NCBI RefSeq assembly: GCF_002177115.1
Contig: NZ_MVAG01000113.1
Location: 1-64,000 of the forward strand
Length of the DNA: 64,000 bases
From: Chryseobacterium mucoviscidosis
GTDB taxonomy: Bacteria; Bacteroidota; Bacteroidia; Flavobacteriales; Weeksellaceae
Direction: 5' to 3'
Part shown: positions 1 to 64,000 of the stretch, one piece after another
Position numbering within the stretch: position 1 is the first letter of the stretch
How the letters are laid out: every line of letters begins with the position of its first letter
Position numbers and translations under genes: made by a program
The notes under the pieces: model-generated
What the model was told of the DNA's origin: nothing
What the model saw: the letters and a program-made list of their open reading frames with translations, nothing else
Databases searched by the model: none

Positions 1-69
1 GAATCTTTTAATGCGAAAATTAAAAACTTCAGACTACAACTTCGAGGGGTAAAAGACAGAACTTTCTTT

Positions 70-130
70 CTATTCAGGTTGACTAAACTTTTTGCATAGC
101 CCCCAAGTTTTGGCTATGATCCCTGAATAG
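70..130. repeat. Nested inverted repeat (hairpin)
   Basis: An outer 9-bp inverted repeat (CTATTCAGG at 70-78, CCTGAATAG at 122-130) encloses an inner 7-bp one (CATAGCC at 95-101, GGCTATG at 112-118). There is no T-run after it, so it is not an obvious intrinsic terminator. It ends just before the 134-415 direct repeat. Function unknown; positions 1-133 hold no supportable gene. Confidence 0.45.
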
Positions 131-133
131 AAG

Positions 134-415
134 AAAACCACTCAGAATTCTCCCGAAATCCTTCGACTGTTGTTCGGTCTTTCTTCGGAAAAAATCCCAT
201 TTTTCCGAAGCCGATCCGAAGAAGACTCGAACATGATCCGAAGAAATGGGTTTTCAAACTGGTAACGGTCAAAGCCGGTCAAAAGCAGTCAAAACCCGTC
301 ATCTTTTTCACAGGTGCCTGAAATGGGAAAATTCTGTAATACCTTCGTTCAGTTAACCAATAAAAAAAGCACAAAATGCTACGAGTTACAAAAGGAATCC
401 TTGGAGGGTTTTCAG
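134..415 (+). repeat. Direct repeat, left copy (DUF6266-type leader)
   Basis: About 282 bp nearly identical to 11781-12065, in the same orientation. It contains a CCGAAG-rich stretch, degenerate GGTCAAAA-type 10-mers (about 255-300) and a leader running into a truncated coding start with the residues VTKGILGGFS. The homology stops abruptly inside that reading frame. The two copies bracket about 11.4 kb of accessory surface genes. Confidence 0.85.
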
Positions 416-471
416 AAATGCGAAAGAAACGCTTGCGTGTAACAGCAAGTATCTTGGGGCTTATACTTTAA
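376..471 (+). pseudogene. Decayed DUF6266-type gene start
   Basis: The ATG opens a 31-codon frame beginning MLRVTKGILGGFS, then diverges into unrelated residues and stops at 469-471. From memory of the family, MARITKGILGGFSGKVG is the characteristic start of DUF6266-type proteins, which occur in many copies in Chryseobacterium-like genomes. Only the first 13 codons survive here, so this is a remnant, not a functional gene. The other copy at 12026 keeps slightly more of the start. Positions 472-626 show no gene. Confidence 0.5.
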
Positions 472-626
472 TTTAATCTGAGTCTTTGTCCAAAAAAAGG
501 ACGGAGATTATTCGGGATTTCCTGAAAAATCAAATTAAGAATAATTTGAGGATAAAAAATGTGTTTTCTGACAATCACAATCAAATTGAATAACTTTACA
601 ACAGATTAAGTATAAACCGGTTTACA

Positions 627-2333
627 TCATATATTTTGTAGAGACTCTTCGATGCTTTTTTCCTTTGGAATGTTCATTTTAGATTTAATTTTACTCTTAT
701 AAACACGAACACTGCCATCGGTGATTTTTTCTAACATTGAAATTTCCTTTGCGCTTAAATTCAGCCTGAAATAAACACATAACTGAAGTTCCTGCTCCGA
801 AAGGATAGGGTATTGTTCGGATAGTTTTTTGATAAAGTTTTGGTTCTCCACAGAGTTTTGTTCAGTAAAATCAATATTTCTTTTATCAATATTGATTAAA
901 TTGTTTAAGTCGAAATAAAGCTCTTTAAGTATACTTTCCGGATTGTTCAGGTTAGACTTTCTGGCCTTCTTAATTTTTTCTAAAAATGCTTTTGCGGTTT
1001 CCTGCTTTATATTGAGATTAAGATGCAGATTTCTTATTTTCTCTTCCTGCAATTTCAGATTCTGCTGTAAGATTAATTCTTTCTGGTCTGAAATTGTTTT
1101 CTGCTGAGCGTTCATTTCTTTTTCTATTTTTCTTTTCTTGAATGTAGAAATGAAAAAATAGGTTAAAAATGAAATAATAATAATGCCGATAAGAATAATC
1201 CATGATCTTTGCACTTTTTGAGAATGTATCTCATTATCATACTTCTGATTAATGTTTTTAATGATGGTTTTATTTAAAGCTTCATTTAAATATCCCATCA
1301 TTTCCTTGTTGTCTGCTATCATTTCATCTTTAATCTGAAGTGTTTTAAAATGATAGACTTTGGCTTCATTATAATTTTTGAGGTTGAAATAATAATCTGT
1401 AAGGGTTTCAGATATAAGTAATCGGGTATCAAAATCGGGTGATTTTTTTTCTGAATTTTTCAGATAATCAATAATAACATTCATTTTTCCTGTATTCTGA
1501 TCAGATTTATAAACTCCATATAAATCTTTGCAGATAATCACCAGATCCCGCACAAGATCTTCTCTGTTTTTATTTTGGTTAAAAAGATTTTCTAATAAAG
1601 CCTGAGCTTCATTTCTGTTGCCGTTTTTTATATACGCTTCTGCAAGATTCTCACTAATATGTAAAAAAAACAAATGTTCTTGATGGGTCATGTTTTTTTT
1701 CTTAGTCAGAATTTCTAAAGCTTTTTTAAATTCCTGAATAGCGTTGTTGCTTTCATCTTTTTTTATATAAACCAATCCGAAATTATTGTACATGGATGAG
1801 ATATATAAATATTGGTCGGGAGTGTACAGCTTAAGGGCTTTTGTGAAATATTCATTGGCTTTGTCATATTTTTTCTCATTGTAATACAGCCTGCCTTTAA
1901 CGTGATAAAGATGAGGTAAAGATTTGGAGTTTTTAACTTTGAGTTCGTTTTCTATTGATTGATTCAGGTAGTAAAAGCTCAGATTACTGGAATAATTTTC
2001 AAAATGTAGTGCCAATGAAAAATTAACATCGGTGATAACAATAGAATATTTATTATTATTTGCTTTCCATAATTCCATAAGAGTAAGGAAGTGGGAAATT
2101 CTGTCTTTTTTATCCTGATCAAAAGTAAATAGAAGTGCGTATTTGTAAGAGATAAAATAAAGGCTGTCTTTTGTTTTTCCGAATTTATTTTTTTCAAGAT
2201 CTGCAATTTTTTGAAGTTGCACTTTATTATCAATATTGTTCTCAATTTTCTTTTTCAACTGCTGAAAATATTCTTCCTGTGAAAAGCAAAATATAGAAAA
2301 GAACAAAATAAAAAAAGATAGATTTTTCTTCAT
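627..2333 (-). CDS. TPR membrane protein with C-terminal LuxR-like HTH
   Basis: A 568-aa predicted one-component membrane regulator. The sequence shows a signal peptide (1-18), tetratricopeptide-like helical repeats (about 100-330, for example residues 140-210), one transmembrane helix (377-398), a charged coiled coil (400-460) and a C-terminal HTH (about 505-568). The pattern ELQLCVYFRLNLSAKEIS is typical of Bacteroidota LuxR-like output domains. The TPR part would lie in the periplasm and the HTH in the cytoplasm. The start is the ATG at 2331-2333, which gives a clean signal peptide; the frame also extends to a TTG at 2354. It is divergent from the secreted-protein genes beginning at 2570, which makes them possible targets, but this is inference. 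A perfect palindrome TAAACCGGTTTA sits just past the stop (613-624). Confidence 0.8.
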   Translation of the reverse strand: MKKNLSFFILFFSIFCFSQEEYFQQLKKKIENNIDNKVQLQKIADLEKNKFGKTKDSLYFISYKYALLFTFDQDKKDRISHFLTLMELWKANNNKYSIVITDVNFSLALHFENYSSNLSFYYLNQSIENELKVKNSKSLPHLYHVKGRLYYNEKKYDKANEYFTKALKLYTPDQYLYISSMYNNFGLVYIKKDESNNAIQEFKKALEILTKKKNMTHQEHLFFLHISENLAEAYIKNGNRNEAQALLENLFNQNKNREDLVRDLVIICKDLYGVYKSDQNTGKMNVIIDYLKNSEKKSPDFDTRLLISETLTDYYFNLKNYNEAKVYHFKTLQIKDEMIADNKEMMGYLNEALNKTIIKNINQKYDNEIHSQKVQRSWIILIGIIIISFLTYFFISTFKKRKIEKEMNAQQKTISDQKELILQQNLKLQEEKIRNLHLNLNIKQETAKAFLEKIKKARKSNLNNPESILKELYFDLNNLINIDKRNIDFTEQNSVENQNFIKKLSEQYPILSEQELQLCVYFRLNLSAKEISMLEKITDGSVRVYKSKIKSKMNIPKEKSIEESLQNI

Positions 2334-2569
2334 TGGATTACTTGTTGGTTGCAAACATATACGATAAAAAATTGCTGTAAAACATTATTAACAGTAATGT
2401 AAATTTAACTTACTGATTATTAAATTGTTAATTTTTTAAAATTAATGAATATTTTAATTATTTCTTCTTTTTATTAATACTTTTTAATACCTCATTTTCA
2501 TCATTTGCACTCGTAGGTATATAATTTCGCAGACACAACGGAAAGAATAAAATCTTCCTTCAACAGAAA

Positions 2570-3088
2570 ATGATGAAATTTTGGTTAGGGTTTGTACTGT
2601 TTTTTTTCTGCGGGTGTTGGATGCACTCACAGGATGTCGTTAATACCCAAATCATAAAGATGGGAGGCGCAATAATTATTGAGAATGATGAATCAGATAC
2701 CATTGCAGATAAAGTAAAAACAGAAAGAAAATCTCTTTTCGTTATCAGAAAAAAACAGACTAAGCAACATAAAAACATTCAAAAGAGAAATACTAAATTA
2801 ATTTCAGTAGACAGCAGAAAAAATCGCTCTGAAAAAAAAACACAAATAAAAACATATAAGAGTTCAGATGATGATTGGCTTTTTTCAACTTCACTGGTGA
2901 AAAAGATTTCTGCTGTTTTTTCTTCGAATACAAATCCCGATCTCAAAAAGAACTTTAATAATTATGTTTTCTTAATAAGATTATTCAAAGAACATTTTAT
3001 CAGAAAAAACACCTATTTCTATCTCTTTTTTAAGCATTCAGAAATATGGCATCAGTTTTTCAACAAGCCTCCGCCATGTATTATTTAA
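2570..3088 (+). CDS. Small secreted hypothetical protein
   Basis: A 172-aa protein of unrecognised family. Residues 1-20 form a signal peptide (MMKFWLGFVLFFFCGCWMHS); the Cys pair before the cleavage region leaves open a lipoprotein. The middle (about 50-105) is very basic and rich in Lys, Arg and Gln, and the C-terminus is aromatic and hydrophobic. The second ATG at 2573 is an equally good start. It is divergent from the 627-2333 regulator and precedes the adhesin gene by 153 bp, so it may belong to the same surface cluster. No enzymatic motif is visible. Confidence 0.6.
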   Translation: MMKFWLGFVLFFFCGCWMHSQDVVNTQIIKMGGAIIIENDESDTIADKVKTERKSLFVIRKKQTKQHKNIQKRNTKLISVDSRKNRSEKKTQIKTYKSSDDDWLFSTSLVKKISAVFSSNTNPDLKKNFNNYVFLIRLFKEHFIRKNTYFYLFFKHSEIWHQFFNKPPPCII

Positions 3089-3241
3089 AGATCAATATCT
3101 GTCATCTTCAAAATAGTCATAGGGTTTGTCAAGCATTTTGTTTTAAGGATTCACTCTACTGAAAGAGATTAAAGCTACAGGTTTTCAGACAGATAATGGA
3201 ATATGGTTACATAATAATTAAGATTTATATAAAGTACAAAA

Positions 3242-6200
3242 ATGAACAACATAAAACTATTTTTGGTTTGTCTGCTTTTCTTATTAGCAAGCGGAGCAAA
3301 TGCCCAGACGAATTTGGCACTGGGAAAAACCGTAACCTCTTCGGCAGGCGGAAGTTCACTGTCTAATCTGGTAGATGGTAATTTTAATACAGCTGCGATT
3401 ACAGGTAATGCTGCAGTTCCGCCTAATGCAGAATATTTTCTGGTGGATCTGGGTTCAGACTATATTATCGATAACGTAACATTAGGATCGGTAGTTCCGG
3501 ATAATGGACGCTCCAGAAGATTTATGCTGATTACCTATCCCAGCACAGTGGGAGGTAATTTAGGATTTAATCCGAATACTTATATTGCTGCTAATAATAC
3601 CTGTTATTTATACAACAGATTAGTATATACAGATCCTGCAGGATTTGTGGATTCCCAGACTGTGTTGGGAGGCGGTCCGGTTCCCGCTGTAGATAATTCT
3701 AAGAGAGGACCGGCTTTCCCTGGTGGGCAAATCAATATGCACGTTGGTATACATAAAGCAAGATATGTGCTGATTCTTAATTTGCAGGATGACAACCTCG
3801 AATTTACAGAATTGCAGGTATTTGCCTCTACTAAACCAGCAGTAAGAAATTTTGTAAACGGTGGTTTTGAACTTGATGGTGCTGGTATGCCAAGAGAAGG
3901 CGATGTACGAGGATGGAGCACTACGGAAGCGGCAGCAATGCCCGGCAACAGAACCCCGGTAATTCCTACGCAAGGCAGTTTAATTGAATACTGGAGTGAT
4001 GGACAACTGGAAGGAGGTTCTCCGGTTTTATCATCTCAGGGATCATTTTGGGCAGAATTAAATGCTTATACCAATGGAATGCTTGAACAAGAACCAATAT
4101 GTGTTCTACCCGGAGAAAGTTTTACGTGGTCATTTCTGCACCGGGGAAGAAATGGAGTTGATGTAATGGGGTTGCGTATAGATGATCAAAACGTTGCGGA
4201 GTTTTCAGACAATAATGGACAAGGCGGAACCCATTCTTTTATTTTAACAGGGAATAGCACGATTAATACAGGATTAACACAAAGTGCAACCGATGTTAGA
4301 GGATGGACAAGATATACCGGAACCTGGAACAATACTTCAGGGGTGGCAAAAACAGTATTTTTTTCATATTATGCAAAAAGTACGGCGTCTAGTGGATTGG
4401 GTGGCGGTAACTTTATTGATGATGTGTCGATAACTTCTCTCAACAGTATTGCCAATTTATCAACCGCGTCCAGCAGTGGTCTGGAAACAATACCGAGTGC
4501 TAATCTTCCAAAATTAACCATCAATGGGAGTGTTACCACAGCACAGACCATTCAGATTAATATAACCGGAGGTACAGCCACCAGAGGAGTAGATTATACT
4601 ACAATACCTGCAACAGGATTAATTACAGTAACAATACCTGCAGGAAATTATGATGGAACAGATGCAACTGCTATTAGTTTAGCGCCTTATATTCAGATCA
4701 ATCAGGATAATATATCAGAATCTAATGAAACGATAGAATTTTCTCTTCAGAATTCAACGGGCAATGTATTGATTGCGCCGACTTCAGGGTGCTTTACCAG
4801 AATCGTATCTGCAATTTATACGATTATTGATCCTGTAGCGGATCTTTCGATTGTGAAAACTGTTAATAATGCCACACCAAATGTAGGCAGCCCTGTACAA
4901 TTTAGTTTGGTGGTCACCAATAACGGTCCGGATAATGCTGCCGGGGTTTCCGTAACAGATCTCCTACCTAGCGGTTATACCTATCAGAGTTCTACAGCAA
5001 CCTCAGGTTCTTATGCTCCGGCAACAGGGATTTGGGCAATCGGCAATTTAGCCAACGGAGCAGCAAGTACTCTCACCATAACGGCTTTAGCAAATTCTAC
5101 AGGAACGTATCTGAATACAGCTACTGTTAGTGGAAATGTATCAGATCCTGTTTCTGGCAACAATACATCTTCGGCAACGACAGCACCTGTGGTTCAGAAT
5201 GAATGTATGGGAAGTACGGCAACTAAGTTAAATTTATCCGGAGGAGTTTTGATTTCCGGTACGGCAAATACGGTAGGCGCAAAATATAAATACAGTAATG
5301 CTATTGGAGGAACGGGAGTGAGCCAGCAAGCAGACGTTGTGTTTGAACTTACAGCGTTGGATTATGGGTCATCTTTATTACAATCGAATTATAATTTTGT
5401 TTTTGATGTTCCCCAATCTACTGCAGGTATTGAAAATAATTTTCAGCCTGGTTTTATAAGAAGTACGACAGGAAATATAAATAACATTCCGAATGGAACT
5501 TATCACCAGTCTTCAACCTGGAAAGTTACAATATACAAAGCAGGAACGAATACACCTTACAGTGTACCGTCTATTGTGCAGGTACTGGATAATGACGGAT
5601 CGCTGTCTTCAACAATAAATGTGATTGAAAGTGTAGAGTTTTTATCTCCGCTTCCGGCTCAGATTTTAACGAGTACCCCTACAACACAGATTGTTACAGG
5701 AAATGTTGTGAAATCTAATGGAACTTCACAACCGGGTATAGGAGTAGATCCTCAGTATTCTGCTTATGGAAATTACGGTTATGCCAATGAGTTTAGCTTT
5801 AAATTAGATAATGAGATTGTAATTAATGGAGGAGGAACCGGAAGCATCAGTTCAAATCTTGCTAATCGTTATGCGTCAGTTAACTTTGGCTGTGACTTCT
5901 CCGGAACCAATAACTTTACCAAGCAGATTGTCCGTGGAAAAGTTTATACCGATACGGATGGAGGAACACCAAGCGGAGTACCTTATACTGCGGGTAATGT
6001 ATATGCAAATCTGGTAGATCCAAACGGGATCATTGTAAATTCCCAAATGGTGAGTACTGCAACCGGAATATACAGTTTCAGCAATGTAATCGCAGGAACC
6101 TATACCATAATACTTACAAACGCAATGCAGACAGTGGGAGCAACGGCCCCTGTTTCATCTTCATTGCCGCCAAACTATGTTAATGTTACATCTACAGACA

Positions 6201-6595
6201 GCACTCCTACAGATGGAATCACTACGGTAGTTGTAACCAATGTTGATTTGGATGGTATTGATTTCGGAATCAATCTGGCGGTTTGCTATGAATCTCCTAC
6301 CGATACAGGCAGTTCAGTTCCGGTAAAACATGGGATTACCTTATTAGGAAGAGCAGGAGCAGGTAACGGAAACTGGCCGATGCTGAGAAATTCGGCTTAT
6401 ACCGTATTAGAATCCAAAACGAAAGGTTTCGTGATTACCAGAAATTCTAATCCTGAAGGAAGTATTGCAATTCCTGTTGTGGGAATGATAGTGTTTGATA
6501 CGGATGAAAATTCGGGCAAAGGATGTCTGAAAATCTATACAGGATCCGGATCCGGTGAAGGCTGGAAATGCTTTAATACACAGACTTGTCCATAA
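3242..6595 (+). CDS. Large secreted adhesin-like multidomain protein
   Basis: A 1117-aa predicted surface protein. After a signal peptide (1-21, ending GANA) come a discoidin/F5-8C-like segment (about 22-200, [11 protein letters not shown] with a VDLG strand), Ig-like or Calx-beta-like modules (about 200-530), a DUF11 repeat (about 532-645, [10 protein letters not shown] and NNGPDNA) and an SdrD-B-like module (about 900-1010, [10 protein letters not shown]). The C-terminal segment contains a G-M-V/I-F pattern and a W near the end, resembling the end of the next gene product. No standard T9SS domain with a YPNP motif is visible, so the export route is unclear. A role in adhesion or biofilm is inferred from domain types only. 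Confidence 0.75.
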
Positions 6596-6660
6596 CATTT
6601 TAATACCATTGGGTAATGGTGTTTATTGACCATGCCCATTGTGTTATCAAATATAAAACA

Positions 6661-7239
6661 ATGAAAAAAATAATCATACTTATCGGAATATACACCTCGG
6701 TTTTATCATTTTCTCAGGTAAGAATCGGGGAGAAAACAATTAATCCTACCAATTACGATTTAAGCAGTGCTTCCGTTTTACTGGAATTCGGGGATACAAA
6801 TAACAAAGGAATTGTTCTCCCTTATGTAGAAACGGTTCCTGCAGGAGCCAATAATGCTAAAGGTGGTACTTTTATTTTTGATGTGTCTGCATCATCGGAA
6901 TATAAAGTTAAAGTAAAAAATGAGAACACAGGCTGGACAGATCTCAGTGTACAATCAGGCTACAGCACAGCGGTAGAAACGGTAGTGAAAAATCCTCAGG
7001 CGGCTCCACTGGCAGACAAAGCCGGAGCAAAAGCTGTGATCGGAAATTCTGCCACAACAACGGACGGTGTTCTGGTTTTGGATTCAGGAAACAAATCCAT
7101 GGTTCTTCCTATAGTTACCAATTATACCAACATCAAGAATCCGTCACCCGGAATGATGGTTTTTCTGAAAGGGGCAACTGCAGACAAACATCGTTTGGTG
7201 GTTTTTAATGGACAGAAGTGGACATTCTGGAAACCATAA
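6661..7239 (+). CDS. Secreted companion protein of the adhesin
   Basis: A 192-aa secreted protein of unrecognised family. It has a signal peptide (1-18, MKKIIILIGIYTSVLSFS) and a body with LLEFGDTNNKGIVLPYV and a C-terminus containing GMMVF and a final KWTFWKP. The frame extends upstream to an ATG at 6616, but the ATG at 6661 begins the signal peptide and is preferred. The terminal module resembles the end of the 1117-aa protein 65 bp upstream, which suggests the two are co-transcribed and structurally related. A hairpin at 7259-7291 follows the stop. Confidence 0.65.
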   Translation: MKKIIILIGIYTSVLSFSQVRIGEKTINPTNYDLSSASVLLEFGDTNNKGIVLPYVETVPAGANNAKGGTFIFDVSASSEYKVKVKNENTGWTDLSVQSGYSTAVETVVKNPQAAPLADKAGAKAVIGNSATTTDGVLVLDSGNKSMVLPIVTNYTNIKNPSPGMMVFLKGATADKHRLVVFNGQKWTFWKP

Positions 7240-7258
7240 CATTAAAATATAAAAATGG

Positions 7259-7291
7259 GAACAGCTTAAAATTTTACTTTTTAAGCTGTTC
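7259..7291 (+). terminator. Hairpin after 6661-7239 gene
   Basis: A perfect 13-bp inverted repeat (GAACAGCTTAAAA and its complement) with a 7-nt loop, 19 bp after the stop. The right arm is followed by CATTTC rather than a T-run, so efficient intrinsic termination is uncertain. Confidence 0.5.
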
Positions 7292-7314
7292 ATTTCAAAC
7301 ATTGCCAGCTCTAT

Positions 7315-7521
7315 ATGTCTGAAAAATATAAATATCTCATAGGAAAAACCAAGCAGGAAGTCATTTCCATTCTGGGACAGGAATTTAATTTTTATCCGTC
7401 GGATCATTGGAGCTATGAACTGTATACAACCTGGTGGGGCAAGCAGGCAACACTGTATCTGGATTTTCAAAATGATCGGGTTAGAGATTTTAAAATAAAC
7501 TTCAGATACTTGAGATTCTAA
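7315..7521 (+). CDS. Small conserved hypothetical protein
   Basis: A 68-aa protein without signal peptide. The pattern GKTKQEVISILG followed by aromatic-rich strands and LYLDFQNDRVRDF resembles the short BamE/SmpA-type fold (helix with G-x-T-x-x-E-V, then beta strands), but this is a weak structural guess. It starts just after the hairpin at 7291 and ends 52 bp before the metalloprotease gene. It could be a stand-alone cytoplasmic protein; no function can be assigned. Confidence 0.5.
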   Translation: MSEKYKYLIGKTKQEVISILGQEFNFYPSDHWSYELYTTWWGKQATLYLDFQNDRVRDFKINFRYLRF

Positions 7522-7573
7522 ATTCTTTACTTTAAACAACATGTTTTTAATTGATTGCTTTAAAAAGTAGAAT

Positions 7574-10555
7574 ATGAAAAAAATAGTCATTTTATTTTAT
7601 ACATTTATTTCCATTACTATTCTGGGACAAAATTCATTAGAACAGACTTCTTCAGACACTGAAATCAAGATAGATTTTAAAAAGTTTGAGACTCAGTTTT
7701 ATAAAAAGAAAGAAACTTCTCAGAAAATGAAGGGAAATATATCAATCCTTCTTCCTGAGAACGGTTTGATAAAATTTATTTTAAATGAGAATGATCTTAT
7801 ACCGAATAGAATTGCGTCGATTATAACATTTGACGGTAAGAGTGAAGATGGGAAGTTTTCAATGAAACTCTCTTTATACAATAATAGGCTAAGTGCAATT
7901 ATTAAAACTTATCAGGGTAAATATTATGTATTGGAAAGATCAGGGATTAGTTCTTCAGATCATTACAGAATATACAGCTTAAGTGAAGCCATGAAAAAAG
8001 AGGCTTTTATCTGCAGTGCGAATGTTGAAGATTTCCTTTCAAAAACTCATGATGGTTCCATAATATCAAAATCAGTAACCAATTTTCCGATCGGATCACA
8101 GCTCAGAAAATATCGTATGGCTGTTGCAGCCACAGGCGAATCGGTAGAATCATTAGGCAGTGCGGATGCAGTTCTTAATGAAATTGTATCCAAGATTAAT
8201 GCAGTTAATCTTATCTATGAATCTGAAATTTCCGTTACTTTTACTTTGATATCCGAAACACTGAACAAAAGCATTCTTTTTACCAACTCTGCTACAGATC
8301 CGTTTACAGGAACCGGAGGAAGTGCAGGCCAGGCAGGTTTTGTAATAATGAATAATTCAGGACTTCTTACTTATAATAAATATGATATAGGACATACGGT
8401 AAATATAAGTACTTCGGGAGGAGCAAGCGGCACAGCTGGCGGGCAGCCTTGTAATGATTCTTCAAAAGCTTTGGGGTGGTCTAACTGGGGAACACAAAAC
8501 AGTCTGGGATTTGTTACAAATCTTATAGCTCACGAAATGGGACATCAATTCGGAGCAAGCCATAGCTACAATGCTACAGGAGGAGATTCCCCCGGAGATA
8601 CTTTTTGCGCCAATAGTTGGAGCAGTAGCGGAGCAGTAGAACCCGGAAGCGGAGCCACTCTTATGGCATACGGAACAAACTGTTCTTATCCTGTAGACCA
8701 AAGATATCCTTCTGATAATTATGAATCCTACTTTCATGCAAGAAGTCTGGATCAGATTCTGAACAGAATACAGACCCTTTCTACATGCTATACAGTCGTT
8801 GCAAGCAGTAATACACCGCCTGCTGCCAACGCAGGAGCCGATATTACCATACCCAAAAATACACCTTTCAGGCTCTTGGGAACAGGAACGGATGCGAATG
8901 ATGCCAATCTTTCTTATACCTGGGAAGAAAATGATGCTGCTACGGCTAATGATAAAGGTGCATTTGGATCCACATTAAATGGTGTTGGTGGCTATACTGC
9001 GGTCAGCAGTGCTACTGCACCGCTTTTCAGATCGGTTAAAAGCAATATAAATGGAGAAAGATATTTTCCAAAACTGAATTTCATCCTCAATAACCAGAAT
9101 GTTCCTCCCATGAATGAGGGAGAAGCATTGCCCAACGTTGCAAGAAATATCAATCTTAGATTAACTGTTCGTGATAATAATGCTTCAAACGGTGGGATTG
9201 ATTCGGATGATCTTAATGTTACGGTTGTTGATTGCGGACCTTTAAGTGTAAGCTATCCAAATGCATCAGGAATAACGCTGAATGCCAATAGCAGTGCTAC
9301 GATAAGCTGGAATGTAAATAATACAAACTCAATAGCTAATACCGTTAATCTGTTTTTATCTATTGATGGAGGTTTGAGTTTTCCTTATATTTTAGCGAGC
9401 AATATTTTAAACAACGGAAGTTATGTTGTAACAATTCCCAATATTCCAGCTACAACTAAGGCAAGAATAAAAGTAAGTGCATTGCTCAATCCAAATGTAG
9501 AATTTTTTGATATCTCGGATAATAATTTTACCATAGCATCAGCTTGTGAAGCATTTAGAAGTTACATCAGTCCCACTTTTGCTGTAACAACTTATGCAGG
9601 ATCTGCGATTGCGAATCTTAATATGACAGGTGCAGCGGCAGCCAGTGAACCTTTCAGTACAAAATCGATCATTTTTAATGCGCCGTCTACAAATTCAGCA
9701 ATACATGGGTATTCCAGTGCAGATAATGTAACACCCATCAGCTTCAATGATAATTATCCCACTCATCTTGTGCAGTTTCGGGTAACGCAGACAGGAAATT
9801 ATACGATTTCTAAAAATTCCGGTTTTCTTATAACTTCAGTGTATACAGCTACACCACCTAATTTGTCAGGTTTTTTAACATCAAACTCTACAGGGGCATA
9901 TTATGGAGTTGTAAATGCTTCCGGTTCCACAAGATCCGTAGTACTTAACGAGGGAACAAATTATTTTATGTATTTATGTAATTTTAGTAATCCTGCCAAT
10001 GCCAATACTTACACATTGACTTTTAACGGACCCGGAATGGTTTATGAAACCATAAATACACCATCAGGTTACAACTATACTTATATTGCCGTGAACAACA
10101 GTACAAATAAAGTAGAGGCTATTCATCCGACAGCGGATTTTACAGTATTACCAATAGGCTCTTATACCGTGAAAGGACTTTCATATATCAATACAGCTTC
10201 GCCTTCGTCATTTATTGGAAAGACATTTAACGAGATTGTTGCAATGGGTGTCTGTGTTCAGGAAAGTTCTAATAAAAGACAACTTACTATTACCGGAGTA
10301 CTGTCAACTGCTGATATAAAAAAAACAGAAAGTGATATAAAAGTAGCACCCAACCCTGTAAATGACTGGCTGACTGTAGTAAGCGATAAAAATGTTTCAG
10401 AATATGAAATATTGGATTTATCAGGAAGGATTATTATTCCGAAATCAAAATTTCACAACAGTATATTTCTGAAAAACTTAAGCACAGGATCATATATTTT
10501 AAAATTGTTTGATGGTCATCATATCATCTATAAAACAACGATTATTAAAAACTAA
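7574..10555 (+). CDS. Reprolysin-like zinc metalloprotease, T9SS-exported
   Basis: A 993-aa secreted metallopeptidase. Visible parts are a signal peptide (1-19), a propeptide-like region (to about 180), a metzincin catalytic domain (about 180-405) with the extended zinc motif HEMGHQFGASH at 320-330 (His320, Glu321, His324, His330) and a downstream Met-turn-like LMAYG, then Ig/PKD-like segments (about 415-560), a C-terminal beta-sandwich region, and a type A T9SS sorting domain (about 915-993, APNPVNDWL ... GRI ... LSTGSYILKL). It would be exported through the T9SS and released or attached at the surface. It is the best-supported enzyme in this first cluster; substrate unknown. Confidence 0.9.
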   Translation: MKKIVILFYTFISITILGQNSLEQTSSDTEIKIDFKKFETQFYKKKETSQKMKGNISILLPENGLIKFILNENDLIPNRIASIITFDGKSEDGKFSMKLSLYNNRLSAIIKTYQGKYYVLERSGISSSDHYRIYSLSEAMKKEAFICSANVEDFLSKTHDGSIISKSVTNFPIGSQLRKYRMAVAATGESVESLGSADAVLNEIVSKINAVNLIYESEISVTFTLISETLNKSILFTNSATDPFTGTGGSAGQAGFVIMNNSGLLTYNKYDIGHTVNISTSGGASGTAGGQPCNDSSKALGWSNWGTQNSLGFVTNLIAHEMGHQFGASHSYNATGGDSPGDTFCANSWSSSGAVEPGSGATLMAYGTNCSYPVDQRYPSDNYESYFHARSLDQILNRIQTLSTCYTVVASSNTPPAANAGADITIPKNTPFRLLGTGTDANDANLSYTWEENDAATANDKGAFGSTLNGVGGYTAVSSATAPLFRSVKSNINGERYFPKLNFILNNQNVPPMNEGEALPNVARNINLRLTVRDNNASNGGIDSDDLNVTVVDCGPLSVSYPNASGITLNANSSATISWNVNNTNSIANTVNLFLSIDGGLSFPYILASNILNNGSYVVTIPNIPATTKARIKVSALLNPNVEFFDISDNNFTIASACEAFRSYISPTFAVTTYAGSAIANLNMTGAAAASEPFSTKSIIFNAPSTNSAIHGYSSADNVTPISFNDNYPTHLVQFRVTQTGNYTISKNSGFLITSVYTATPPNLSGFLTSNSTGAYYGVVNASGSTRSVVLNEGTNYFMYLCNFSNPANANTYTLTFNGPGMVYETINTPSGYNYTYIAVNNSTNKVEAIHPTADFTVLPIGSYTVKGLSYINTASPSSFIGKTFNEIVAMGVCVQESSNKRQLTITGVLSTADIKKTESDIKVAPNPVNDWLTVVSDKNVSEYEILDLSGRIIIPKSKFHNSIFLKNLSTGSYILKLFDGHHIIYKTTIIKN

Positions 10556-10566
10556 AATGATTAAAA

Positions 10567-10998
10567 ATGAAATTTAATTTTAAAAATATACACATAGGAC
10601 ATCTAATAAAAAGTAAAGTTTTGGAGCATGAAGATATAACGCTGGACAGAATTTGTAATTTTTTTGATTGTGATGAGGAAAAAATACAAATGATGTATGC
10701 TTCCGAAAATCTGGAAACCGATTTGCTTCTCAAATGGAGTAAATTATTAAAGTTTGATTTTTTCAGAATATATACTCAACATTTGATTCTTTATTCCCCT
10801 CCACAAAGTAGTGTTTCAAAAAATAGTAAAAATTCAACTCTTCCTCAATTTCGTAAGAATATCTATACGAAAGAAATAATAGAATTTATTCTGGAATTAA
10901 TTGAAAAAGGAGAGAAGGATAAAAAAGAAATAATTGACGAATATAGAATTCCTAAAAATACGCTTTATAAGTGGATTAATAAGTATTCTCAGATGTAA
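10567..10998 (+). CDS. Small protein with transposase-like HTH (1)
   Basis: A 143-aa cytoplasmic protein starting 11 bp after the metalloprotease stop. The N-terminal half (about 5-75) resembles an XRE-like helical region; after a Ser-rich linker the C-terminal 45 residues form a second HTH ending IPKNTLYKWINKYSQM, as in the helix-turn-helix of transposase OrfA-like proteins. There is no catalytic domain, so it is more likely a DNA-binding protein or a domesticated relic than an active transposase. The following gene at 11091 has a similar C-terminal HTH. Tight spacing suggests co-transcription with the protease. Confidence 0.6.
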   Translation: MKFNFKNIHIGHLIKSKVLEHEDITLDRICNFFDCDEEKIQMMYASENLETDLLLKWSKLLKFDFFRIYTQHLILYSPPQSSVSKNSKNSTLPQFRKNIYTKEIIEFILELIEKGEKDKKEIIDEYRIPKNTLYKWINKYSQM

Positions 10999-11090
10999 TA
11001 TTCAGACAGAAATGTACAATGAAAGTAAATAACCAAAAACTGCATTAATTTAGAATATAAATAATTAATATAATCTTAACTATATTGTAA

Positions 11091-11417
11091 ATGGGAAAAT
11101 TTGAACAGCCTGATTATAACAAAATTTTCAGAGACATTGTAGAGAAAAAATTTATAAAAAGAAAAGAAGAGCTTTTACCGCTTTTACAGAATCACTTAAC
11201 GGTATTAGATGTAATAAGAATTAATAAAATTATATTTGGTAAGGGCGATGACAACATAAACAGACTCAATCAGAAACATAAATCCTATGATAAAGAGACC
11301 ATACTGAAAATTTTAGATTATCAGAGGAAGAATCATTACAACAATGTTGCTCTTGCAAAACATTTCAATCTAAGCCGTAATACAATTGCCAAATGGAGGA
11401 AGATTTTTATTAATTAA
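11091..11417 (+). CDS. Small protein with transposase-like HTH (2)
   Basis: A 108-aa protein, 92 bp downstream of a related one. Its C-terminus (about 65-108) contains KETILKILDYQRKN followed by NLSRNTIAKWRKIF, a transposase-type HTH like that of the preceding protein, but with a different N-terminal half. No DDE or other nuclease motif is present. Likely a DNA-binding protein of unknown target; a remnant of an old mobile element is possible. Confidence 0.55.
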   Translation: MGKFEQPDYNKIFRDIVEKKFIKRKEELLPLLQNHLTVLDVIRINKIIFGKGDDNINRLNQKHKSYDKETILKILDYQRKNHYNNVALAKHFNLSRNTIAKWRKIFIN

Positions 11418-11511
11418 TGGTAATTGAAAGAGTAACCGGAATATAAAATCATGATATCATTGAGATTATTCTGTTTCTTTATAAATGAGTGATATTAATA
11501 GTATTTCATAA

Positions 11512-11580
11512 GTGTTTTTAGATCAGTTGGTTAGGGGGTAATAATCTCAGTGTCTCTGATTCGAACCCGGGTGAAACCAC
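11512..11580 (+). other. Possible degenerate tRNA remnant
   Basis: Contains a D-loop-like AGTTGGTTAG (11525-11534), a canonical T-loop TTCGAAC (11560-11566), and ends that nearly pair (GTGTTTT at 11512-11518 with the GAAACCAC end). The D-stem, anticodon arm and T-stem do not pair properly and the length (69 nt) is short, so it is not a functional tRNA. It could be a relic of tRNA-targeted integration, or chance. The rest of 11418-11780 shows no gene. Confidence 0.25.
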
Positions 11581-11780
11581 ATAAAAAGAGTTTGTATCAT
11601 AACTCTATGATAGGGTTTGAGATTCACTGTACGAAAACCATTCTCCATCAGAAGGTCGAGAAAAAACATAAAAAGTACGTTTTCACTAGTTGTTAGACGG
11701 ACTCTTTTTTATTTCAAGATTTAGTTTTTTGATCACAAAAACAGTCATGTTTTTTAACCTAAATTATCATTCCCCAATCA

Positions 11781-12065
11781 AAAACCACTCAGAATTCTCC
11801 CGAAATCCTTCGACTGTTGTTCGGCCTTTCTTCGGAAAAAATCCCATTTTTCCGAAGCCGATCCGAAGAAGACCCGAACATGATCCGAAGAAATGGGTTT
11901 TCAAACCGGTCAAAACCGGTCAAAACCGGTCAAAAGCAGTCAAAACCGGTCATCTTTTTCACAGGTGCCTGAAATTGGAAAATTCTGTAATACCTTCGTT
12001 CTGTTAACCAATAAAAATGCACAAAATGGCACGAATAACAAAAGGAATCCTTGGAGGATTTTCAG
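11781..12065 (+). repeat. Direct repeat, right copy
   Basis: Second copy of the 134-415 repeat, same orientation, about 285 bp, starting at AAAACCACTC. It includes the 10-bp tandem units at 11901-11951 and runs into the DUF6266-type start at 12026. Confidence 0.85.
11901..11951 (+). repeat. 10-bp tandem repeat, CAAAACCGGT
   Basis: About five consecutive 10-mers of the type CAAAACCGGT, one reading CAAAAGCAGT. The corresponding stretch in the left copy (about 255-300) is more degenerate. ACCGGT is itself palindromic, so the array is a row of evenly spaced potential half-sites. Confidence 0.7.
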
Positions 12066-12106
12066 GGAAAGTGGGAACAATTGCAGGCGCAAACTGCCGT
12101 GGCTAG
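12026..12106 (+). pseudogene. Truncated DUF6266-type gene
   Basis: The ATG at 12026 starts MARITKGILGGFSGKVGTIA and is stopped by TAG at 12104-12106 after 26 codons. Reading on, further residues still look like eroded family sequence for about 8 codons. The start is a close match to the remembered DUF6266 consensus, so this is a decayed member of that multicopy family. Confidence 0.6.
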
Positions 12107-12180
12107 GACATTATGAGAAGCCGGAGACAACATAGCTTGGAATTTGATAATTAACTAAGATTATTTCTGAAACACAAAAG

Positions 12181-12436
12181 ATGGCTGAGCGGAGCCGAAG
12201 CCACCTGTTGTATTTTGATTTTTTTAGTACTAAAAGTTAAGAATATTTTTAAAAGGAGAATAAACAGATGGCTGAATATAAAACTAAGGTGACTGAGCAT
12301 ATAACCAGATGACTGAACGTAAAACTAAGGTGATAGAGCATATAAACAGATGGCTGAACGTAAAACGAAGGTGGCTGAGCATATAACCAGATGACTGAAC
12401 GTAAAACTAAGGTGGCTGAGCGGAGCCGAAGCCACT
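12181..12436 (+). repeat. 41-bp minisatellite with flanking hairpin motif
   Basis: Four units of about 41 bp (12268-12308, 12309-12349, 12350-12390, 12391-12431), each beginning ATGGCTGAA or ATGACTGAA and containing an AAGGTG core. The last unit turns after 12420 into CGGAGCCGAAGCCAC, completing a hairpin GTGGCT...AGCCAC; the same motif occurs alone at 12181-12206. The unit is not a multiple of 3 and has stops, so it does not encode a repeat protein. This accounts for the gene-free stretch 12107-12494. Confidence 0.75.
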
Positions 12437-12494
12437 TTTTGAAATCCTGTTGAATAAATATTCACCCCAAAAATATCCCTCTTCACAACATTTT

Positions 12495-12525
12495 TATTTT
12501 TGCAAGTACAAAAACAATAATTTTG
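12495..12525 (+). promoter_or_regulatory. Candidate promoter -7 boxes for the LytS/LytTR pair
   Basis: Two matches to the Bacteroidota -7 consensus TAnnTTTG lie upstream of the 12536 start: TATTTTTG at 12495-12502 and TAATTTTG at 12518-12525. Neither has a well-spaced -33 TTG, so the call is weak; the upstream one leaves a more plausible leader. Confidence 0.3.
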
Positions 12526-12535
12526 CAGAATAAGT

Positions 12536-13567
12536 ATGAGCAAAAGAAAAGTATTTATTTTTATAGGGGTACTGATTTTTCTGTTACAGCCCGTTGTATT
12601 TCCTGCGTTTCCAATGGAGAGCTCAGAGCCGCATTATTTTAAGGAATTATCAGAAAATATATTGGGCAATTTGCTTATCCTCATCTTTTTTTACATCAAT
12701 TATACTTACCTTATCCCGCGACTTTTATTTCAGAAGAAGTATCTGCAATACGGGTTTTCCGTTTTTGGAGGACTGTTGGTTGTTCTGCTTCCGCCCTGGA
12801 TGCTTTTCGGCTCCCACCTTCCTCCTGATTTTCCGGAGCTGCCCATCCATCCGAGATCCCATGATCAGACAAATTTTCATAAAATCCAGATGTTTTTTTC
12901 AGATGTGGATCATTTGGTATTCCTGTTTGGAGGAACCGTGTTTTTTTCCACATTCTGGTTCGAGAGAATGCAGAATCAAAAAATAAAAAACGAAAAATTG
13001 CAGGCAGAACTTTCTCATCTCAAGTTACAGGTTCATCCCCATTTTTTGTTTAATACGCTCAACAGCATCTATGCTTCCGCCATAAAAAAAGATGATAAAA
13101 CGGCAAATACGGTCTTGGTTTTTTCAGATTTTATGCGGTATTTGTTACAGGATTCCTATCAAAATGAAGTATTGCTGGAAAAAGAAATCCAATACATCAG
13201 CAATTATATCGAACTACAGAAATCAAGACTAAGAAATTCCGTTATAATCGAATTTGAAAAAGAAGGGAATTTTTATAATAAAAAAATTGCTCCCCTCATC
13301 TTGTTTACTTTTGTGGAAAATGCCTTCAAATATGGCGTAAATCCTGATGAGAATTCTGAAATAAAAATTGGAATCTCTATAAAGGAAAATGAATTGAATT
13401 TTACGGTTTTCAACAGAATCGTAACCACTAAAAATATAGAGTCCAGCAATATCGGAATTAAAAATACAAAAGAAAGACTGATGCTTTATTATCCTCAGAA
13501 ACACACGCTGGAAATAAAAGAAGATCCAAAAGCATTTGTTGTAAACCTGAAAATTAATTTGATATGA
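12536..13567 (+). CDS. LytS-family sensor histidine kinase
   Basis: A 343-aa membrane histidine kinase of the His_kinase/LytS type. The first about 150 residues contain four hydrophobic helices; the kinase part begins with LQVHPHFLFNTLN, where His169 of PHFLFN is the expected phosphorylation site, followed by an N-box (FVENAFKYG) and a C-terminal glycine-containing ATP-binding stretch (SNIGIKNTKERL). It overlaps the response-regulator gene by 4 bp (ATGA), so the two are translationally coupled and should form one two-component system. The signal sensed is unknown. Confidence 0.92.
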   Translation: MSKRKVFIFIGVLIFLLQPVVFPAFPMESSEPHYFKELSENILGNLLILIFFYINYTYLIPRLLFQKKYLQYGFSVFGGLLVVLLPPWMLFGSHLPPDFPELPIHPRSHDQTNFHKIQMFFSDVDHLVFLFGGTVFFSTFWFERMQNQKIKNEKLQAELSHLKLQVHPHFLFNTLNSIYASAIKKDDKTANTVLVFSDFMRYLLQDSYQNEVLLEKEIQYISNYIELQKSRLRNSVIIEFEKEGNFYNKKIAPLILFTFVENAFKYGVNPDENSEIKIGISIKENELNFTVFNRIVTTKNIESSNIGIKNTKERLMLYYPQKHTLEIKEDPKAFVVNLKINLI

Positions 13568-14241
13568 TTACAGCAATTGCACTGGACGATGAATTGCCAT
13601 CTTTAGAAATTATAGAAGCATTTTGCGCGAATATTGATACTGTTGATTTAAAAAAGACCTTCCTTAAAACCAGCGAGGCAAGATATTTTCTGGAAAACAA
13701 CCCTGTCGATTTACTTTTTCTGGACATTAATATGCCTGCAACTTCAGGAATCGATTTTTATAAAACACTTCCTCAGGAAACCTTGGTAATCTTCACAACA
13801 GCTTATAAAGAATATGCCGTAGAAAGCTATGAAATCGGCGCCTTCGATTATCTGCTGAAACCGTTTAGCTTTCAGCGTTTTAAAATGGCAATCGACAGAG
13901 TGGCGGAGCAAAAAAGATTACTCTCTGCCCACGATGAAGGTTTTATCTATTTTCGGGTAGATTACGGGTTGGTAAAAGTTGTTTTCAGTGAGATTCTGTA
14001 CATTGAAGGACAGGATAACTATGTGAAATTTTACTTTGAAAACCAAAAATCACTTTTGGTAAGAATAACCATAAAAGAACTGCTGGAAAAACTTCCTGAG
14101 AACAGTTTTTGCAGAATCCACCGTTCCAGTATTGTTTCTTTATCGAAAATTACTTCCTTCAGAAACAAAACAGTCTATATAAAAGATATTGCGCTTCCTG
14201 TAGGCAATACCTATGAAGAAGACTTTCTTAAAAAAATATAA
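13564..14241 (+). CDS. LytTR-family response regulator
   Basis: A 225-aa cytoplasmic response regulator. The receiver domain (1-115) has the acidic pocket DDE near residues 8-10, the phosphoacceptor Asp54 in LFLDINMP, a TTAY switch region and the conserved Lys in LLKPF. A LytTR DNA-binding domain follows (about 130-225, IEGQDNYVKFYF ... RIHRSSIVSL). It is the partner of the LytS-type kinase encoded just upstream, with a 4-bp overlap. Targets are unknown; the DUF3500 lipoprotein gene starts 374 bp downstream. Confidence 0.93.
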   Translation: MITAIALDDELPSLEIIEAFCANIDTVDLKKTFLKTSEARYFLENNPVDLLFLDINMPATSGIDFYKTLPQETLVIFTTAYKEYAVESYEIGAFDYLLKPFSFQRFKMAIDRVAEQKRLLSAHDEGFIYFRVDYGLVKVVFSEILYIEGQDNYVKFYFENQKSLLVRITIKELLEKLPENSFCRIHRSSIVSLSKITSFRNKTVYIKDIALPVGNTYEEDFLKKI

Positions 14242-14242
14242 T

Positions 14243-14508
14243 TTAACGTGAGTTCGGGATAAGTCTTCTTAACCGCAAGGTTAAACAAAGAGATTCAATT
14301 ATCAGGAATTCAGCTTTTAAGATATACAAAGGCGTAAAACTTCTCAAAGTAATACCATTTTTGTCTTTTTTAAATAAACGAAGTGCCTTTGTTTAGCTTA
14401 CCAACTTTCAATAAGTAAAAAAATCTTTTGTTTTTCTTTGCGATAAATTAATATATAATACTATAAATCAATTATTTAAATTTATTTCTTGTCCCGAACT
14501 GAGGTTAA
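14243..14508. mobile_element. MITE-like element with about 21-bp terminal inverted repeats
   Basis: The ends, at 14243-14263 and 14488-14508, are inverted repeats matching at 18 of 21 positions around the core AGTTCGGGA. The about 266-bp interior has no gene and includes a small hairpin TTAACC-GCAA-GGTTAA (14269-14284). The element begins 1 bp after the response-regulator stop codon. Size, TIRs and lack of coding capacity fit a MITE; a target-site duplication is not obvious. Confidence 0.5.
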
Positions 14509-14615
14509 AATTAAAAATATACATTTTCACCACAACTATTTTACCATTGACCACACTTTCCTGAAACCCATCAGATTATTGATTTTTTTTGTAATGAATT
14601 TTAAAATAACATATT

Positions 14616-15755
14616 ATGAAAAAGATCCTTTCGATGGTAAGTATTCTGGGTATTGCACTGGGTACGGTTATCGTTTCGTGTTCGGGTGACAGCGATTCTG
14701 CAGATTCTGGTAATTCTACAAGCACTACAGGAGGAGGCGCATCCGATAATGCAGTGGGCACAACTGGAGCAGCATCCGTAGCCGCTACAGATGTTACGGC
14801 TTGTGGTTCCGTAACAGGCGTTTCCAAAATCGTCTGCCTTACCGAACAGTTTAAAGCTACGCTTACTTCCTCACAGCTTGCAGCCCTTCAGTTGGATTAT
14901 ACGTATGCCAACATCAAAACCTGGTCTAATCTTCCTGCCGCGATGTCTGCAAGAAAAGGAATTCCTTTGGGAAATCTTAATGCAACACAGGTAGGTATCG
15001 CCAAAGCCATCATTAAAGAAATGAGCGGAACTACTGCTAATGAAGGCTATGATGAAATTCAGCAATTGCTGTATGCCGATAACTATCTCAATGCCAATGG
15101 CGGAGGAAGCACCTATGGCTCAGGGAACTTCTATCTGGCTTTCTTCGGAACTCCTTCTGCAACAGGTAAATTCGAAATTATGTTTACAGGGCATCATAAA
15201 ACCATTGCCAATACCTATAACAATGGTGCTTTGGTGGCTGCAACCCCTTTATTTACCGCTACAGAACCGTTGTCTTTTGCGGTTAACTCTACAACGTATG
15301 CTCCGATGGATCAGGAGAAAAATGCTATTGTTGCTTTACTTGGCGCACTTTCTTCCACACAGCTTGCCACTGCAAAAGCCAGTACAACGTTTACGGATCT
15401 CGTTTGCGGACCTAATGCCAACTGGAGTTTCCCGACTGCTTTTTCAGGGCTGCAGTGTTCTGCCTTGGATGCGACTCAAAAAGCACTGGTACTGAATGTA
15501 ATTAAAACGTATGTAAACGATGTTTCCGATACTAATGCAGCTTCTATTCTGGCAACCTACACTTCAGAATTAGACAATACCTACATTTATTACAGCGGAA
15601 ATACTTCGATGACGGTAAAAAATGATTATTTCAGAATTGCAGGTCCAAAAGTGTGGATCGAATTTTCCGTACAGGGCGGGATTGTTCTCAGCGGAGTGCA
15701 CTATCACTCCATCTGGAGAGACAGAGTGAACGATTATGCAACGACTAATTCATAA
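14616..15755 (+). CDS. DUF3500-family lipoprotein
   Basis: A 379-aa lipoprotein with signal peptide and lipobox VIVSC (Cys22), followed by a low-complexity Ser/Gly/Thr/Ala linker (to about 60) and a domain of the DUF3500 type. Conserved-looking features shared with the second copy at 18146 are a KTWSNLPAAM stretch, TGHHKT, LVCGP and a C-terminal HYHSIWRD. The repeated His residues suggest a metal or ligand site, but no biochemical role of this family is known to me. It is followed by a TonB-dependent receptor, a second DUF3500 protein and HupE, which suggests a nutrient-uptake function at the cell surface. A perfect palindrome at 15770-15802 lies after the stop. Confidence 0.75.
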   Translation: MKKILSMVSILGIALGTVIVSCSGDSDSADSGNSTSTTGGGASDNAVGTTGAASVAATDVTACGSVTGVSKIVCLTEQFKATLTSSQLAALQLDYTYANIKTWSNLPAAMSARKGIPLGNLNATQVGIAKAIIKEMSGTTANEGYDEIQQLLYADNYLNANGGGSTYGSGNFYLAFFGTPSATGKFEIMFTGHHKTIANTYNNGALVAATPLFTATEPLSFAVNSTTYAPMDQEKNAIVALLGALSSTQLATAKASTTFTDLVCGPNANWSFPTAFSGLQCSALDATQKALVLNVIKTYVNDVSDTNAASILATYTSELDNTYIYYSGNTSMTVKNDYFRIAGPKVWIEFSVQGGIVLSGVHYHSIWRDRVNDYATTNS

Positions 15756-15769
15756 AAAGATTCTTACTC

Positions 15770-15802
15770 AAACCTCACAGGTTTTTAAAACCTGTGAGGT
15801 TT
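15770..15802. repeat. Perfect intergenic palindrome
   Basis: Two 16-bp arms (AAACCTCACAGGTTTT and its complement) separated by a single T. It may act as a hairpin between the DUF3500 lipoprotein and the TonB receptor genes. The sequence family recurs at 32164-32196 (AAACCTTACAGG). Confidence 0.7.
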
Positions 15803-15832
15803 AAAAATCCACAACAAAAAATTAAAAATGAA

Positions 15833-18034
15833 ATGAAATTTCTTTTATTCCTTCTTTTTCCGGTTTTAATATTCTCCCAGAATACAATGAGGGGGATTAT
15901 CTCTGATGAAAACGGTCATCCGGTAGAAAATGTTTTGGTAAAAAATATTTCTAAATCTCTGTATCATACGCATACCGATATTTCAGGGAATTTTTCGTTG
16001 GAAAATGTAAATCTGCAGGATAGTCTGGAATTTGTTCATCAGGATTTTGAGCCCCAAAAGATCGTTCTGAAAAATCTGGAAAACCTGAATATTATCTTAG
16101 AAAAGAAATCATTTCAGATTAAAGAAATCACCATTACGAAAAATTTAAAAAATTTAAATACCATTTCGAAAATCGATTTGCAGGTGCAGCCTGTTGCTTC
16201 ATCTCAGGATCTGCTGAGAAAAGTTCCGGGGCTGTTTATCGGGCAGCACGCAGGAGGAGGAAAGGCTGAGCAGATTTTTCTGCGCGGTTTTGATGCCGAT
16301 CACGGAACCGATGTTGCCATTTCTGTGGACGGAATGCCTGTAAATATGGTGTCTCACGCTCACGGACAGGGATATGCCGATCTGCATTTCGTGATTCCGG
16401 AAACGGTAGAAAGCATCGATTTTGATAAAGGATCTTATTTTGCGGATAAGGGCGATTTTGCCACTGCCGGATTTGTAGCTTTTAAAACCAGAGATTTTGT
16501 CGACAAAAGCAGTTTAGGATTGGAAATCGGACAATTTAATACCTTCAGAACCAACGGGATTTTTAATCTACTCAACAAAAACAACCAGTCTGCCTATTTT
16601 GCAGGTGAGTTTTTAATGACGGATAATTATTTTGATGCTCCTCAAAACTTCAACCGCATCAACCTTTTTGGAAAATATACCTCAAGACTGAGCGATAAAG
16701 ACAGACTGTCTGTCTCTGTTTCGCACTTTAACAGCAAATGGGATGCAAGCGGACAGATACCGGAAAGAGCTGTAAACAGCGGACTTATTTCGCATTTTGG
16801 AGCAATAGACAATACGGAAGGAGGCACAACAAGCCGAAGTAATTTCAATCTTCAGTACGAAAGAAAAATGAGTGACGATTCTTTTATCAGAAATCAGGTG
16901 TATTTCAACAAATATGATTTTGAACTGTACTCTAATTTTACCTTTTTCCTGAATGACCCCATCAACGGAGATCAGATCAGGCAGAAAGACAACAGAACGA
17001 TTGTAGGATTTCAATCGGAATACAACGGGAAAATAAATGACAATATCAGCTTTAAAACAGGAGGAGGTTTACGAAATGATAATAATAAGGATATAGAACT
17101 TTCTCATACCAAGAACAGACAAACCGTTTTGCAATATCTGAGTTTGGGAGATATTAATCAGACTAATCTATTCGGGTACGGCAGTTGGGATTTCTCTTTC
17201 GGAAAGTGGCTGATTAATGCAGGATTGAGGGTAGATTATTTCAAATTTAATGTTGTGGATCAATTGGCAGAAAAATATCAGAATCAGTCTGAAGCAAAAG
17301 CCGTTTTTAGTCCGAAACTTAATTTTTTATACTCTTTTAATACAGGTTTTAACGCTTTTCTGAAGTTAGGAAAAGGGTTTCACAGCAATGATGCAAGAGT
17401 GGTAATTGCCGAAAAAGGGAAAAATATTCTGCCGGCTTCTTACAATGCCGATTTGGGATTTTCGTGGAAACCTCTTCCCAACGTATTAATAAACGCTTCA
17501 TTGTGGTATCTTTTTCTCGAACAGGAATTTGTTTATGTAGGCGATGAAGCGGTGGTGGAACCCTCAGGAAAAACAGCAAGAAAAGGTGTTGATGTCGGAT
17601 TGCGTTATCAGTTGAACAACTGGCTTTTCTGGAATACCGATTTTACCTACACCCACGCAAGAGCCATACAAGAAGCCAAAGGCAGTGATTACATTCCGCT
17701 TGCTCCCAAAACTACCTTTGTCAGTGGATTATCCGTGAAAAATCTTAACCGTTTTTCAGGAAGCATAAACGCAAGATATTTGGGAGACCGACCTGCAAAT
17801 GAGGATAACTCTGTAATAGCAAAAGGGTATTTTATCACTGATTTTTCTGTGAATTATCAGTTCAGGAAAGTTTCTGTGGGAATTAATATCGATAACATTT
17901 TCAATACCAAATGGAAAGAAACCCAGTTCCTCACCGAAAGCCGTCTGCAAAACGAAACCGAAAGCGTGGAAGAGATACATTACACCGCAGGAACGCCCTT
18001 TAATGCACGATTGATTTTAAAATATAATTTTTAA
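15833..18034 (+). CDS. TonB-dependent outer-membrane receptor
   Basis: A 733-aa TonB-dependent receptor. It has a signal peptide (1-16), a carboxypeptidase-regulatory-like beta-sandwich (about 20-100), a plug domain (about 110-225, with VPGLFIGQHAGGGKAEQIFLRGFD) and a 22-strand-type beta-barrel ending in a C-terminal aromatic residue (RLILKYNF). The plug carries a His-rich segment, NMVSHAHGQGYADLHF, which could contact the ligand. The frame also extends to a GTG at 15794; the ATG at 15833 is chosen because it begins the signal peptide. Flanking by two DUF3500 proteins and HupE suggests metal uptake, but siderophore-like or other ligands cannot be excluded. Confidence 0.92.
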   Translation: MKFLLFLLFPVLIFSQNTMRGIISDENGHPVENVLVKNISKSLYHTHTDISGNFSLENVNLQDSLEFVHQDFEPQKIVLKNLENLNIILEKKSFQIKEITITKNLKNLNTISKIDLQVQPVASSQDLLRKVPGLFIGQHAGGGKAEQIFLRGFDADHGTDVAISVDGMPVNMVSHAHGQGYADLHFVIPETVESIDFDKGSYFADKGDFATAGFVAFKTRDFVDKSSLGLEIGQFNTFRTNGIFNLLNKNNQSAYFAGEFLMTDNYFDAPQNFNRINLFGKYTSRLSDKDRLSVSVSHFNSKWDASGQIPERAVNSGLISHFGAIDNTEGGTTSRSNFNLQYERKMSDDSFIRNQVYFNKYDFELYSNFTFFLNDPINGDQIRQKDNRTIVGFQSEYNGKINDNISFKTGGGLRNDNNKDIELSHTKNRQTVLQYLSLGDINQTNLFGYGSWDFSFGKWLINAGLRVDYFKFNVVDQLAEKYQNQSEAKAVFSPKLNFLYSFNTGFNAFLKLGKGFHSNDARVVIAEKGKNILPASYNADLGFSWKPLPNVLINASLWYLFLEQEFVYVGDEAVVEPSGKTARKGVDVGLRYQLNNWLFWNTDFTYTHARAIQEAKGSDYIPLAPKTTFVSGLSVKNLNRFSGSINARYLGDRPANEDNSVIAKGYFITDFSVNYQFRKVSVGINIDNIFNTKWKETQFLTESRLQNETESVEEIHYTAGTPFNARLILKYNF

Positions 18035-18145
18035 AAACAAACTTTTTTAAGCTTATTAACATAGAAATCTTTGCGCTTTCCAAGAAGAATATTTTTAATA
18101 AAAAAAGTTTAAACAAACTCAACCTATAATTTAAACACTTATACA

Positions 18146-19513
18146 ATGAAAACACTATTCAGCATCACTGTAGCCACTTCTGTTGCGGCACTTTCATTTT
18201 TCAGCTTTTTTAAAAAAGATACGGAAACCCCAAAAGCAGCGTTTATGACGAATATTGCCAAGAAAAATAAAGCTGCGAAAACAGTGGTTACCACACAACA
18301 GATTATTGATCTGGCAAATGCCTTCAAAGCCACCCTTTCCAGTTCACAGATTGCAACGCTGGAGCTGGCTTATACGTATGCCAATGCAAAAACATGGTCT
18401 AACCTTCCTGCTGCCATGTCCCCAAGAATCGGGCTGAAAATGGGAACTCTTACAACGGCTCAGTTAACTGCTGCCAGAAATCTCATTCAGGCTTTATCCG
18501 GAACGGGAAATGAAGGCTATAACGAGATCTACGGACTTTGGATGGCAGACAATTATCTTTCTAACAACGGAGGCGGAACCACTTACGGAGAAGGTAATTT
18601 TTATATTGGATTTTTCGGAACTCCATCTTTATCAGGAACCTTTGAAATCCAGATGACAGGACATCACAGAACGGTTTCTAACACCTATATTAACGGAATT
18701 CTTGTGGGGGCAACTCCTTCTTTTGTCGCGGCAGAACCTTTTGCCTCTTTTACTTATAATTCGGCAACCTACCAACCAATGATTGAAGAAAAAACGGCTC
18801 TTGTGAATATGTTGTCCGGGTTATCTTCCGCACAGCTTACTACGGCACAGCTTTCCACAACGTATACCGATTTGGTCTGCGGTCCCGGAAAAGACTGGCT
18901 GTTCCCGACCACCAAATCCGGACTGAAAGTAAGCAATTTAACAACAGCTCAGAAACAGCTTGTCTACAATGCAATTGCAACCTACGTAAATGATGTGGAC
19001 GATGCGAATGCTGCAGCCATTATGGCAAAATATAATAATGAACTGGATAATACATACATTGCATGGTCTACCGATGCCACACTGACCAACCAGAACGGTT
19101 ATGTAAGAATAGACGGACCATCGGTATGGATAGAATATTCTGTACAGAACGGAATCATCCTTACTCCGAAACATCCTCACAGTATTTGGAGAGATCATAC
19201 AACAGATTACGGAGGAACAGGAAATACATTATCCACGGATGAAACCAATACTTCCATTTCTAAACCTATGATTTATCCTAATCCGGTAAAGGATTTTGCT
19301 ACTTTTAACTTTACAGCTTCTGAAAAAGGAAATACAAAAATCAACATCTATGACCAAAGCGCAAGATTAGTGAAGAGCATAGAAAAGAACAATCTGCCGA
19401 AAGGACAAAATTCTGTCTCTGCCGACTTAAGCAGTCTTGAAAAAGGAGTTTATACCTTCAATATACAACACAATGGTACAAAAACAAGCGGACAAAAACT
19501 CATCAAAAAATAA
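18146..19513 (+). CDS. DUF3500-family protein with T9SS sorting domain
   Basis: A 455-aa secreted paralogue of the lipoprotein at 14616. It has an N-terminal signal sequence, the DUF3500 domain (about 45-360) with TGHHRT, LVCGPGKDW and HPHSIWRDH, and a type A T9SS domain (about 375-455, MIYPNPVKDFATFNF ... LEKGVYTFNI). It should be exported and placed at the surface or released, while its paralogue is lipid-anchored. The HupE frame begins inside or just after its 3' end, so the genes are translationally coupled. Function unknown; metal capture is a hypothesis from context and the His motifs. Confidence 0.8.
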   Translation: MKTLFSITVATSVAALSFFSFFKKDTETPKAAFMTNIAKKNKAAKTVVTTQQIIDLANAFKATLSSSQIATLELAYTYANAKTWSNLPAAMSPRIGLKMGTLTTAQLTAARNLIQALSGTGNEGYNEIYGLWMADNYLSNNGGGTTYGEGNFYIGFFGTPSLSGTFEIQMTGHHRTVSNTYINGILVGATPSFVAAEPFASFTYNSATYQPMIEEKTALVNMLSGLSSAQLTTAQLSTTYTDLVCGPGKDWLFPTTKSGLKVSNLTTAQKQLVYNAIATYVNDVDDANAAAIMAKYNNELDNTYIAWSTDATLTNQNGYVRIDGPSVWIEYSVQNGIILTPKHPHSIWRDHTTDYGGTGNTLSTDETNTSISKPMIYPNPVKDFATFNFTASEKGNTKINIYDQSARLVKSIEKNNLPKGQNSVSADLSSLEKGVYTFNIQHNGTKTSGQKLIKK

Positions 19514-19517
19514 AGGG

Positions 19518-20651
19518 TTGAAGAAACTGTTTCTTTTATTTGTCTTTTTTTCAGTCTTTGCATCGGCGCATCCGCTGCCGGATACGAAGGTCATGTTTCA
19601 TATGTATCCGAGCGGTGCGGCCATTGATATTACTGCGCCGCTTCGTGATTTTGAAATCGTTTTCAACGGTAAAATAACACCGGATCAGAAAAAAAAGATT
19701 CAGGAGTATTTTAAAGATCATATCAAAATTTCCTCTGAGAACAGATTCTGGAATATAGAACTTGTTGATTATAAGATCTCCAGAACACGGGATTCTGTGG
19801 TCGGGCTGTATGATAAAATAGATTTCAGGATTACGGCAAAACCACAAAAAAAAGAAGATACCCGAAATTTCACCCTTCATTACGATGCCTTTGTACACCA
19901 GATCTATAATCACAAATCGATTATAGGATTGGCTTCCGACTGGGAAAAAGGAGTACAGAATTCTAATCAGATTCTGGGGGTTGCAGCGCGGGATCTGGAC
20001 GGAAATATTCAGCCTCTGAATATATCATTAGAGGAAGGAAATTTTTTTACAGGGTTCAAAAGCATGGTTGAAATGGGCTTTCGTCATATTTTAGAAGGGA
20101 AAGACCATATTTTGTTTTTAATTTCCCTGCTTCTGGTTGCCCCGTTTTTTGTAGAAGACAGAAAATGGAAACTTTTCCACAATAAAAAATCTGCGGTAAA
20201 AAGAGTGGTAAAGATCGTAACCGCTTTTACCGTAGGACATTCGCTGATGCTTATTTTGGGAGCCATACAATTAATAAACATCAACCCGAATAATATAGAG
20301 ATCGGGATTGCGATTACCATTATACTGTCCGGAATCAATATCTCCAAACCCATCTTTTTCGGGAAAGAAGTTCTTATTGCCCTGCTTTTCGGATTTGTGC
20401 ACGGACTTGCTTTTGCCAATACCATTACGTTCTTTAATCTGGATATCAGTCAGTTTATATGGAGTGTTTTAGGCTTCAATATAGGAATAGAACTGGTGCA
20501 GATCCTGATTGTACTGATAAGTTTTCCCATTATCCTCTATGTTTCCAACAGGTTTAAGAATATCGATCTTTACAGGTCTGCCGTTTCAGTTTTTGTGATT
20601 GTAATGGCTTGTTACTGGATGTATGAAAGAGTAGAAAGTTTCCTGCAATAA
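19518..20651 (+). CDS. HupE/UreJ-family membrane protein
   Basis: A 377-aa HupE/UreJ-type protein. A signal peptide (FLLFVFFSVFASAHP) is followed by an about 190-residue soluble domain and then six or so hydrophobic helices with the family motifs GFRHILEGKDHILFL, FTVGHSLMLIL and GFVHGLAFANT; the membrane His residues are consistent with metal transport. HupE relatives are nickel or cobalt permeases in some bacteria; the metal here is unknown. The start is uncertain: a TTG at 19518 gives an ideal signal peptide 5 bp after the preceding stop and is preferred, while ATGs at 19473 or 19437 overlap the DUF3500 gene. Confidence 0.85.
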   Translation: MKKLFLLFVFFSVFASAHPLPDTKVMFHMYPSGAAIDITAPLRDFEIVFNGKITPDQKKKIQEYFKDHIKISSENRFWNIELVDYKISRTRDSVVGLYDKIDFRITAKPQKKEDTRNFTLHYDAFVHQIYNHKSIIGLASDWEKGVQNSNQILGVAARDLDGNIQPLNISLEEGNFFTGFKSMVEMGFRHILEGKDHILFLISLLLVAPFFVEDRKWKLFHNKKSAVKRVVKIVTAFTVGHSLMLILGAIQLININPNNIEIGIAITIILSGINISKPIFFGKEVLIALLFGFVHGLAFANTITFFNLDISQFIWSVLGFNIGIELVQILIVLISFPIILYVSNRFKNIDLYRSAVSVFVIVMACYWMYERVESFLQ

Positions 20652-20750
20652 CAAGGAGATGAGGAGTTTCTTTTAAAAATTCTGAAAACTCACCCATTCC
20701 ATGATCTGGAAAATGAAAGAGGTTTAAGTGTTTGATTTTTAGATTTTAGT

Positions 20751-20785
20751 AAAGAGAGGATGAAAGCATCTTCTCTTTAATTTTT
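20751..20785 (+). terminator. Intrinsic terminator after hupE
   Basis: Stem AAAGAGAGGATG (20751-20762) pairs with CATCTTCTCTTT (20767-20778) with one mismatch and a 4-nt loop, followed by AATTTTTCC. It closes the DUF3500-TonB-HupE unit. Confidence 0.6.
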
Positions 20786-20952
20786 CCTGTTGTTTCATCT
20801 AATTGCTAACAGTAGATCTTGCGATGGCTGTAAAATTCTTCACAGAAGCTCAGACAGTTTTGAGTCTTGGATTGGTTATAATTGATTTTTTTTATTCTGA
20901 TTTTCAGAAGGATATCGTTGCATACTATTTGCATTGAGCCAATAAACTCTTT

Positions 20953-20998
20953 AAAATTCCAAAAAATGAAACAAAATCTTTTTTTTGGAATTTTTTTT
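20953..20998. terminator. A/T-rich hairpin with T-run
   Basis: AAAATTCCAAAAAA (20953-20966) is complementary to TTTTTTGGAATTTT (20981-20994) and is followed by more Ts. It lies about 95 bp before the 21091 gene. It looks like a terminator, but no gene ends just before it, so it may act on a leader or small RNA. Apart from this and the terminator at 20751, positions 20652-21090 hold nothing recognisable. Confidence 0.45.
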
Positions 20999-21090
20999 CC
21001 AAAGAAAAAAGTGTAAGCTTTTGAAAATCAATACATTTTAAAACAAGCATATTTGTTGAATGCGGTCTACTACCTAAAATAGCAGCAAGT

Positions 21091-24000
21091 ATGAAAAATT
21101 TATTCTTTTTATTTATTCTTTTTTTAGGGGTAAATAATCTCTACGCAACAGGAGAGCCCTCAACTTATTTTCAAATTTATGTTCCACCGAATAACGATGC
21201 CGTACAAAGAAACGTCTGTTTAGTGGTAACGGCTATCTACGATGATACGGAATTTAATATCATTGATGACGGTGCGGACGGAGATACGGATGATTCTAAA
21301 ACCGGAGTGTTAAAAGCAGGGCAGAGCTACGTCCTGTATATTAAAGACAATGGGATTAATGATGATGCCCGTTATGCTTCCGGTGGTGTTTTAAAATGGG
21401 ACGGAGACTATTTTATTGTAAAATCCAATAAACTGGTGTATGCTTCCCAAAGTACAAACAGCGATTGGCAGCACGACTGGGTTCCGAGTGTGGATAAAAG
21501 CTCTATCGGGCAGAAATTTATTGTGTATGCTCCCATGATTACCTCTTCCAAAAGAGACATCAATGTATTTGCCTATCAGAATAATACCGTAATAGACTTT
21601 TACAAAATCTCTACTCAGGCAAAAACAAATACAGGTTTTACGGATGTTGATGCTGAAAATCCCGTAAAAGTTTTTTCCAAAACCCTGAACGTTGGGCAGG
21701 ATTTAATTTACAGCTTTCCGGAAGGAAGGGATGCGATGATTTCGGGAGAAACGTATATGCTGGTCGCCAATAAGCCCGTAACGATGCAGTACGGAGCCTT
21801 ATTCGGAAATGAGCGGGACGGAGGAGGATATGTACCTACCTCCAATGGAAGCTCTTCCGGAGAACTGATGTATTTCGCGGTTCCTTATCAGTCGGGTGGT
21901 GAACAGGAAATAAGAATTGTGAGCTGGGACAATGCCAATACCGTGAAACTGGATCGTTTTGTAAACGGAAACTGGGTACCTGTACAAACCTTTTCTCTCA
22001 ATCGGTTAGCCGCGGGAGACTGGGTGGGAAAAACCAATGGAAACGTTTCTTATCCTACCGTCTTCAGAGTTACCTGTTCCGCAGGAAAAAAAGTCTCTGT
22101 TTTTGAAGGAAACTGGTTTGAAACCGGTTCTCCGGGAACCTCCGATATGGCAACAATGGTTTCTTCCGAAAGCGGAACAACGGCAGGAAAAAAGTTCCTC
22201 ACCTATATTGCTCCTCCGGGAAATGAAACCAATGTAACCAACCCCTTAACAGGATCAAAGTATAACGGTTCCTTTTCTCACCTGTATTTATTTTCAAAAA
22301 CAGGAGCTACCGTTACCGTAAAAGATGCTTTAACCAATGGGACAAAATTTAATAAAACATTTACCATTACTCCCGAGAAATATGCAGACTGCTCCATAAG
22401 TCTAAATGAATGGAAAGCATTTTACAACGGAACAGGAACAGCTTCAGGATCGGAAAGACCTTATCTGATCGTGGAAAGCAATAATGATATTGCGGTGATG
22501 AACAGTAATTTCAACGATAACTGGATGTGTTATACCGGAAGTTCTTTAGGACATTCTTTCACCCAGACAAGCAACGTAAGCGACGATGCACTCATCCCGA
22601 CCGAACAGGCAACCGTAGTTTCTCAGGTTAAAACGGGCGGGGAAGTAACGAATCCTTCGGTAGAAGTTATTGTACAGGAAGGACTTAAAGTAGTAGAATC
22701 GAAAATTATTAATCCCAATCAATCCCAAACACAGGGTGTTGTTACGGAACTTAATGACAAAACAAAAGTAGAATATAATAACTTACCGACATTACAGCCG
22801 AACTCTACGTATCAGATTGAAACCAAAGTGGTGGCAACCGTAGGTGCCAATAACGGAGAACTGGTAGGAACCACGCTTAATTCCACCGTTGAAACCGTGA
22901 TAACAGGAAAAGTGAACGGAGAAACACAACAGTCAACCATTGCGAATTCGGTATCTGTACAGACCACCAATACTTCAAAACTGATATTTTCACGTCTTGA
23001 AAATCCATTGTTTGATTCATTTACCTCCAACTCATGGACTATCAGTTGGGTAGATATCAACAATGATGGATATGATGATATATACATTACAGATATGGGA
23101 CTTACTTCTCCTAACCGAATCTTTATGAATAATACAGCCGGAGGCTTTACAGCAGGACAGGTTTTACCTGAAGACGGGGTTTCTATGAGCAGTACATGGG
23201 CAGATGTGGATAATGACGGAGATGAAGATTTATTGGTTCTTAATAATACCAGAAATCCCAACCGTTTCTACAGAAATGACAACGGTACATTGGTCGCAGA
23301 CAATACCAAATCTTTTACTCAGGATGTTTCCTATTATCATGGCGGTGCCTTTGCAGATTATGATAATGATAACAAAGCAGATGTGTTTATGTGTAATTAT
23401 TTCCCTACAAAATACAATGAGCTGCACAGAAATACAAATAACGGAAGTTTTGTAAAAGAAGTTACAGATGCCATTCCGCTGGAAGCCAATTCTTCTCTTG
23501 GACCAACATGGGCAGATTATGATCAGGACGGACTGATGGATTTATTTGTCCCTAATGGAAGCGGAAATAAGAACTCTTTATTCCATAACGACGGAAACGG
23601 AACCTTCTCCAAGAAAAATAACATCATTAATCAGGAAGGCGGAAAATCTGTAGGAAGCTGTTGGGGAGATATAGATAATGATGGAGATTTGGATTTATTC
23701 GTAACCAATTCCAATACAACAACCAATTTCCTGTATAAAAATTTAGGAAACGGAAATTTCCAGAAAATAACCAGTTCTATTGTTAATCAGGGAGGAAGTT
23801 CTCACGGATGCAGCTTTGCAGATATTGATAATGACGGAGATTTAGACTTGTTTGTAACCAATGACAGAATCAGAAAATTCCTTTATTTTAACGACGGAAC
23901 CGGAAATTTTACCGAAAACAGAGACGAAGCAATTACCTATAATTTCGGACTTTCTTTCGGGCACGCATGGAGCGATTACGATCATGACGGCGATCTGGAT

Positions 24001-25713
24001 CTTGCCGTGGCAACGCATTCCAATCAGAAAAACCACATTTTCATCAATAATGGAAATACCAATAAATGGCTGGAAATTAATCTGAAAGCCACAGAAAGCA
24101 ATGGTTCTGCCATCGGTACAAAAATATTTGTAGAAACAGGAAGCAGAACGCAGATGAGAGAAGTAAACAGCCAGAGTGGTTTTGGAGGACAAAGCAGCTA
24201 TACGCAGCATTTTGGATTAGGAAATGCAGCAACCATCAATACCATCACCGTTAAATGGGCAAGTGGAATCATTCAGAAACTGACGAATATTTCTGCTAAT
24301 CAAATACTCGAAATCGTAGAACCACAACAGACAAAAGTTTCCGGAATCGTTTATTTTGACACCAATAACGACGGGGTGAAACAGGACAGCGAACCTACCG
24401 TTTCAAGAGCGGCTATTAAAGTGGTGCCTACCAATGCCAAAGTATATTCCAGTGATGCCGGTACATTCAGCTTTTATACCACTCAGAATGATGTTGAGCT
24501 GAAAATTTTAGAAGAGAACGGATTAAGTGTAGGTTCCAAAGTATTCGATCTGACCAATTATCAGCCTTCCCAAAAAATATTTATTGCTGCAACGTCAACC
24601 TGTAACGATACAGATTTGAAAATAAATATGGGAGGAACGGCTATCCGAAAAGGATATACCAATAACCAGTTTAAAATTGTAGTAAGCAATCAGTCCCGTA
24701 ATATATCCAATTCAAGCATTTTAAAATTTACAGTACCTTCCTCTGTAAATATTATCAGTCCGTCCTTACCGATTGCACAGCAGGAAAGCTTTGTTGAAAA
24801 TTCAAAAAACTATACAACATATTCCTGGAGTATGGGATCTTTAAATCCTTTTAACAATAAAGTCATTAGTTTTATGACCGGTACAGACGCATCCGTTTCA
24901 GTGGGTGATGAATTGGATTTTAAAGGAGAAATTGTAAACTCATCGGCAGACTGCAATATAGATGATAACCTGCTGATGCAAAAATACCCTGTTTATGGAG
25001 CGATAGATCCTAATGATATTCTGGTTTCTCCGAAAGGCTATGGAACAGAAGGATATATATTACCCGATCAGTTGCTTACCTATACCATCAGATTTGAAAA
25101 CGTAGGAAATTTTGCTACTCAGAATGTATCCATTATAGATAACATTCCGCAGGAATTGGACATTAATACCTTTAAAATGGTGTCTGCAAGTCATGATAAT
25201 GTATCTGTGGAAATTATAGACAATAAGATCACGTTTAAGCTGGAAAATGTGTTTTTACCGCCTACTTCAGAAGATTCAGACCGATCTCAGGGGTATGTTA
25301 CCTTCTCCATTCTTCCTAAAAAAGGATTAGAAGAAGATACAAAAATTAAAAACAGTGCATTCATTGCATTTGATGACGAAAACCTTCTGAAAACCAATAC
25401 GGTAACCAATACCATTCAGTCTAAAGCACAGGAACAGGAAATGACAGTCGTTCATCTGTATCCAAATCCTGTAAACGATGTTGCATTTATAAGACTGGAG
25501 CACAGAAAAGGTTCAGAATACACAAGAAAAAAAATAATAAAAGCTGAGGTTATTGATGTGAACGGAGTTCTTATTTTAGAAAAGAATTTCAGTGCCTTAG
25601 AAGAAGTGAGAATAGATCTGCCTTTACAGATTAAAGGATATTATCTGCTGAAAGTTACAGATTCAGATAATAAAGCGTATACCAAAAAAATGATCGTTAA
25701 ATTTAGAGAATAA
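21091..25713 (+). CDS. Giant FG-GAP/UnbV surface protein with T9SS domain
   Basis: A 1540-aa secreted protein. After the signal peptide (1-20) the N-terminal about 500 residues resemble IgGFc-binding-type repeats. Seven FG-GAP/VCBS repeats follow (about 650-1000), each with a Ca-binding-like motif such as DINNDGYDD, DVDNDGDED or DIDNDGDLD, then an ASPIC/UnbV domain (about 1010-1075), an SdrD-B-like module near 1083 (GIVYFDTNNDG), a DUF11-like domain (about 1310-1440) and a T9SS sorting domain (about 1453-1540, LYPNPVND). It probably forms a surface propeller-like adhesin. It is monocistronic, with a terminator at 25787. Confidence 0.85.
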   Translation: MKNLFFLFILFLGVNNLYATGEPSTYFQIYVPPNNDAVQRNVCLVVTAIYDDTEFNIIDDGADGDTDDSKTGVLKAGQSYVLYIKDNGINDDARYASGGVLKWDGDYFIVKSNKLVYASQSTNSDWQHDWVPSVDKSSIGQKFIVYAPMITSSKRDINVFAYQNNTVIDFYKISTQAKTNTGFTDVDAENPVKVFSKTLNVGQDLIYSFPEGRDAMISGETYMLVANKPVTMQYGALFGNERDGGGYVPTSNGSSSGELMYFAVPYQSGGEQEIRIVSWDNANTVKLDRFVNGNWVPVQTFSLNRLAAGDWVGKTNGNVSYPTVFRVTCSAGKKVSVFEGNWFETGSPGTSDMATMVSSESGTTAGKKFLTYIAPPGNETNVTNPLTGSKYNGSFSHLYLFSKTGATVTVKDALTNGTKFNKTFTITPEKYADCSISLNEWKAFYNGTGTASGSERPYLIVESNNDIAVMNSNFNDNWMCYTGSSLGHSFTQTSNVSDDALIPTEQATVVSQVKTGGEVTNPSVEVIVQEGLKVVESKIINPNQSQTQGVVTELNDKTKVEYNNLPTLQPNSTYQIETKVVATVGANNGELVGTTLNSTVETVITGKVNGETQQSTIANSVSVQTTNTSKLIFSRLENPLFDSFTSNSWTISWVDINNDGYDDIYITDMGLTSPNRIFMNNTAGGFTAGQVLPEDGVSMSSTWADVDNDGDEDLLVLNNTRNPNRFYRNDNGTLVADNTKSFTQDVSYYHGGAFADYDNDNKADVFMCNYFPTKYNELHRNTNNGSFVKEVTDAIPLEANSSLGPTWADYDQDGLMDLFVPNGSGNKNSLFHNDGNGTFSKKNNIINQEGGKSVGSCWGDIDNDGDLDLFVTNSNTTTNFLYKNLGNGNFQKITSSIVNQGGSSHGCSFADIDNDGDLDLFVTNDRIRKFLYFNDGTGNFTENRDEAITYNFGLSFGHAWSDYDHDGDLDLAVATHSNQKNHIFINNGNTNKWLEINLKATESNGSAIGTKIFVETGSRTQMREVNSQSGFGGQSSYTQHFGLGNAATINTITVKWASGIIQKLTNISANQILEIVEPQQTKVSGIVYFDTNNDGVKQDSEPTVSRAAIKVVPTNAKVYSSDAGTFSFYTTQNDVELKILEENGLSVGSKVFDLTNYQPSQKIFIAATSTCNDTDLKINMGGTAIRKGYTNNQFKIVVSNQSRNISNSSILKFTVPSSVNIISPSLPIAQQESFVENSKNYTTYSWSMGSLNPFNNKVISFMTGTDASVSVGDELDFKGEIVNSSADCNIDDNLLMQKYPVYGAIDPNDILVSPKGYGTEGYILPDQLLTYTIRFENVGNFATQNVSIIDNIPQELDINTFKMVSASHDNVSVEIIDNKITFKLENVFLPPTSEDSDRSQGYVTFSILPKKGLEEDTKIKNSAFIAFDDENLLKTNTVTNTIQSKAQEQEMTVVHLYPNPVNDVAFIRLEHRKGSEYTRKKIIKAEVIDVNGVLILEKNFSALEEVRIDLPLQIKGYYLLKVTDSDNKAYTKKMIVKFRE

Positions 25714-25786
25714 TCTTTCAGTTTTTAGGCTCATCCTATTGAGTCAGCATAGAAAAAGCAAAATTTAAATCATTGATTTCAGTCAG

Positions 25787-25816
25787 ACCATTCGAAATTT
25801 TCGGATGGTTTTTTTT
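25787..25816 (+). terminator. Intrinsic terminator
   Basis: A hairpin with arms ACCATTCGAAA and TTTCGGATGGT (25787-25809), one mismatch, followed by a run of eight Ts. It terminates the 21091-25713 gene. Confidence 0.85.
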
Positions 25817-26278
25817 GTCTTAAAAAGCAGGTGTGCTTATAAATAATTTTCGCCAAAATCATTATTTTAATTTCAGAAATTCTCAGAAAATTTTAACCCT
25901 GAAGATTGAATTTTTACAAAATATTTTGAAAGTAAATTGTTTGAAAATTCTCAAAAATGTGAAATTTTAAAGCAGATTTCTCATTTCAATATTTTTATCT
26001 GAATGTTAAAAAATGTCGTATTAGGAGCTGTAAAATGTTAAATAATTCTTAATTCAATTTCATAGAATTCAACTGATTTTTTGATCTGAAAATGATTTTA
26101 TTGCTTCTTGATTGTTGTTTAAGTATTTGACATTCAATAGTTTATTTATGTATATCAAATGTATATACATATTATTTATGAACTAATTGTTAACATTTTT
26201 AAATTAGGCAAAGACGATTCATCATTAAATAAGAGGTCTTGTCCGAATTATAAAACTGAATAGAAATTATATAACATA
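25817..26278. other. AT-rich leader region of the glucan locus
   Basis: About 460 bp with no gene. It contains a perfect 12-bp palindrome ATGTATATACAT at 26159-26170, preceded by a related ATGTATATC at 26148-26156, making it a candidate operator or regulator site before the first gene of the locus. No good TAnnTTTG box was found by eye. Confidence 0.35.
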
Positions 26279-29200
26279 ATGAAAAGAATATTATTTTTCT
26301 TGGTCTGTATTGGCACTCATCTTTCCCATGCCCAATCCCAGAAAGTTGAGGTGGTGAATAACACAGACGGACAAAAATTAGAAGTGAACGGAAAGCCTTT
26401 CATTGTAAACGGAATGAACTGGGATTACTATCCTGTCGGAACCAATTACAACTATTCCCTTTGGAAGCAGTCTGATGATTTCATTAAAAAAGCTTTGGAC
26501 GATGAAATGGGACTTCTGAAAAATATGGGCGTAAATGCCGTAAGAATCTACACCGGAATTCCTGCAAAGTGGATTACGTATATCTACGAAAATTATGGAA
26601 TTTACACCATGCTTAACCATTCTTTCGGAAGATATGGCCTTACCGTAAATGGCTCATGGGTGGCAAACACAGATTACGCAAATCCTGCAACCAAGGAACT
26701 TTTACTGAAAGAAACCAGAGAACTGGCAGAACAGTATAAAAATACACCGGGACTTTTGCTGTACCTTTTAGGGAACGAAAATAATTACGGCTTATTCTGG
26801 GAAGGCGCAGAAACGGAAGATATTCCTATGAAGGACAGAAAATCTACCCAAAAAGCAATCCCGATGTATCAGCTCTTCAATCAGGCAGCTTTAGAAATAA
26901 AATCTTTAGATCAGAACCATCCGGTTGCTTTATGTAACGGAGACACCCTGTTTTTAGACATCATTGCCCAGGAATGTAAAGATGTAGATATTTTCGGAAC
27001 CAATGTATACCGAGGTGTTTCTTTTGGCGATCTCTTCCTGAAAGTAAAAACAGAATACGGAAAGCCGGTTCTTTTCACCGAATTTGGAGCAGACTCCTTT
27101 AACGAACTTTCTCAAAAAGAAGATCAGGATGCACAGTCTTATTATCTGCTCGGAAACTGGCAGGAAATCTATGAAAATGCAGCCGGATTAGGAAAAGCGG
27201 GAAATGCACTGGGAGGATTCACATTCCAGTTTAGCGACGGTTGGTGGAAATACAAACAGACCGAAGATCTGGAGGTACACAATACCAATGCATCGTGGAG
27301 CAACGGAGGATACATCAGAGATTTCCAGAAAGGCGAAAATAACATGAACGAAGAATGGTTCGGAATCTGCGCCAAAGGAAAAACAGATGCTACAGGACAC
27401 TATCAGTTATATCCGAGAAGCGCATATTACACCCTGAAGCAGGTTCATCAGTACAATCCTTACGAGAGCACTCAGATGAAATCTTCCGGCGTGGTTAAAA
27501 ACTATTTTAATGACATCAATATTACCGATGCAAATCTTAGAGCAAGAGGCGATAAAGCCGCTCTGAAAGGAGAAAGCAGTGATATGATCAGAATCAGCAA
27601 TCTGAGAGCAGATTTTTCAACCTTCAACACCGGAGGAAGTCTTATCACCACACCAAAAGAAAAAACAGATGCTTATACATCCTATCCGAATAGACAGGGC
27701 TTTGATCATATGCAATCCTATTACGTGGGAATAGAAGGAAATCCCACTGCCAATATGAGAGCCAATGTTAACTTTAATATTCTGGGAAATGTGGCAGAAA
27801 ATCCTATCGACCAGATATTTTATGAAAACAGAGGAAGAGCAATTCAGGTAATGAATGCAGACGGAACCACAACCACAATGAGAGATCTCAACAGAATTCA
27901 GGTCTACAACGCAAGTTATACATGGAATCAGAAATACTTTGATCTTCACGGGTTCTACAGAACAGGGCATTACCATTGGGGATACGAAGGCGATCTTTTC
28001 GGACTTTATCCTGAAGCCAATTACGGTCCTAATATGGACATCTACAACGGAGAAGCCCCTTTCGGTTTTGAATTCACAGGAAAAAAAGAAATCAATGGGC
28101 TGAAAGTCGCTTTCGGACCGGAACTTTGGTGGGGAGCCAACCCTGCATTGTTGGTAAAATACTCAAGAAAAGCAGGGAAATTCGATCTTACAGGAATCTA
28201 TCATGAAGATCTGGATCAGAGAGGAGATACACAAAGTTCATTTGCCATTCCGCAGCCTAAAACCAGAAGAGTAACATTAGCAGTTCAGAGAAAATTCGGA
28301 AACTTCGGAATTGATCTGGGAGGAATCTGGGGCGGACAGCCGCTTAACGGAAGAACATTCCAGTTATACAGAGACGGAAACATTTATCAGGATCAGATCA
28401 GCGGCAAAGACAATTGGGGTGGAAAGGCCAAATTCACCTACGCAGGTGGAAAATTCAACTGGTACGCACAGGGAGCCATGATGGGTCTGGTTGCCAATGG
28501 AGGAGCAGATTACACACAGACCTTTACAGGATGGAGACTAAAAGACAGCGGAAGCGGAAACCAGTATAATGTCCTTTCAGGATTTACCTACAACATCGGG
28601 AATTTCCAGATTGCGCCTAATTTCCTTTGGCAAAAGCCGATCGAAGGACCGGTTCCAATGGACGCACCTGCACCGGGAAGACCAAGAAATATACTGCAGG
28701 ATCCTTTTGTGGTAAGAGCAAACCGCGAGCAGACCGCAGGAGAAATTCTTTTCACGTATGATCCTACTCCGGCTACATGGATGTACGCGTGGGACAGCGA
28801 TAAAACAGAAGATGCACCATTTGCATTCAGTACAGGATTTGTGTACAGACATTTGCCGACAACACAGGATGCTGCAATAGGAATTTTACCGGACGGAAGA
28901 ACCACTTTTGCATTTCCGGGAGCTGCACCGGCAGCCAATCTTTGGGAAGCCAATGCAAGAATTGTTTCTAAAGTAAGCTCCGATTTCGGAGTGATAGCCA
29001 ACATTTATGGCGGAACGGCACAGGCAAACGGAAGCGATACCAGAAAAATCGAAAGATTCGGATTGGAGCTGAGAACCATTTACAAAAAATTAAAATTTGT
29101 GACCGCATTCAAACTGAACGATTGGGGACCTTACGATTACCACAGAGATTATAACCTTACCTTCCCGATGCAGCTCATGGGAGATCTCTCCCTTGAAATA

Positions 29201-29407
29201 GGAAAACCGGAGTGGTGGATCCTTCCGGGAACAAGAATCGGAGTTCGCGGGACCTACAGAACTTTAGATCAGTATTCTCCGAGATATGCACCTACTTATA
29301 CCATCAACGGTGCCGGAAACTGGGTTCCTGATCCTACCGCAATCGGATTCCCGAACGGAAACGAATGGGAGATCAGAACTTATATTCAAATCAATATCGG
29401 TAAATAA
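26279..29407 (+). CDS. Glycosidase fused to an outer-membrane beta-barrel-like region
   Basis: A 1042-aa secreted protein. After a signal peptide (1-18) comes a GH2-type (beta/alpha)8 catalytic region (about 25-400): Glu167 in LLGNENNYGLFW is the likely acid/base and Glu268 in LFTEFGAD the likely nucleophile. From about 400 to the end the sequence is a long run of alternating amphipathic, aromatic-rich strands separated by Gly/Asn/Asp-rich turns, as in a porin-like outer-membrane beta-barrel, ending EIRTYIQINIGK. A family outside standard GH2 is possible. It heads the locus, 11 bp before the binding lipoprotein gene. In the absence of SusC, the barrel may be the outer-membrane entry route; this is inference. 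Confidence 0.75.
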   Translation: MKRILFFLVCIGTHLSHAQSQKVEVVNNTDGQKLEVNGKPFIVNGMNWDYYPVGTNYNYSLWKQSDDFIKKALDDEMGLLKNMGVNAVRIYTGIPAKWITYIYENYGIYTMLNHSFGRYGLTVNGSWVANTDYANPATKELLLKETRELAEQYKNTPGLLLYLLGNENNYGLFWEGAETEDIPMKDRKSTQKAIPMYQLFNQAALEIKSLDQNHPVALCNGDTLFLDIIAQECKDVDIFGTNVYRGVSFGDLFLKVKTEYGKPVLFTEFGADSFNELSQKEDQDAQSYYLLGNWQEIYENAAGLGKAGNALGGFTFQFSDGWWKYKQTEDLEVHNTNASWSNGGYIRDFQKGENNMNEEWFGICAKGKTDATGHYQLYPRSAYYTLKQVHQYNPYESTQMKSSGVVKNYFNDINITDANLRARGDKAALKGESSDMIRISNLRADFSTFNTGGSLITTPKEKTDAYTSYPNRQGFDHMQSYYVGIEGNPTANMRANVNFNILGNVAENPIDQIFYENRGRAIQVMNADGTTTTMRDLNRIQVYNASYTWNQKYFDLHGFYRTGHYHWGYEGDLFGLYPEANYGPNMDIYNGEAPFGFEFTGKKEINGLKVAFGPELWWGANPALLVKYSRKAGKFDLTGIYHEDLDQRGDTQSSFAIPQPKTRRVTLAVQRKFGNFGIDLGGIWGGQPLNGRTFQLYRDGNIYQDQISGKDNWGGKAKFTYAGGKFNWYAQGAMMGLVANGGADYTQTFTGWRLKDSGSGNQYNVLSGFTYNIGNFQIAPNFLWQKPIEGPVPMDAPAPGRPRNILQDPFVVRANREQTAGEILFTYDPTPATWMYAWDSDKTEDAPFAFSTGFVYRHLPTTQDAAIGILPDGRTTFAFPGAAPAANLWEANARIVSKVSSDFGVIANIYGGTAQANGSDTRKIERFGLELRTIYKKLKFVTAFKLNDWGPYDYHRDYNLTFPMQLMGDLSLEIGKPEWWILPGTRIGVRGTYRTLDQYSPRYAPTYTINGAGNWVPDPTAIGFPNGNEWEIRTYIQINIGK

Positions 29408-29418
29408 CTTGTACAAAA

Positions 29419-31302
29419 ATGAAAAATATATTCAGACATAAATTCACTAAAGTATTATTAAGTGCTTCACTTTTAATGGCTTTTGGCTGTCAGAGAGACA
29501 TCAGCGAGCTTGAAACGGCAGAATATCCTAAAAATCCGGAAGTTTTTATGGATGCCTTCAGTTCAGGGTTAAATTATTCCGCCTTCGGAGGATCCGATGT
29601 AAAAGCATTTGATGTAGACACACAGGTAAAATATTCTGGAACCACTTCCATGAAATTTGCCGTTCCGGATTACGGAAGTCCCGAAGGAGCTTACGCAGGA
29701 GGATCTTTTTACACCTCTGTAGGAAGAGATCTTTCAGATTACAATGCATTAACATTCTGGATCAAAGCGACTCAGGCAGCGAATATAGATATCATCGGTT
29801 TTGGAAACGATCTTGGTGAAAATAAATATCAGGTTTCCCTTTCTGCGCTTCCGGTAAATACCAACTGGAAAAAAGTAATCATCCCGATTCCTGATCCTTC
29901 AAAATTAAAAATGGAAAAAGGAATGTTTTTCTATTCCGAAGGTCCCGAAAACAACAAAGGATATACATTCTGGGTTGATGAGGTGAAATTCGAAAAGCTC
30001 GGAACCATTTCCTATCAGTCAGCTTCCATCCTGAACGGAAACAACAAAACGATTACCTCTTTTGTAGGCGTAAATAATAAAATCGACGGACTTACCGCCG
30101 CTTACAGTATGCCAAACGGAGCAACACAGGCGGTGAACCTTACCCCGTATTATTTCAACTTTAAAACTTCCAATGCAGCGGTAGCTTCGGTAGACCAGCT
30201 TGGAAATGTAAGTACAGTAGGATCCGGTTCTTCTGTTATTACCGCAACCTTAGGAAGCAATACGGCAACAGGAAGTCTTACCATTAATTCCTCAGGAAAT
30301 TTTGTTCATGCACCCGTACCGACACAAACTGCAAATAATGTTATCTCTATTTTCAGTGATAAATACACCAATGTTCCGGTGGATTATTACAACGGATACT
30401 GGGCTCCTTATCAAACGACACAATCAGCAGATTTTACGGTAAATAATGACCATGTGCTTAACTATACCAACTTTAATTTTGTGGGAATCCAGATGACTTC
30501 ACCTACTGTAAACGCATCCTCCATGTCACATTTACATATGGATATGTACTTACCGAATGCTGTAGCTGCAGGATCATCTTTTACCATAAAAGTAGCAGAC
30601 TTCGGAGCAGATGGAGTATATGGAGGAACTGATGATAAAACAGGGCAGTACACCGTAAATACTGCTTCATTACAAAGTCAGAGCTGGATCAGTCTGAATA
30701 TTCCCATTACAGCAATTACAGGGTTAACAACGAAAGCGCATATCGGTCAGATAATTTTTGAAGGAGCCAATATTTCTAATTTTTATGCAGATAATATTTA
30801 CTTCTACAACGACGGAAGCATAATTCCTGCAACGCCGACTGCGGCTGCACCTGTACCAACTCATGCTGCGGCAAGCGTTCTTTCGGTTTTCAGTGATGCT
30901 TATACAAACGTTGCGGGTACAGATTTTAATCCGAACTGGGGACAGTCTACACAGGTTTCCCAAACTCCGATAGCAGGAAACAATACCCTGAAATATGCAG
31001 GACTAAACTATCAGGGAACCCAGTTTGCAAGTCCGCTTAACGCTTCATCCTACGGATTCATTCATATAGATTATTATACTGCTAATTCTACAAGTTTAAA
31101 ATTCTATTTAATCAGTCCCGGTCCTGTAGAAACGCCGTATACTTTATCTGTACCTTCGGGAATAGGGATCAATACCAATGGCTGGAAAAGTGTAGACATT
31201 CCGCTGTCTTCCTTCTCACCGGTTGTACTCAGCAACATCATTCAATTCAAAGTAGACGGAAACGGAGATATTTTCTTTGATAATATTTATTTCCATAACT
31301 AA
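29419..31302 (+). CDS. Glycan-binding surface lipoprotein with two tandem modules
   Basis: A 627-aa lipoprotein (lipobox AFGC, Cys24). Domain order: a galactose-binding/CBM-like beta-sandwich (about 35-195), an Ig-like bacterial domain (about 200-290), then two related carbohydrate-binding-like modules at about 298-475 and 477-627. Each begins APVPT, then V-I/L-S-x-FSDxYTN and ends DNIYFYN or DNIYFHN. Two more copies of this module occur in the T9SS protein at 44240. No catalytic residues are visible. It most likely binds beta-glucan at the cell surface, taking the role of a SusE/SGBP-type protein. Encoded between the glycosidase-barrel and GH16 genes in tight spacing. Confidence 0.8.
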   Translation: MKNIFRHKFTKVLLSASLLMAFGCQRDISELETAEYPKNPEVFMDAFSSGLNYSAFGGSDVKAFDVDTQVKYSGTTSMKFAVPDYGSPEGAYAGGSFYTSVGRDLSDYNALTFWIKATQAANIDIIGFGNDLGENKYQVSLSALPVNTNWKKVIIPIPDPSKLKMEKGMFFYSEGPENNKGYTFWVDEVKFEKLGTISYQSASILNGNNKTITSFVGVNNKIDGLTAAYSMPNGATQAVNLTPYYFNFKTSNAAVASVDQLGNVSTVGSGSSVITATLGSNTATGSLTINSSGNFVHAPVPTQTANNVISIFSDKYTNVPVDYYNGYWAPYQTTQSADFTVNNDHVLNYTNFNFVGIQMTSPTVNASSMSHLHMDMYLPNAVAAGSSFTIKVADFGADGVYGGTDDKTGQYTVNTASLQSQSWISLNIPITAITGLTTKAHIGQIIFEGANISNFYADNIYFYNDGSIIPATPTAAAPVPTHAAASVLSVFSDAYTNVAGTDFNPNWGQSTQVSQTPIAGNNTLKYAGLNYQGTQFASPLNASSYGFIHIDYYTANSTSLKFYLISPGPVETPYTLSVPSGIGINTNGWKSVDIPLSSFSPVVLSNIIQFKVDGNGDIFFDNIYFHN

Positions 31303-31320
31303 AATTTTAAAAGAACAATT

Positions 31321-32148
31321 ATGAAATATTTACCTAAAAATAAAATTTTAAAACTTCTGGCTGTTCCTGCATTTTTGTTTTCGATGAGTTCATGCGATCA
31401 GGAATCGGTACAAACGCTTCCCGACAGAAACTTTGAGATGGTCTGGAGTGACGAATTCAACGGTACCGCAGGAAGCCTTCCGGATAATAAAAAATGGACA
31501 TTCGATTTAGGAACCGGAGATAACGGATGGGGAAATCAGGAATTGCAGTCGTATACCAATTCCACCAATAATGTTTCTTTAGACGGAAATGGAAATTTAG
31601 TAATCACCGCAAGAAAAAACGGAAACGCTTTCACTTCGGCAAGAGTAAAAACACAGGGACTTTTTTCTCATGCTTACGGAAAAATAGAAGCAAGAATCAA
31701 AACACCTTATGGTCCCGGAATCTGGCCTGCTTTCTGGATGCTGGGCGATAATATCAATACCGTTTCATGGCCTCAGTGTGGCGAAATAGATATTATGGAA
31801 CTGAAAGGACATATCCCGAATGTCGTATACGGAACCCTTCATGGTCCCGGATATTCAGGAGGAAATGCAAAAACAAAAGCCTATGGATTACAAAATGCCA
31901 GATTCGATCAGGACTTCCATGTCTTTGGAGTAGAATGGCAGGAAAACCAGATAGACTTTTTTGTAGACGGATACCTTTATCATCGCGTAAAATCTTCGGA
32001 TGTTTCAGGAGAGTGGGTGTATAATCATCCTTTTTTCCTGATTCTTAACGTGGCAGTCGGAGGAAACTTTGTAGGATTTCCAACGGACGGAACCTCTTTC
32101 CCTCAAAGTATGTACATCGATTATGTAAGAGTTTACAAAGCAAAATAA
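31321..32148 (+). CDS. GH16 endo-beta-1,3-glucanase (laminarinase-like) lipoprotein
   Basis: A 275-aa lipoprotein (lipobox SMSSC, Cys25) consisting almost entirely of one GH16 beta-jelly-roll domain (about 38-275). The catalytic motif is E-I-D-I-M-E (Glu155 nucleophile, Glu160 acid/base), preceded by WPAFWML, and the end VDYVRVYK type (IDYVRVYKAK) is typical. The M residue between the catalytic residues is characteristic of laminarinases and lichenases of this family. Likely an outer-surface endo-beta-1,3-glucanase that makes the first cuts. 18 bp after the preceding gene, so co-transcribed with the first two genes; a palindrome follows at 32164. Confidence 0.92.
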   Translation: MKYLPKNKILKLLAVPAFLFSMSSCDQESVQTLPDRNFEMVWSDEFNGTAGSLPDNKKWTFDLGTGDNGWGNQELQSYTNSTNNVSLDGNGNLVITARKNGNAFTSARVKTQGLFSHAYGKIEARIKTPYGPGIWPAFWMLGDNINTVSWPQCGEIDIMELKGHIPNVVYGTLHGPGYSGGNAKTKAYGLQNARFDQDFHVFGVEWQENQIDFFVDGYLYHRVKSSDVSGEWVYNHPFFLILNVAVGGNFVGFPTDGTSFPQSMYIDYVRVYKAK

Positions 32149-32163
32149 AATTTTAAACCACTC

Positions 32164-32196
32164 AAACCTTACAGGCTTTCAAAACCTGTAAGGTTT
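32164..32196. repeat. Hairpin between the GH16 and GH149-like genes
   Basis: A perfect 12-bp stem, AAACCTTACAGG (32164-32175) with CCTGTAAGGTTT (32185-32196), 9-nt loop. Same family as the palindrome at 15770-15802. It sits near where codon style appears to change. Confidence 0.7.
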
Positions 32197-32295
32197 CCCA
32201 AAAACAAGACTCTCAAAACATTTCAACGAAGGAAATTTTTCCTTCGGAAGGGCTTTACAAACCAATTTTAAAAATAATTCATCAAAATTACATTA

Positions 32296-35200
32296 ATGCA
32301 ATCCACGATTTCCCATATCGAATCCTCTTTAGAAACTGTAAAAATCAACCACGAAGTTTTTTTTAAAATCTCCGATGCAGAATCGTTGCGTCCGTTTTTT
32401 ATGACCATCGTAAGCGATTCCAATCATTGGATGTTCGTTTCCAGCAATGGCGGACTTTCCGCGGGGAGAAAAAACTCGGAATTTGCCCTTTTTCCGTACT
32501 ACACCGATGATAAAATCACCGAATCGGCAGAAATTACCGGAAGCAAAACGATGGTTCAGATTCATAAAAAAGAGGAAATTATTGTCTGGGAACCTTTTTC
32601 CGTTCGCAATGAAGCGCAATTTCACACTTCGAGAAATGTCTATAAAAACGAATTTGGAAACAAGATTATTTTTGAAGAAATCAACCACGATTTAGCACTC
32701 GCTTTTTCTTATGAATGGAACAACAGCAGCGAATTTGGGTTCATCAAAAAATCAAAAATCAAAAATTTAGCGGCTGGAAATCAATATATAACCGTTTTAG
32801 ACGGATTGCAAAATATTTTACCGTACGGAATCGGAAGCGATTTGCAAAACCGTGTCAGCAATTTGGGCGATGCATACAAACGCACCGAACTCGACGCAAC
32901 ATCCGGACTCGGAATTTTCGCATTAAGTGCCATTATTGTGGATAAAGCCGAACCAAGTGAAGCCTTGAAAGCAAACACCGTTTTTTCCACTGGGACAGAA
33001 AATCCAACGTATTTGCTGTCTTCATTTCAGTTGAAAAATTTCAGAAAAGGCGAAAAAATTACACAGGAAAACGATATTAAAGGCGAAAAAGGAGCCTATT
33101 TTATTCAGCAGGAATTAGAATTAAACACAAATGATGAGAAAGAATGGTGGTTTATCGCCAATGTTAATCAATCTCAATCCAATGTAATCGGTTGGATAGA
33201 ACGCATTAAAAACGAAAAAAATCTTGCTGAAAAAATCCAGAACGATATTGATTTGGGCACTGAAAATCTCAAAAAACTAGTCGCGTCTGCCGATGGATTG
33301 CAGTTTACCAACGACGATCTGCGAGACAGCCGTCATTTTTCCAACACGTTGTTTAACATTATGCGTGGCGGAATTTTTGATGACAATTACACCATCGAAA
33401 AGTGGGATTTTTCCAAATATTTAGAAAAAGCGAATCAAAATATATTCAATCATTCTAAAGAAATTTTAAATAATCTTCCAGAAAAATTTAGTCTTTTTGA
33501 ATTAAATGAATCGTTAAAAAATACAGAAGATGCTGATTTCATAAGATTGGCTAAAGAATATTTACCGCTCAAATTTTCCCGCCGTCACGGCGATCCTTCC
33601 CGTCCCTGGAACAAATTTTCCATCAATACCAGAAGTGAAACCGACGGTTCTAAAATCCTCGATTACGAAGGAAACTGGAGAGATATTTTCCAGAATTGGG
33701 AAGCTTTGGCGCATTCCTATCCGTATTTTATCGAAGGAATGATTTTCAAATTCCTCAATGCAACAACTTTTGACGGGTACAATCCGTATCGGGTAACCAA
33801 AGACGGTTTCGATTGGGAAACGATTGAAGCCGACGATCCGTGGAGCTACATTGGATATTGGGGCGATCATCAGATTATTTATCTGTTGAAGTTTTTAGAA
33901 TTTACCGAAAATTATTTCCCAAATTCTTTAGAAACACTTTTAGACAAAGAATATTTCGTGTATGCTAATGTTCCGTATAAAATAAAATCCTACACCGAAA
34001 TCTTGGAAAATCCTAAAGATACCATTGATTTTGATTTCGATTTGGATGAAAAAATCCACCAAAGAAGAGCCGAAATGGGAGCAGACGGTGCTTTGCTTAC
34101 CGATGAAAACGGAGAAGTGTTGAAGGTAAATTTCACTGAAAAAATATTGGCAACCGTTTTGGCTAAATTATCCAATTTCATTTTGGAAGGCGGGATCTGG
34201 ATGAACACGCAACGTCCGGAATGGAACGATGCCAACAACGCTTTGGTAGGAAACGGCGTTTCGATGGTCACGCTGTATTATCTGCGAAGAATGATGAAAT
34301 TTTTCCAGGCTGTTTTTGAAAATTCGGCGTTGGAAAATGTACAAATCTCCAGTGAACTGGTCGATTTTTACAAAAAAATACGAGAAGGTTTTCAGGAAAA
34401 TCTTCATTTGTTGGAAGGAAATATTAGCAACGAAGACCGCAAAAAAATCCTCGATCTATTTGGCGAAGCCGCTTCGGAATACCGAAATCACGTGTATCAG
34501 AAAGGATTTTGGGGTAAAAAACGAACCGTTTCTTTGGAAGGTTTACAACGATTTACAAACCTTTCGTTGCAGTTTTTGGAACATTCCATTAAAGCTAACG
34601 AAAGAAAAGACGGTTTGTATCACGCGTATAATTTGATGACTTCCAACGAAAAATCCGTTGCGGTTTCCTATCTCAGCGAAATGTTGGAAGGACAGGTTGC
34701 GGTGTTGAGTTCTCAATTTCTGACTTCCGAAGAAGGCTTAAAAGTTTTGGACGCATTGAAAAATTCAGCGTTGTTCCGAGAGGATCAATACAGCTATTTA
34801 TTGTATCCTAACAAGCAACTAAAAGGCTTTTTAGAAAGAAACACCATTCCGGAAAATTTTGTTCAGCAATCAACATTGCTTCAACAATTAGTTTCCGAAA
34901 AAAATACGCAGATCATCGAAAAAGATGTGTTAGGAAATTATCATTTCAATGGAAATTTCAAAAATGCAGGAGATCTAGAATCAGCTTTAGATGATTTAAA
35001 GGTTGAAAATCAGGAAAAAGCCTTGATTTTAGGAATTTTTGAAGAAGTTTTCAATCATAAAGAATTTACCGGAAGAAGCGGCACATTCTACGGGTACGAA
35101 GGTTTAGGCTCTATTTATTGGCATATGGTTTCCAAATTATTGTTAGCCGTAATGGAAGTTTGCCAAAAAGCCATCAACGAAAATGCTTCGCCAGAAACAG

Positions 35201-35718
35201 TGGGAAGATTATTGGAACATTTCTACGAAATCAACGAAGGAATCGGCGTTCACAAATCTCCAGAATTGTATGGCGCATTTCCAACCGATGCCTATTCGCA
35301 CACGCCATTTGGAAAAGGCGCACAGCAACCGGGAATGACGGGACAGGTAAAAGAAGACTTGCTGAGCCGTTTCGGAGAATTGGGAATCGTGGTAAAAGAC
35401 GGACAATTGCAGTTTAAGCCCGATTTATTACGAAAAGAAGAGTTCTTAACGGAAGAAAAAACAATCGAATATTTTGATGTAAAATCCAATACTTCATCAC
35501 TAAAATTGCCAGAAAATTCGTTGTTTTTCACCAAATGTGAAGTTCCGGTAATCTATGAAATTTCGGAAACCGAAAGCGTAGAAATTTTTAATGAACAATG
35601 CGAAGCAAAAATAGAGAACAGTTTAACCATTAATCAAGAAGACTCCGCAAACATCTTCAAAAGAAACGGAAAAATCTCTTTGATTAAAGTAAGAATTAGA
35701 AAAGAACAGTTGAAATAA
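32296..35718 (+). CDS. GH149-like beta-1,3-glucan phosphorylase
   Basis: A 1140-aa cytoplasmic protein: no signal peptide and no transmembrane helix. Length, lack of export signal and gene context (GH16, GH17, GH30, MFS) match the GH149 beta-1,3-glucan phosphorylases, which cleave beta-1,3-oligoglucosides with phosphate to glucose-1-phosphate. Family assignment is from memory of length, context and motifs such as EGNWRDIFQNWEAL and the DDPWSYIGYWGDHQ segment (residues 513-526); related phosphorylase family GH161 is an alternative. It would give energy-saving breakdown of imported glucan. Starts 147 bp after GH16, with a hairpin between. Confidence 0.68.
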   Translation: MQSTISHIESSLETVKINHEVFFKISDAESLRPFFMTIVSDSNHWMFVSSNGGLSAGRKNSEFALFPYYTDDKITESAEITGSKTMVQIHKKEEIIVWEPFSVRNEAQFHTSRNVYKNEFGNKIIFEEINHDLALAFSYEWNNSSEFGFIKKSKIKNLAAGNQYITVLDGLQNILPYGIGSDLQNRVSNLGDAYKRTELDATSGLGIFALSAIIVDKAEPSEALKANTVFSTGTENPTYLLSSFQLKNFRKGEKITQENDIKGEKGAYFIQQELELNTNDEKEWWFIANVNQSQSNVIGWIERIKNEKNLAEKIQNDIDLGTENLKKLVASADGLQFTNDDLRDSRHFSNTLFNIMRGGIFDDNYTIEKWDFSKYLEKANQNIFNHSKEILNNLPEKFSLFELNESLKNTEDADFIRLAKEYLPLKFSRRHGDPSRPWNKFSINTRSETDGSKILDYEGNWRDIFQNWEALAHSYPYFIEGMIFKFLNATTFDGYNPYRVTKDGFDWETIEADDPWSYIGYWGDHQIIYLLKFLEFTENYFPNSLETLLDKEYFVYANVPYKIKSYTEILENPKDTIDFDFDLDEKIHQRRAEMGADGALLTDENGEVLKVNFTEKILATVLAKLSNFILEGGIWMNTQRPEWNDANNALVGNGVSMVTLYYLRRMMKFFQAVFENSALENVQISSELVDFYKKIREGFQENLHLLEGNISNEDRKKILDLFGEAASEYRNHVYQKGFWGKKRTVSLEGLQRFTNLSLQFLEHSIKANERKDGLYHAYNLMTSNEKSVAVSYLSEMLEGQVAVLSSQFLTSEEGLKVLDALKNSALFREDQYSYLLYPNKQLKGFLERNTIPENFVQQSTLLQQLVSEKNTQIIEKDVLGNYHFNGNFKNAGDLESALDDLKVENQEKALILGIFEEVFNHKEFTGRSGTFYGYEGLGSIYWHMVSKLLLAVMEVCQKAINENASPETVGRLLEHFYEINEGIGVHKSPELYGAFPTDAYSHTPFGKGAQQPGMTGQVKEDLLSRFGELGIVVKDGQLQFKPDLLRKEEFLTEEKTIEYFDVKSNTSSLKLPENSLFFTKCEVPVIYEISETESVEIFNEQCEAKIENSLTINQEDSANIFKRNGKISLIKVRIRKEQLK

Positions 35719-35753
35719 CGAAAAAAATAATTATTGTCTGATAAAAAAATGTA

Positions 35754-35908
35754 ATTAACAGGTCGCTCCTACGGAGCTTTTTACCGAAGAATAAAAATTT
35801 CCTATTAACAGTAAGTCCCGATGGGACTTAATACAGCTCCTTTAGGATCGTACTGTTAATAGAAAATGGAAGCGTGAGTGCAAAGCTCCGTAGGAGCGAC
35901 CTGTTAAT
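35754..35908. repeat. 155-bp nested inverted-repeat element
   Basis: Outer perfect 27-bp inverted repeat, 35754-35780 and 35882-35908 (outer part ATTAACAGGTCGCTCC). Inside are CTATTAACAGTA (35802-35813) with TACTGTTAATAG (35851-35862), and an inner hairpin TAAGTCCC-GAT-GGGACTTA (35812-35830). Non-coding. Fits a MITE or a structured RNA. It lies between the GH149-like and GH17 genes. Confidence 0.75.
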
Positions 35909-35983
35909 CTATCTCATAAACATTTAAATGGTTGAGGTGAAAATTCTTTTTATCGGGCAACAATGAAAAAATTTCAATGATTA

Positions 35984-37255
35984 ATGAAATTATTCCGTGT
36001 AATACCAATTCTTATTTTGACCTATTTAATGTCATGTAACAGTATGCAAAACACAATCAAACATAAAAGTGCATCCGAAATTTTAGGAAATCCTAACTAT
36101 TTGGCAATGTCTTACGGCGGTTACCGAACCAATTCCAGAAGAGTGCAGCCTACCGTTTCGCAGTTGAAAGAAGATATGAAAATTCTTTCGGCGATGGGTG
36201 TGAAAATCATCAGAACGTATAATGTACACCTTCCGGAAGCAGTCAATGTGCTGAAAGCCATCAAAGAATTGCGTCAGGAAAATCCCGAATTTGAAATGTA
36301 CGTGATGCTCGGAGCGTGGATCGACTGTAAAAATGCGTGGACAGGTTTTGAACCCAATCACCACGAAGAAAGCGAAAGAAACGCCTCTGAAATTGCACAC
36401 GCCGTAGAATTGGCAAACGAATATCCGGAAATCATTAAAGTCATTGCAGTAGGAAACGAGGCAATGGTAAAATGGGCAACGGCGTATTACGTGCAACCTT
36501 CCGTGATTTTGAAATGGGTGAATCACCTTCAAAATCTCAAGAAAAAAGGCGAATTGCCAAAAGATTTGTGGATCACGAGTTCCGACAATTTTGCAAGTTG
36601 GGGAGGTGGTGATAAAGAATATCACACCAAAGACCTCAATGAGTTGATCAAAGCGGTGGATTATATTTCGATGCACACGTATCCGATGCACGACACGCAT
36701 TATAACCCGATTTTTTGGGGAATTTCGGAAGATGAATTTCAGTTTTCAAAAGAAAAACAATTGGATTTGGCGATGAATCGCTCCGTAAATTATGCAAAGT
36801 CGCAGTACAATTCGGTGAAAAAATATATGCAAAGTTTGGGCGTAGAAAAACCGATTCACATTGGAGAAACCGGTTGGGCAACATTTTCTAATGAATTGTA
36901 CGGAAGCAATGATTCTAAAGCAGTTGACGAATACAAAGCCGGAATTTTCTATCACAAAATGCGGGATTGGACAAACGATGCGGGAATTTCCTGTTTCTAT
37001 TTTGAAGCGTTTGACGAACCTTGGAAAGATGCCGGAAATGCAGGTGGCTCTGAAAATCATTTTGGATTGTTTACGGTAGACGGAAATGCAAAATATGCGG
37101 TTTGGAATTTGGTGGATGAAGGCGCTTTTAAAAAACTAAAACGGGACGGAAACACCATTCAGAAAACCTTTAACGGAAATCTGAAACGATTGTTAGATTC
37201 TGTGGAAATGCCTCCACATCGGGAATTTAAGAAACAATTGTTGGAAACGAAATGA
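35984..37255 (+). CDS. GH17 beta-1,3-glucanase lipoprotein
   Basis: A 423-aa lipoprotein (lipobox YLMSC, Cys18), periplasmic or surface. The GH17 TIM barrel has the acid/base Glu159 in AVGNEAM and the nucleophile Glu295 in HIGETGWA; SYGGYRTNS and the VKIIRTYN segment are also typical. GH17 enzymes cut or transglycosylate beta-1,3-glucan. In this locus it may trim laminarin oligosaccharides in the periplasm. Two further GH17 domains occur downstream at 38896 and 41325 but these are more similar to each other than to this protein. Confidence 0.9.
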   Translation: MKLFRVIPILILTYLMSCNSMQNTIKHKSASEILGNPNYLAMSYGGYRTNSRRVQPTVSQLKEDMKILSAMGVKIIRTYNVHLPEAVNVLKAIKELRQENPEFEMYVMLGAWIDCKNAWTGFEPNHHEESERNASEIAHAVELANEYPEIIKVIAVGNEAMVKWATAYYVQPSVILKWVNHLQNLKKKGELPKDLWITSSDNFASWGGGDKEYHTKDLNELIKAVDYISMHTYPMHDTHYNPIFWGISEDEFQFSKEKQLDLAMNRSVNYAKSQYNSVKKYMQSLGVEKPIHIGETGWATFSNELYGSNDSKAVDEYKAGIFYHKMRDWTNDAGISCFYFEAFDEPWKDAGNAGGSENHFGLFTVDGNAKYAVWNLVDEGAFKKLKRDGNTIQKTFNGNLKRLLDSVEMPPHREFKKQLLETK

Positions 37256-37286
37256 TGATGTTCAGATGATTCAAAAAGGTAATGCT

Positions 37287-37357
37287 CTCGCAGATTTAGC
37301 TAATTGGGCAGATTTATTTAAACTTTTTTAATCTGCAAAATCTGTATAATCAGCGAG
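37287..37357. repeat. Imperfect inverted repeat (dispersed CAGATTT family)
   Basis: Arms of about 28 bp (37287-37314 and 37330-37357) match at about 20 of 28 positions, with CTCGC...GCGAG ends. Related CGCAGATTTTGC-type sequences occur near 53485 and 59367. Non-coding, between the GH17 and GH30 genes. Confidence 0.5.
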
Positions 37358-37389
37358 ATAAAAAACATTTGGAAAACAAATCCAAAAAT

Positions 37390-38874
37390 ATGAAAACAAA
37401 AATCTTACATATCGTCTTAATAACCAGTTTGATGATGAGTTGTCAATCTCAAAAATCGTGGAAAACAGACATCTACGAAACCTCTGCAAGCGGAAATCAA
37501 TTAACTAAAATTGATGCGGTAAAACCTGTTGAAAATTCCATTAAAATTAAACTCAATCCTGCACAGAGATTCCAAAAAATTACAGGATTTGGTGGCGCTT
37601 TTACCGAAAGTTCGGCGTATTTACTCAACAAATTAAGCCCAAAAAATCGGGAAAAAGTGTTGCAATTGTATTTTGGGGAAGATGGAGCGAATTATTCTTT
37701 AACCCGCACCACGATTGCTTCCTGCGATTTTTCTTTGAAAAATTACACCTACGCTCCAGTTGCAGACGATAAAGAACTGAAACATTTTTCGGTGAAGGAA
37801 GATATGGATGATTTGGTTCCGATGATTAAAGAAGCGCAGAAAATTTCAAAAAACGGGTTTAAAATACTGGCTTCACCGTGGACTTCACCACCTTGGATGA
37901 AAGATAACAATGCGTGGATCAACGGAAAATTATTGCCGCAATACAACGAAACGTTTGCACTCTATTTTTCAAAATATTTGACAGAATATAAAAAATTAGG
38001 CATTCCGATTTGGGGAATTACCGTAGTGAACGAACCCCACGGAAACGGCGGAAACTGGGAAAGTATGTTGTTTACCCCAAAAGAAATGACCGATTTCGTG
38101 GAAAATTTCTTAGGTCCGAAATTAGAAAAAGACGGCTACGGAAACGTGAAAATTTTCGGCTACGACCAAAACCGTTCTGAACTTAAAAACTGGGTAGACG
38201 AAATGTACCGCTCCGAAAAATCTTCCAAATATTTTGCAGGAACAGCCATTCATTGGTACGACAGCACCTATAAAATTTTTGAAGACGAGCTGCAATACGC
38301 ACATCAGAAAAATCCGTCAAAGCACTTAATTCAAACTGAAGCCTGTATAGACGGCGATATTCCGAAATGGAAAGATGATTCGTGGTATTGGAGCGCAGAA
38401 GCGACAGATTGGGGATTTGACTGGGCGAAAGAAGAAGAAAAATATCTGCATCCAAAATACGTTCCGGTTTTCCGTTACGCAGGAGACATCATCGGTTGCT
38501 TGAACAATCAGGTTGATGGTTGGATCGATTGGAATATGGTTTTGGATAAAAACGGCGGTCCGAACTGGTTTAAAAACTGGTGTGGCGCACCGATTTTGGT
38601 AGATCCCGAAAAAGACGAAGTGTATGTAACGCCTTTATACTACACGATGGCGCATTTCAGCAAATTTATTCGTCCCGAAGCCGTAAGAATTGGTTTTGAA
38701 AATCCTGATTCTGATTTAAAAATTACAGCTGCTAAAAATCCCGACGGTTCGGTTGCGGTGGTGATCTTCAATCCATCGGAACAGGCAAAAAATATCGAAA
38801 TATCCTTAGAAAATCAAAAAATTCCGGTTCGCATCAGTGCAAAAGCATTGCAAACGGTTCATTTAACTTTTTAA
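37390..38874 (+). CDS. GH30 glycosidase lipoprotein
   Basis: A 494-aa lipoprotein (lipobox MMSC, Cys18) of GH30, the family of glucosylceramidase-like and beta-1,6-glucanase enzymes. Catalytic residues: Glu215 (acid/base) in VVNEPHG and Glu317 (nucleophile) in IQTEACID; GFGGAFTES near the start and a C-terminal beta-sandwich (about 430-494) fit the family. In a laminarin locus it is expected to remove beta-1,6 branches. The frame extends to a TTG at 37369; the ATG at 37390 begins the lipoprotein signal. 21 bp upstream of the MFS-GH17 gene. Confidence 0.9.
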   Translation: MKTKILHIVLITSLMMSCQSQKSWKTDIYETSASGNQLTKIDAVKPVENSIKIKLNPAQRFQKITGFGGAFTESSAYLLNKLSPKNREKVLQLYFGEDGANYSLTRTTIASCDFSLKNYTYAPVADDKELKHFSVKEDMDDLVPMIKEAQKISKNGFKILASPWTSPPWMKDNNAWINGKLLPQYNETFALYFSKYLTEYKKLGIPIWGITVVNEPHGNGGNWESMLFTPKEMTDFVENFLGPKLEKDGYGNVKIFGYDQNRSELKNWVDEMYRSEKSSKYFAGTAIHWYDSTYKIFEDELQYAHQKNPSKHLIQTEACIDGDIPKWKDDSWYWSAEATDWGFDWAKEEEKYLHPKYVPVFRYAGDIIGCLNNQVDGWIDWNMVLDKNGGPNWFKNWCGAPILVDPEKDEVYVTPLYYTMAHFSKFIRPEAVRIGFENPDSDLKITAAKNPDGSVAVVIFNPSEQAKNIEISLENQKIPVRISAKALQTVHLTF

Positions 38875-38895
38875 TTAAAAAAACACACAAGAAAA

Positions 38896-41259
38896 ATGGC
38901 AGATCAAATCAAAAAATCAGCGAATAAAGTTCCAATCGGTCAGAAGGTCGCTTTTGGGTTGGGAATGTTGGCGAACCAGATGTTTCCTGCAATGATCGGG
39001 ATTTTCACCGTTGTATTGGTAGAGAAACTCGGCTTTAGCGGATTTTTGTTAGGCTTAACCTACTTTATTCCTAAGTTTTATGACGCTTTGTTTGATTTGA
39101 TTATGGGATATGTAAGCGATAATACCAAATCCAAATGGGGAAGAAGAAGACAGTATGTTTTAGCAGGAGCCATTATTTTAGGGATTTCGTTTGCTTTGAT
39201 GTGGCAGTTGTATGCTGAAAATGGTGTTACGTACAATTTTTGGTACTTTTTGGTGGTTTCACTTATTTTTTATTCAGGATTAACCATCTTCAGTATTCCT
39301 TACGTGGCGATGGGTTACGAAATGAGCGACGATTTCCATGAGCGTACCAATATTATGGCGACTTCTCAGTTGATTGGTCAGTTAGCTTGGGTGGTTGCAC
39401 CTTGGTTTTGGGTAATCATGGCAGATCAGTCCTTATTTCCATCCAGTGATGTTGCGGTGAGAACTTTGGCGGTTTATGTTGCTATTGGTTGTGCCATTTT
39501 AGCGGCAATTCCGGCATTTTTTATTCCAAGTAAATCGACACTTCACGAAAATTACAGTCCGATTGATTTGAAAGGAATCCTCGGAAGTTTCGGCGAAATA
39601 AAAGAAGGATTGAAAGCTTCGGTAGAAATTAAACCGTTCAGAAAAATATGTATTGCTACTTTTTTAATATTTAATGCATTTCAGACTACAGCCGGATTTT
39701 CCTACTTCATCATCAAATATTATTTGTTCAAAGGAAATGAAGAGGGATTTGGATTATGGCCCACTTTATTCGGAAGTGTAGGTGCAATTATTACAACCGT
39801 TGCAGTCATTCCTATCGTGGCAAGAATGTCGAAAGTAATGGGCAAGAAGAAAGCATTTTTGGTTTCTCAGGGCATTTCAATCGTGGGTTATATTTTACTG
39901 TATTTACTTTTCGTTCCGGGCAAACCGTATCTGTTTCTGTTTGCGTTGCCGTTTTTCTCCTTCGGAATCGGGAGTTTGTTTACCTTAATGATGTCCATGA
40001 CTTCTGATGTAATCGATATTGATGAACTCAACACAGGAAAAAGAAGAGAAGGAAGTTTAGGCGCTATTTATTGGTGGATGGTAAAATTCGGAACCGCTGT
40101 TGCGGGATTATTAAGTGGGATGATTCTTTCTTTGGTCGCTTTTCAATCCAATGCCGCTACACAAACCGATGAAACGATGTTTTGGTTACGAATTTTCTTT
40201 GTCGGCATTCCGATTTTAGGAACTTTAGCCGCCATTTGGGCAATGAAAGATTATGATGTAGATGAAGCCAAAGCCAGAGAAGTAAGAGATTTATTAGAAA
40301 AAAGAAAAGCCCCCAAACCTTCCGGATACGGCGCGAACAATGTTTTAGAAGGAATGAATTTGGCAGGACTTTCAAGAGCGCAATTGCAACAAAAATTCCC
40401 ACAATATTATTTCCCAACATTTGATTATACCAATGTTGAAGGCATAAAAACCGAATTTTCAACGGTTTTCAAAGCAGGAATGACCGGAATTTGTTTCAGC
40501 GTTTTTACCGAAAAACAATTTCCGGGAGACTTTATCACCGAAGAGCAAATCAGAAAACGCCTCGAAATATTAAAACCTCATACGCAATGGATCAGGGTAT
40601 TTTCTTCTACCCACGGACACGAGAATATTCCAAAAATCGCCAAAAAAATGGGCTTCAAAGTGTTAATGGGAGCGTGGATTGGCAAGGATGAGGTAGAAAA
40701 TCAGCAGGAAATTCAGGTTTTAATTCAGTTAATTAAAGAAGGAAATGTAGATATTGCCGCTGTTGGAAACGAAGTCCTTTTCCGTGGCGACCAAAACGAA
40801 GAAACTTTACTAGGATATATTCAACAAGTTAAAAATCAAACGCTGAATACTCCTGTAACTTATATTGATGTGTATTACGAAATCATCAATCACCCGAAAT
40901 TGGTTTCTGCAAGTGATAAAATTTTAATTAATTGTTATCCTTTCTGGGAAGGCGCATCCATAGACCATGCCGGAATGTATTTGCAGGAAATGTATCATCA
41001 AACCAAAAAAATCGCAGGCGGAAAAGAAATCATCATCGCAGAAACCGGTTGGCCAAGTAAAGGCGAAGAAGTACAAAACGCAAAACCATCCACCGAAAAC
41101 TTGATGAGATACTTCATCGAAGCGCAAAAATGGGCATCAAAAGAACAAATCAACTTGTTTTATTTCTCTTCTTTCGATGAATCGTGGAAAATCCATTACG
41201 AAGGTTGGGCAGGAACTTCGTGGGGATTGTGGGATACCAATGAAAATTTCAAATTTTGA
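38896..41259 (+). CDS. MFS (GPH-type) sugar transporter fused to a GH17 domain
   Basis: A 787-aa fusion. Residues 1-450 are a 12-helix major facilitator protein of the glycoside-pentoside-hexuronide type (SDNTKSKWGRRRQYVL, IPYVAMGYEMS); residues about 450-520 are a charged, Pro-rich linker; residues about 525-787 are a GH17 barrel with Glu626 (AVGNEVL) and Glu716 (AETGWPSKGE). Both ends of a 12-helix MFS are cytoplasmic, so the GH17 domain should face the cytoplasm. The domain is closely similar to the next gene product. The arrangement couples import of beta-glucan oligosaccharides to their hydrolysis or transglycosylation. Fusion confirmed by a continuous reading frame with no stop; no assembly artefact is evident. 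Confidence 0.9.
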   Translation: MADQIKKSANKVPIGQKVAFGLGMLANQMFPAMIGIFTVVLVEKLGFSGFLLGLTYFIPKFYDALFDLIMGYVSDNTKSKWGRRRQYVLAGAIILGISFALMWQLYAENGVTYNFWYFLVVSLIFYSGLTIFSIPYVAMGYEMSDDFHERTNIMATSQLIGQLAWVVAPWFWVIMADQSLFPSSDVAVRTLAVYVAIGCAILAAIPAFFIPSKSTLHENYSPIDLKGILGSFGEIKEGLKASVEIKPFRKICIATFLIFNAFQTTAGFSYFIIKYYLFKGNEEGFGLWPTLFGSVGAIITTVAVIPIVARMSKVMGKKKAFLVSQGISIVGYILLYLLFVPGKPYLFLFALPFFSFGIGSLFTLMMSMTSDVIDIDELNTGKRREGSLGAIYWWMVKFGTAVAGLLSGMILSLVAFQSNAATQTDETMFWLRIFFVGIPILGTLAAIWAMKDYDVDEAKAREVRDLLEKRKAPKPSGYGANNVLEGMNLAGLSRAQLQQKFPQYYFPTFDYTNVEGIKTEFSTVFKAGMTGICFSVFTEKQFPGDFITEEQIRKRLEILKPHTQWIRVFSSTHGHENIPKIAKKMGFKVLMGAWIGKDEVENQQEIQVLIQLIKEGNVDIAAVGNEVLFRGDQNEETLLGYIQQVKNQTLNTPVTYIDVYYEIINHPKLVSASDKILINCYPFWEGASIDHAGMYLQEMYHQTKKIAGGKEIIIAETGWPSKGEEVQNAKPSTENLMRYFIEAQKWASKEQINLFYFSSFDESWKIHYEGWAGTSWGLWDTNENFKF

Positions 41260-41324
41260 AAACAGACAAGAAATATCAGACTAAATCATCATTTATCATT
41301 CATCATCACAATAATCTTTAGAAT

Positions 41325-42221
41325 ATGTCGTACAGAGCAGAGCAGTATTTATCCTTACCCAAGCAAAATCAGGATAATTACATCAAAGGAAAAACCGAAA
41401 CCGAAAAAAGAGATTTGTTCAGAGAAATTCTGTACAACGGCATTCACGGCTTTTGTTTTAGTTTGTATGAGGACGGACAAAAACCCGGCGACATCATTTC
41501 CGAGGAGCAGGTTCGCCGAAGAATGGAAATCCTGAAACCGCACACTTTGTGGGTTCGCTCGTTTTCCTGCACCGAAGGCAACGAACACATCCCGAAAATT
41601 GCCAAAGAATTCGGAATGAAAACCTTGGTCGGAGCTTGGTTGGGCGACGATCCCGAAATCAACGAAAGAGAAGTGGAAGGATTGATAAAACTTGCCAAAG
41701 AAGGTTTTGTAGACATTGCAGCAGTCGGAAATGAGGTAATGTACCGAAAAGATTTATCCGAAGACGAGTTGCTGGATTTTATCAACCGAGTAAAAAAAGA
41801 AATCCCCGAAATTCCGGTAGGTTACGTAGATGCCTATTACGAATTCACCATAAAACCAAGAATTACCGAGGCTTGCGACGTTATTTTGGCAAACTGTTAT
41901 CCGTTTTGGGAAAGCTGTCCTGCTGAAAACTCGCTCAATTATATGAAGCAGATGTATTATCAGGCAAAACAGGCAGCCAACGGAAAACCTGTTATCATTT
42001 CCGAAACCGGTTGGCCAAGCAAAGGCGAAGAACTAAAAGGCGCTTTTCCATCAGAAAAAAATGCGCTGGATTATTTCATCAACACCCAATTGTGGTGTAT
42101 GGACGAGGAAATCGACTGTTTCTACTTTTCCTCTTTCGATGAAAGTTGGAAAGTTGGTCCCGAAGGCGAAGTCGGCGCACATTGGGGGATTTGGGACAAA
42201 CACGAGAAGTTGAAGTATTGA
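41325..42221 (+). CDS. Cytoplasmic GH17 enzyme
   Basis: A 298-aa GH17 protein without signal peptide. Catalytic Glu137 (AVGNEVM) and Glu227 (SETGWPSKGE) correspond to those of the upstream fusion, and many segments match it (RRRMEILKPHT, NCYPFWE, FYFSSFDESWK), so the two arose by duplication. It probably acts in the cytoplasm on imported oligosaccharides, alongside the phosphorylase. 65 bp after the MFS-GH17 stop, so most likely in the same operon. Transglycosylation rather than hydrolysis is possible in this family. Confidence 0.88.
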   Translation: MSYRAEQYLSLPKQNQDNYIKGKTETEKRDLFREILYNGIHGFCFSLYEDGQKPGDIISEEQVRRRMEILKPHTLWVRSFSCTEGNEHIPKIAKEFGMKTLVGAWLGDDPEINEREVEGLIKLAKEGFVDIAAVGNEVMYRKDLSEDELLDFINRVKKEIPEIPVGYVDAYYEFTIKPRITEACDVILANCYPFWESCPAENSLNYMKQMYYQAKQAANGKPVIISETGWPSKGEELKGAFPSEKNALDYFINTQLWCMDEEIDCFYFSSFDESWKVGPEGEVGAHWGIWDKHEKLKY

Positions 42222-42302
42222 GGAGAAGGAAGAAGGAAGAAGGAAGTTTTTTGTGCTGTTTCATCTGTCAGAAGTTTATCCTGAGCTTATCAATGAGATC
42301 CC

Positions 42303-42358
42303 ACTTTTTTCTTTTCCGTTGCCTGAGCGAAGTCGAAGGCAACGGAAAAGAAAAAAGT
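42303..42358. repeat. Long perfect inverted repeat (21-bp stem)
   Basis: Arms 42303-42323 and 42338-42358 are perfectly complementary over 21 bp, with a 14-nt loop TGAGCGAAGTCGAA. The inner part is CCGTTGCC/GGCAACGG. Upstream, 42273-42293 matches the AGTTTATGCTGAGCTTGTCGAA family seen at 61142-61163. A strong hairpin between the GH17 and GH16-T9SS genes. Confidence 0.8.
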
Positions 42359-42453
42359 TCCACTCAAGTCGGGCTGCGAGAAATTTGAGATTAAAAAATA
42401 TAGACTTATTTCATCTATAATTTAAAATCTAAAATCTAAAATTTAAAAAAGTT

Positions 42454-44154
42454 ATGATCAAAAAATTACACCATATCGTTCTATTCTTTTTAAGCACACT
42501 TTATTTGGCGCAGGTCGATGTCGTGTACAATGATTTGGTCTGGTCCGACGAATTTTCCACCAACGGCGCTGTTGACAATACCAAATGGTTTCATCAAACT
42601 CAATTGCCTACAACAGGTGGTTGGTACAATAATGAGCAACAACATTACACCAATCTCATCACCAATTCTTTCGCGAACAATGGTGAACTGAATATTGTTG
42701 CTAAAAAAGAAACCTTTACCGATCAGGGGTATACCAAAAATTATACTTCGGCAAGATTAAATTCAAAATTTGCTTTTAAATATGGCAGAGTTGATGTACG
42801 GGCAAAAGTTCCTAAAAACCAAGGAAATTGGCCTGCAATCTGGCTTTTAGGAAGAAATATCAACGAACCGGGTGGCTATTTCGCTTCTACTTATGGAAAT
42901 ACCAATTGGCCGGCTTGTGGAGAAATTGATATGATGGAATACGGAATTTTCCCTTCTGCTCCAGTAAATTTTATTAAGAGTACGTTGCATACGCCGTCAT
43001 CGTCAGGAAATTCTGTCAACCACGGCGGAATGTTGGCTTCATCAGACATTACCGATAATTACCACATTTATTCGATGAACTGGTCGCCGAATCAAATTAC
43101 ATTTTTGCTAGACGGAGTGGCGTATTACACTTACAATCCTGCCGTTAAAAATGCATCGACTTGGCCTTTTGATAAAGAACAGTATTTGTTACTCAATATT
43201 GCAATGGGCGGTGTTGCAGGAAACATTCCTTCCACATTTACCAATGCCTCGATGATTATTGATTATGTGAGAGTCTATCAGAATACCACTCCGGATACGG
43301 TTGCACCCACCAATTTTACCGCAACAGTAGGAGCAGTAACCAGCGATTCCGTAGAATTATTACTGAATGCGACGGATAATTTTGGAGCGATTACTTATCA
43401 GATTTCGGGTGGTGCGACGCAAACGGTTTACGGAACTTCTGGAGTTCAAAAATCTGTAATTATTTCAGGGTTAAGTCCATCTACCAATTATAACTTTAAT
43501 ATTTCCGCAAGCGATGGAGCAGGAAATACCGCAGCCAATAATCCCATCATACTGAATGCAACCACACTTTCCAATATCAACACGGCTTGCAACGGCGCAT
43601 CTACACTGGCTTCACAAGGTGCTTTTTCTACGGGATACAAATACGACTTTCAAACCACTGGAGCCGATGTGAAAATTACGTTTGAACTTTTAGATACCGA
43701 TAAAACAGGTGTTGTAGCTTATTTATGGAAACAAACCCCTTTTACAGAAACACCAATGACCAATGTTTCCGGAAAGAAATTTTCGGGTACCATTACAGGA
43801 CAAACCGCGGGTTCTACAATTAATTATGCAGTGAAATTTGCCTACGCAGGAGGAATGTCGGTGACTAAATATTATTCTTACGTAGTTGGCGATGCGTGTA
43901 TGTCTCTAGGAGTTGCAGATTCCTTTAAAGCCAAAGAACTGTTTTATCCCAATCCTGTTGAAAATGTTCTGAGTCTGAAATTACCTGAGAACAAAAATAC
44001 GGTTACACTTTATGATTTTTCAGGGAAGAAACTTTTTGGAAAAAATGTGGGGACGACTTTGGATTTAGATTTTAGTTCTTTTTTATCGGGTACTTATTTA
44101 ATCAAAATTGAAAATCAGAAAGGAACCAATACATATAAAATCATAAAAAAATAA
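42454..44154 (+). CDS. GH16 laminarinase-like enzyme with T9SS domain
   Basis: A 566-aa secreted enzyme. Order: signal peptide (1-19), GH16 domain (about 25-285) with Glu157 and Glu162 in GEIDMMEY, a fibronectin III-like domain (about 290-375), a beta-sandwich module (about 375-485), and a type A T9SS sorting domain (about 490-566, LFYPNPVENVLSL). In contrast to the GH16 lipoprotein at 31321, it would be exported through the T9SS and work at the surface or outside the cell. The catalytic spacing is the beta-1,3-glucanase type. Preceded by a strong hairpin and an A/T-rich leader. Confidence 0.92.
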   Translation: MIKKLHHIVLFFLSTLYLAQVDVVYNDLVWSDEFSTNGAVDNTKWFHQTQLPTTGGWYNNEQQHYTNLITNSFANNGELNIVAKKETFTDQGYTKNYTSARLNSKFAFKYGRVDVRAKVPKNQGNWPAIWLLGRNINEPGGYFASTYGNTNWPACGEIDMMEYGIFPSAPVNFIKSTLHTPSSSGNSVNHGGMLASSDITDNYHIYSMNWSPNQITFLLDGVAYYTYNPAVKNASTWPFDKEQYLLLNIAMGGVAGNIPSTFTNASMIIDYVRVYQNTTPDTVAPTNFTATVGAVTSDSVELLLNATDNFGAITYQISGGATQTVYGTSGVQKSVIISGLSPSTNYNFNISASDGAGNTAANNPIILNATTLSNINTACNGASTLASQGAFSTGYKYDFQTTGADVKITFELLDTDKTGVVAYLWKQTPFTETPMTNVSGKKFSGTITGQTAGSTINYAVKFAYAGGMSVTKYYSYVVGDACMSLGVADSFKAKELFYPNPVENVLSLKLPENKNTVTLYDFSGKKLFGKNVGTTLDLDFSSFLSGTYLIKIENQKGTNTYKIIKK

Positions 44155-44239
44155 AACAAAAAACGATTCGTGATTTTTAATAACATTATTTCTGAAAATT
44201 AACGGTCAGCCATAATACTAATTTTTAAACTTTATAAAG

Positions 44240-45814
44240 ATGAAAAATTTATCTCTTTTTTTAATGCTTTTGGCATTTAGTTTTGGCTTTTCTCAGCCAA
44301 CAACTAACGCACCGACTCCTACTCAGGCAGCGGCAGATGTAATTTCTATATTCAGTGATGCTTATACGAATGTTGCTACGAACTATAATCCGAACTGGGG
44401 ACAGTCCGGAAGTGTGAATACTTCTTTTCAGGCGGTTTCTGGATCTGGAAATAATATTTTGGTATATTCTAATTTCAATTATCAGGGAACAGATCTTACC
44501 ACTCAGAATGCTGCTGCGATGGAATATCTTCACATTGACGTCTGGACAAATACTGCAGGTGCTGTTCTTAAAGTTTCACCCATCAATAACGGAACAGGAT
44601 CCAGTGAATTTTTGGTGAATGTTCCTCTCACGAATGCGGGATGGAGCAGTGTAGATCTTCCAAAATCTGCGTTTACGGGAATGACCTGGAATTCTGTTTT
44701 TCAGATAAAATTTGACGGACAGTCCGGAGCAAATCCTTCGACAATTTACCTGGATAATATCTATTTCTGGAAAAATCCCGTGAATCCTACTGCAGATGCT
44801 ACTTTAAGCGATTTAAAAGTAAACGGAACCACTGTTTCAGGGTTCAGTTCTGCGATTCTTTCCTATACTTTGGAATATCCGCAAGGTACAACGGCTGTTC
44901 CGCAAATTACTGCGGCTACAACCACCAATGCAAGCGCAACAAAAGTCATTACTCAGTCATCGGCAATTCCGGGTACGGCAACTGTTTTGGTAACCTCACA
45001 AAACGGATTGGTAACCAAAACATACACGGTAAATTATGTAGTTTCAGGACCTAATGTTGCTGCGCCAACTCCTCCTGCGAGAGCAGCGACGGATGTTATT
45101 TCCATGTTCAGTAATGCTTATGCCAATATTCCGATTGATGCATGGTCTGCGGTTTGGGACGATTCTAGTATTTCTGATATTCAGGTAGCAGGAAATGATA
45201 CTAAAAAAATTATTTTCACCAATTTCCTAGGAGTGGATTTCAGCGGAGCCGGACATCATATCAATGCAACTAATTTCACCCATTTCCATATGGATATCTG
45301 GATCGACAATAGTGTGGATCTGGTAGGGAAAGTATTCAATCTTAAACTTTCACAATGGGGAGGAACTTCGGGAGAGGTTTCTGCACTGGAGCTTCCGCTT
45401 AATACAGGAACTACACCTGCTTTGGTAAAAGGGCAATGGCTTTCAATTGATGTTCCGCTAAGTAGCTGGACGAATAATGCTGCAAGAAATGATATCGCCC
45501 AGTTTGTGATTACTTCCAATATCGGAACGGTTTATTTTGATAATCTCTATTTTCATAAAGCTACAGTATTGGGAACCAACGAAGCTACCGTTTCCAAAAG
45601 CTTGAGAGTTTATCCTAATCCTGCGAATGTAGGTGAAACAATTACGGCAGAAAGTAAAGTGAAAACCATCGAAGTGTATACTTTATCGGGACAAAAAGTA
45701 AAGAGTGAGAACTCAAATACCATATCCACACAAGGATTTGCTAAAGGAATGTATATTTTGAAAACCACGACAGATAAAGGGGAAGTTCAGTCTTCAAAAG
45801 TTATTGTGAAATAA
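44240..45814 (+). CDS. T9SS-exported glucan-binding protein with two CBM-like modules
   Basis: A 524-aa secreted protein. Signal peptide (1-18), binding-like module (about 24-192), cadherin-like beta-sandwich (about 193-270, ADATLSDLKVNG), second binding-like module (about 275-445), T9SS sorting domain (about 450-524, RVYPNPANVGET). The two modules resemble those in the lipoprotein at 29419, with DVIS-x-FS-D/N-A-Y motifs and endings like IYLDNIYFWK. No catalytic motif is seen. Likely an extracellular beta-glucan binding partner of the GH16-T9SS enzyme. A terminator at 45839 follows. Confidence 0.78.
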   Translation: MKNLSLFLMLLAFSFGFSQPTTNAPTPTQAAADVISIFSDAYTNVATNYNPNWGQSGSVNTSFQAVSGSGNNILVYSNFNYQGTDLTTQNAAAMEYLHIDVWTNTAGAVLKVSPINNGTGSSEFLVNVPLTNAGWSSVDLPKSAFTGMTWNSVFQIKFDGQSGANPSTIYLDNIYFWKNPVNPTADATLSDLKVNGTTVSGFSSAILSYTLEYPQGTTAVPQITAATTTNASATKVITQSSAIPGTATVLVTSQNGLVTKTYTVNYVVSGPNVAAPTPPARAATDVISMFSNAYANIPIDAWSAVWDDSSISDIQVAGNDTKKIIFTNFLGVDFSGAGHHINATNFTHFHMDIWIDNSVDLVGKVFNLKLSQWGGTSGEVSALELPLNTGTTPALVKGQWLSIDVPLSSWTNNAARNDIAQFVITSNIGTVYFDNLYFHKATVLGTNEATVSKSLRVYPNPANVGETITAESKVKTIEVYTLSGQKVKSENSNTISTQGFAKGMYILKTTTDKGEVQSSKVIVK

Positions 45815-45838
45815 TTAAAATTAACAATAAATAATTAG

Positions 45839-45868
45839 ACGTCCGTTGAAAAAAACGGACGTTTTTTT
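45839..45868 (+). terminator. Intrinsic terminator
   Basis: ACGTCCGTT pairs with AACGGACGT (45839-45847 and 45854-45862), followed by seven Ts. It closes the glucan locus transcript before the regulator gene. Confidence 0.9.
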
Positions 45869-45895
45869 CTTAAATTTTATCTATATTTGAGTAGA

Positions 45896-48592
45896 ATGCT
45901 GAAATACTTTTTTGTTTACTTTTTACTGTTCCTGAGTTTTTTTTCTAATGCACAGAGCATTTTAGAAAAAGGAATGCCCTTTGTGCAGAATTATCTGCCC
46001 GAAAGCTATGGAAATCACGGTAAAATCTGGGATATTAAATCGGCAAAAAACGGCATGATCTACATGGCTTCCGAAGACGGGCTTCTGGAGTTTGATGGTA
46101 AAACATGGGGACATTTTAAAAGTTACCGTGGCTATACAAGATCTTTATATGTTGCCAATGATTCTACCATTTACGCTGGAGCGGATATGGATTTTGGGAT
46201 CTGGAAAAGAAATAAATTCAGAAAATTCACTTTTACTTCGCTGTATCCTTTCAAAAAGAAAATAGGTGGCGTTAATGAGGAGTTTTGGGGAACATATCAG
46301 ATTAAAAATCAGATGGTTTTTGTATCTCATCAAAACATTTATATACGTTCGGAAAAAAAACTCACCAAATTTTCTGCAAAATCCAGATTTTCCAATAGTT
46401 TCTTCGTCAACGGAAGATTGTTTCTTGCCGATGAAAAAAAAGGACTCTTTGAGTACGACGGAATACAGTTGAAACTCCTGTTTTCTTATCCCGATAAGAG
46501 CTCTTTGGATGTAAGCGGTGTTTTTTTTAACGGAAATTCTCTACGCATCATTACTAAAGATAAAGGAATTTTTGAATGGAATAACGGCAGACTTATCCCT
46601 ATTCAGCTTGAAGTTTCTTCAGTGCTTATCAAAAACAAAGTTTTCAGTTTCATTACTTTGGGGACACAGTATTACGCTTTCGGAACTATACTGGACGGAA
46701 TATACATTACGGATCTGAACGGAAAAATCATTCAGCACATTAACAAAAGCAAAGGCTTGCCTAATAATACCGTTTTGTGCATGAATTACCAAAAAAGCGG
46801 TAAACTGTGGCTCGGTCTGGATTATGGAATCTCTTCTGTAGATATTCAAAATCATATTACCTATTTTTACAGTCAGGATGATGATTTCGGGACGGGTTAC
46901 ACAGCAGCTTTTAAAGACGATACTTTCTTTTTAGGTTCTAATCAAGGATTGTATTTTACAGACTGGAATGAAATGGGAAATTCGGGATCCGGCAATTTTT
47001 TACGAATGGTAGAAGGATCGGAAGGACAGGTTTGGACGCTTAAAAATATTGACGGAAATCTGTATTGCGGTCACGATAAAGGACTTTTTATTCTGGAGAA
47101 AAACAGTTTAAAAAAAGTTAATAATGAATATGGCGTTTCTGCAATTACCCCTTTCAGGAAAGATTATGTTTTAACAGGAAACTATTCTGGAATTTTCGTT
47201 TACAAAAAAGAAAACAATACACTCAAATTCATAAAAAAGCTGAATTTAATTGTAGGAGCGGTAAGTCAGATTGAAGTGGAAAATGATCATACAATCTGGA
47301 TCAATATTCCTAATTACGGGATCTTGCGGACAACCGTTGATGCCAGTTTTAACGCGGTTAATCGTCAGATTTTTCCCGATAGTAATTTTAAAGGAAATCT
47401 GCCGCATATTTACAATAATAATGGGAAGATAAAAATTGTTACTTCTTCAGAACAGTATGATTTCAGTTATTCAAACAATACATTTTCTCCTGCTTCTGAA
47501 AAATTACAGCTCCCGCTTATTAACGGTAAGCTTTCCGGATTTTATATTCCCCAAAAATTATCTGCGGAATATAACTTTTTCCCTATATACAACGGTTTTG
47601 CGTTGGAAAAACTGAATTTTCAAGATAAGAACAGGTTCAGTTCCCGGCTTATTTTCACGAAGGCACAGATGTTTAACAATATGGGAAATTTTGATCTGGA
47701 AGAAAATCAAAAGCTTCCTTACCGGTTCAATAATCTCCGTTTTGTATTTTCGCTTCCCAACGAAGAAGGAGTAGAATATCAGTACTTTCTGGATGGATTT
47801 TCAAAAGACTGGTCTGTCTGGAATTCTGAAAATAAAATAGAGTTTCTTGGTCTCAAAGAAGGAACATACAGCTTTTTGGTAAAAGCTAAAATCGGAAACC
47901 AGATATCTGACGTAAAAACATTTACCTTTAGAATCAATCCGCCTTGGTACAGAAGCCTGTATAGTTATGCAGCTTATCTTCTTATGATAGCGGGCTTTTT
48001 TTACTTCCTTAAAAAATATCAGGAAAATAAACTGAAAAAACAAAAACTGGAACTTCTGAAAAAAGAGCAGAATGCACTTCGCGAACAGGCAGAAAAGCAC
48101 AGACAGGAAATGTTTTTTGAAAAACAGCGACAGCTTGAAAATGAGAAAAATAACCTCAAAGAAGAGATCAAAAACAAAACCATAGAACTTGCCACCAAAG
48201 CCAAAGAAGATGAAGATAAAAACCGCCTTCTTTCTACCATTAATGAAAAAATACTTGAAATAGAAAATAACCCGAATATTTCTAAAATAAGACTCGGTGA
48301 AATCCGCAGAACCCTGAAAACCTATCTGGAAACAGACGATCATACATTCGAAATCCAGATGGATGAACTTCATCAGGAGTTTTTCAAGGCAATGAGGAAG
48401 AAATTTCCCAATCTTTCCATATACGATCTGCGTTTATGCGCATACCTTAAAATTGGGCTGAATTCTAAAGAAATGGCAGATATTTTTCAGGTATTGCCTT
48501 CCAGTATCAATGTAAGCCGATCCAGACTGAGAAAAAAACTCGGGCTGAAACCGGAAGATGATCTGTTTGATTTTCTGAATAATTTTGAATAG
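45896..48592 (+). CDS. YXYXY/LuxR-type membrane regulator of the glucan locus
   Basis: An 898-aa one-component regulator. Order: signal peptide (1-20), a two-propeller-like sensor region (about 25-600, with repeated GKIWDIK and GLLEFDG blades), a YXYXY domain (about 615-685, YQYFLDGFSKDW), one transmembrane helix (about 688-706), a long coiled coil (about 710-790) and a LuxR-like HTH (about 835-898, YDLRLCAYLKIGLNSKEMADIF). No histidine kinase domain is present, unlike hybrid two-component PUL regulators. The frame begins upstream at a TTG (45887); the ATG at 45896 is preferred. Being next to the locus it probably controls it in response to glucan oligosaccharides, which is inference. Confidence 0.85.
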   Translation: MLKYFFVYFLLFLSFFSNAQSILEKGMPFVQNYLPESYGNHGKIWDIKSAKNGMIYMASEDGLLEFDGKTWGHFKSYRGYTRSLYVANDSTIYAGADMDFGIWKRNKFRKFTFTSLYPFKKKIGGVNEEFWGTYQIKNQMVFVSHQNIYIRSEKKLTKFSAKSRFSNSFFVNGRLFLADEKKGLFEYDGIQLKLLFSYPDKSSLDVSGVFFNGNSLRIITKDKGIFEWNNGRLIPIQLEVSSVLIKNKVFSFITLGTQYYAFGTILDGIYITDLNGKIIQHINKSKGLPNNTVLCMNYQKSGKLWLGLDYGISSVDIQNHITYFYSQDDDFGTGYTAAFKDDTFFLGSNQGLYFTDWNEMGNSGSGNFLRMVEGSEGQVWTLKNIDGNLYCGHDKGLFILEKNSLKKVNNEYGVSAITPFRKDYVLTGNYSGIFVYKKENNTLKFIKKLNLIVGAVSQIEVENDHTIWINIPNYGILRTTVDASFNAVNRQIFPDSNFKGNLPHIYNNNGKIKIVTSSEQYDFSYSNNTFSPASEKLQLPLINGKLSGFYIPQKLSAEYNFFPIYNGFALEKLNFQDKNRFSSRLIFTKAQMFNNMGNFDLEENQKLPYRFNNLRFVFSLPNEEGVEYQYFLDGFSKDWSVWNSENKIEFLGLKEGTYSFLVKAKIGNQISDVKTFTFRINPPWYRSLYSYAAYLLMIAGFFYFLKKYQENKLKKQKLELLKKEQNALREQAEKHRQEMFFEKQRQLENEKNNLKEEIKNKTIELATKAKEDEDKNRLLSTINEKILEIENNPNISKIRLGEIRRTLKTYLETDDHTFEIQMDELHQEFFKAMRKKFPNLSIYDLRLCAYLKIGLNSKEMADIFQVLPSSINVSRSRLRKKLGLKPEDDLFDFLNNFE

Positions 48593-49084
48593 ATTTCTAA
48601 AAATCTGCTTACCTAAATTCTGTCAATTATTAAATTATCTTCTGAATATCACTCAGAGCTTACTTTCTTGTAATAATTTTTGAAATTTTATTGATCTTAA
48701 AATCAATTGTTTATAATTTATTTTACAAAATTTAATACTTTTTACAAAAACTTTTCCAACGCTTTTCCTCTTTTCTGCATCTATATAAATAGACATGATA
48801 AAAATATTTCGGATATACCGATAAAATTAAATTAGGCAACCAACAAATTCATGTGATTGTGGTTTTTAAGAATTTGTTCAGGTTTTTTCCGCAGGCGAAG
48901 CAGATCGGTATATTTAATTAAGCCTTATAAAACGAATGATCTGAGATTTTGATCAATTAATTGGATAGAATAATAAACTGTCAGTCTGCGGAATTTTAGA
49001 AAAAAAAAAGGGTAAAGCACAATAAAATAGTATGTGGAGAAGTTAAAGTAGTGGTCGATGTATGATGAAGAAGATTGAGTTTGG
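48593..49084. other. Gene-free region with nested inverted repeats
   Basis: About 490 bp with no convincing gene. An outer inverted repeat (ATATACCGAT at 48813-48822, ATCGGTATAT at 48904-48913) encloses AACAAATTC (48842-48850) paired with GAATTTGTT (48870-48878). A T-tailed hairpin follows at 49085. Together this is consistent with a structured non-coding RNA, but no promoter was confirmed. Confidence 0.45.
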
Positions 49085-49113
49085 AGCGTCTGCAGAAATG
49101 CGGACGCTTTTTT
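49085..49113 (+). terminator. Orphan intrinsic terminator
   Basis: AGCGTCTGC (49085-49093) pairs with GCGGACGCT (49100-49108), one mismatch, followed by a T-run to 49113. No coding gene ends just upstream, which suggests a small RNA or untranslated transcript in the region before it. Confidence 0.7.
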
Positions 49114-49238
49114 ATTTAACTTTAAAATTGGAAATTAAAAAATCAACTACTTTCACAAACCAGTCAGAATATGAAACTAAAAGTCACAATTTTTTGTTAA
49201 ATCATTAAAATTTTCTCTTCCTGAACAAAAATTATTTT

Positions 49239-49246
49239 TACTTTTG
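49239..49246 (+). promoter_or_regulatory. Candidate promoter -7 box of the DUF4861-PL10 operon
   Basis: TACTTTTG matches TAnnTTTG exactly and lies 25 bp before the start at 49272. No good -33 TTG is seen at the right distance, so support is partial. Confidence 0.35.
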
Positions 49247-49271
49247 GAAAATTAACTCAACAGTACAATAT

Positions 49272-50456
49272 ATGTTTAAAGTTAAAAATTCTATTCTTGG
49301 ATTCGTTTATGCAATCGGTTGCATTAGTTCATCTTTGTGCAATGCCCAGACTTCTGTTCAGGTGAAAAATAATCTGAATTTTGAAAGAAATGAAGTGGTT
49401 GCAGTTCCCGTTTCACAGCTAAGATCTTTTTTAAATAAAAATAAAGAAGAAGAGATAAGGATAAAAAACAGCAAAGGACAATTAATAACCATTCAGTGGA
49501 TCGACAACGATGGAGACGGAAACAATGATGAGTTGCTTTTCATGGCGCACATTGCCGGAAAATCCTCTGAAAAATATACCATTACAGCCGATGGAAAATC
49601 TCCGGTTCCTGAAAGTAAAGTAACCACTTATTCCAGACTGGTTCCGGAAAGAGTAGACGATTATGCATGGGAAAATGAAAAAATTGCATTCAGAATGTAC
49701 GGTCCGAAAGGGCAGAAAGAAGCTTTAGCCGGAGTAAAAGGAAGTACCCTTTCCAGCGGAGTGGATATCTGGCTGAAAAGAACAGAACAGCCGGTTATCA
49801 ATAAATGGTATAAAGGCTATTTAACCGATCCGATGTATTACCACAGAGATTCCAGAGGAGAAGGCTACGATCCCTATCACGTCGGAGACAGCCGAGGAAC
49901 AGGAGGAATCGGAATCTGGAAAGACGGAAAACTACAGGTTTCGCAGAATTTTGTTACCTCTAAAACCATTACTGAAGGACCTTTAAGAACAGTTTTTGAG
50001 CTTACATACAATCCCTGGAGCGATTTTGGCGTGAAAGAAACCAAAATAATTTCTTTAGATTTAGGTTCAAACTTTTCAAAATTCGAATCCACTTTTGAAG
50101 CGGAAAAAAAGGTTCCGAATTATACCATCGGAATTACCCTTCACAAAAACGAAGGAGAAGCAAAGCTTAATGACAAAGAAGGTTATTATCTTCATTGGGA
50201 AAAGATTGATGATGCTTTTGTAGGAGAGGGGATTGTAGTAAATCCTGAAATTACAGAAAAATCAATAGCTTTTAAATCTGAAACTCCGGATCAGAGCAAT
50301 TTACTGGTCATCACAAAACCTCAGAGAAAACTTACCTACTACGCAGGATTTGCATGGCAGAAAAGCGGACAGATTCATACTCTGAAGGACTGGGAAGATA
50401 TGTTGAAAAAACAGGCGCAGATCATCGCAAATCCTTTACAGGTAACCATTAAATAA
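49272..50456 (+). CDS. DUF4861-family secreted protein (pectin locus)
   Basis: A 394-aa secreted protein: signal peptide (1-25) and a DUF4861-type body, with NDGDGNNDELLFM, a LVPERVDDYAWEN segment and GEGYDPYHVGDSRG. Proteins of this type are commonly encoded beside pectinolytic enzymes in Bacteroidota, but their reaction is not known to me. 11 bp before the PL10 gene, so co-transcribed. A second, more divergent copy lies at 62591-63592 in the opposite direction. Confidence 0.75.
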   Translation: MFKVKNSILGFVYAIGCISSSLCNAQTSVQVKNNLNFERNEVVAVPVSQLRSFLNKNKEEEIRIKNSKGQLITIQWIDNDGDGNNDELLFMAHIAGKSSEKYTITADGKSPVPESKVTTYSRLVPERVDDYAWENEKIAFRMYGPKGQKEALAGVKGSTLSSGVDIWLKRTEQPVINKWYKGYLTDPMYYHRDSRGEGYDPYHVGDSRGTGGIGIWKDGKLQVSQNFVTSKTITEGPLRTVFELTYNPWSDFGVKETKIISLDLGSNFSKFESTFEAEKKVPNYTIGITLHKNEGEAKLNDKEGYYLHWEKIDDAFVGEGIVVNPEITEKSIAFKSETPDQSNLLVITKPQRKLTYYAGFAWQKSGQIHTLKDWEDMLKKQAQIIANPLQVTIK

Positions 50457-50467
50457 ACATTATAAGG

Positions 50468-51493
50468 ATGAAAACAAAACTCTATTTACTGACTTTAGGT
50501 TTAGCTGCCGTCAATTTTTCCGCTCAGACAAAAGACACCTTAGCTGAAAAAATAATGATCTATCAGCTTCCGATCGGAGGTTGGGGAAAACAGCTCGAAG
50601 ATAAATCTGTCGTGAACTACAATCTTCCTCTCAGCAAAGAACTTTTACGAAAGATAAAAGCAACAGGAGACGATCATGCCACGATCGATAACAATGCAAC
50701 TTCAAGAGAGATTAATGCACTCATCAAAGCATATTCTGTCACTAAAAATCCCGAATATTTAAAATCGGCAGAAAAAGGAATCAGCTATCTTTTACTGATG
50801 CAGTATAAAAACAATGGAGGTTTTCCACAGTATTATCCCAACAAAGGACTGTACAGAAAGCAGATTACGTATAACGACAATGCAATGATTAATGCACTTA
50901 CAGTTTTATATAATGTTACCGAAGGAAAAAATGGCTTCGATGTAGTGGATGCAAAGCTGAAAGAAAAATCAAAAATCGCAGTTCAGAAAGGAATAGAATG
51001 TATTTTAAAAACGCAGGTACTGCAAAAAAATATTCCTGCCATCTGGGGCGATCAGTACAACGAAGAAACGTTACAGCCGGATAAAGCGAGAGCTTTTGAA
51101 CCTGTTTCTTTAGCTACCGCAGAATCTGTGGGAATCGTAAGGTTTTTAATGATGCAGCCTGTAACTCCGGAAATCGAAAAATCTGTAAAATCTGCCATAA
51201 AATGGTTCAGGCAAAATAAAATTGAAGGCTACAGCTATGAAGTGGCAAAAGTAAACGGAAAGGCGGTACGAACTTTAGCCGAAGATAAAAATTCTGTGAT
51301 CTGGGCAAGATTTTATGATATCAACAACAATAAACCTCTTTTCGGCGACCGCGACGGAAGCGTAAAATACAATTATTACGAAGTTTCCGAAGAAAGAAGA
51401 AACGGCTATAGCTGGTACGGAGATTATGCCGAAAAACTGCTTGGGAAAGAATATCCGAAGTGGCTTGAAAAAAACAGTATTTCTGATTTATAG
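50468..51493 (+). CDS. pelA: PL10 pectate lyase
   Basis: A 341-aa secreted pectate lyase of the PL10 type. The signal peptide spans 1-19. The body is an alpha/alpha-toroid-like helical domain with family-like motifs: GDDHATIDNNATSREI (an acidic motif), NNGGFPQYYP, NDNAMI and WGDQYNEET ... KARAFEP, where the Arg is the expected catalytic base. It cleaves polygalacturonate by beta-elimination to unsaturated oligosaccharides. Operon partner of DUF4861; the transcript ends at the bidirectional palindrome 51550-51577. Confidence 0.9.
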   Translation: MKTKLYLLTLGLAAVNFSAQTKDTLAEKIMIYQLPIGGWGKQLEDKSVVNYNLPLSKELLRKIKATGDDHATIDNNATSREINALIKAYSVTKNPEYLKSAEKGISYLLLMQYKNNGGFPQYYPNKGLYRKQITYNDNAMINALTVLYNVTEGKNGFDVVDAKLKEKSKIAVQKGIECILKTQVLQKNIPAIWGDQYNEETLQPDKARAFEPVSLATAESVGIVRFLMMQPVTPEIEKSVKSAIKWFRQNKIEGYSYEVAKVNGKAVRTLAEDKNSVIWARFYDINNNKPLFGDRDGSVKYNYYEVSEERRNGYSWYGDYAEKLLGKEYPKWLEKNSISDL

Positions 51494-51549
51494 TTAGGTG
51501 TGGATCATGGAAAGTTAGATCAGTTTTTATTCCATGTTCTGCAGAAAAA

Positions 51550-51577
51550 AGCGGCTGTCCCGATCGGGACAGCCGCT
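51550..51577. terminator. Bidirectional terminator between convergent genes
   Basis: A perfect 28-bp palindrome, each arm AGCGGCTGTCCCGA, flanked by an A-run on the left and AT-rich sequence on the right. It lies between the PL10 gene (plus) and the PL1 gene (minus) and can serve both. Confidence 0.85.
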
Positions 51578-51594
51578 CATTTATATGAATAGTA

Positions 51595-52716
51595 TTAAAA
51601 AGTATTACAGATATTTCCGGATAACGTTGCTCCTGCATTTGCCGTAACATCAGATTTTACGGATGAAAGAGAAAGCGTAGAAATAGTGTAAGGTGGCGTG
51701 AAAGCTGTTGAACCGCCTCCCTGCTTATTACCGGTAACGTTGGTGAAAGTATTGTTAGAAGTAACCGTTACTCCTGTATAACCGCTCATTAAGTTAATCG
51801 GCTCGTTTACATTTTCAAAAACATTTCCGTCCACACGGATATTAGCCTGAACTCCTGCTGCAATACATTTGTTGCTTACAGAGCTGTTAAAATAGCTGTT
51901 CAGGATATGGATTTTTCCGTAACGAACTCTCGGCATACGCTCTCTGCATCCCGGAGCCCACCAGCAACGAACAAAAGTTACATTCAGTTTTCCTGCATCT
52001 GCTGTTGCACCATCGCTGGAACCGATCAGGTTGGAGAATCTGTGATCGTCTGTTCCTCCCGATCCTCCTGCTTTCGGAGGTTTCAGATAATGAAATTTCG
52101 TGTAGGATACCGTTACAAAATCAGATTTATTTTTAATATCAAAATTTCCGTCTACTCCGTCTCTGAATTCGCAATGATCGATCCATACATTTCGGCAGTC
52201 GTCCAGAATAGCATTGTCCCAACCGTCTGTATCGTATGCTCCGGGACCTTCAAAAATCAGATTTCGGATGACGATATTATTACATCTTTTAACATTAAGA
52301 ATTCCGGAACCGTCTTTCGTCTGATCTGTAGAAACCAGCTTCGCGCCGCTTGTTCCGTAAATTGTTTTCCCTGTCTGATCCTGTAGTGAAAGGCGTGCTG
52401 AAACGGTAATCGTTCCGGTTACTTTAATCACTTTTACAGAAGTATTTTCAATAGCAGATTTTAGCTGTGCGTAAGTGGTAACGGTAGTTTCAGCGGCAGT
52501 TCCGCCTCCTGTAGTTCCTCCGTTTTGTGAAGCCCATCCCGGTGCAGTACAATTTGCTAACGGAACTACGGCTTTAGAAGCCAGTGCACTTCTCATATTA
52601 AGGTCACTGTTGTTTTCAGATAGGTCTGATTTAATGTCTTCCTGTCCGCATCCGATGAAGGCAAAAACAGAACAGAGAGCTACTGTCGCAAAAGCAGCTT
52701 TAAATGTTTTTTTCAT
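51595..52716 (-). CDS. PL1 pectate lyase lipoprotein
   Basis: A 373-aa lipoprotein (lipobox FIGC, Cys23) with a parallel beta-helix PL1 domain. Motifs: NVWIDHCEF, the CRERMPRVRYG segment containing the family RxPxxR pattern, and repeated N-x-F-x-N beta-helix ladders. It cleaves de-esterified pectin by beta-elimination with calcium. It is convergent with PL10 and is the first gene to the left in the minus-strand pectin series, separated from KdgF by about 330 bp, so it may have its own promoter. A short plus-strand frame in the gap is doubtful. Confidence 0.92.
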   Translation of the reverse strand: MKKTFKAAFATVALCSVFAFIGCGQEDIKSDLSENNSDLNMRSALASKAVVPLANCTAPGWASQNGGTTGGGTAAETTVTTYAQLKSAIENTSVKVIKVTGTITVSARLSLQDQTGKTIYGTSGAKLVSTDQTKDGSGILNVKRCNNIVIRNLIFEGPGAYDTDGWDNAILDDCRNVWIDHCEFRDGVDGNFDIKNKSDFVTVSYTKFHYLKPPKAGGSGGTDDHRFSNLIGSSDGATADAGKLNVTFVRCWWAPGCRERMPRVRYGKIHILNSYFNSSVSNKCIAAGVQANIRVDGNVFENVNEPINLMSGYTGVTVTSNNTFTNVTGNKQGGGSTAFTPPYTISTLSLSSVKSDVTANAGATLSGNICNTF

Positions 52717-52853
52717 AGTAAGTATGGTTTTAATTATGATTAGATTGTAAAATTACAAATACGGTAAACAAATAATTTATATTTTAACATATCTATATTT
52801 ATATAATTATAATGTTATTTATTTTATTTGGTTAATCGGTTGCATTTTATTTA

Positions 52854-53036
52854 ATGTTTAAAATTTACTTGATGCTGAATTGTAAATTAAAAATCCCAAA
52901 GATGATCCGGTGTAAGAAATTTAAATCTCCTGAACCGGAAAATCTTCGGGAAAAAATATTAGCTGTTTGGTATATGTATTATTTAACTGATAAACAGTTG
53001 GTTGTGTTATTTTTAAAAATGGGATTTAAAAAATAA
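52854..53036 (+). CDS. Doubtful 60-aa open frame
   Basis: A short basic frame in the gap between two minus-strand pectin genes, with no recognisable family, no ribosome-binding or promoter support, and an unusual plus-strand position. It could be a spurious frame. The remaining intergenic sequence (52717-52853) is AT-rich and holds only the likely promoter region of the PL1 gene. Confidence 0.2.
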   Translation: MFKIYLMLNCKLKIPKMIRCKKFKSPEPENLREKILAVWYMYYLTDKQLVVLFLKMGFKK

Positions 53037-53045
53037 AATGGAGCC

Positions 53046-53393
53046 TTAAAACTTATCTTTGATGAAATCTTCTCTGAAAGGAGCAAACGAATCAATCAGT
53101 TTTCCCGCTTCGAGACATTTCACGCCGTGAAAAATATTGGGCTGGGCAAAAAATCCGTCGCCTTTCTGTAAAATTTTCATTTCACCATCAACTGTGACTT
53201 CAAATTTTCCTTCAGCAACATAGGTGATCTGAGAATGAAAATGATTATGTAATGCACCGATAGCATTTTTCTCAAATTGTACAATCACCATCATGACCTG
53301 AGAGTTATATCCGACAAACTGTCTGGAAACGCCGTCTCCCAAATTTTCCCATTCAGAATTCCCATCGAAGAAAGCCTCTTTTTTGAATTTCAT
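53046..53393 (-). CDS. kdgF: KdgF-like cupin
   Basis: A 115-aa small cupin. The core has a histidine-rich metal motif ALHNHFHSQ (His49, His51, His53, Gln55) and a second motif IFHGV with His89, as in KdgF, which speeds conversion of unsaturated uronates to 5-keto products in pectin and alginate breakdown. No signal peptide. Its place beside PL1 and CE12 genes supports pectin use over other cupin functions. Confidence 0.78.
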   Translation of the reverse strand: MKFKKEAFFDGNSEWENLGDGVSRQFVGYNSQVMMVIVQFEKNAIGALHNHFHSQITYVAEGKFEVTVDGEMKILQKGDGFFAQPNIFHGVKCLEAGKLIDSFAPFREDFIKDKF

Positions 53394-53561
53394 CTTATTA
53401 CTTTTTAATTATTATAACTAATTTTTACATCATGTCATTTCGACGAAGAAGAAATCTAATGTATTGATTGATTTTATGTTGTTCTCGCGCAGATTTTGCT
53501 GATTGAGCAGATCTTTAAAAGGTTTTTGTCCGTAAAGATTCTCTTAATTAAGTGGGAAACT

Positions 53562-54299
53562 TTATTTAATATATCTTTCCAATCCTATTTTTAACATCTT
53601 TAAATTTTTCGCGGCTAATTTTGCAACCGTTTCCGCTCCCAATTTCGATAAATGCGTGTCATCTTCTTTTCCTTTGGGATAATACGGATCTTCGCCTTCT
53701 TTATAATACAGATGAAGTTTTTTTGAATTTTCGGAGCCGTAAGAAATTTCCATCTGTTCTGTTAACAACTGCATATCCACAAAAGGAACTTTCAGATCAT
53801 TTGCGACCATTCTTACAACCAGAGGATATTCCTTGTGCGTATCGATCAAAACTCCGTTTTCGTTGAAGTTTCTTCTTACAATAGAAGTCATCAGAACAGG
53901 AATCGCCCCTTTCGCTCTGGCTTCATTCACATATCGTTCAAGATTCGCTCTGTACTGTGTGTAAGGATTGGTAAACTTTGTAGAATCTTTGATTTTCTGA
54001 TCATTATGACCAAACTGTATAATGACGAAATCTCCTTTTTTCAGTTGTTTTTCCACCTGATCCCATCGTCCTTCCGTTCTGAAACTTTTGGAGCTTCTTC
54101 CGTTCACCGCATGATTCTGAATTTCAATTCCGTTGGTTAAAAACTGAGGCAAAACCTGTCCCCATCCGTGTTCCGGATTTTTGTCCGGATTTTCTTTATT
54201 AGCCATGGTAGAATCTCCAATTAAGAAAAGGATTGGCTTTTGCTGAGCCATAATTAAAGTTGAAACGGCTATGCTAAAGATTAAAAGTATTTTTTTCAT
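53562..54299 (-). CDS. CE12 rhamnogalacturonan acetylesterase (1)
   Basis: A 245-aa secreted SGNH-hydrolase. Signal peptide (1-18), catalytic Ser30 in GDS, Asn66/Gly67, the GHND block (97-100) and the Asp214-His216 pair in DDTHLS. This matches CE12, which removes acetyl groups from rhamnogalacturonan. A lipoprotein paralogue is encoded at 58446-59279. Both probably open acetylated pectin to lyases and GH28. Confidence 0.88.
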   Translation of the reverse strand: MKKILLIFSIAVSTLIMAQQKPILFLIGDSTMANKENPDKNPEHGWGQVLPQFLTNGIEIQNHAVNGRSSKSFRTEGRWDQVEKQLKKGDFVIIQFGHNDQKIKDSTKFTNPYTQYRANLERYVNEARAKGAIPVLMTSIVRRNFNENGVLIDTHKEYPLVVRMVANDLKVPFVDMQLLTEQMEISYGSENSKKLHLYYKEGEDPYYPKGKEDDTHLSKLGAETVAKLAAKNLKMLKIGLERYIK

Positions 54300-54565
54300 T
54301 TTAAATAAATTTTTTAATTTATATTCTTTTGTCTTGGAAACAAAAGAATCAAAAGTTCAAGACCTGGAAACTTCCGCTAAAAATTATTTCTATTCACTAA
54401 AAATCCTAGAACTCGCGCGAATTTGATGTTTGTCTTTTTATTCAGTATTTTGGTCGCGCTCAAACAATAGAATTTTCTTAACGTTCACAGAATTAATTTT
54501 CTTAACGCTCCATTTTCCTATGTCGATTTAGCGAATGGTAATCATTACTCATTATTAATTACTCA

Positions 54566-55537
54566 TTACTTATGTTGAGGATTCCAGCCATCAAAAATTT
54601 TTTCCGGCGTATAATTTTTCAGATCTTTTTTTGTGAGCTGGTGCGACCAGTTTACGCGCTTCGAAGTGTTTCCGCCTTCTCCTTTACTCCCGAATTCCGC
54701 GTAATAGGCTGTTTTTTCTTTATCAGGAAACATTTTGTCGCCTTTCCACGGATTCCAGCCTTCGGGAAGAATATGTTTTCCCATTTCAGTATTGATGAAA
54801 ACCGTTTTTGCATAAGGTCTCCAAGGTCTGCCTAAATACACTTTTGTAATGTCTTCTTTCGCAGTTAATGTACAGTCGAAAAACACGAAACCATACTTTC
54901 TGTCTGCTTCCGTTGCGGCTGCAGTGATGAACGAATCGGCTAAACTTTTAATTGTACAGTTCTTAAAAACAACGGTTGCCTGTCCGAAAATAAAATCAGT
55001 GGTTCCTTCGATCAAACAGTTTTCAAAATACTGTCTGCTGTGATTGGTTGCGGCATAAACGGTGTCCTGACAACCTGAAATAATCGAATTTTTAATGATA
55101 AAACGGTCACCTTCCACATGAAGGGAAACCGCCTGTCCTTCATTACAGGAAGTATTCTGAATCGTTATATTGCTGATTTTTATGTCATCTCCCATCACCA
55201 ATAACGTATAAGAATTAAACGTGGTCATCTTTTCATTGAAAGAATCCGGTTTTCCTGAAAAATCATTGTTGGTAATTATGGTATTGTCTTTATTTTCGCC
55301 TTCCAGCGTAATTTTATGTTTTGAAGAAGGAATCACCACTTTTTCATGATACGTTCCGGATTTTATCAAGATCAAAGCTTCTTCCGGTCCTAAATCTCTG
55401 ATGGAATTAATAGCTTTCTGAATGGAGGTGAAATCTCCGCTTCCGTCTTTTGAAACGGTAATTTTGATGTACGGATCATTTCCTGCAAACAGCAAATTTG
55501 CCATCGAAATGAGAAGGGTTAAAAATAATTTTTTCAT
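54566..55537 (-). CDS. CE8 pectin methylesterase
   Basis: A 323-aa secreted pectinesterase. Signal peptide (1-18), beta-helix fold, and catalytic Asp158 (GCQDTVYA), Asp181 (GTTDFIFG) with Gln135 and Gln157 and Arg237 in LGRPWR. It removes methyl esters to expose homogalacturonan to lyases. The ATG at 55535-55537 starts the signal peptide; the frame extends to about 55582 without a better start. A second, partial CE8 occurs at the window end. Confidence 0.92.
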   Translation of the reverse strand: MKKLFLTLLISMANLLFAGNDPYIKITVSKDGSGDFTSIQKAINSIRDLGPEEALILIKSGTYHEKVVIPSSKHKITLEGENKDNTIITNNDFSGKPDSFNEKMTTFNSYTLLVMGDDIKISNITIQNTSCNEGQAVSLHVEGDRFIIKNSIISGCQDTVYAATNHSRQYFENCLIEGTTDFIFGQATVVFKNCTIKSLADSFITAAATEADRKYGFVFFDCTLTAKEDITKVYLGRPWRPYAKTVFINTEMGKHILPEGWNPWKGDKMFPDKEKTAYYAEFGSKGEGGNTSKRVNWSHQLTKKDLKNYTPEKIFDGWNPQHK

Positions 55538-55718
55538 AGTTTGAATTATTTTTTTGACGCAAAGATTTTTATAAAGCCTCATAATTTTTAGGGAGTAAAG
55601 TCAAATAAAATTTGTTTCGCGAAGCCATGAAGATAGTGTCATAAAATCAACTTGTTGATTCATCTTTGCTCCTTAAAATTTAACATATCTATTAATAAAA
55701 ACTTTGCGTTTAAGATCA

Positions 55719-56627
55719 CTATTTCAAAACTTTATCTAAAAAATCCAATGTCAAATTCAGTGTTTCCGTGAACCATGGTTCTGCCGACCAAAAGGAGTGT
55801 GGTGTATCTTTAATCTCATGAAACTCTGTCGGAATGTTATAACTCTTCAGTTTTTTCATCATATCATCTCTTCCGGCATGAAATCTTGTCTGCGAACTGT
55901 TGATGAAAAGAGTAGGAGGGGTATTTTTATCCACAAATTCTAAGGGAGAAGCGGCTGTCCAGTTTTTTAAATTGCTTTCTCTGTCTCCGTTCAGCCAATA
56001 GGAAGCATAGGTACTTTCTTCCGCTTCGGGATGAATAAAGGAAACAATGCCGTCTACATTTACAATTGCCTGAATTTTATTTTTTGATTTTACACCGACC
56101 AAAGTGGCGATCTGCGCTCCGGCAGATTCTCCCAGAACCGCTATTTTCTTTCGGTCTAAAGAATATTTTTTACTGTTTTTCTTCAGCCATTGAATTCCGG
56201 TTTCGATGTCTTCCACTCCGGCAGGAAATTTTGCAACATCAGCGAGACGATAACCGATAGCAATCACCACATAACCTTTTGAAGCCAGTTCAATTGCCAT
56301 GAATTTTTCGTTTTCCTTACTTCCTGAAATCCATCCGCCACCGTGAACCATCGCAATTCCCGGATATTTTTTGTTCTGATCTAAAGGATAATACACATCT
56401 GCTTTCAAAGAAATTCCGTTGATGTTTTTATATTCTGCGTCTTTATCAATCCCGATATTTTGAGGAACCGGACGGTCAATCGGAGTTACGAACGGATATT
56501 TTTTTTTGAATTTTTCGAATGTTCCTTCGTTGGTATAGGGAGTAGCATTCGGTCGATTTACCTGTCCGAATGCCATTGTCCCCATAAAAAAAATAGAAAT
56601 ATAAGTATGTTTTCGGTTAAAAATCAT
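55719..56627 (-). CDS. Secreted alpha/beta-hydrolase esterase
   Basis: A 302-aa secreted carboxylesterase-type protein. Signal peptide (1-21), an oxyanion motif HGGGW (about 95-99), nucleophile Ser168 in GESAG, and a C-terminal TPHSFW segment carrying the probable catalytic His. The fold is of the BD-FAE/alpha-beta hydrolase type. Within a pectin locus it may remove acetyl or feruloyl groups, but substrate cannot be read from sequence. Confidence 0.82.
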   Translation of the reverse strand: MIFNRKHTYISIFFMGTMAFGQVNRPNATPYTNEGTFEKFKKKYPFVTPIDRPVPQNIGIDKDAEYKNINGISLKADVYYPLDQNKKYPGIAMVHGGGWISGSKENEKFMAIELASKGYVVIAIGYRLADVAKFPAGVEDIETGIQWLKKNSKKYSLDRKKIAVLGESAGAQIATLVGVKSKNKIQAIVNVDGIVSFIHPEAEESTYASYWLNGDRESNLKNWTAASPLEFVDKNTPPTLFINSSQTRFHAGRDDMMKKLKSYNIPTEFHEIKDTPHSFWSAEPWFTETLNLTLDFLDKVLK

Positions 56628-56773
56628 GTTGTCAAATTTTAAATTTTAAACCATTAAGGAGATTGAAGAGGTTAAGTTTTATTAAGAAAATCAGTATGAT
56701 TTTATCTTAAAATAAAGCGATATTACCTGTCTTAACAGCTTAATTGATTTTAATGGTTTAAATTATTGATACA

Positions 56774-58441
56774 CTATTTAACTGCATTTTTCGATACATC
56801 CGTTCCGATAGAAAGTGCATTTTTATCGGACGTAATTTCTTTTGGTAATAAGACTGCACCTGTTTTATTTCCTAACACTTTTACAACAGGTTTATTTGCA
56901 GAATCAAACTTCACGGTTGAAAGATTGATGTTTTTGCTGTTGTAGATCGTTGCTCCCGTTCCTTCGGAATATTTCAGCTTTACATTTTTTAACTGAATTC
57001 CGTCTGCATCTACTATGGTTAAAGCTTTTCGGGTATCAAACTGAGAATCTTCAATCACAATATTTTTAAGATTCATTTCAGCTAAACCGAATAAGGTAAT
57101 CGCTTCATCGGAATTGGTTGCTGTAATGTTTTTAAAGAAAATATTTCTGAAAACCGGCGTTTCTTCCGTTACGGGATATACTTTTTCCGGAGCTTTGTTG
57201 CCTTCCTGTTTCTGTCCGTCTTCCAGAACCGGAGATGCGCCTTCGTAGAACATATTGAAACCGATCACCTGAGTCGGAATATTAATCATATCAATATTTT
57301 TAATGTAAATATTTTCCACAATTCCTCCTCTTCCGCGAGTGGTTTTGAAACGGAGCCCGATATCTGTTCCGATGAAAGTACAATCTGAAACGTGGATATT
57401 TCTTGCTCCGCCCGACATTTCACTGCCAATAACGAAACCTCCATGACCGTGGTACACAATATTGTTTTTAATGATAACATTTTCAGTCGGCATTCCTCTT
57501 TTTCTTCCGTCTTTGTCTTTTCCGGATTTTATACAGATGGCATCGTCTCCTACATCAAACGTATTGTCATAGATCAGAACGTTTTTGCAGGATTCCAGAT
57601 CCACGCCGTCTCCATTTTGTGAAAACCATGGATTTCGGATGGTAAGATTCCTTAAAATAACATTGGAACACATCAAAGGATGAAGATTCCATGCCGGAGA
57701 ATTCTGGAATGTCGGTCCGTCCAGCAAAACTTTGTCGCATTCCACCAGACTTACCATTACCGGACGGAGAAAATCTTTCACCGTAATCAGTTCGTCTTTG
57801 GAAATCTTGTCGGGAACATTGAAGTTGGAGCTGCTTTCCAATCCTTTTTTATAGCTTTCCGAAGGATACCAGTTTTTGCCGTCCGAAGATACAATTCCGC
57901 CGGATTTTACAATTTCTTTCCATTCAGATTCAGACACTTTGCTTTTTTTGATGGCTCTCCATGCATCACCGCTTCCGTCGATTATTCCTTTTCCTGTAAT
58001 GGCAATATTTGTTGCATTTTTTGCCGAAATCGGAGACTGGCAACGCGTTGTATTCAATCCTTCGAAACTTACATCTACCAACGGATAATCATTTTTATCT
58101 TTACTGAAAATAATCATCGCACCTTCCTCTACATGAAGATTGATATTGCTTTTCAAGACGATGGGACCTGTAAGCCACATTCCGCGGGGAACGACTAATT
58201 TTCCGCCTCCTTTTTTGCTCAGATCTTCGATTGCTTTTTTAAAAGCTTCCGTATTTTTTACATTTCCGCCCGCAATTCCGCCGTATTGTGTGATGGAAAC
58301 GGTGTTGGCTGCAAAAGAAGTTTCTGCAACCTGCGGCATTTTAAACTCAATATTTTTATAAATATCAGAATTCTGAGCACAGATTTGCCCTGAAAATAGC
58401 ATTGCTGCTGCTAAACCGATCACTTTAAAAGTCTTCTTCAT
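56774..58441 (-). CDS. GH28 polygalacturonase
   Basis: A 555-aa secreted GH28 enzyme. After a signal peptide (1-22) the right-handed beta-helix carries catalytic Asp278 in NGDGVD, Asp299 and Asp300 in VGDDAI, His333 in HGHGG, and Arg364/Lys366 in RFKTT. It hydrolyses polygalacturonate or rhamnogalacturonan backbones by inversion. 4 bp separate it from the second CE12 gene, so they are transcribed together. Confidence 0.93.
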   Translation of the reverse strand: MKKTFKVIGLAAAMLFSGQICAQNSDIYKNIEFKMPQVAETSFAANTVSITQYGGIAGGNVKNTEAFKKAIEDLSKKGGGKLVVPRGMWLTGPIVLKSNINLHVEEGAMIIFSKDKNDYPLVDVSFEGLNTTRCQSPISAKNATNIAITGKGIIDGSGDAWRAIKKSKVSESEWKEIVKSGGIVSSDGKNWYPSESYKKGLESSSNFNVPDKISKDELITVKDFLRPVMVSLVECDKVLLDGPTFQNSPAWNLHPLMCSNVILRNLTIRNPWFSQNGDGVDLESCKNVLIYDNTFDVGDDAICIKSGKDKDGRKRGMPTENVIIKNNIVYHGHGGFVIGSEMSGGARNIHVSDCTFIGTDIGLRFKTTRGRGGIVENIYIKNIDMINIPTQVIGFNMFYEGASPVLEDGQKQEGNKAPEKVYPVTEETPVFRNIFFKNITATNSDEAITLFGLAEMNLKNIVIEDSQFDTRKALTIVDADGIQLKNVKLKYSEGTGATIYNSKNINLSTVKFDSANKPVVKVLGNKTGAVLLPKEITSDKNALSIGTDVSKNAVK

Positions 58442-58445
58442 TTTA

Positions 58446-59279
58446 TTATTTTTGAGTTTTAATTATTTTTTTAAATTCCTGATAAACAATGGATGCTACT
58501 ACTTTTGCTCCTTCTGGCTGAAAATGAGTGTTGTCTTTCTGACCTTTGGGATAGGCTTCGTATACATTTTCCGGAAGATTCATAAAGTAATGAGTTGTGG
58601 TAAAATCCTGTCCTTTTCCGGTAAAATATTCCATAGATAATGTATTCAGATCAATATACGGAACGTTCATTTCTTTAGCAATTTCAATGGGCGCTTTGCT
58701 GTATTCGCCGTGTACATTTTCCAGTTTTCCGTCTTTCCATGGGTAATTTCTGGCAACGGGAGTTAAAATAACAGGATTTGCTCCTTTCTGCTTCGTCTGC
58801 GTTACAAATAATCTTAAAAATTCTTTGTATCCCTGAATGTTTACGTACCGTTCCGGATGTTTTTCAGAACTGTCGTTATGTCCAAACTGGATGATGACAT
58901 AATCACCCGGCTGCAAATGTTCGTACACCTCTCTCCATCTTCCTTCCTGAAAAAACGTTCGTGTACTTCTTCCACCATGCGCTTTGTCAATAATCTCCAC
59001 AGAGTCCGTTGAAATGGCAGGTTTTAAAAAAGCCAAACTGTCTTTCGCAAAAAACGGCTGAAAAACCTGTCCCCATCCTGTAATGGGATATCTTACTTTC
59101 ATATAATCTTTTCCGGGTTCGTAGTTTCCGGTGTAATCTGCCACGGTAGAATCTCCGATGAGATAAATATGGGTAATCTTTTTAACGTGTTTTGCTGCTG
59201 TAGTGTTCTGAGATTTGCATCCCGACAACAGCAAAACGACGATTAAAAATGAAACTATATTATACATTTTTCTATTCAT
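58446..59279 (-). CDS. CE12 rhamnogalacturonan acetylesterase lipoprotein (2)
   Basis: A 277-aa lipoprotein (lipobox LSGC, Cys21) related to the CE12 protein at 53562. Catalytic Ser44 in IGDSTVAD, GHND at 133-136 and Asp249-His252 in KDNTH. The membrane anchor distinguishes it from the soluble paralogue; perhaps one acts at the surface and the other in the periplasm. A second ATG at 59267 would give a shorter signal. Confidence 0.88.
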   Translation of the reverse strand: MNRKMYNIVSFLIVVLLLSGCKSQNTTAAKHVKKITHIYLIGDSTVADYTGNYEPGKDYMKVRYPITGWGQVFQPFFAKDSLAFLKPAISTDSVEIIDKAHGGRSTRTFFQEGRWREVYEHLQPGDYVIIQFGHNDSSEKHPERYVNIQGYKEFLRLFVTQTKQKGANPVILTPVARNYPWKDGKLENVHGEYSKAPIEIAKEMNVPYIDLNTLSMEYFTGKGQDFTTTHYFMNLPENVYEAYPKGQKDNTHFQPEGAKVVASIVYQEFKKIIKTQK

Positions 59280-59306
59280 TGATTCTAACTAAATTTTTAT
59301 GTACAC

Positions 59307-59343
59307 TGTCATTATGAACGAAATGAAATGTAGTGAAGAATCT
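59307..59343. repeat. Dispersed TGTCATTATGAACGAA-type repeat
   Basis: A short intergenic sequence of a type I recall as dispersed in Chryseobacterium-like genomes. A similar CATGTCATTTCGACGAA sequence occurs near 53431. The rest of 59280-59404 is AT-rich with no gene. Confidence 0.4.
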
Positions 59344-59404
59344 GATTATTATTTTTCGGTAACAGATCTTGCAGATGGCGCAGATTTTTTAAATCAAATG
59401 AAAA

Positions 59405-61048
59405 TTAATTCTTGGTGATTCTGAACCAGTCAAAATCGGCATATCCGCCTCGAGGTGCCTTTGATGTACTAATGCTGTACAGTCCAACTTTGGCTCCGAT
59501 CCATTTTCCGGGTTTTGCCTGAAAAAGATCACCTGTTTTGATGAAATTTTTTCCGTTTTCGCTGTAGCTGAACTGGCATAAACCATTCGGTTCGTTTACA
59601 TTTACTTTTAGATAGACTTCGTTGCTTTTTAATTTTGTTTCAAATAAAATCTTTTCTTCGCCGCCTTTATCTGCTTTTTCGGCTCTTCTTAACTGTACAT
59701 AAAATCCATCCGGTTTGTTGGTAATCACGATGGACTGATGATCCAGTCCCATTACTAAAAGTCCTGCGGTTTTACCTTCTTTGGCATCTTCGGGCGTTAA
59801 TTTAACTTTTGTGGAAGCTGCGAAATTGGGAGCCGGAAATTTCTGAGTTAACAGATTCGGGACGTTCCAAAGGTTGTTTTCACTTTCGGGAACTTTTATG
59901 GAGAATAATCTTAAAAACTTCTGTCCGGGAAGTTTGGAAGACCATACGATATTTTCATTTGCACTCCACTGCCATTGTAGTCCTAATTTTTCACCATCAA
60001 ATTCATCGGTTTCGGGCGGGGTAACGATAGGATAGGATTGTCCTACGTTTGGTTTTTTATACGTTAAAACAGGTTCACCGATTCCGTTTTTATTATGGTC
60101 AATTCCTATAAAAGGCCAGTCTTTTTCCCACTTCATGGGTTGCAGGTGAACAATTCTTCCTCCCGCATCCACATCCTGAAAGTGATAAAACCAGTCTTCT
60201 CCGGAAGGTGTATCTACCCACGCTCCCTGATGCGGTCCGTTTATTTTTGTGGAGCCCTGTTCCAGCACAATTTTTTCTTCGTAAGGTCCGTATATATTTT
60301 TTGATCTCAATGCCAATTGCCAACCTGTAGCAACGCCGCCTGCCGGAGCAAAAATATAGTAATAGCCGTTTCTTTTATACATTTTAGGACCTTCAACGGT
60401 GGGATGAGCATCGTGACCGTCGAAAACGTGAATGCCTTTATCCAGCACTTTTGTTCCTTCCGGATTCATCTTATTTAATGTTAAAATACTTTTTACTCCG
60501 GCACGGCTTCCCGCCCAGCCGTGAACCAGATAAGCGTTTCCATCTTCATCCCAGAACGGACAGGAATCTATCAGTCCTTTTCCTTGCATTACTAAAACAG
60601 GTTCGTCCCATTTTCTCAGAGGATCTTTGGTTTTTACCATATAGATTCCGAAATCGGGATCGCCCCAGTAAATATAAAATTCGCCATTGTGAAATCTCAT
60701 ACTCGGAGCCCAGATTCCGTCGCCTCGTTTTGGGGTTGAAAAATGTTCTTTCGGCAGAATATCCTGAATGGCATAATTCACCAGTTTCCAGTTCACCATA
60801 TCTTTTGAATGAAGAATCGGCAAACCGGGAGTTTCATTGAAGCTTGAAGCCGTCATGTAATAATCATCTCCCACACGAATCACGTCCGGATCGGAATAAT
60901 CTGCGTACAGAACAGGGTTTCTGTAGTTTTTTCCCTGATCGGCAGTCCATACTTCGGAAACGTAGTTTTTTTCCTGTGCGCTCAAATAATTTGATGCAAG
61001 GGAAAAAATGGCTATTGAAAATATATTTAAAATGTTTTTTGTTTTCAT
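59405..61048 (-). CDS. GH43 glycosidase with C-terminal beta-sandwich
   Basis: A 547-aa secreted GH43-type enzyme. Signal peptide (1-24), five-bladed beta-propeller (about 40-330) with a probable general base Asp53 in YADYSDPD, a pKa-modulating Asp in IDSCPFWDEDG and a candidate acid Glu in TVEGPKMY, followed by a C-terminal DUF1349-like beta-sandwich (about 345-547). In pectin loci such enzymes remove arabinose or galactose side chains; exact specificity is not visible. It is well separated (271 bp) from GH105. Confidence 0.88.
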   Translation of the reverse strand: MKTKNILNIFSIAIFSLASNYLSAQEKNYVSEVWTADQGKNYRNPVLYADYSDPDVIRVGDDYYMTASSFNETPGLPILHSKDMVNWKLVNYAIQDILPKEHFSTPKRGDGIWAPSMRFHNGEFYIYWGDPDFGIYMVKTKDPLRKWDEPVLVMQGKGLIDSCPFWDEDGNAYLVHGWAGSRAGVKSILTLNKMNPEGTKVLDKGIHVFDGHDAHPTVEGPKMYKRNGYYYIFAPAGGVATGWQLALRSKNIYGPYEEKIVLEQGSTKINGPHQGAWVDTPSGEDWFYHFQDVDAGGRIVHLQPMKWEKDWPFIGIDHNKNGIGEPVLTYKKPNVGQSYPIVTPPETDEFDGEKLGLQWQWSANENIVWSSKLPGQKFLRLFSIKVPESENNLWNVPNLLTQKFPAPNFAASTKVKLTPEDAKEGKTAGLLVMGLDHQSIVITNKPDGFYVQLRRAEKADKGGEEKILFETKLKSNEVYLKVNVNEPNGLCQFSYSENGKNFIKTGDLFQAKPGKWIGAKVGLYSISTSKAPRGGYADFDWFRITKN

Positions 61049-61141
61049 AAATCAGATTTTTAATCTGGTTTAAATTTTAACGCCATGAGCGGAAAGATTT
61101 TTTTTAATGGCTTACTTCATATTTTTCGATCGCAAAGGTTC

Positions 61142-61163
61142 TTCGACAAGCTCAGCATAAACT
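61142..61163. repeat. Dispersed TTCGACAAGCTCAGC repeat
   Basis: TTCGACAAGCTCAGC followed by ATAAACT; the complementary sequence appears, slightly diverged, at 42273-42293. This is a dispersed intergenic element. The rest of the GH43-GH105 gap (61049-61319) shows no gene. Confidence 0.5.
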
Positions 61164-61319
61164 ATTCACTCAGCAAATGATAGTTTTTGAAATTATATAA
61201 GAACATTTTTTAACCATTAAGATTTATTAAGGAGTTTAGTGTAGTTAAGATTAGCTATACTTTAAGTTTTCTGTTTTAAAATGATAGATTTAACCTTAAT
61301 GACTTAATGGTTTTAAGTA

Positions 61320-62579
61320 TTATTTTTCAAACTCCAGACTTGCCAGAATGAATGGCCCTGTTCCTTTGGCATCATTGGAACGGATTTCTTCATTAATGTA
61401 ATATTCGTAAGAACCGTCACGATAAGGTTTTCCGCCCAAACCTGCAACAGCACAGCATTTATTTAAATTTACCACTCCGTTTTCATCAACAGTGATTAAA
61501 TTTTTAATAATTCCGTCGTAGCCTTTTTTAGCATACGTTTTATAGGATTTCGGCAAATAACCGTTGTTCACAGATTTGATGATGGTGTAAACAAACATGG
61601 ATGAGGCGGTTGCTTCGGTGTAATTCCCTTTTTCTCCTGCCTTATTCAAAACCTGATACCACAGTCCGCTGTTTTTATCCTGAACTTTAATGATGGCATC
61701 AGTGTAGGATTTGATGTAAGAAATTAACCTTGCTCTTCCGGGATGATCTTTTGGCAGATAATCCAGAACATCTACCATCGCCATTCCGTACCATCCCATT
61801 GCTCTTCCCCAGAAATTCTGCGATAGTCCGGTTTCTTTGTCTGCCCAAGCTTCTTTTTTGCTTTCGTCCCATGCGTGATAGAGAAGACCTGTTTTTTTAT
61901 CAAGAAGATGCTCCTGAACAGAATCGAACTGTAAAAGGATGTCATCATACGCTTTTGCCGCATCGGCTCCTTTCACGAAGTCGTGTGTATAATGCGTGTA
62001 GAAAGGCATTCCCATGTATAAACCATCCAGCCAAACCTGATAAGGATAAATTTTTTTGTGCCAGAAAGAGCCTTCTTTCGTTCTTGGCTGTCCGTCTATC
62101 TGAAGACGAAGGGTTTGAAGTGCTTTCAGGTATTTTTCTTTTTTTTCTTTTTCGTAAAGATAAAGGAGAACGTTTCCGCTGTTCAGCATATCGATATTAT
62201 ACTTATCAAGCTCATAGGTAATGATGGTTCCGTCTTCCTGAATGAGCTTTTCTCCAAATTCGCTGATGTAGTTGTAGTATTCTTTTTTGCCAGTTTTGGC
62301 ATACAGTTTTTCTGCACCATCAAGGACAATGGCAGTAGGATACGTCCATTTCGGGGCTTTGCTGAAATCCAGCATCCATGCCTCAGGAAAGCGGTGGATT
62401 TCGGACAGCATCATTCTTTCGGACCATTTCAGATTGAGGGGAACTTTTTTTTCGGAATTTGAAGATTGCTTCTGAATTGAAGTATTAACCGGAGTTTTTG
62501 TCTGCGCACAGGCTGAAAAGATGCCTGAACTTAAAGCGACCAGTGTGAATAGTTTGATATGTTGATTAATGAAATTCAT
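61320..62579 (-). CDS. GH105 unsaturated rhamnogalacturonyl hydrolase
   Basis: A 419-aa lipoprotein-like protein (Cys24 in FSAC) with an alpha/alpha-barrel of the GH105 type. Asp185 in QVWLDGLYMGMPFY is the likely catalytic acid and Asp130 in KYNIDMLN a supporting residue; the ending region with CCAVAGLGGKPYRDGSYEYY is typical. It removes unsaturated uronate from the products of rhamnogalacturonan lyases. Co-transcribed with DUF4861, 11 bp upstream in the direction of transcription. Confidence 0.9.
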   Translation of the reverse strand: MNFINQHIKLFTLVALSSGIFSACAQTKTPVNTSIQKQSSNSEKKVPLNLKWSERMMLSEIHRFPEAWMLDFSKAPKWTYPTAIVLDGAEKLYAKTGKKEYYNYISEFGEKLIQEDGTIITYELDKYNIDMLNSGNVLLYLYEKEKKEKYLKALQTLRLQIDGQPRTKEGSFWHKKIYPYQVWLDGLYMGMPFYTHYTHDFVKGADAAKAYDDILLQFDSVQEHLLDKKTGLLYHAWDESKKEAWADKETGLSQNFWGRAMGWYGMAMVDVLDYLPKDHPGRARLISYIKSYTDAIIKVQDKNSGLWYQVLNKAGEKGNYTEATASSMFVYTIIKSVNNGYLPKSYKTYAKKGYDGIIKNLITVDENGVVNLNKCCAVAGLGGKPYRDGSYEYYINEEIRSNDAKGTGPFILASLEFEK

Positions 62580-62590
62580 GATTGTAAACG

Positions 62591-63592
62591 TTAAAGTTGA
62601 TTATTTTTATCTAAAATTTCCAGTTTTTGATCTAAATCCTGATAGAAAGCTTCTTCTGTTTTTAAACCGTTCGGTTCCAGAGACCATGCTCCTAAAAAGT
62701 AATAGGAAACGTTTTTTGTCTTCTTGAAAACAACGGTATGCGTAGATTTTGTCTTTATATATTTATCAAAGCTTTCAAGAGAGTAGAAGACTGCCATTCC
62801 GAGATTGTCGTCTTTTTTGGTTTCGGTCTGGTTACCGTAAGTTGCGATGTAAGCCCATTTTTTATTTTTGCTGATTCCCTGTTTCAGCGGAATATTTTTT
62901 ATGGCAACAATTCCGGTGCATAACCCTGAAATAGAATTACTGAGATTTAAATCCACTTTTACAAAACGGTCTTTATTGAAAATGGTAAGTTTTGAAGCAA
63001 GATCAATGGCATCGCCCCATGTTTTCCAGCCTGTGTATTCGATGGTTGCGTAAGACTGTTCTTTTTCATTCACCACTTTCGCGTCGGTACTTTTTACGAT
63101 TTTAAATGTTTCAACAAAATCATTCTGCTCATCATATCTTCCGTAGGAACCAATTCCGATGGTGCGTCCGGATTTCAGAATATCCTGTCCCCAAGCTGCA
63201 TCGTGATGATACGATTCAAAACCATCCTGTCCGACTTCCGGCAACACCAAAGTATTGACTTTTTTACCAAAAATATCCGTGGCATTTCTCCAGTCGAGAT
63301 ATAAGCGGTATCCGATCTGGTTGTTTTCCAGACCGATGCCTTCGTATCTGATGTAGGTGGAATGATCGGTATGTGATTCCGGAATGGTGAGTTCCTGAAC
63401 GTTTTTGAAAGTTCCTCCGATGTATTTGTCGCCTTCCCATTTTCCGCCTTCTTTCACTGCAAGTTCTGCATAAGAGAACGGAGATTTAGGATTGTTTCTG
63501 ATCTTTTGAATAACAGAAGTCTGAGCCTGAAAATTTGAGGACACGAATACTGCTGCAGCTATTATTTTAAATACATTCAATTTCATATACAT
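62591..63592 (-). CDS. DUF4861-family secreted protein (2)
   Basis: A 333-aa secreted protein, second copy of the DUF4861 type in the window. Signal peptide (1-23), then GKWEGDKYIGGTF, YHHDAAWGQDILK and a C-terminal GAWSLEPNG. It lies in tandem with GH105, whereas the first copy accompanies PL10. Function unknown; association with pectin enzymes suggests uronate handling. A second ATG at 63586 is an equally good start. Confidence 0.75.
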   Translation of the reverse strand: MYMKLNVFKIIAAAVFVSSNFQAQTSVIQKIRNNPKSPFSYAELAVKEGGKWEGDKYIGGTFKNVQELTIPESHTDHSTYIRYEGIGLENNQIGYRLYLDWRNATDIFGKKVNTLVLPEVGQDGFESYHHDAAWGQDILKSGRTIGIGSYGRYDEQNDFVETFKIVKSTDAKVVNEKEQSYATIEYTGWKTWGDAIDLASKLTIFNKDRFVKVDLNLSNSISGLCTGIVAIKNIPLKQGISKNKKWAYIATYGNQTETKKDDNLGMAVFYSLESFDKYIKTKSTHTVVFKKTKNVSYYFLGAWSLEPNGLKTEEAFYQDLDQKLEILDKNNQL

Positions 63593-63639
63593 TTTATTAG
63601 ATCACTGTTTTCAATAAAAGTTTTCATGGTTATTTGCTT

Positions 63640-63822
63640 TTATTGTTGTCCGGTTATATTTTTCACGAGATCATTAAAGTAAACTTCAATATTGTCATAG
63701 TTTTTATCCAGATCTTTTCCTTTGGCATTGGCAACTTCAGGATTCAGTATGTTTTTAATTTCCCATTCATCGGGCATTCCGTCATTATAAAAATTGTGGT
63801 GTTTAGAATATTTACTTAAAAT
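63640..63822 (-). pseudogene. Pectate lyase C-terminal remnant
   Basis: A 60-residue frame without a start codon, opening after an in-frame stop at 63823-63825 and ending at TAA 63640-63642. It contains NDGMPDEWEIKN, LNPEVANAKGKDLDKNYDNI and EVYFNDLVKNIT, the usual ending of Bacteroidota PL1-type lyases. It overlaps the partial CE8 by 11 bp in another frame. Likely a relic of a lost lyase gene between DUF4861 and CE8; a frameshifted or misassembled join is an alternative. Confidence 0.55.
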
Positions 63823-64000
63823 TTAGTAGCGGATTCCAGTTGTCTTTTCCTTTTAAAACCTGTTCTCTTGTATATTTTTTGGCTTCGGTTTTGGTTAGCT
63901 GATGCGACCATGATACTCTTTTGGAGTGATCTGAACCGCTTCCTTTGGAGTTAAATTCTGCATAAAACGTGGTCTTTTCTGCATCGGGCTTGTTCCAGTT
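63812..64000 (-). CDS. CE8 pectin methylesterase, C-terminal part
   Basis: The last 62 codons of a minus-strand gene running out of the window, ending at TAA 63812-63814. The residues TTFYAEFNSKGSGS, RVSWSHQLTKTEAKKYT and DNWNP match the C-terminus of the CE8 gene at 54566-55537 (YYAEFGSKGEGG, RVNWSHQLTKKDLKNYT, DGWNP). It is therefore a second CE8 copy in the locus. Confidence 0.8.
   Translation of the reverse strand, partial: NWNKPDAEKTTFYAEFNSKGSGSDHSKRVSWSHQLTKTEAKKYTREQVLKGKDNWNPLLNFK

Follow-up and report, generated by a model that had tools for sequence, protein, structure and literature searches.

Why should a sugar carrier be joined in one polypeptide to a glycoside hydrolase of family GH17, and why should a second GH17 follow it as a separate protein? 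The window, a 64,000-nucleotide stretch of Chryseobacterium mucoviscidosis DNA, carries such a pair within a cluster of beta-1,3-glucan genes. We put at roughly two in three the probability that a cytoplasmic GH17 domain fused to the importer clips beta-1,3-gluco-oligosaccharides as they emerge, that the stand-alone GH17 transglycosylates, and that a further fusion, to a predicted barrel, provides the outer-membrane step. The glucan would then be cut during passage across each membrane by an enzyme fused to the transporter. The substrate would be a laminarin-type glucan, judging from the neighbouring genes and from Formosa. The carrier may move oligosaccharides by cation symport, and the fused GH17, if it acts as FbGH17B does, would exo-hydrolyse those emerging into the cytoplasm; the tethered enzyme may also stop imported oligosaccharide from leaving again. 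The stand-alone GH17 would re-link sugars by transglycosylation, as MlGH17B does, and would share chains in the cytoplasm with a GH149 phosphorylase. MalQ and MalP, which share maltodextrins, offer a comparison for this last pair.

A carrier and a GH17 domain in one frame

The original prediction described an uninterrupted 787-codon frame encoding a complete 12-helix GPH-type carrier and a GH17 domain that retains its two catalytic glutamates. This description holds. The frame is open (38896-41259; all window features given here are on the plus strand), and both domains are matched. The carrier part (38896-40311, residues 1-472) has 12 predicted membrane helices and a further helix at residues 457-471, exceeds the Pfam MFS_2 cut-off and adopts the MelB fold, as expected of a GPH carrier. 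It falls short of the NCBIfam TIGR00792 (gph) cut-off (161.8 versus 231.35 bits) and thus appears to be a GPH relative outside that strict subfamily model. Asp63 and Asp67 align with the MelB aspartate pair (mutants D55C and D59C) and are invariant across the aligned carrier homologues; the carrier may couple sugar transport to a cation.

A linker that differs among homologues, with low model confidence at residues 473-480 (40312-40422), leads to the GH17 domain (40423-41259, about residues 510-787 plus the stop). Pfam PF00332 is exceeded, and the acid/base and nucleophile are present, in both the fused and the stand-alone GH17; the two glutamates of the fused copy, Glu626 and Glu716, are conserved in homologues. 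The whole fusion protein matches RmBgt17A (4wtp) at 1.8e-32, and its Phe629 occupies the position of Tyr136 in MlGH17B. An assembly error or frameshift at the fusion junction was ruled out, as independent genomes carry the same frame.

Contrary to the original prediction, the arrangement has been described before, in PMC6246565 and PMC10108472. Unfried et al. 2018 (PMC6246565) reported an MFS-GH17 fusion in Formosa, found by assay that FbGH17B is an exo-beta-1,3-glucosidase that releases glucose, and suggested a possible coupling of hydrolysis and uptake. As described there, FORMB_24740/FbGH17B of Formosa sp. Hel1_33_131 is likewise an MFS carrier with a C-terminal GH17, clustered with GH17A and GH30; the gene at 38896-41259 is of the same kind, with 12 helices followed by GH17 in a single frame within a laminarin-type locus. 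According to the available text of PMC10108472, the majority of the variant-1 laminarin loci sampled during a bloom contain one or more GH17-MFS fusions; such loci have GH149, GH17, GH30_1, GH16 and this fusion in common with the window. We found no test of physical coupling between transport and hydrolysis in the available portions of these two papers. Although the inner-membrane fusion is already known, what becomes testable is the side on which the enzyme lies and the chemistry of the fused versus the soluble copy, with one residue position as a lead. New here are the paralogue split at Tyr136, the predicted cytoplasmic location of the fused GH17, and a GH158-like/barrel fusion in the same cluster.

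Fused and unfused loci

We surveyed 80 loci that are the best matches to the fused query, a choice that favours fused loci. The fused frame was present in 75 of them, spread over many families, and a stand-alone GH17 lay directly downstream in 70 of the 75; three others end at a contig edge, and L062 and L100 are fused loci without a stand-alone GH17. Among the loci of at least 22 kb (n=51), GH149 was found in 51, GH17A in 49 and GH30 in 36.

It is conceivable, if rather unlikely, that the fusion serves as a co-expression tether, with the GH17 acting as a soluble cytoplasmic enzyme and transport unaffected. The variability of the linker, with its low-confidence stretch, would suit a tether, as would the five loci of the 80 in which an unfused carrier is followed by a soluble GH17. 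Together with the 4 of 13 class genomes in which the carrier is present but unfused, these loci indicate that the pathway does not need the fusion. The tether explanation is countered by the persistence of the fused state over many families, albeit in loci found with a fused query, and by the residue pattern of the fused copy, which is its own and unlike that of the adjoining soluble GH17.

Two lines of GH17

The stand-alone GH17 (41325-42221) was predicted to be a paralogue without a signal peptide; judged by hydropathy only, it indeed has no hydrophobic N-terminus. It matches 4wtp at 7.1e-31 and retains the Tyr136/Trp191/Glu192 triad of MlGH17B. The latter, from Muricauda lutaonensis (PMC11005184, PMC13188888), is by its published description similarly a single-domain protein, of 295 residues, without a signal peptide, and has the same triad and an MFS neighbour in a laminarin locus. 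The available text of PMC11005184 reports that MlGH17B transglycosylates and that Met replaces Tyr136 in FbGH17B; the window's fusion has Phe there. The activity of MlGH17B is reported to be very low below DP5; the imported oligosaccharides may be of DP2-4, which counts against the joint reading.

Tyr occupies the Tyr136 position in 67 of 74 stand-alone, all six split-locus and 7 of 78 fused GH17s. When the 73 same-locus pairs are considered, Tyr is found in the stand-alone copy only in 59, in both copies in seven, in neither in seven, and in the fused copy only in none. The split has exceptions on both sides: seven fused GH17s with Tyr and seven stand-alone GH17s with Leu. Pro50, at subsite -3, follows a similar pattern (74/74 stand-alone versus 17/78 fused). 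Across 19 active-site positions of MlGH17B, Pro50, Tyr136, Tyr168 and Ser275 vary and the remaining 15 are identical in both kinds. Trp191 and Glu192 are among those retained in both, so the fused domain may keep some transglycosylation. The stand-alone and split-locus GH17s form one clade (SH-aLRT 98); the fused group costs two changes on the tree, which is compatible with a single origin but does not establish one. On sequence grounds, the two kinds of GH17 represent separate paralogous lines that have been maintained next to each other. The original prediction of "cleavage or transglycosylation" is narrowed by these residues: the Tyr136 split predicts that the fused copy is a hydrolase and the stand-alone copy a transglycosylase.

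That both GH17s instead share a mixed hydrolase/transglycosylase activity, the pair being a gene-dosage effect, seems improbable to us. The 15 identical positions would be expected in that case, and PMC11005184, as far as its available text goes, leaves hidden transglycosylase activity of FbGH17B possible; however, the two kinds diverge repeatedly, with Tyr136 and Pro50 among the columns concerned, and the stand-alone GH17s form a single clade.

Orientation of the fused GH17

A cytoplasmic GH17, as originally proposed, finds support as a prediction. The loops of the window's carrier hold 27 Lys+Arg on the inner side versus 3 on the outer side, and an inner-side excess was found in 43 of 43 aligned rows (C-tail excluded). 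No thirteenth hydrophobic segment follows helix 12, the best 19-residue mean being 1.03. A periplasmic GH17 that trims oligosaccharides ahead of carrier entry, for which PMC6246565 leaves room in that its available text mentions hydrolysis coupled to uptake but assigns the enzyme to neither side of the membrane, is highly improbable given the 12 predicted helices, the Lys+Arg-rich inner loops, the missing thirteenth segment and the paralogue that lacks a signal peptide.

A possible outer-membrane step

The beta-1,3-glucan cluster starts with a second enzyme-transporter fusion (26279-29407), in which a signal peptide, recognized by eye, is followed by a TIM barrel (about residues 20-420) and a predicted outer-membrane beta-barrel (about 435-1042). 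The fold of the N-terminal domain matches BuGH158 (6pal) and GH158(Pro) (9oro), with weak profile matches (2.7e-4 and 0.0077, respectively); these solved proteins, at about 407-424 residues, are too short to include the 600-residue barrel. No Pfam or NCBIfam model matched residues 435-1042. Foldseek related this part to BtuB, OprC, FepA and MOMP (4.7e-9 to 6e-8; model pLDDT 70.7), and its strand alternation was reached in 0 of 2000 shuffles, as computed from 24 model strands of at least six residues with six shorter or in-loop strands excluded. The 50 rows listed in a whole-model VIA alignment were all glycosidases, so the barrel fold rests on Foldseek and strand alternation. Among the literature matches listed, which excluded supplements and in one search were 20 of 6,258, no enzyme-barrel fusion was found; searches of this type miss papers.

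The usual explanation for glycan uptake in Bacteroidota is SusC/SusD. The window's cluster contains neither and is not a SusC/SusD-type locus. In Formosa, by contrast, TonB receptors and SusD accompany the laminarin loci, and the window's cluster has none of these nearby. The nearest SusD and above-cut-off SusC lie on the same contig of G000, on the minus strand at C10:64917-69681, with a pectin cluster in between, in a search that scored 31 of 45 first-look candidates. NS4 MAG W_MB115 has one locus that, like the window's cluster, lacks susCD (PMC10108472); unlike the window's cluster, variant-1 loci are not mentioned as having a barrel-fused glycosidase in the available text of that paper. 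Kuhaudomlarp et al. 2018 (PMC5827456) noticed GH149 clusters with beta-1,3-glucanases and, as here, no SusC/SusD; the available text names no outer-membrane protein or route for such susCD-less Bacteroidetes clusters, whereas the window has the barrel fusion.

The barrel is present in 11 of 198 class genomes, and all 11 also have the carrier. Among 41 barrel genomes, SusC was not seen within 25 kb upstream in 36 and was found there in five (G220, G273, G276, G288 and G294); 7 of 13 barrel-less genomes have neither barrel nor SusC in that interval (Fisher 0.015 for barrel versus upstream SusC, kinship ignored). These counts include contigs with less than 25 kb of upstream sequence (for example G275, G180 and G229) and SusC searches that scored part of the first-look candidates (for example 25/36 or 31/88). 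Two of the 11 class genomes with the barrel, G068 and G229 (the latter 80% complete), gave no PF14322 match and no SusC above cut-off among the candidates scored. The idea of the barrel as a simple SusCD replacement is weakened by the five genomes with both and the seven with neither.

In the window's cluster, passage through the outer membrane likely depends on the GH158-like/barrel fusion and not on a SusC/SusD pair. More tentative, with chances somewhat short of even, is a relay across two membranes, in which a GH158-like glucanase on a plug-less barrel of an unnamed family replaces SusC/SusD in admitting beta-1,3-glucan to the periplasm and the MFS-GH17 protein takes the fragments across the inner membrane, each with its own hydrolase, so that glycan uptake is SusCD-independent. 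If true, the barrel fusion would be another glycan entry besides SusC/SusD, and would matter more than the inner-membrane fusion.

Other genes of the cluster

Between the two fusions lie a lipoprotein with a weak CBM_11 match (29419-31302; 0.0024, 18.4 bits, under the Pfam cut-off of 27), possibly a surface glycan binder; a GH16 lipoprotein (31321-32148, Pfam GH16); the GH149 beta-1,3-glucan phosphorylase (32296-35718; NCBIfam NF058639, 1776.6 bits versus a cut-off of 1150), with no signal peptide by eye; the GH17A lipoprotein (35984-37255), related to the solved GH17 6fcg (9.4e-188); and a GH30 lipoprotein (37369-38874, Pfam GH30), by analogy with FbGH30 a likely beta-1,6 debranching enzyme. 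The lipoboxes of all four lipoproteins were recognized by eye. Downstream of the stand-alone GH17 are a secreted GH16 with a T9SS sorting tail (42454-44154; Pfam GH16, Por_Secre_tail) and a secreted protein with a T9SS tail (44240-45814), whose repeats, by eye, are common to the 29419-31302 lipoprotein. A Y_Y_Y-domain sensor-regulator (45887-48592) possibly regulates the cluster, as suggested by its Pfam Y_Y_Y match and its position.

The MFS-GH17 fusion and its gene cluster

The fusion lies in a beta-1,3-glucan cluster on the forward strand of the window (26279-48592). Its first six genes encode, in order, a GH158-like/beta-barrel protein, a lipoprotein and a GH16 lipoprotein, then GH149 and two further lipoproteins, GH17A and GH30. 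The MFS-GH17 fusion and the stand-alone GH17 come next, followed by two secreted proteins with T9SS tails, the first of them a GH16, and finally by a Y_Y_Y regulator. The first eight genes fit a single transcription unit, judging from their coordinates, because the seven gaps among them measure only 11 to 265 bases. These results confirm the original observation of an MFS-GH17 fusion followed by a stand-alone GH17, and prediction and conservation support the cytoplasmic topology and catalytic competence proposed for the fused GH17 domain.

The accompanying claim that the arrangement was undescribed fails because two papers already report such fusions (PMC6246565, PMC10108472). FbGH17B (FORMB_24740), the GH17 domain of a Formosa fusion cloned by Unfried et al. 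2018, was inactive on branched laminarin and active on debranched laminarin, from which it released glucose; its MFS fusion was noted, termed common in marine Flavobacteriia, and suggested as a possible coupling of uptake with hydrolysis (PMC6246565). At least one GH17-MFS fusion was reported in most expressed variant-1 laminarin loci of a bloom, including gammaproteobacterial loci (PMC10108472). As far as our searches go, the new elements are a survey of residue differences between the two paralogous GH17s and a linked, predicted outer-membrane fusion.

Divergence of the GH17 paralogues

In MlGH17B, a single-domain transglycosylase from Muricauda lutaonensis, Tyr136, Trp191 and Glu192 are described as important for transglycosylation, with mutants of RmBgt17A cited in support; the starting point of our survey, Met at the Tyr136 position of FbGH17B, comes from the same paper (PMC11005184). 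Our alignment, restricted to copies longer than 200 residues, contained 78 fused copies, 74 stand-alone copies, six from five loci where the same carrier is unfused and GH17 separate, and 15 distant third copies; L001-L003 come from the window's genome and two relatives. All fused and stand-alone rows with a letter at the Trp191 and Glu192 positions have Trp and Glu. Tyr occupies the Tyr136 position in 67 of 74 stand-alone copies (Leu in the remaining seven), all six split-locus copies and 7 of 78 fused copies, the latter otherwise having Leu (37), His (13), Phe (10), Met (6) or Gln (5). Among 73 pairs from the same locus, Tyr was present in the stand-alone copy alone in 59, in both copies in seven, in neither in seven, and never in the fused copy alone. 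The position of Pro50, a residue stacking at subsite -3, holds Pro in all 74 stand-alone copies and in 17 of 78 fused copies. A Fisher value for the split disregards kinship and therefore gives no probability for independent events. In the window, the fused copy has Phe629 and the stand-alone copy Tyr at the Tyr136 position. On these residues, hydrolysis is the likely activity of the fused domain and transglycosylation that of the stand-alone enzyme.

In a tree built by a quick method, with SH-aLRT as the only support measure, the stand-alone and split-locus copies form a single clade (98) with the fused copies outside. A single origin of the fused group is compatible with this tree, on which that group requires two changes. 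The nearest named relative in the tree is Chryseobacterium binzhouense, which makes the window's genome probably that of a Chryseobacterium or a closely related genus. A distant third GH17 copy of about 310 amino acids, absent from the window, lies downstream in 15 loci (L023, L031, L035 and 12 others) and has His at the Asn186 position and Val or Ala at Tyr136.

Distribution of the fusion

A contig scan yielded at least 553 confirmed loci, and we analysed the best 80 matches to the fused query, so fused forms are over-represented. Among these 80, the carrier and GH17 form one frame in 75 and separate genes in five. A stand-alone GH17 lies just downstream in 70 of the 75 fused loci; three (L032, L038, L051) are truncated by a contig end, and two (L062, L100) lack it. 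Record titles assign the 80 loci to Flavobacteriaceae, Weeksellaceae, Chitinophagaceae, Saprospiraceae, Cyclobacteriaceae and other groups, with a pond MAG and a groundwater MAG among them, and therefore the arrangement is not only marine. By defined score cut-offs, the 51 of these loci spanning at least 22 kb contain GH149 (51/51), GH17A (49/51) and GH30 (36/51). Near the first carrier gene, L061, L087 and L098 contain another from the same family; the extra gene is unfused in L061 and L098, where it lies beside a fused one.

The 787-residue query matched 13 of 198 genomes of the class, the window's genome included, at 1e-100 or better, and in four of the 13 (G068, G120, G106, G184) only the carrier part was matched. 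With 59 relatives searched, the fusion was confined to the window's genome (G000), a single congener out of 35 (G026) and G038.

A predicted outer-membrane fusion linked to the carrier

The product of the first gene of the cluster (26279-29407, forward strand) has a signal peptide recognized by eye, after which come a TIM-barrel domain and roughly 600 more residues. Structural matches to the first part were GH158, GH157, GH5 and GH2 enzymes; its alignment profile matched BuGH158 weakly (2.7e-4), and all 32 aligned rows keep Glu167 and Glu268. The second part matched no Pfam or NCBIfam model. Its structure model, of moderate confidence (pLDDT 70.7, pTM 0.49), has about 24 longer strands, and Foldseek matched it to BtuB, OprC, FepA and MOMP (4.7e-9 to 6e-8). 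Hydropathy alternation in these strands exceeded all 2000 shuffles; the TIM-barrel strands showed no such alternation (0.67 of shuffles as high). The product is thus predicted to be a barrel in the outer membrane that carries its enzyme domain on the periplasmic side.

Of the 198 class genomes, 11 encode the barrel part, within frames 1041-1078 residues long, and each of these is one of the 13 with the carrier (hypergeometric 2e-16, kinship ignored). The barrel part also occurs in 32 of the 43 genomes behind 43 of the best 80 of at least 553 loci. In all 41 distinct genomes that have it, the barrel gene shares the carrier's strand and precedes it by about 6-13 kb, with a few carrier bounds estimated. 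We conclude that the barrel fusion belongs to the same system as the carrier.

With part of the candidates scored and some contigs short, 5 of 41 barrel genomes and 6 of 13 non-barrel genomes had a same-strand SusC over the cut-off in the 25 kb upstream. On the same scoring, both the barrel and SusC are present in five clusters and neither in seven, so the barrel is not a strict substitute for SusC, but it is often the sole outer-membrane candidate near the cluster. The non-barrel genome G120 has, in order, SusC and SusD, a 450-residue frame, GH16, a 422-residue GH158-like gene without the barrel, GH149, a 611-residue frame, GH17A, GH30, the unfused carrier and a stand-alone GH17. In G068, the cluster at L103 (3031-4461) has the barrel fusion and an unfused carrier, with no cytoplasmic GH17 beside it in the 19.9 kb covered. 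Neither G068 nor G229 had a PF14322 match or, among the candidates scored, a SusC over the cut-off.

Proposed route and neighboring genes

We propose that the secreted GH16 and the periplasmic GH16, GH17A and GH30 lipoproteins would cut and debranch the glucan, with families assigned by search, locations by lipobox and T9SS tail, and roles by comparison with Formosa. The carrier would then import linear oligosaccharides, and the fused GH17 domain at its inner mouth would remove glucose. The stand-alone GH17 would rearrange longer chains, and GH149 would phosphorolyze them to glucose-1-phosphate, a pairing that can be likened to MalQ and MalP. The GH149 reaction yielding glucose-1-phosphate has been described (PMC5827456, PMC6484121). 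The very low activity reported for MlGH17B below DP5 is a difficulty for this route.

Directly upstream of the glucan cluster, 21091-25713 encodes a 1540-amino-acid secreted protein with FG-GAP repeats, UnbV_ASPIC, DUF7619 and a T9SS tail. Farther upstream, in a small system at 14616-20651, two paralogous secreted proteins of 379 and 455 amino acids flank a TonB-type receptor frame (15794-18034) and are followed by a membrane protein that is HupE/UreJ-like by eye. Downstream, a pectin cluster (49272-64000, continuing to G000:C10:69681) contains the Pfam families DUF4861, Pec_lyase and Pectate_lyase_4 together with esterase-, GH28-, GH105- and GH43-like frames recognized by eye, and ends in a SusD and SusC pair outside the window.
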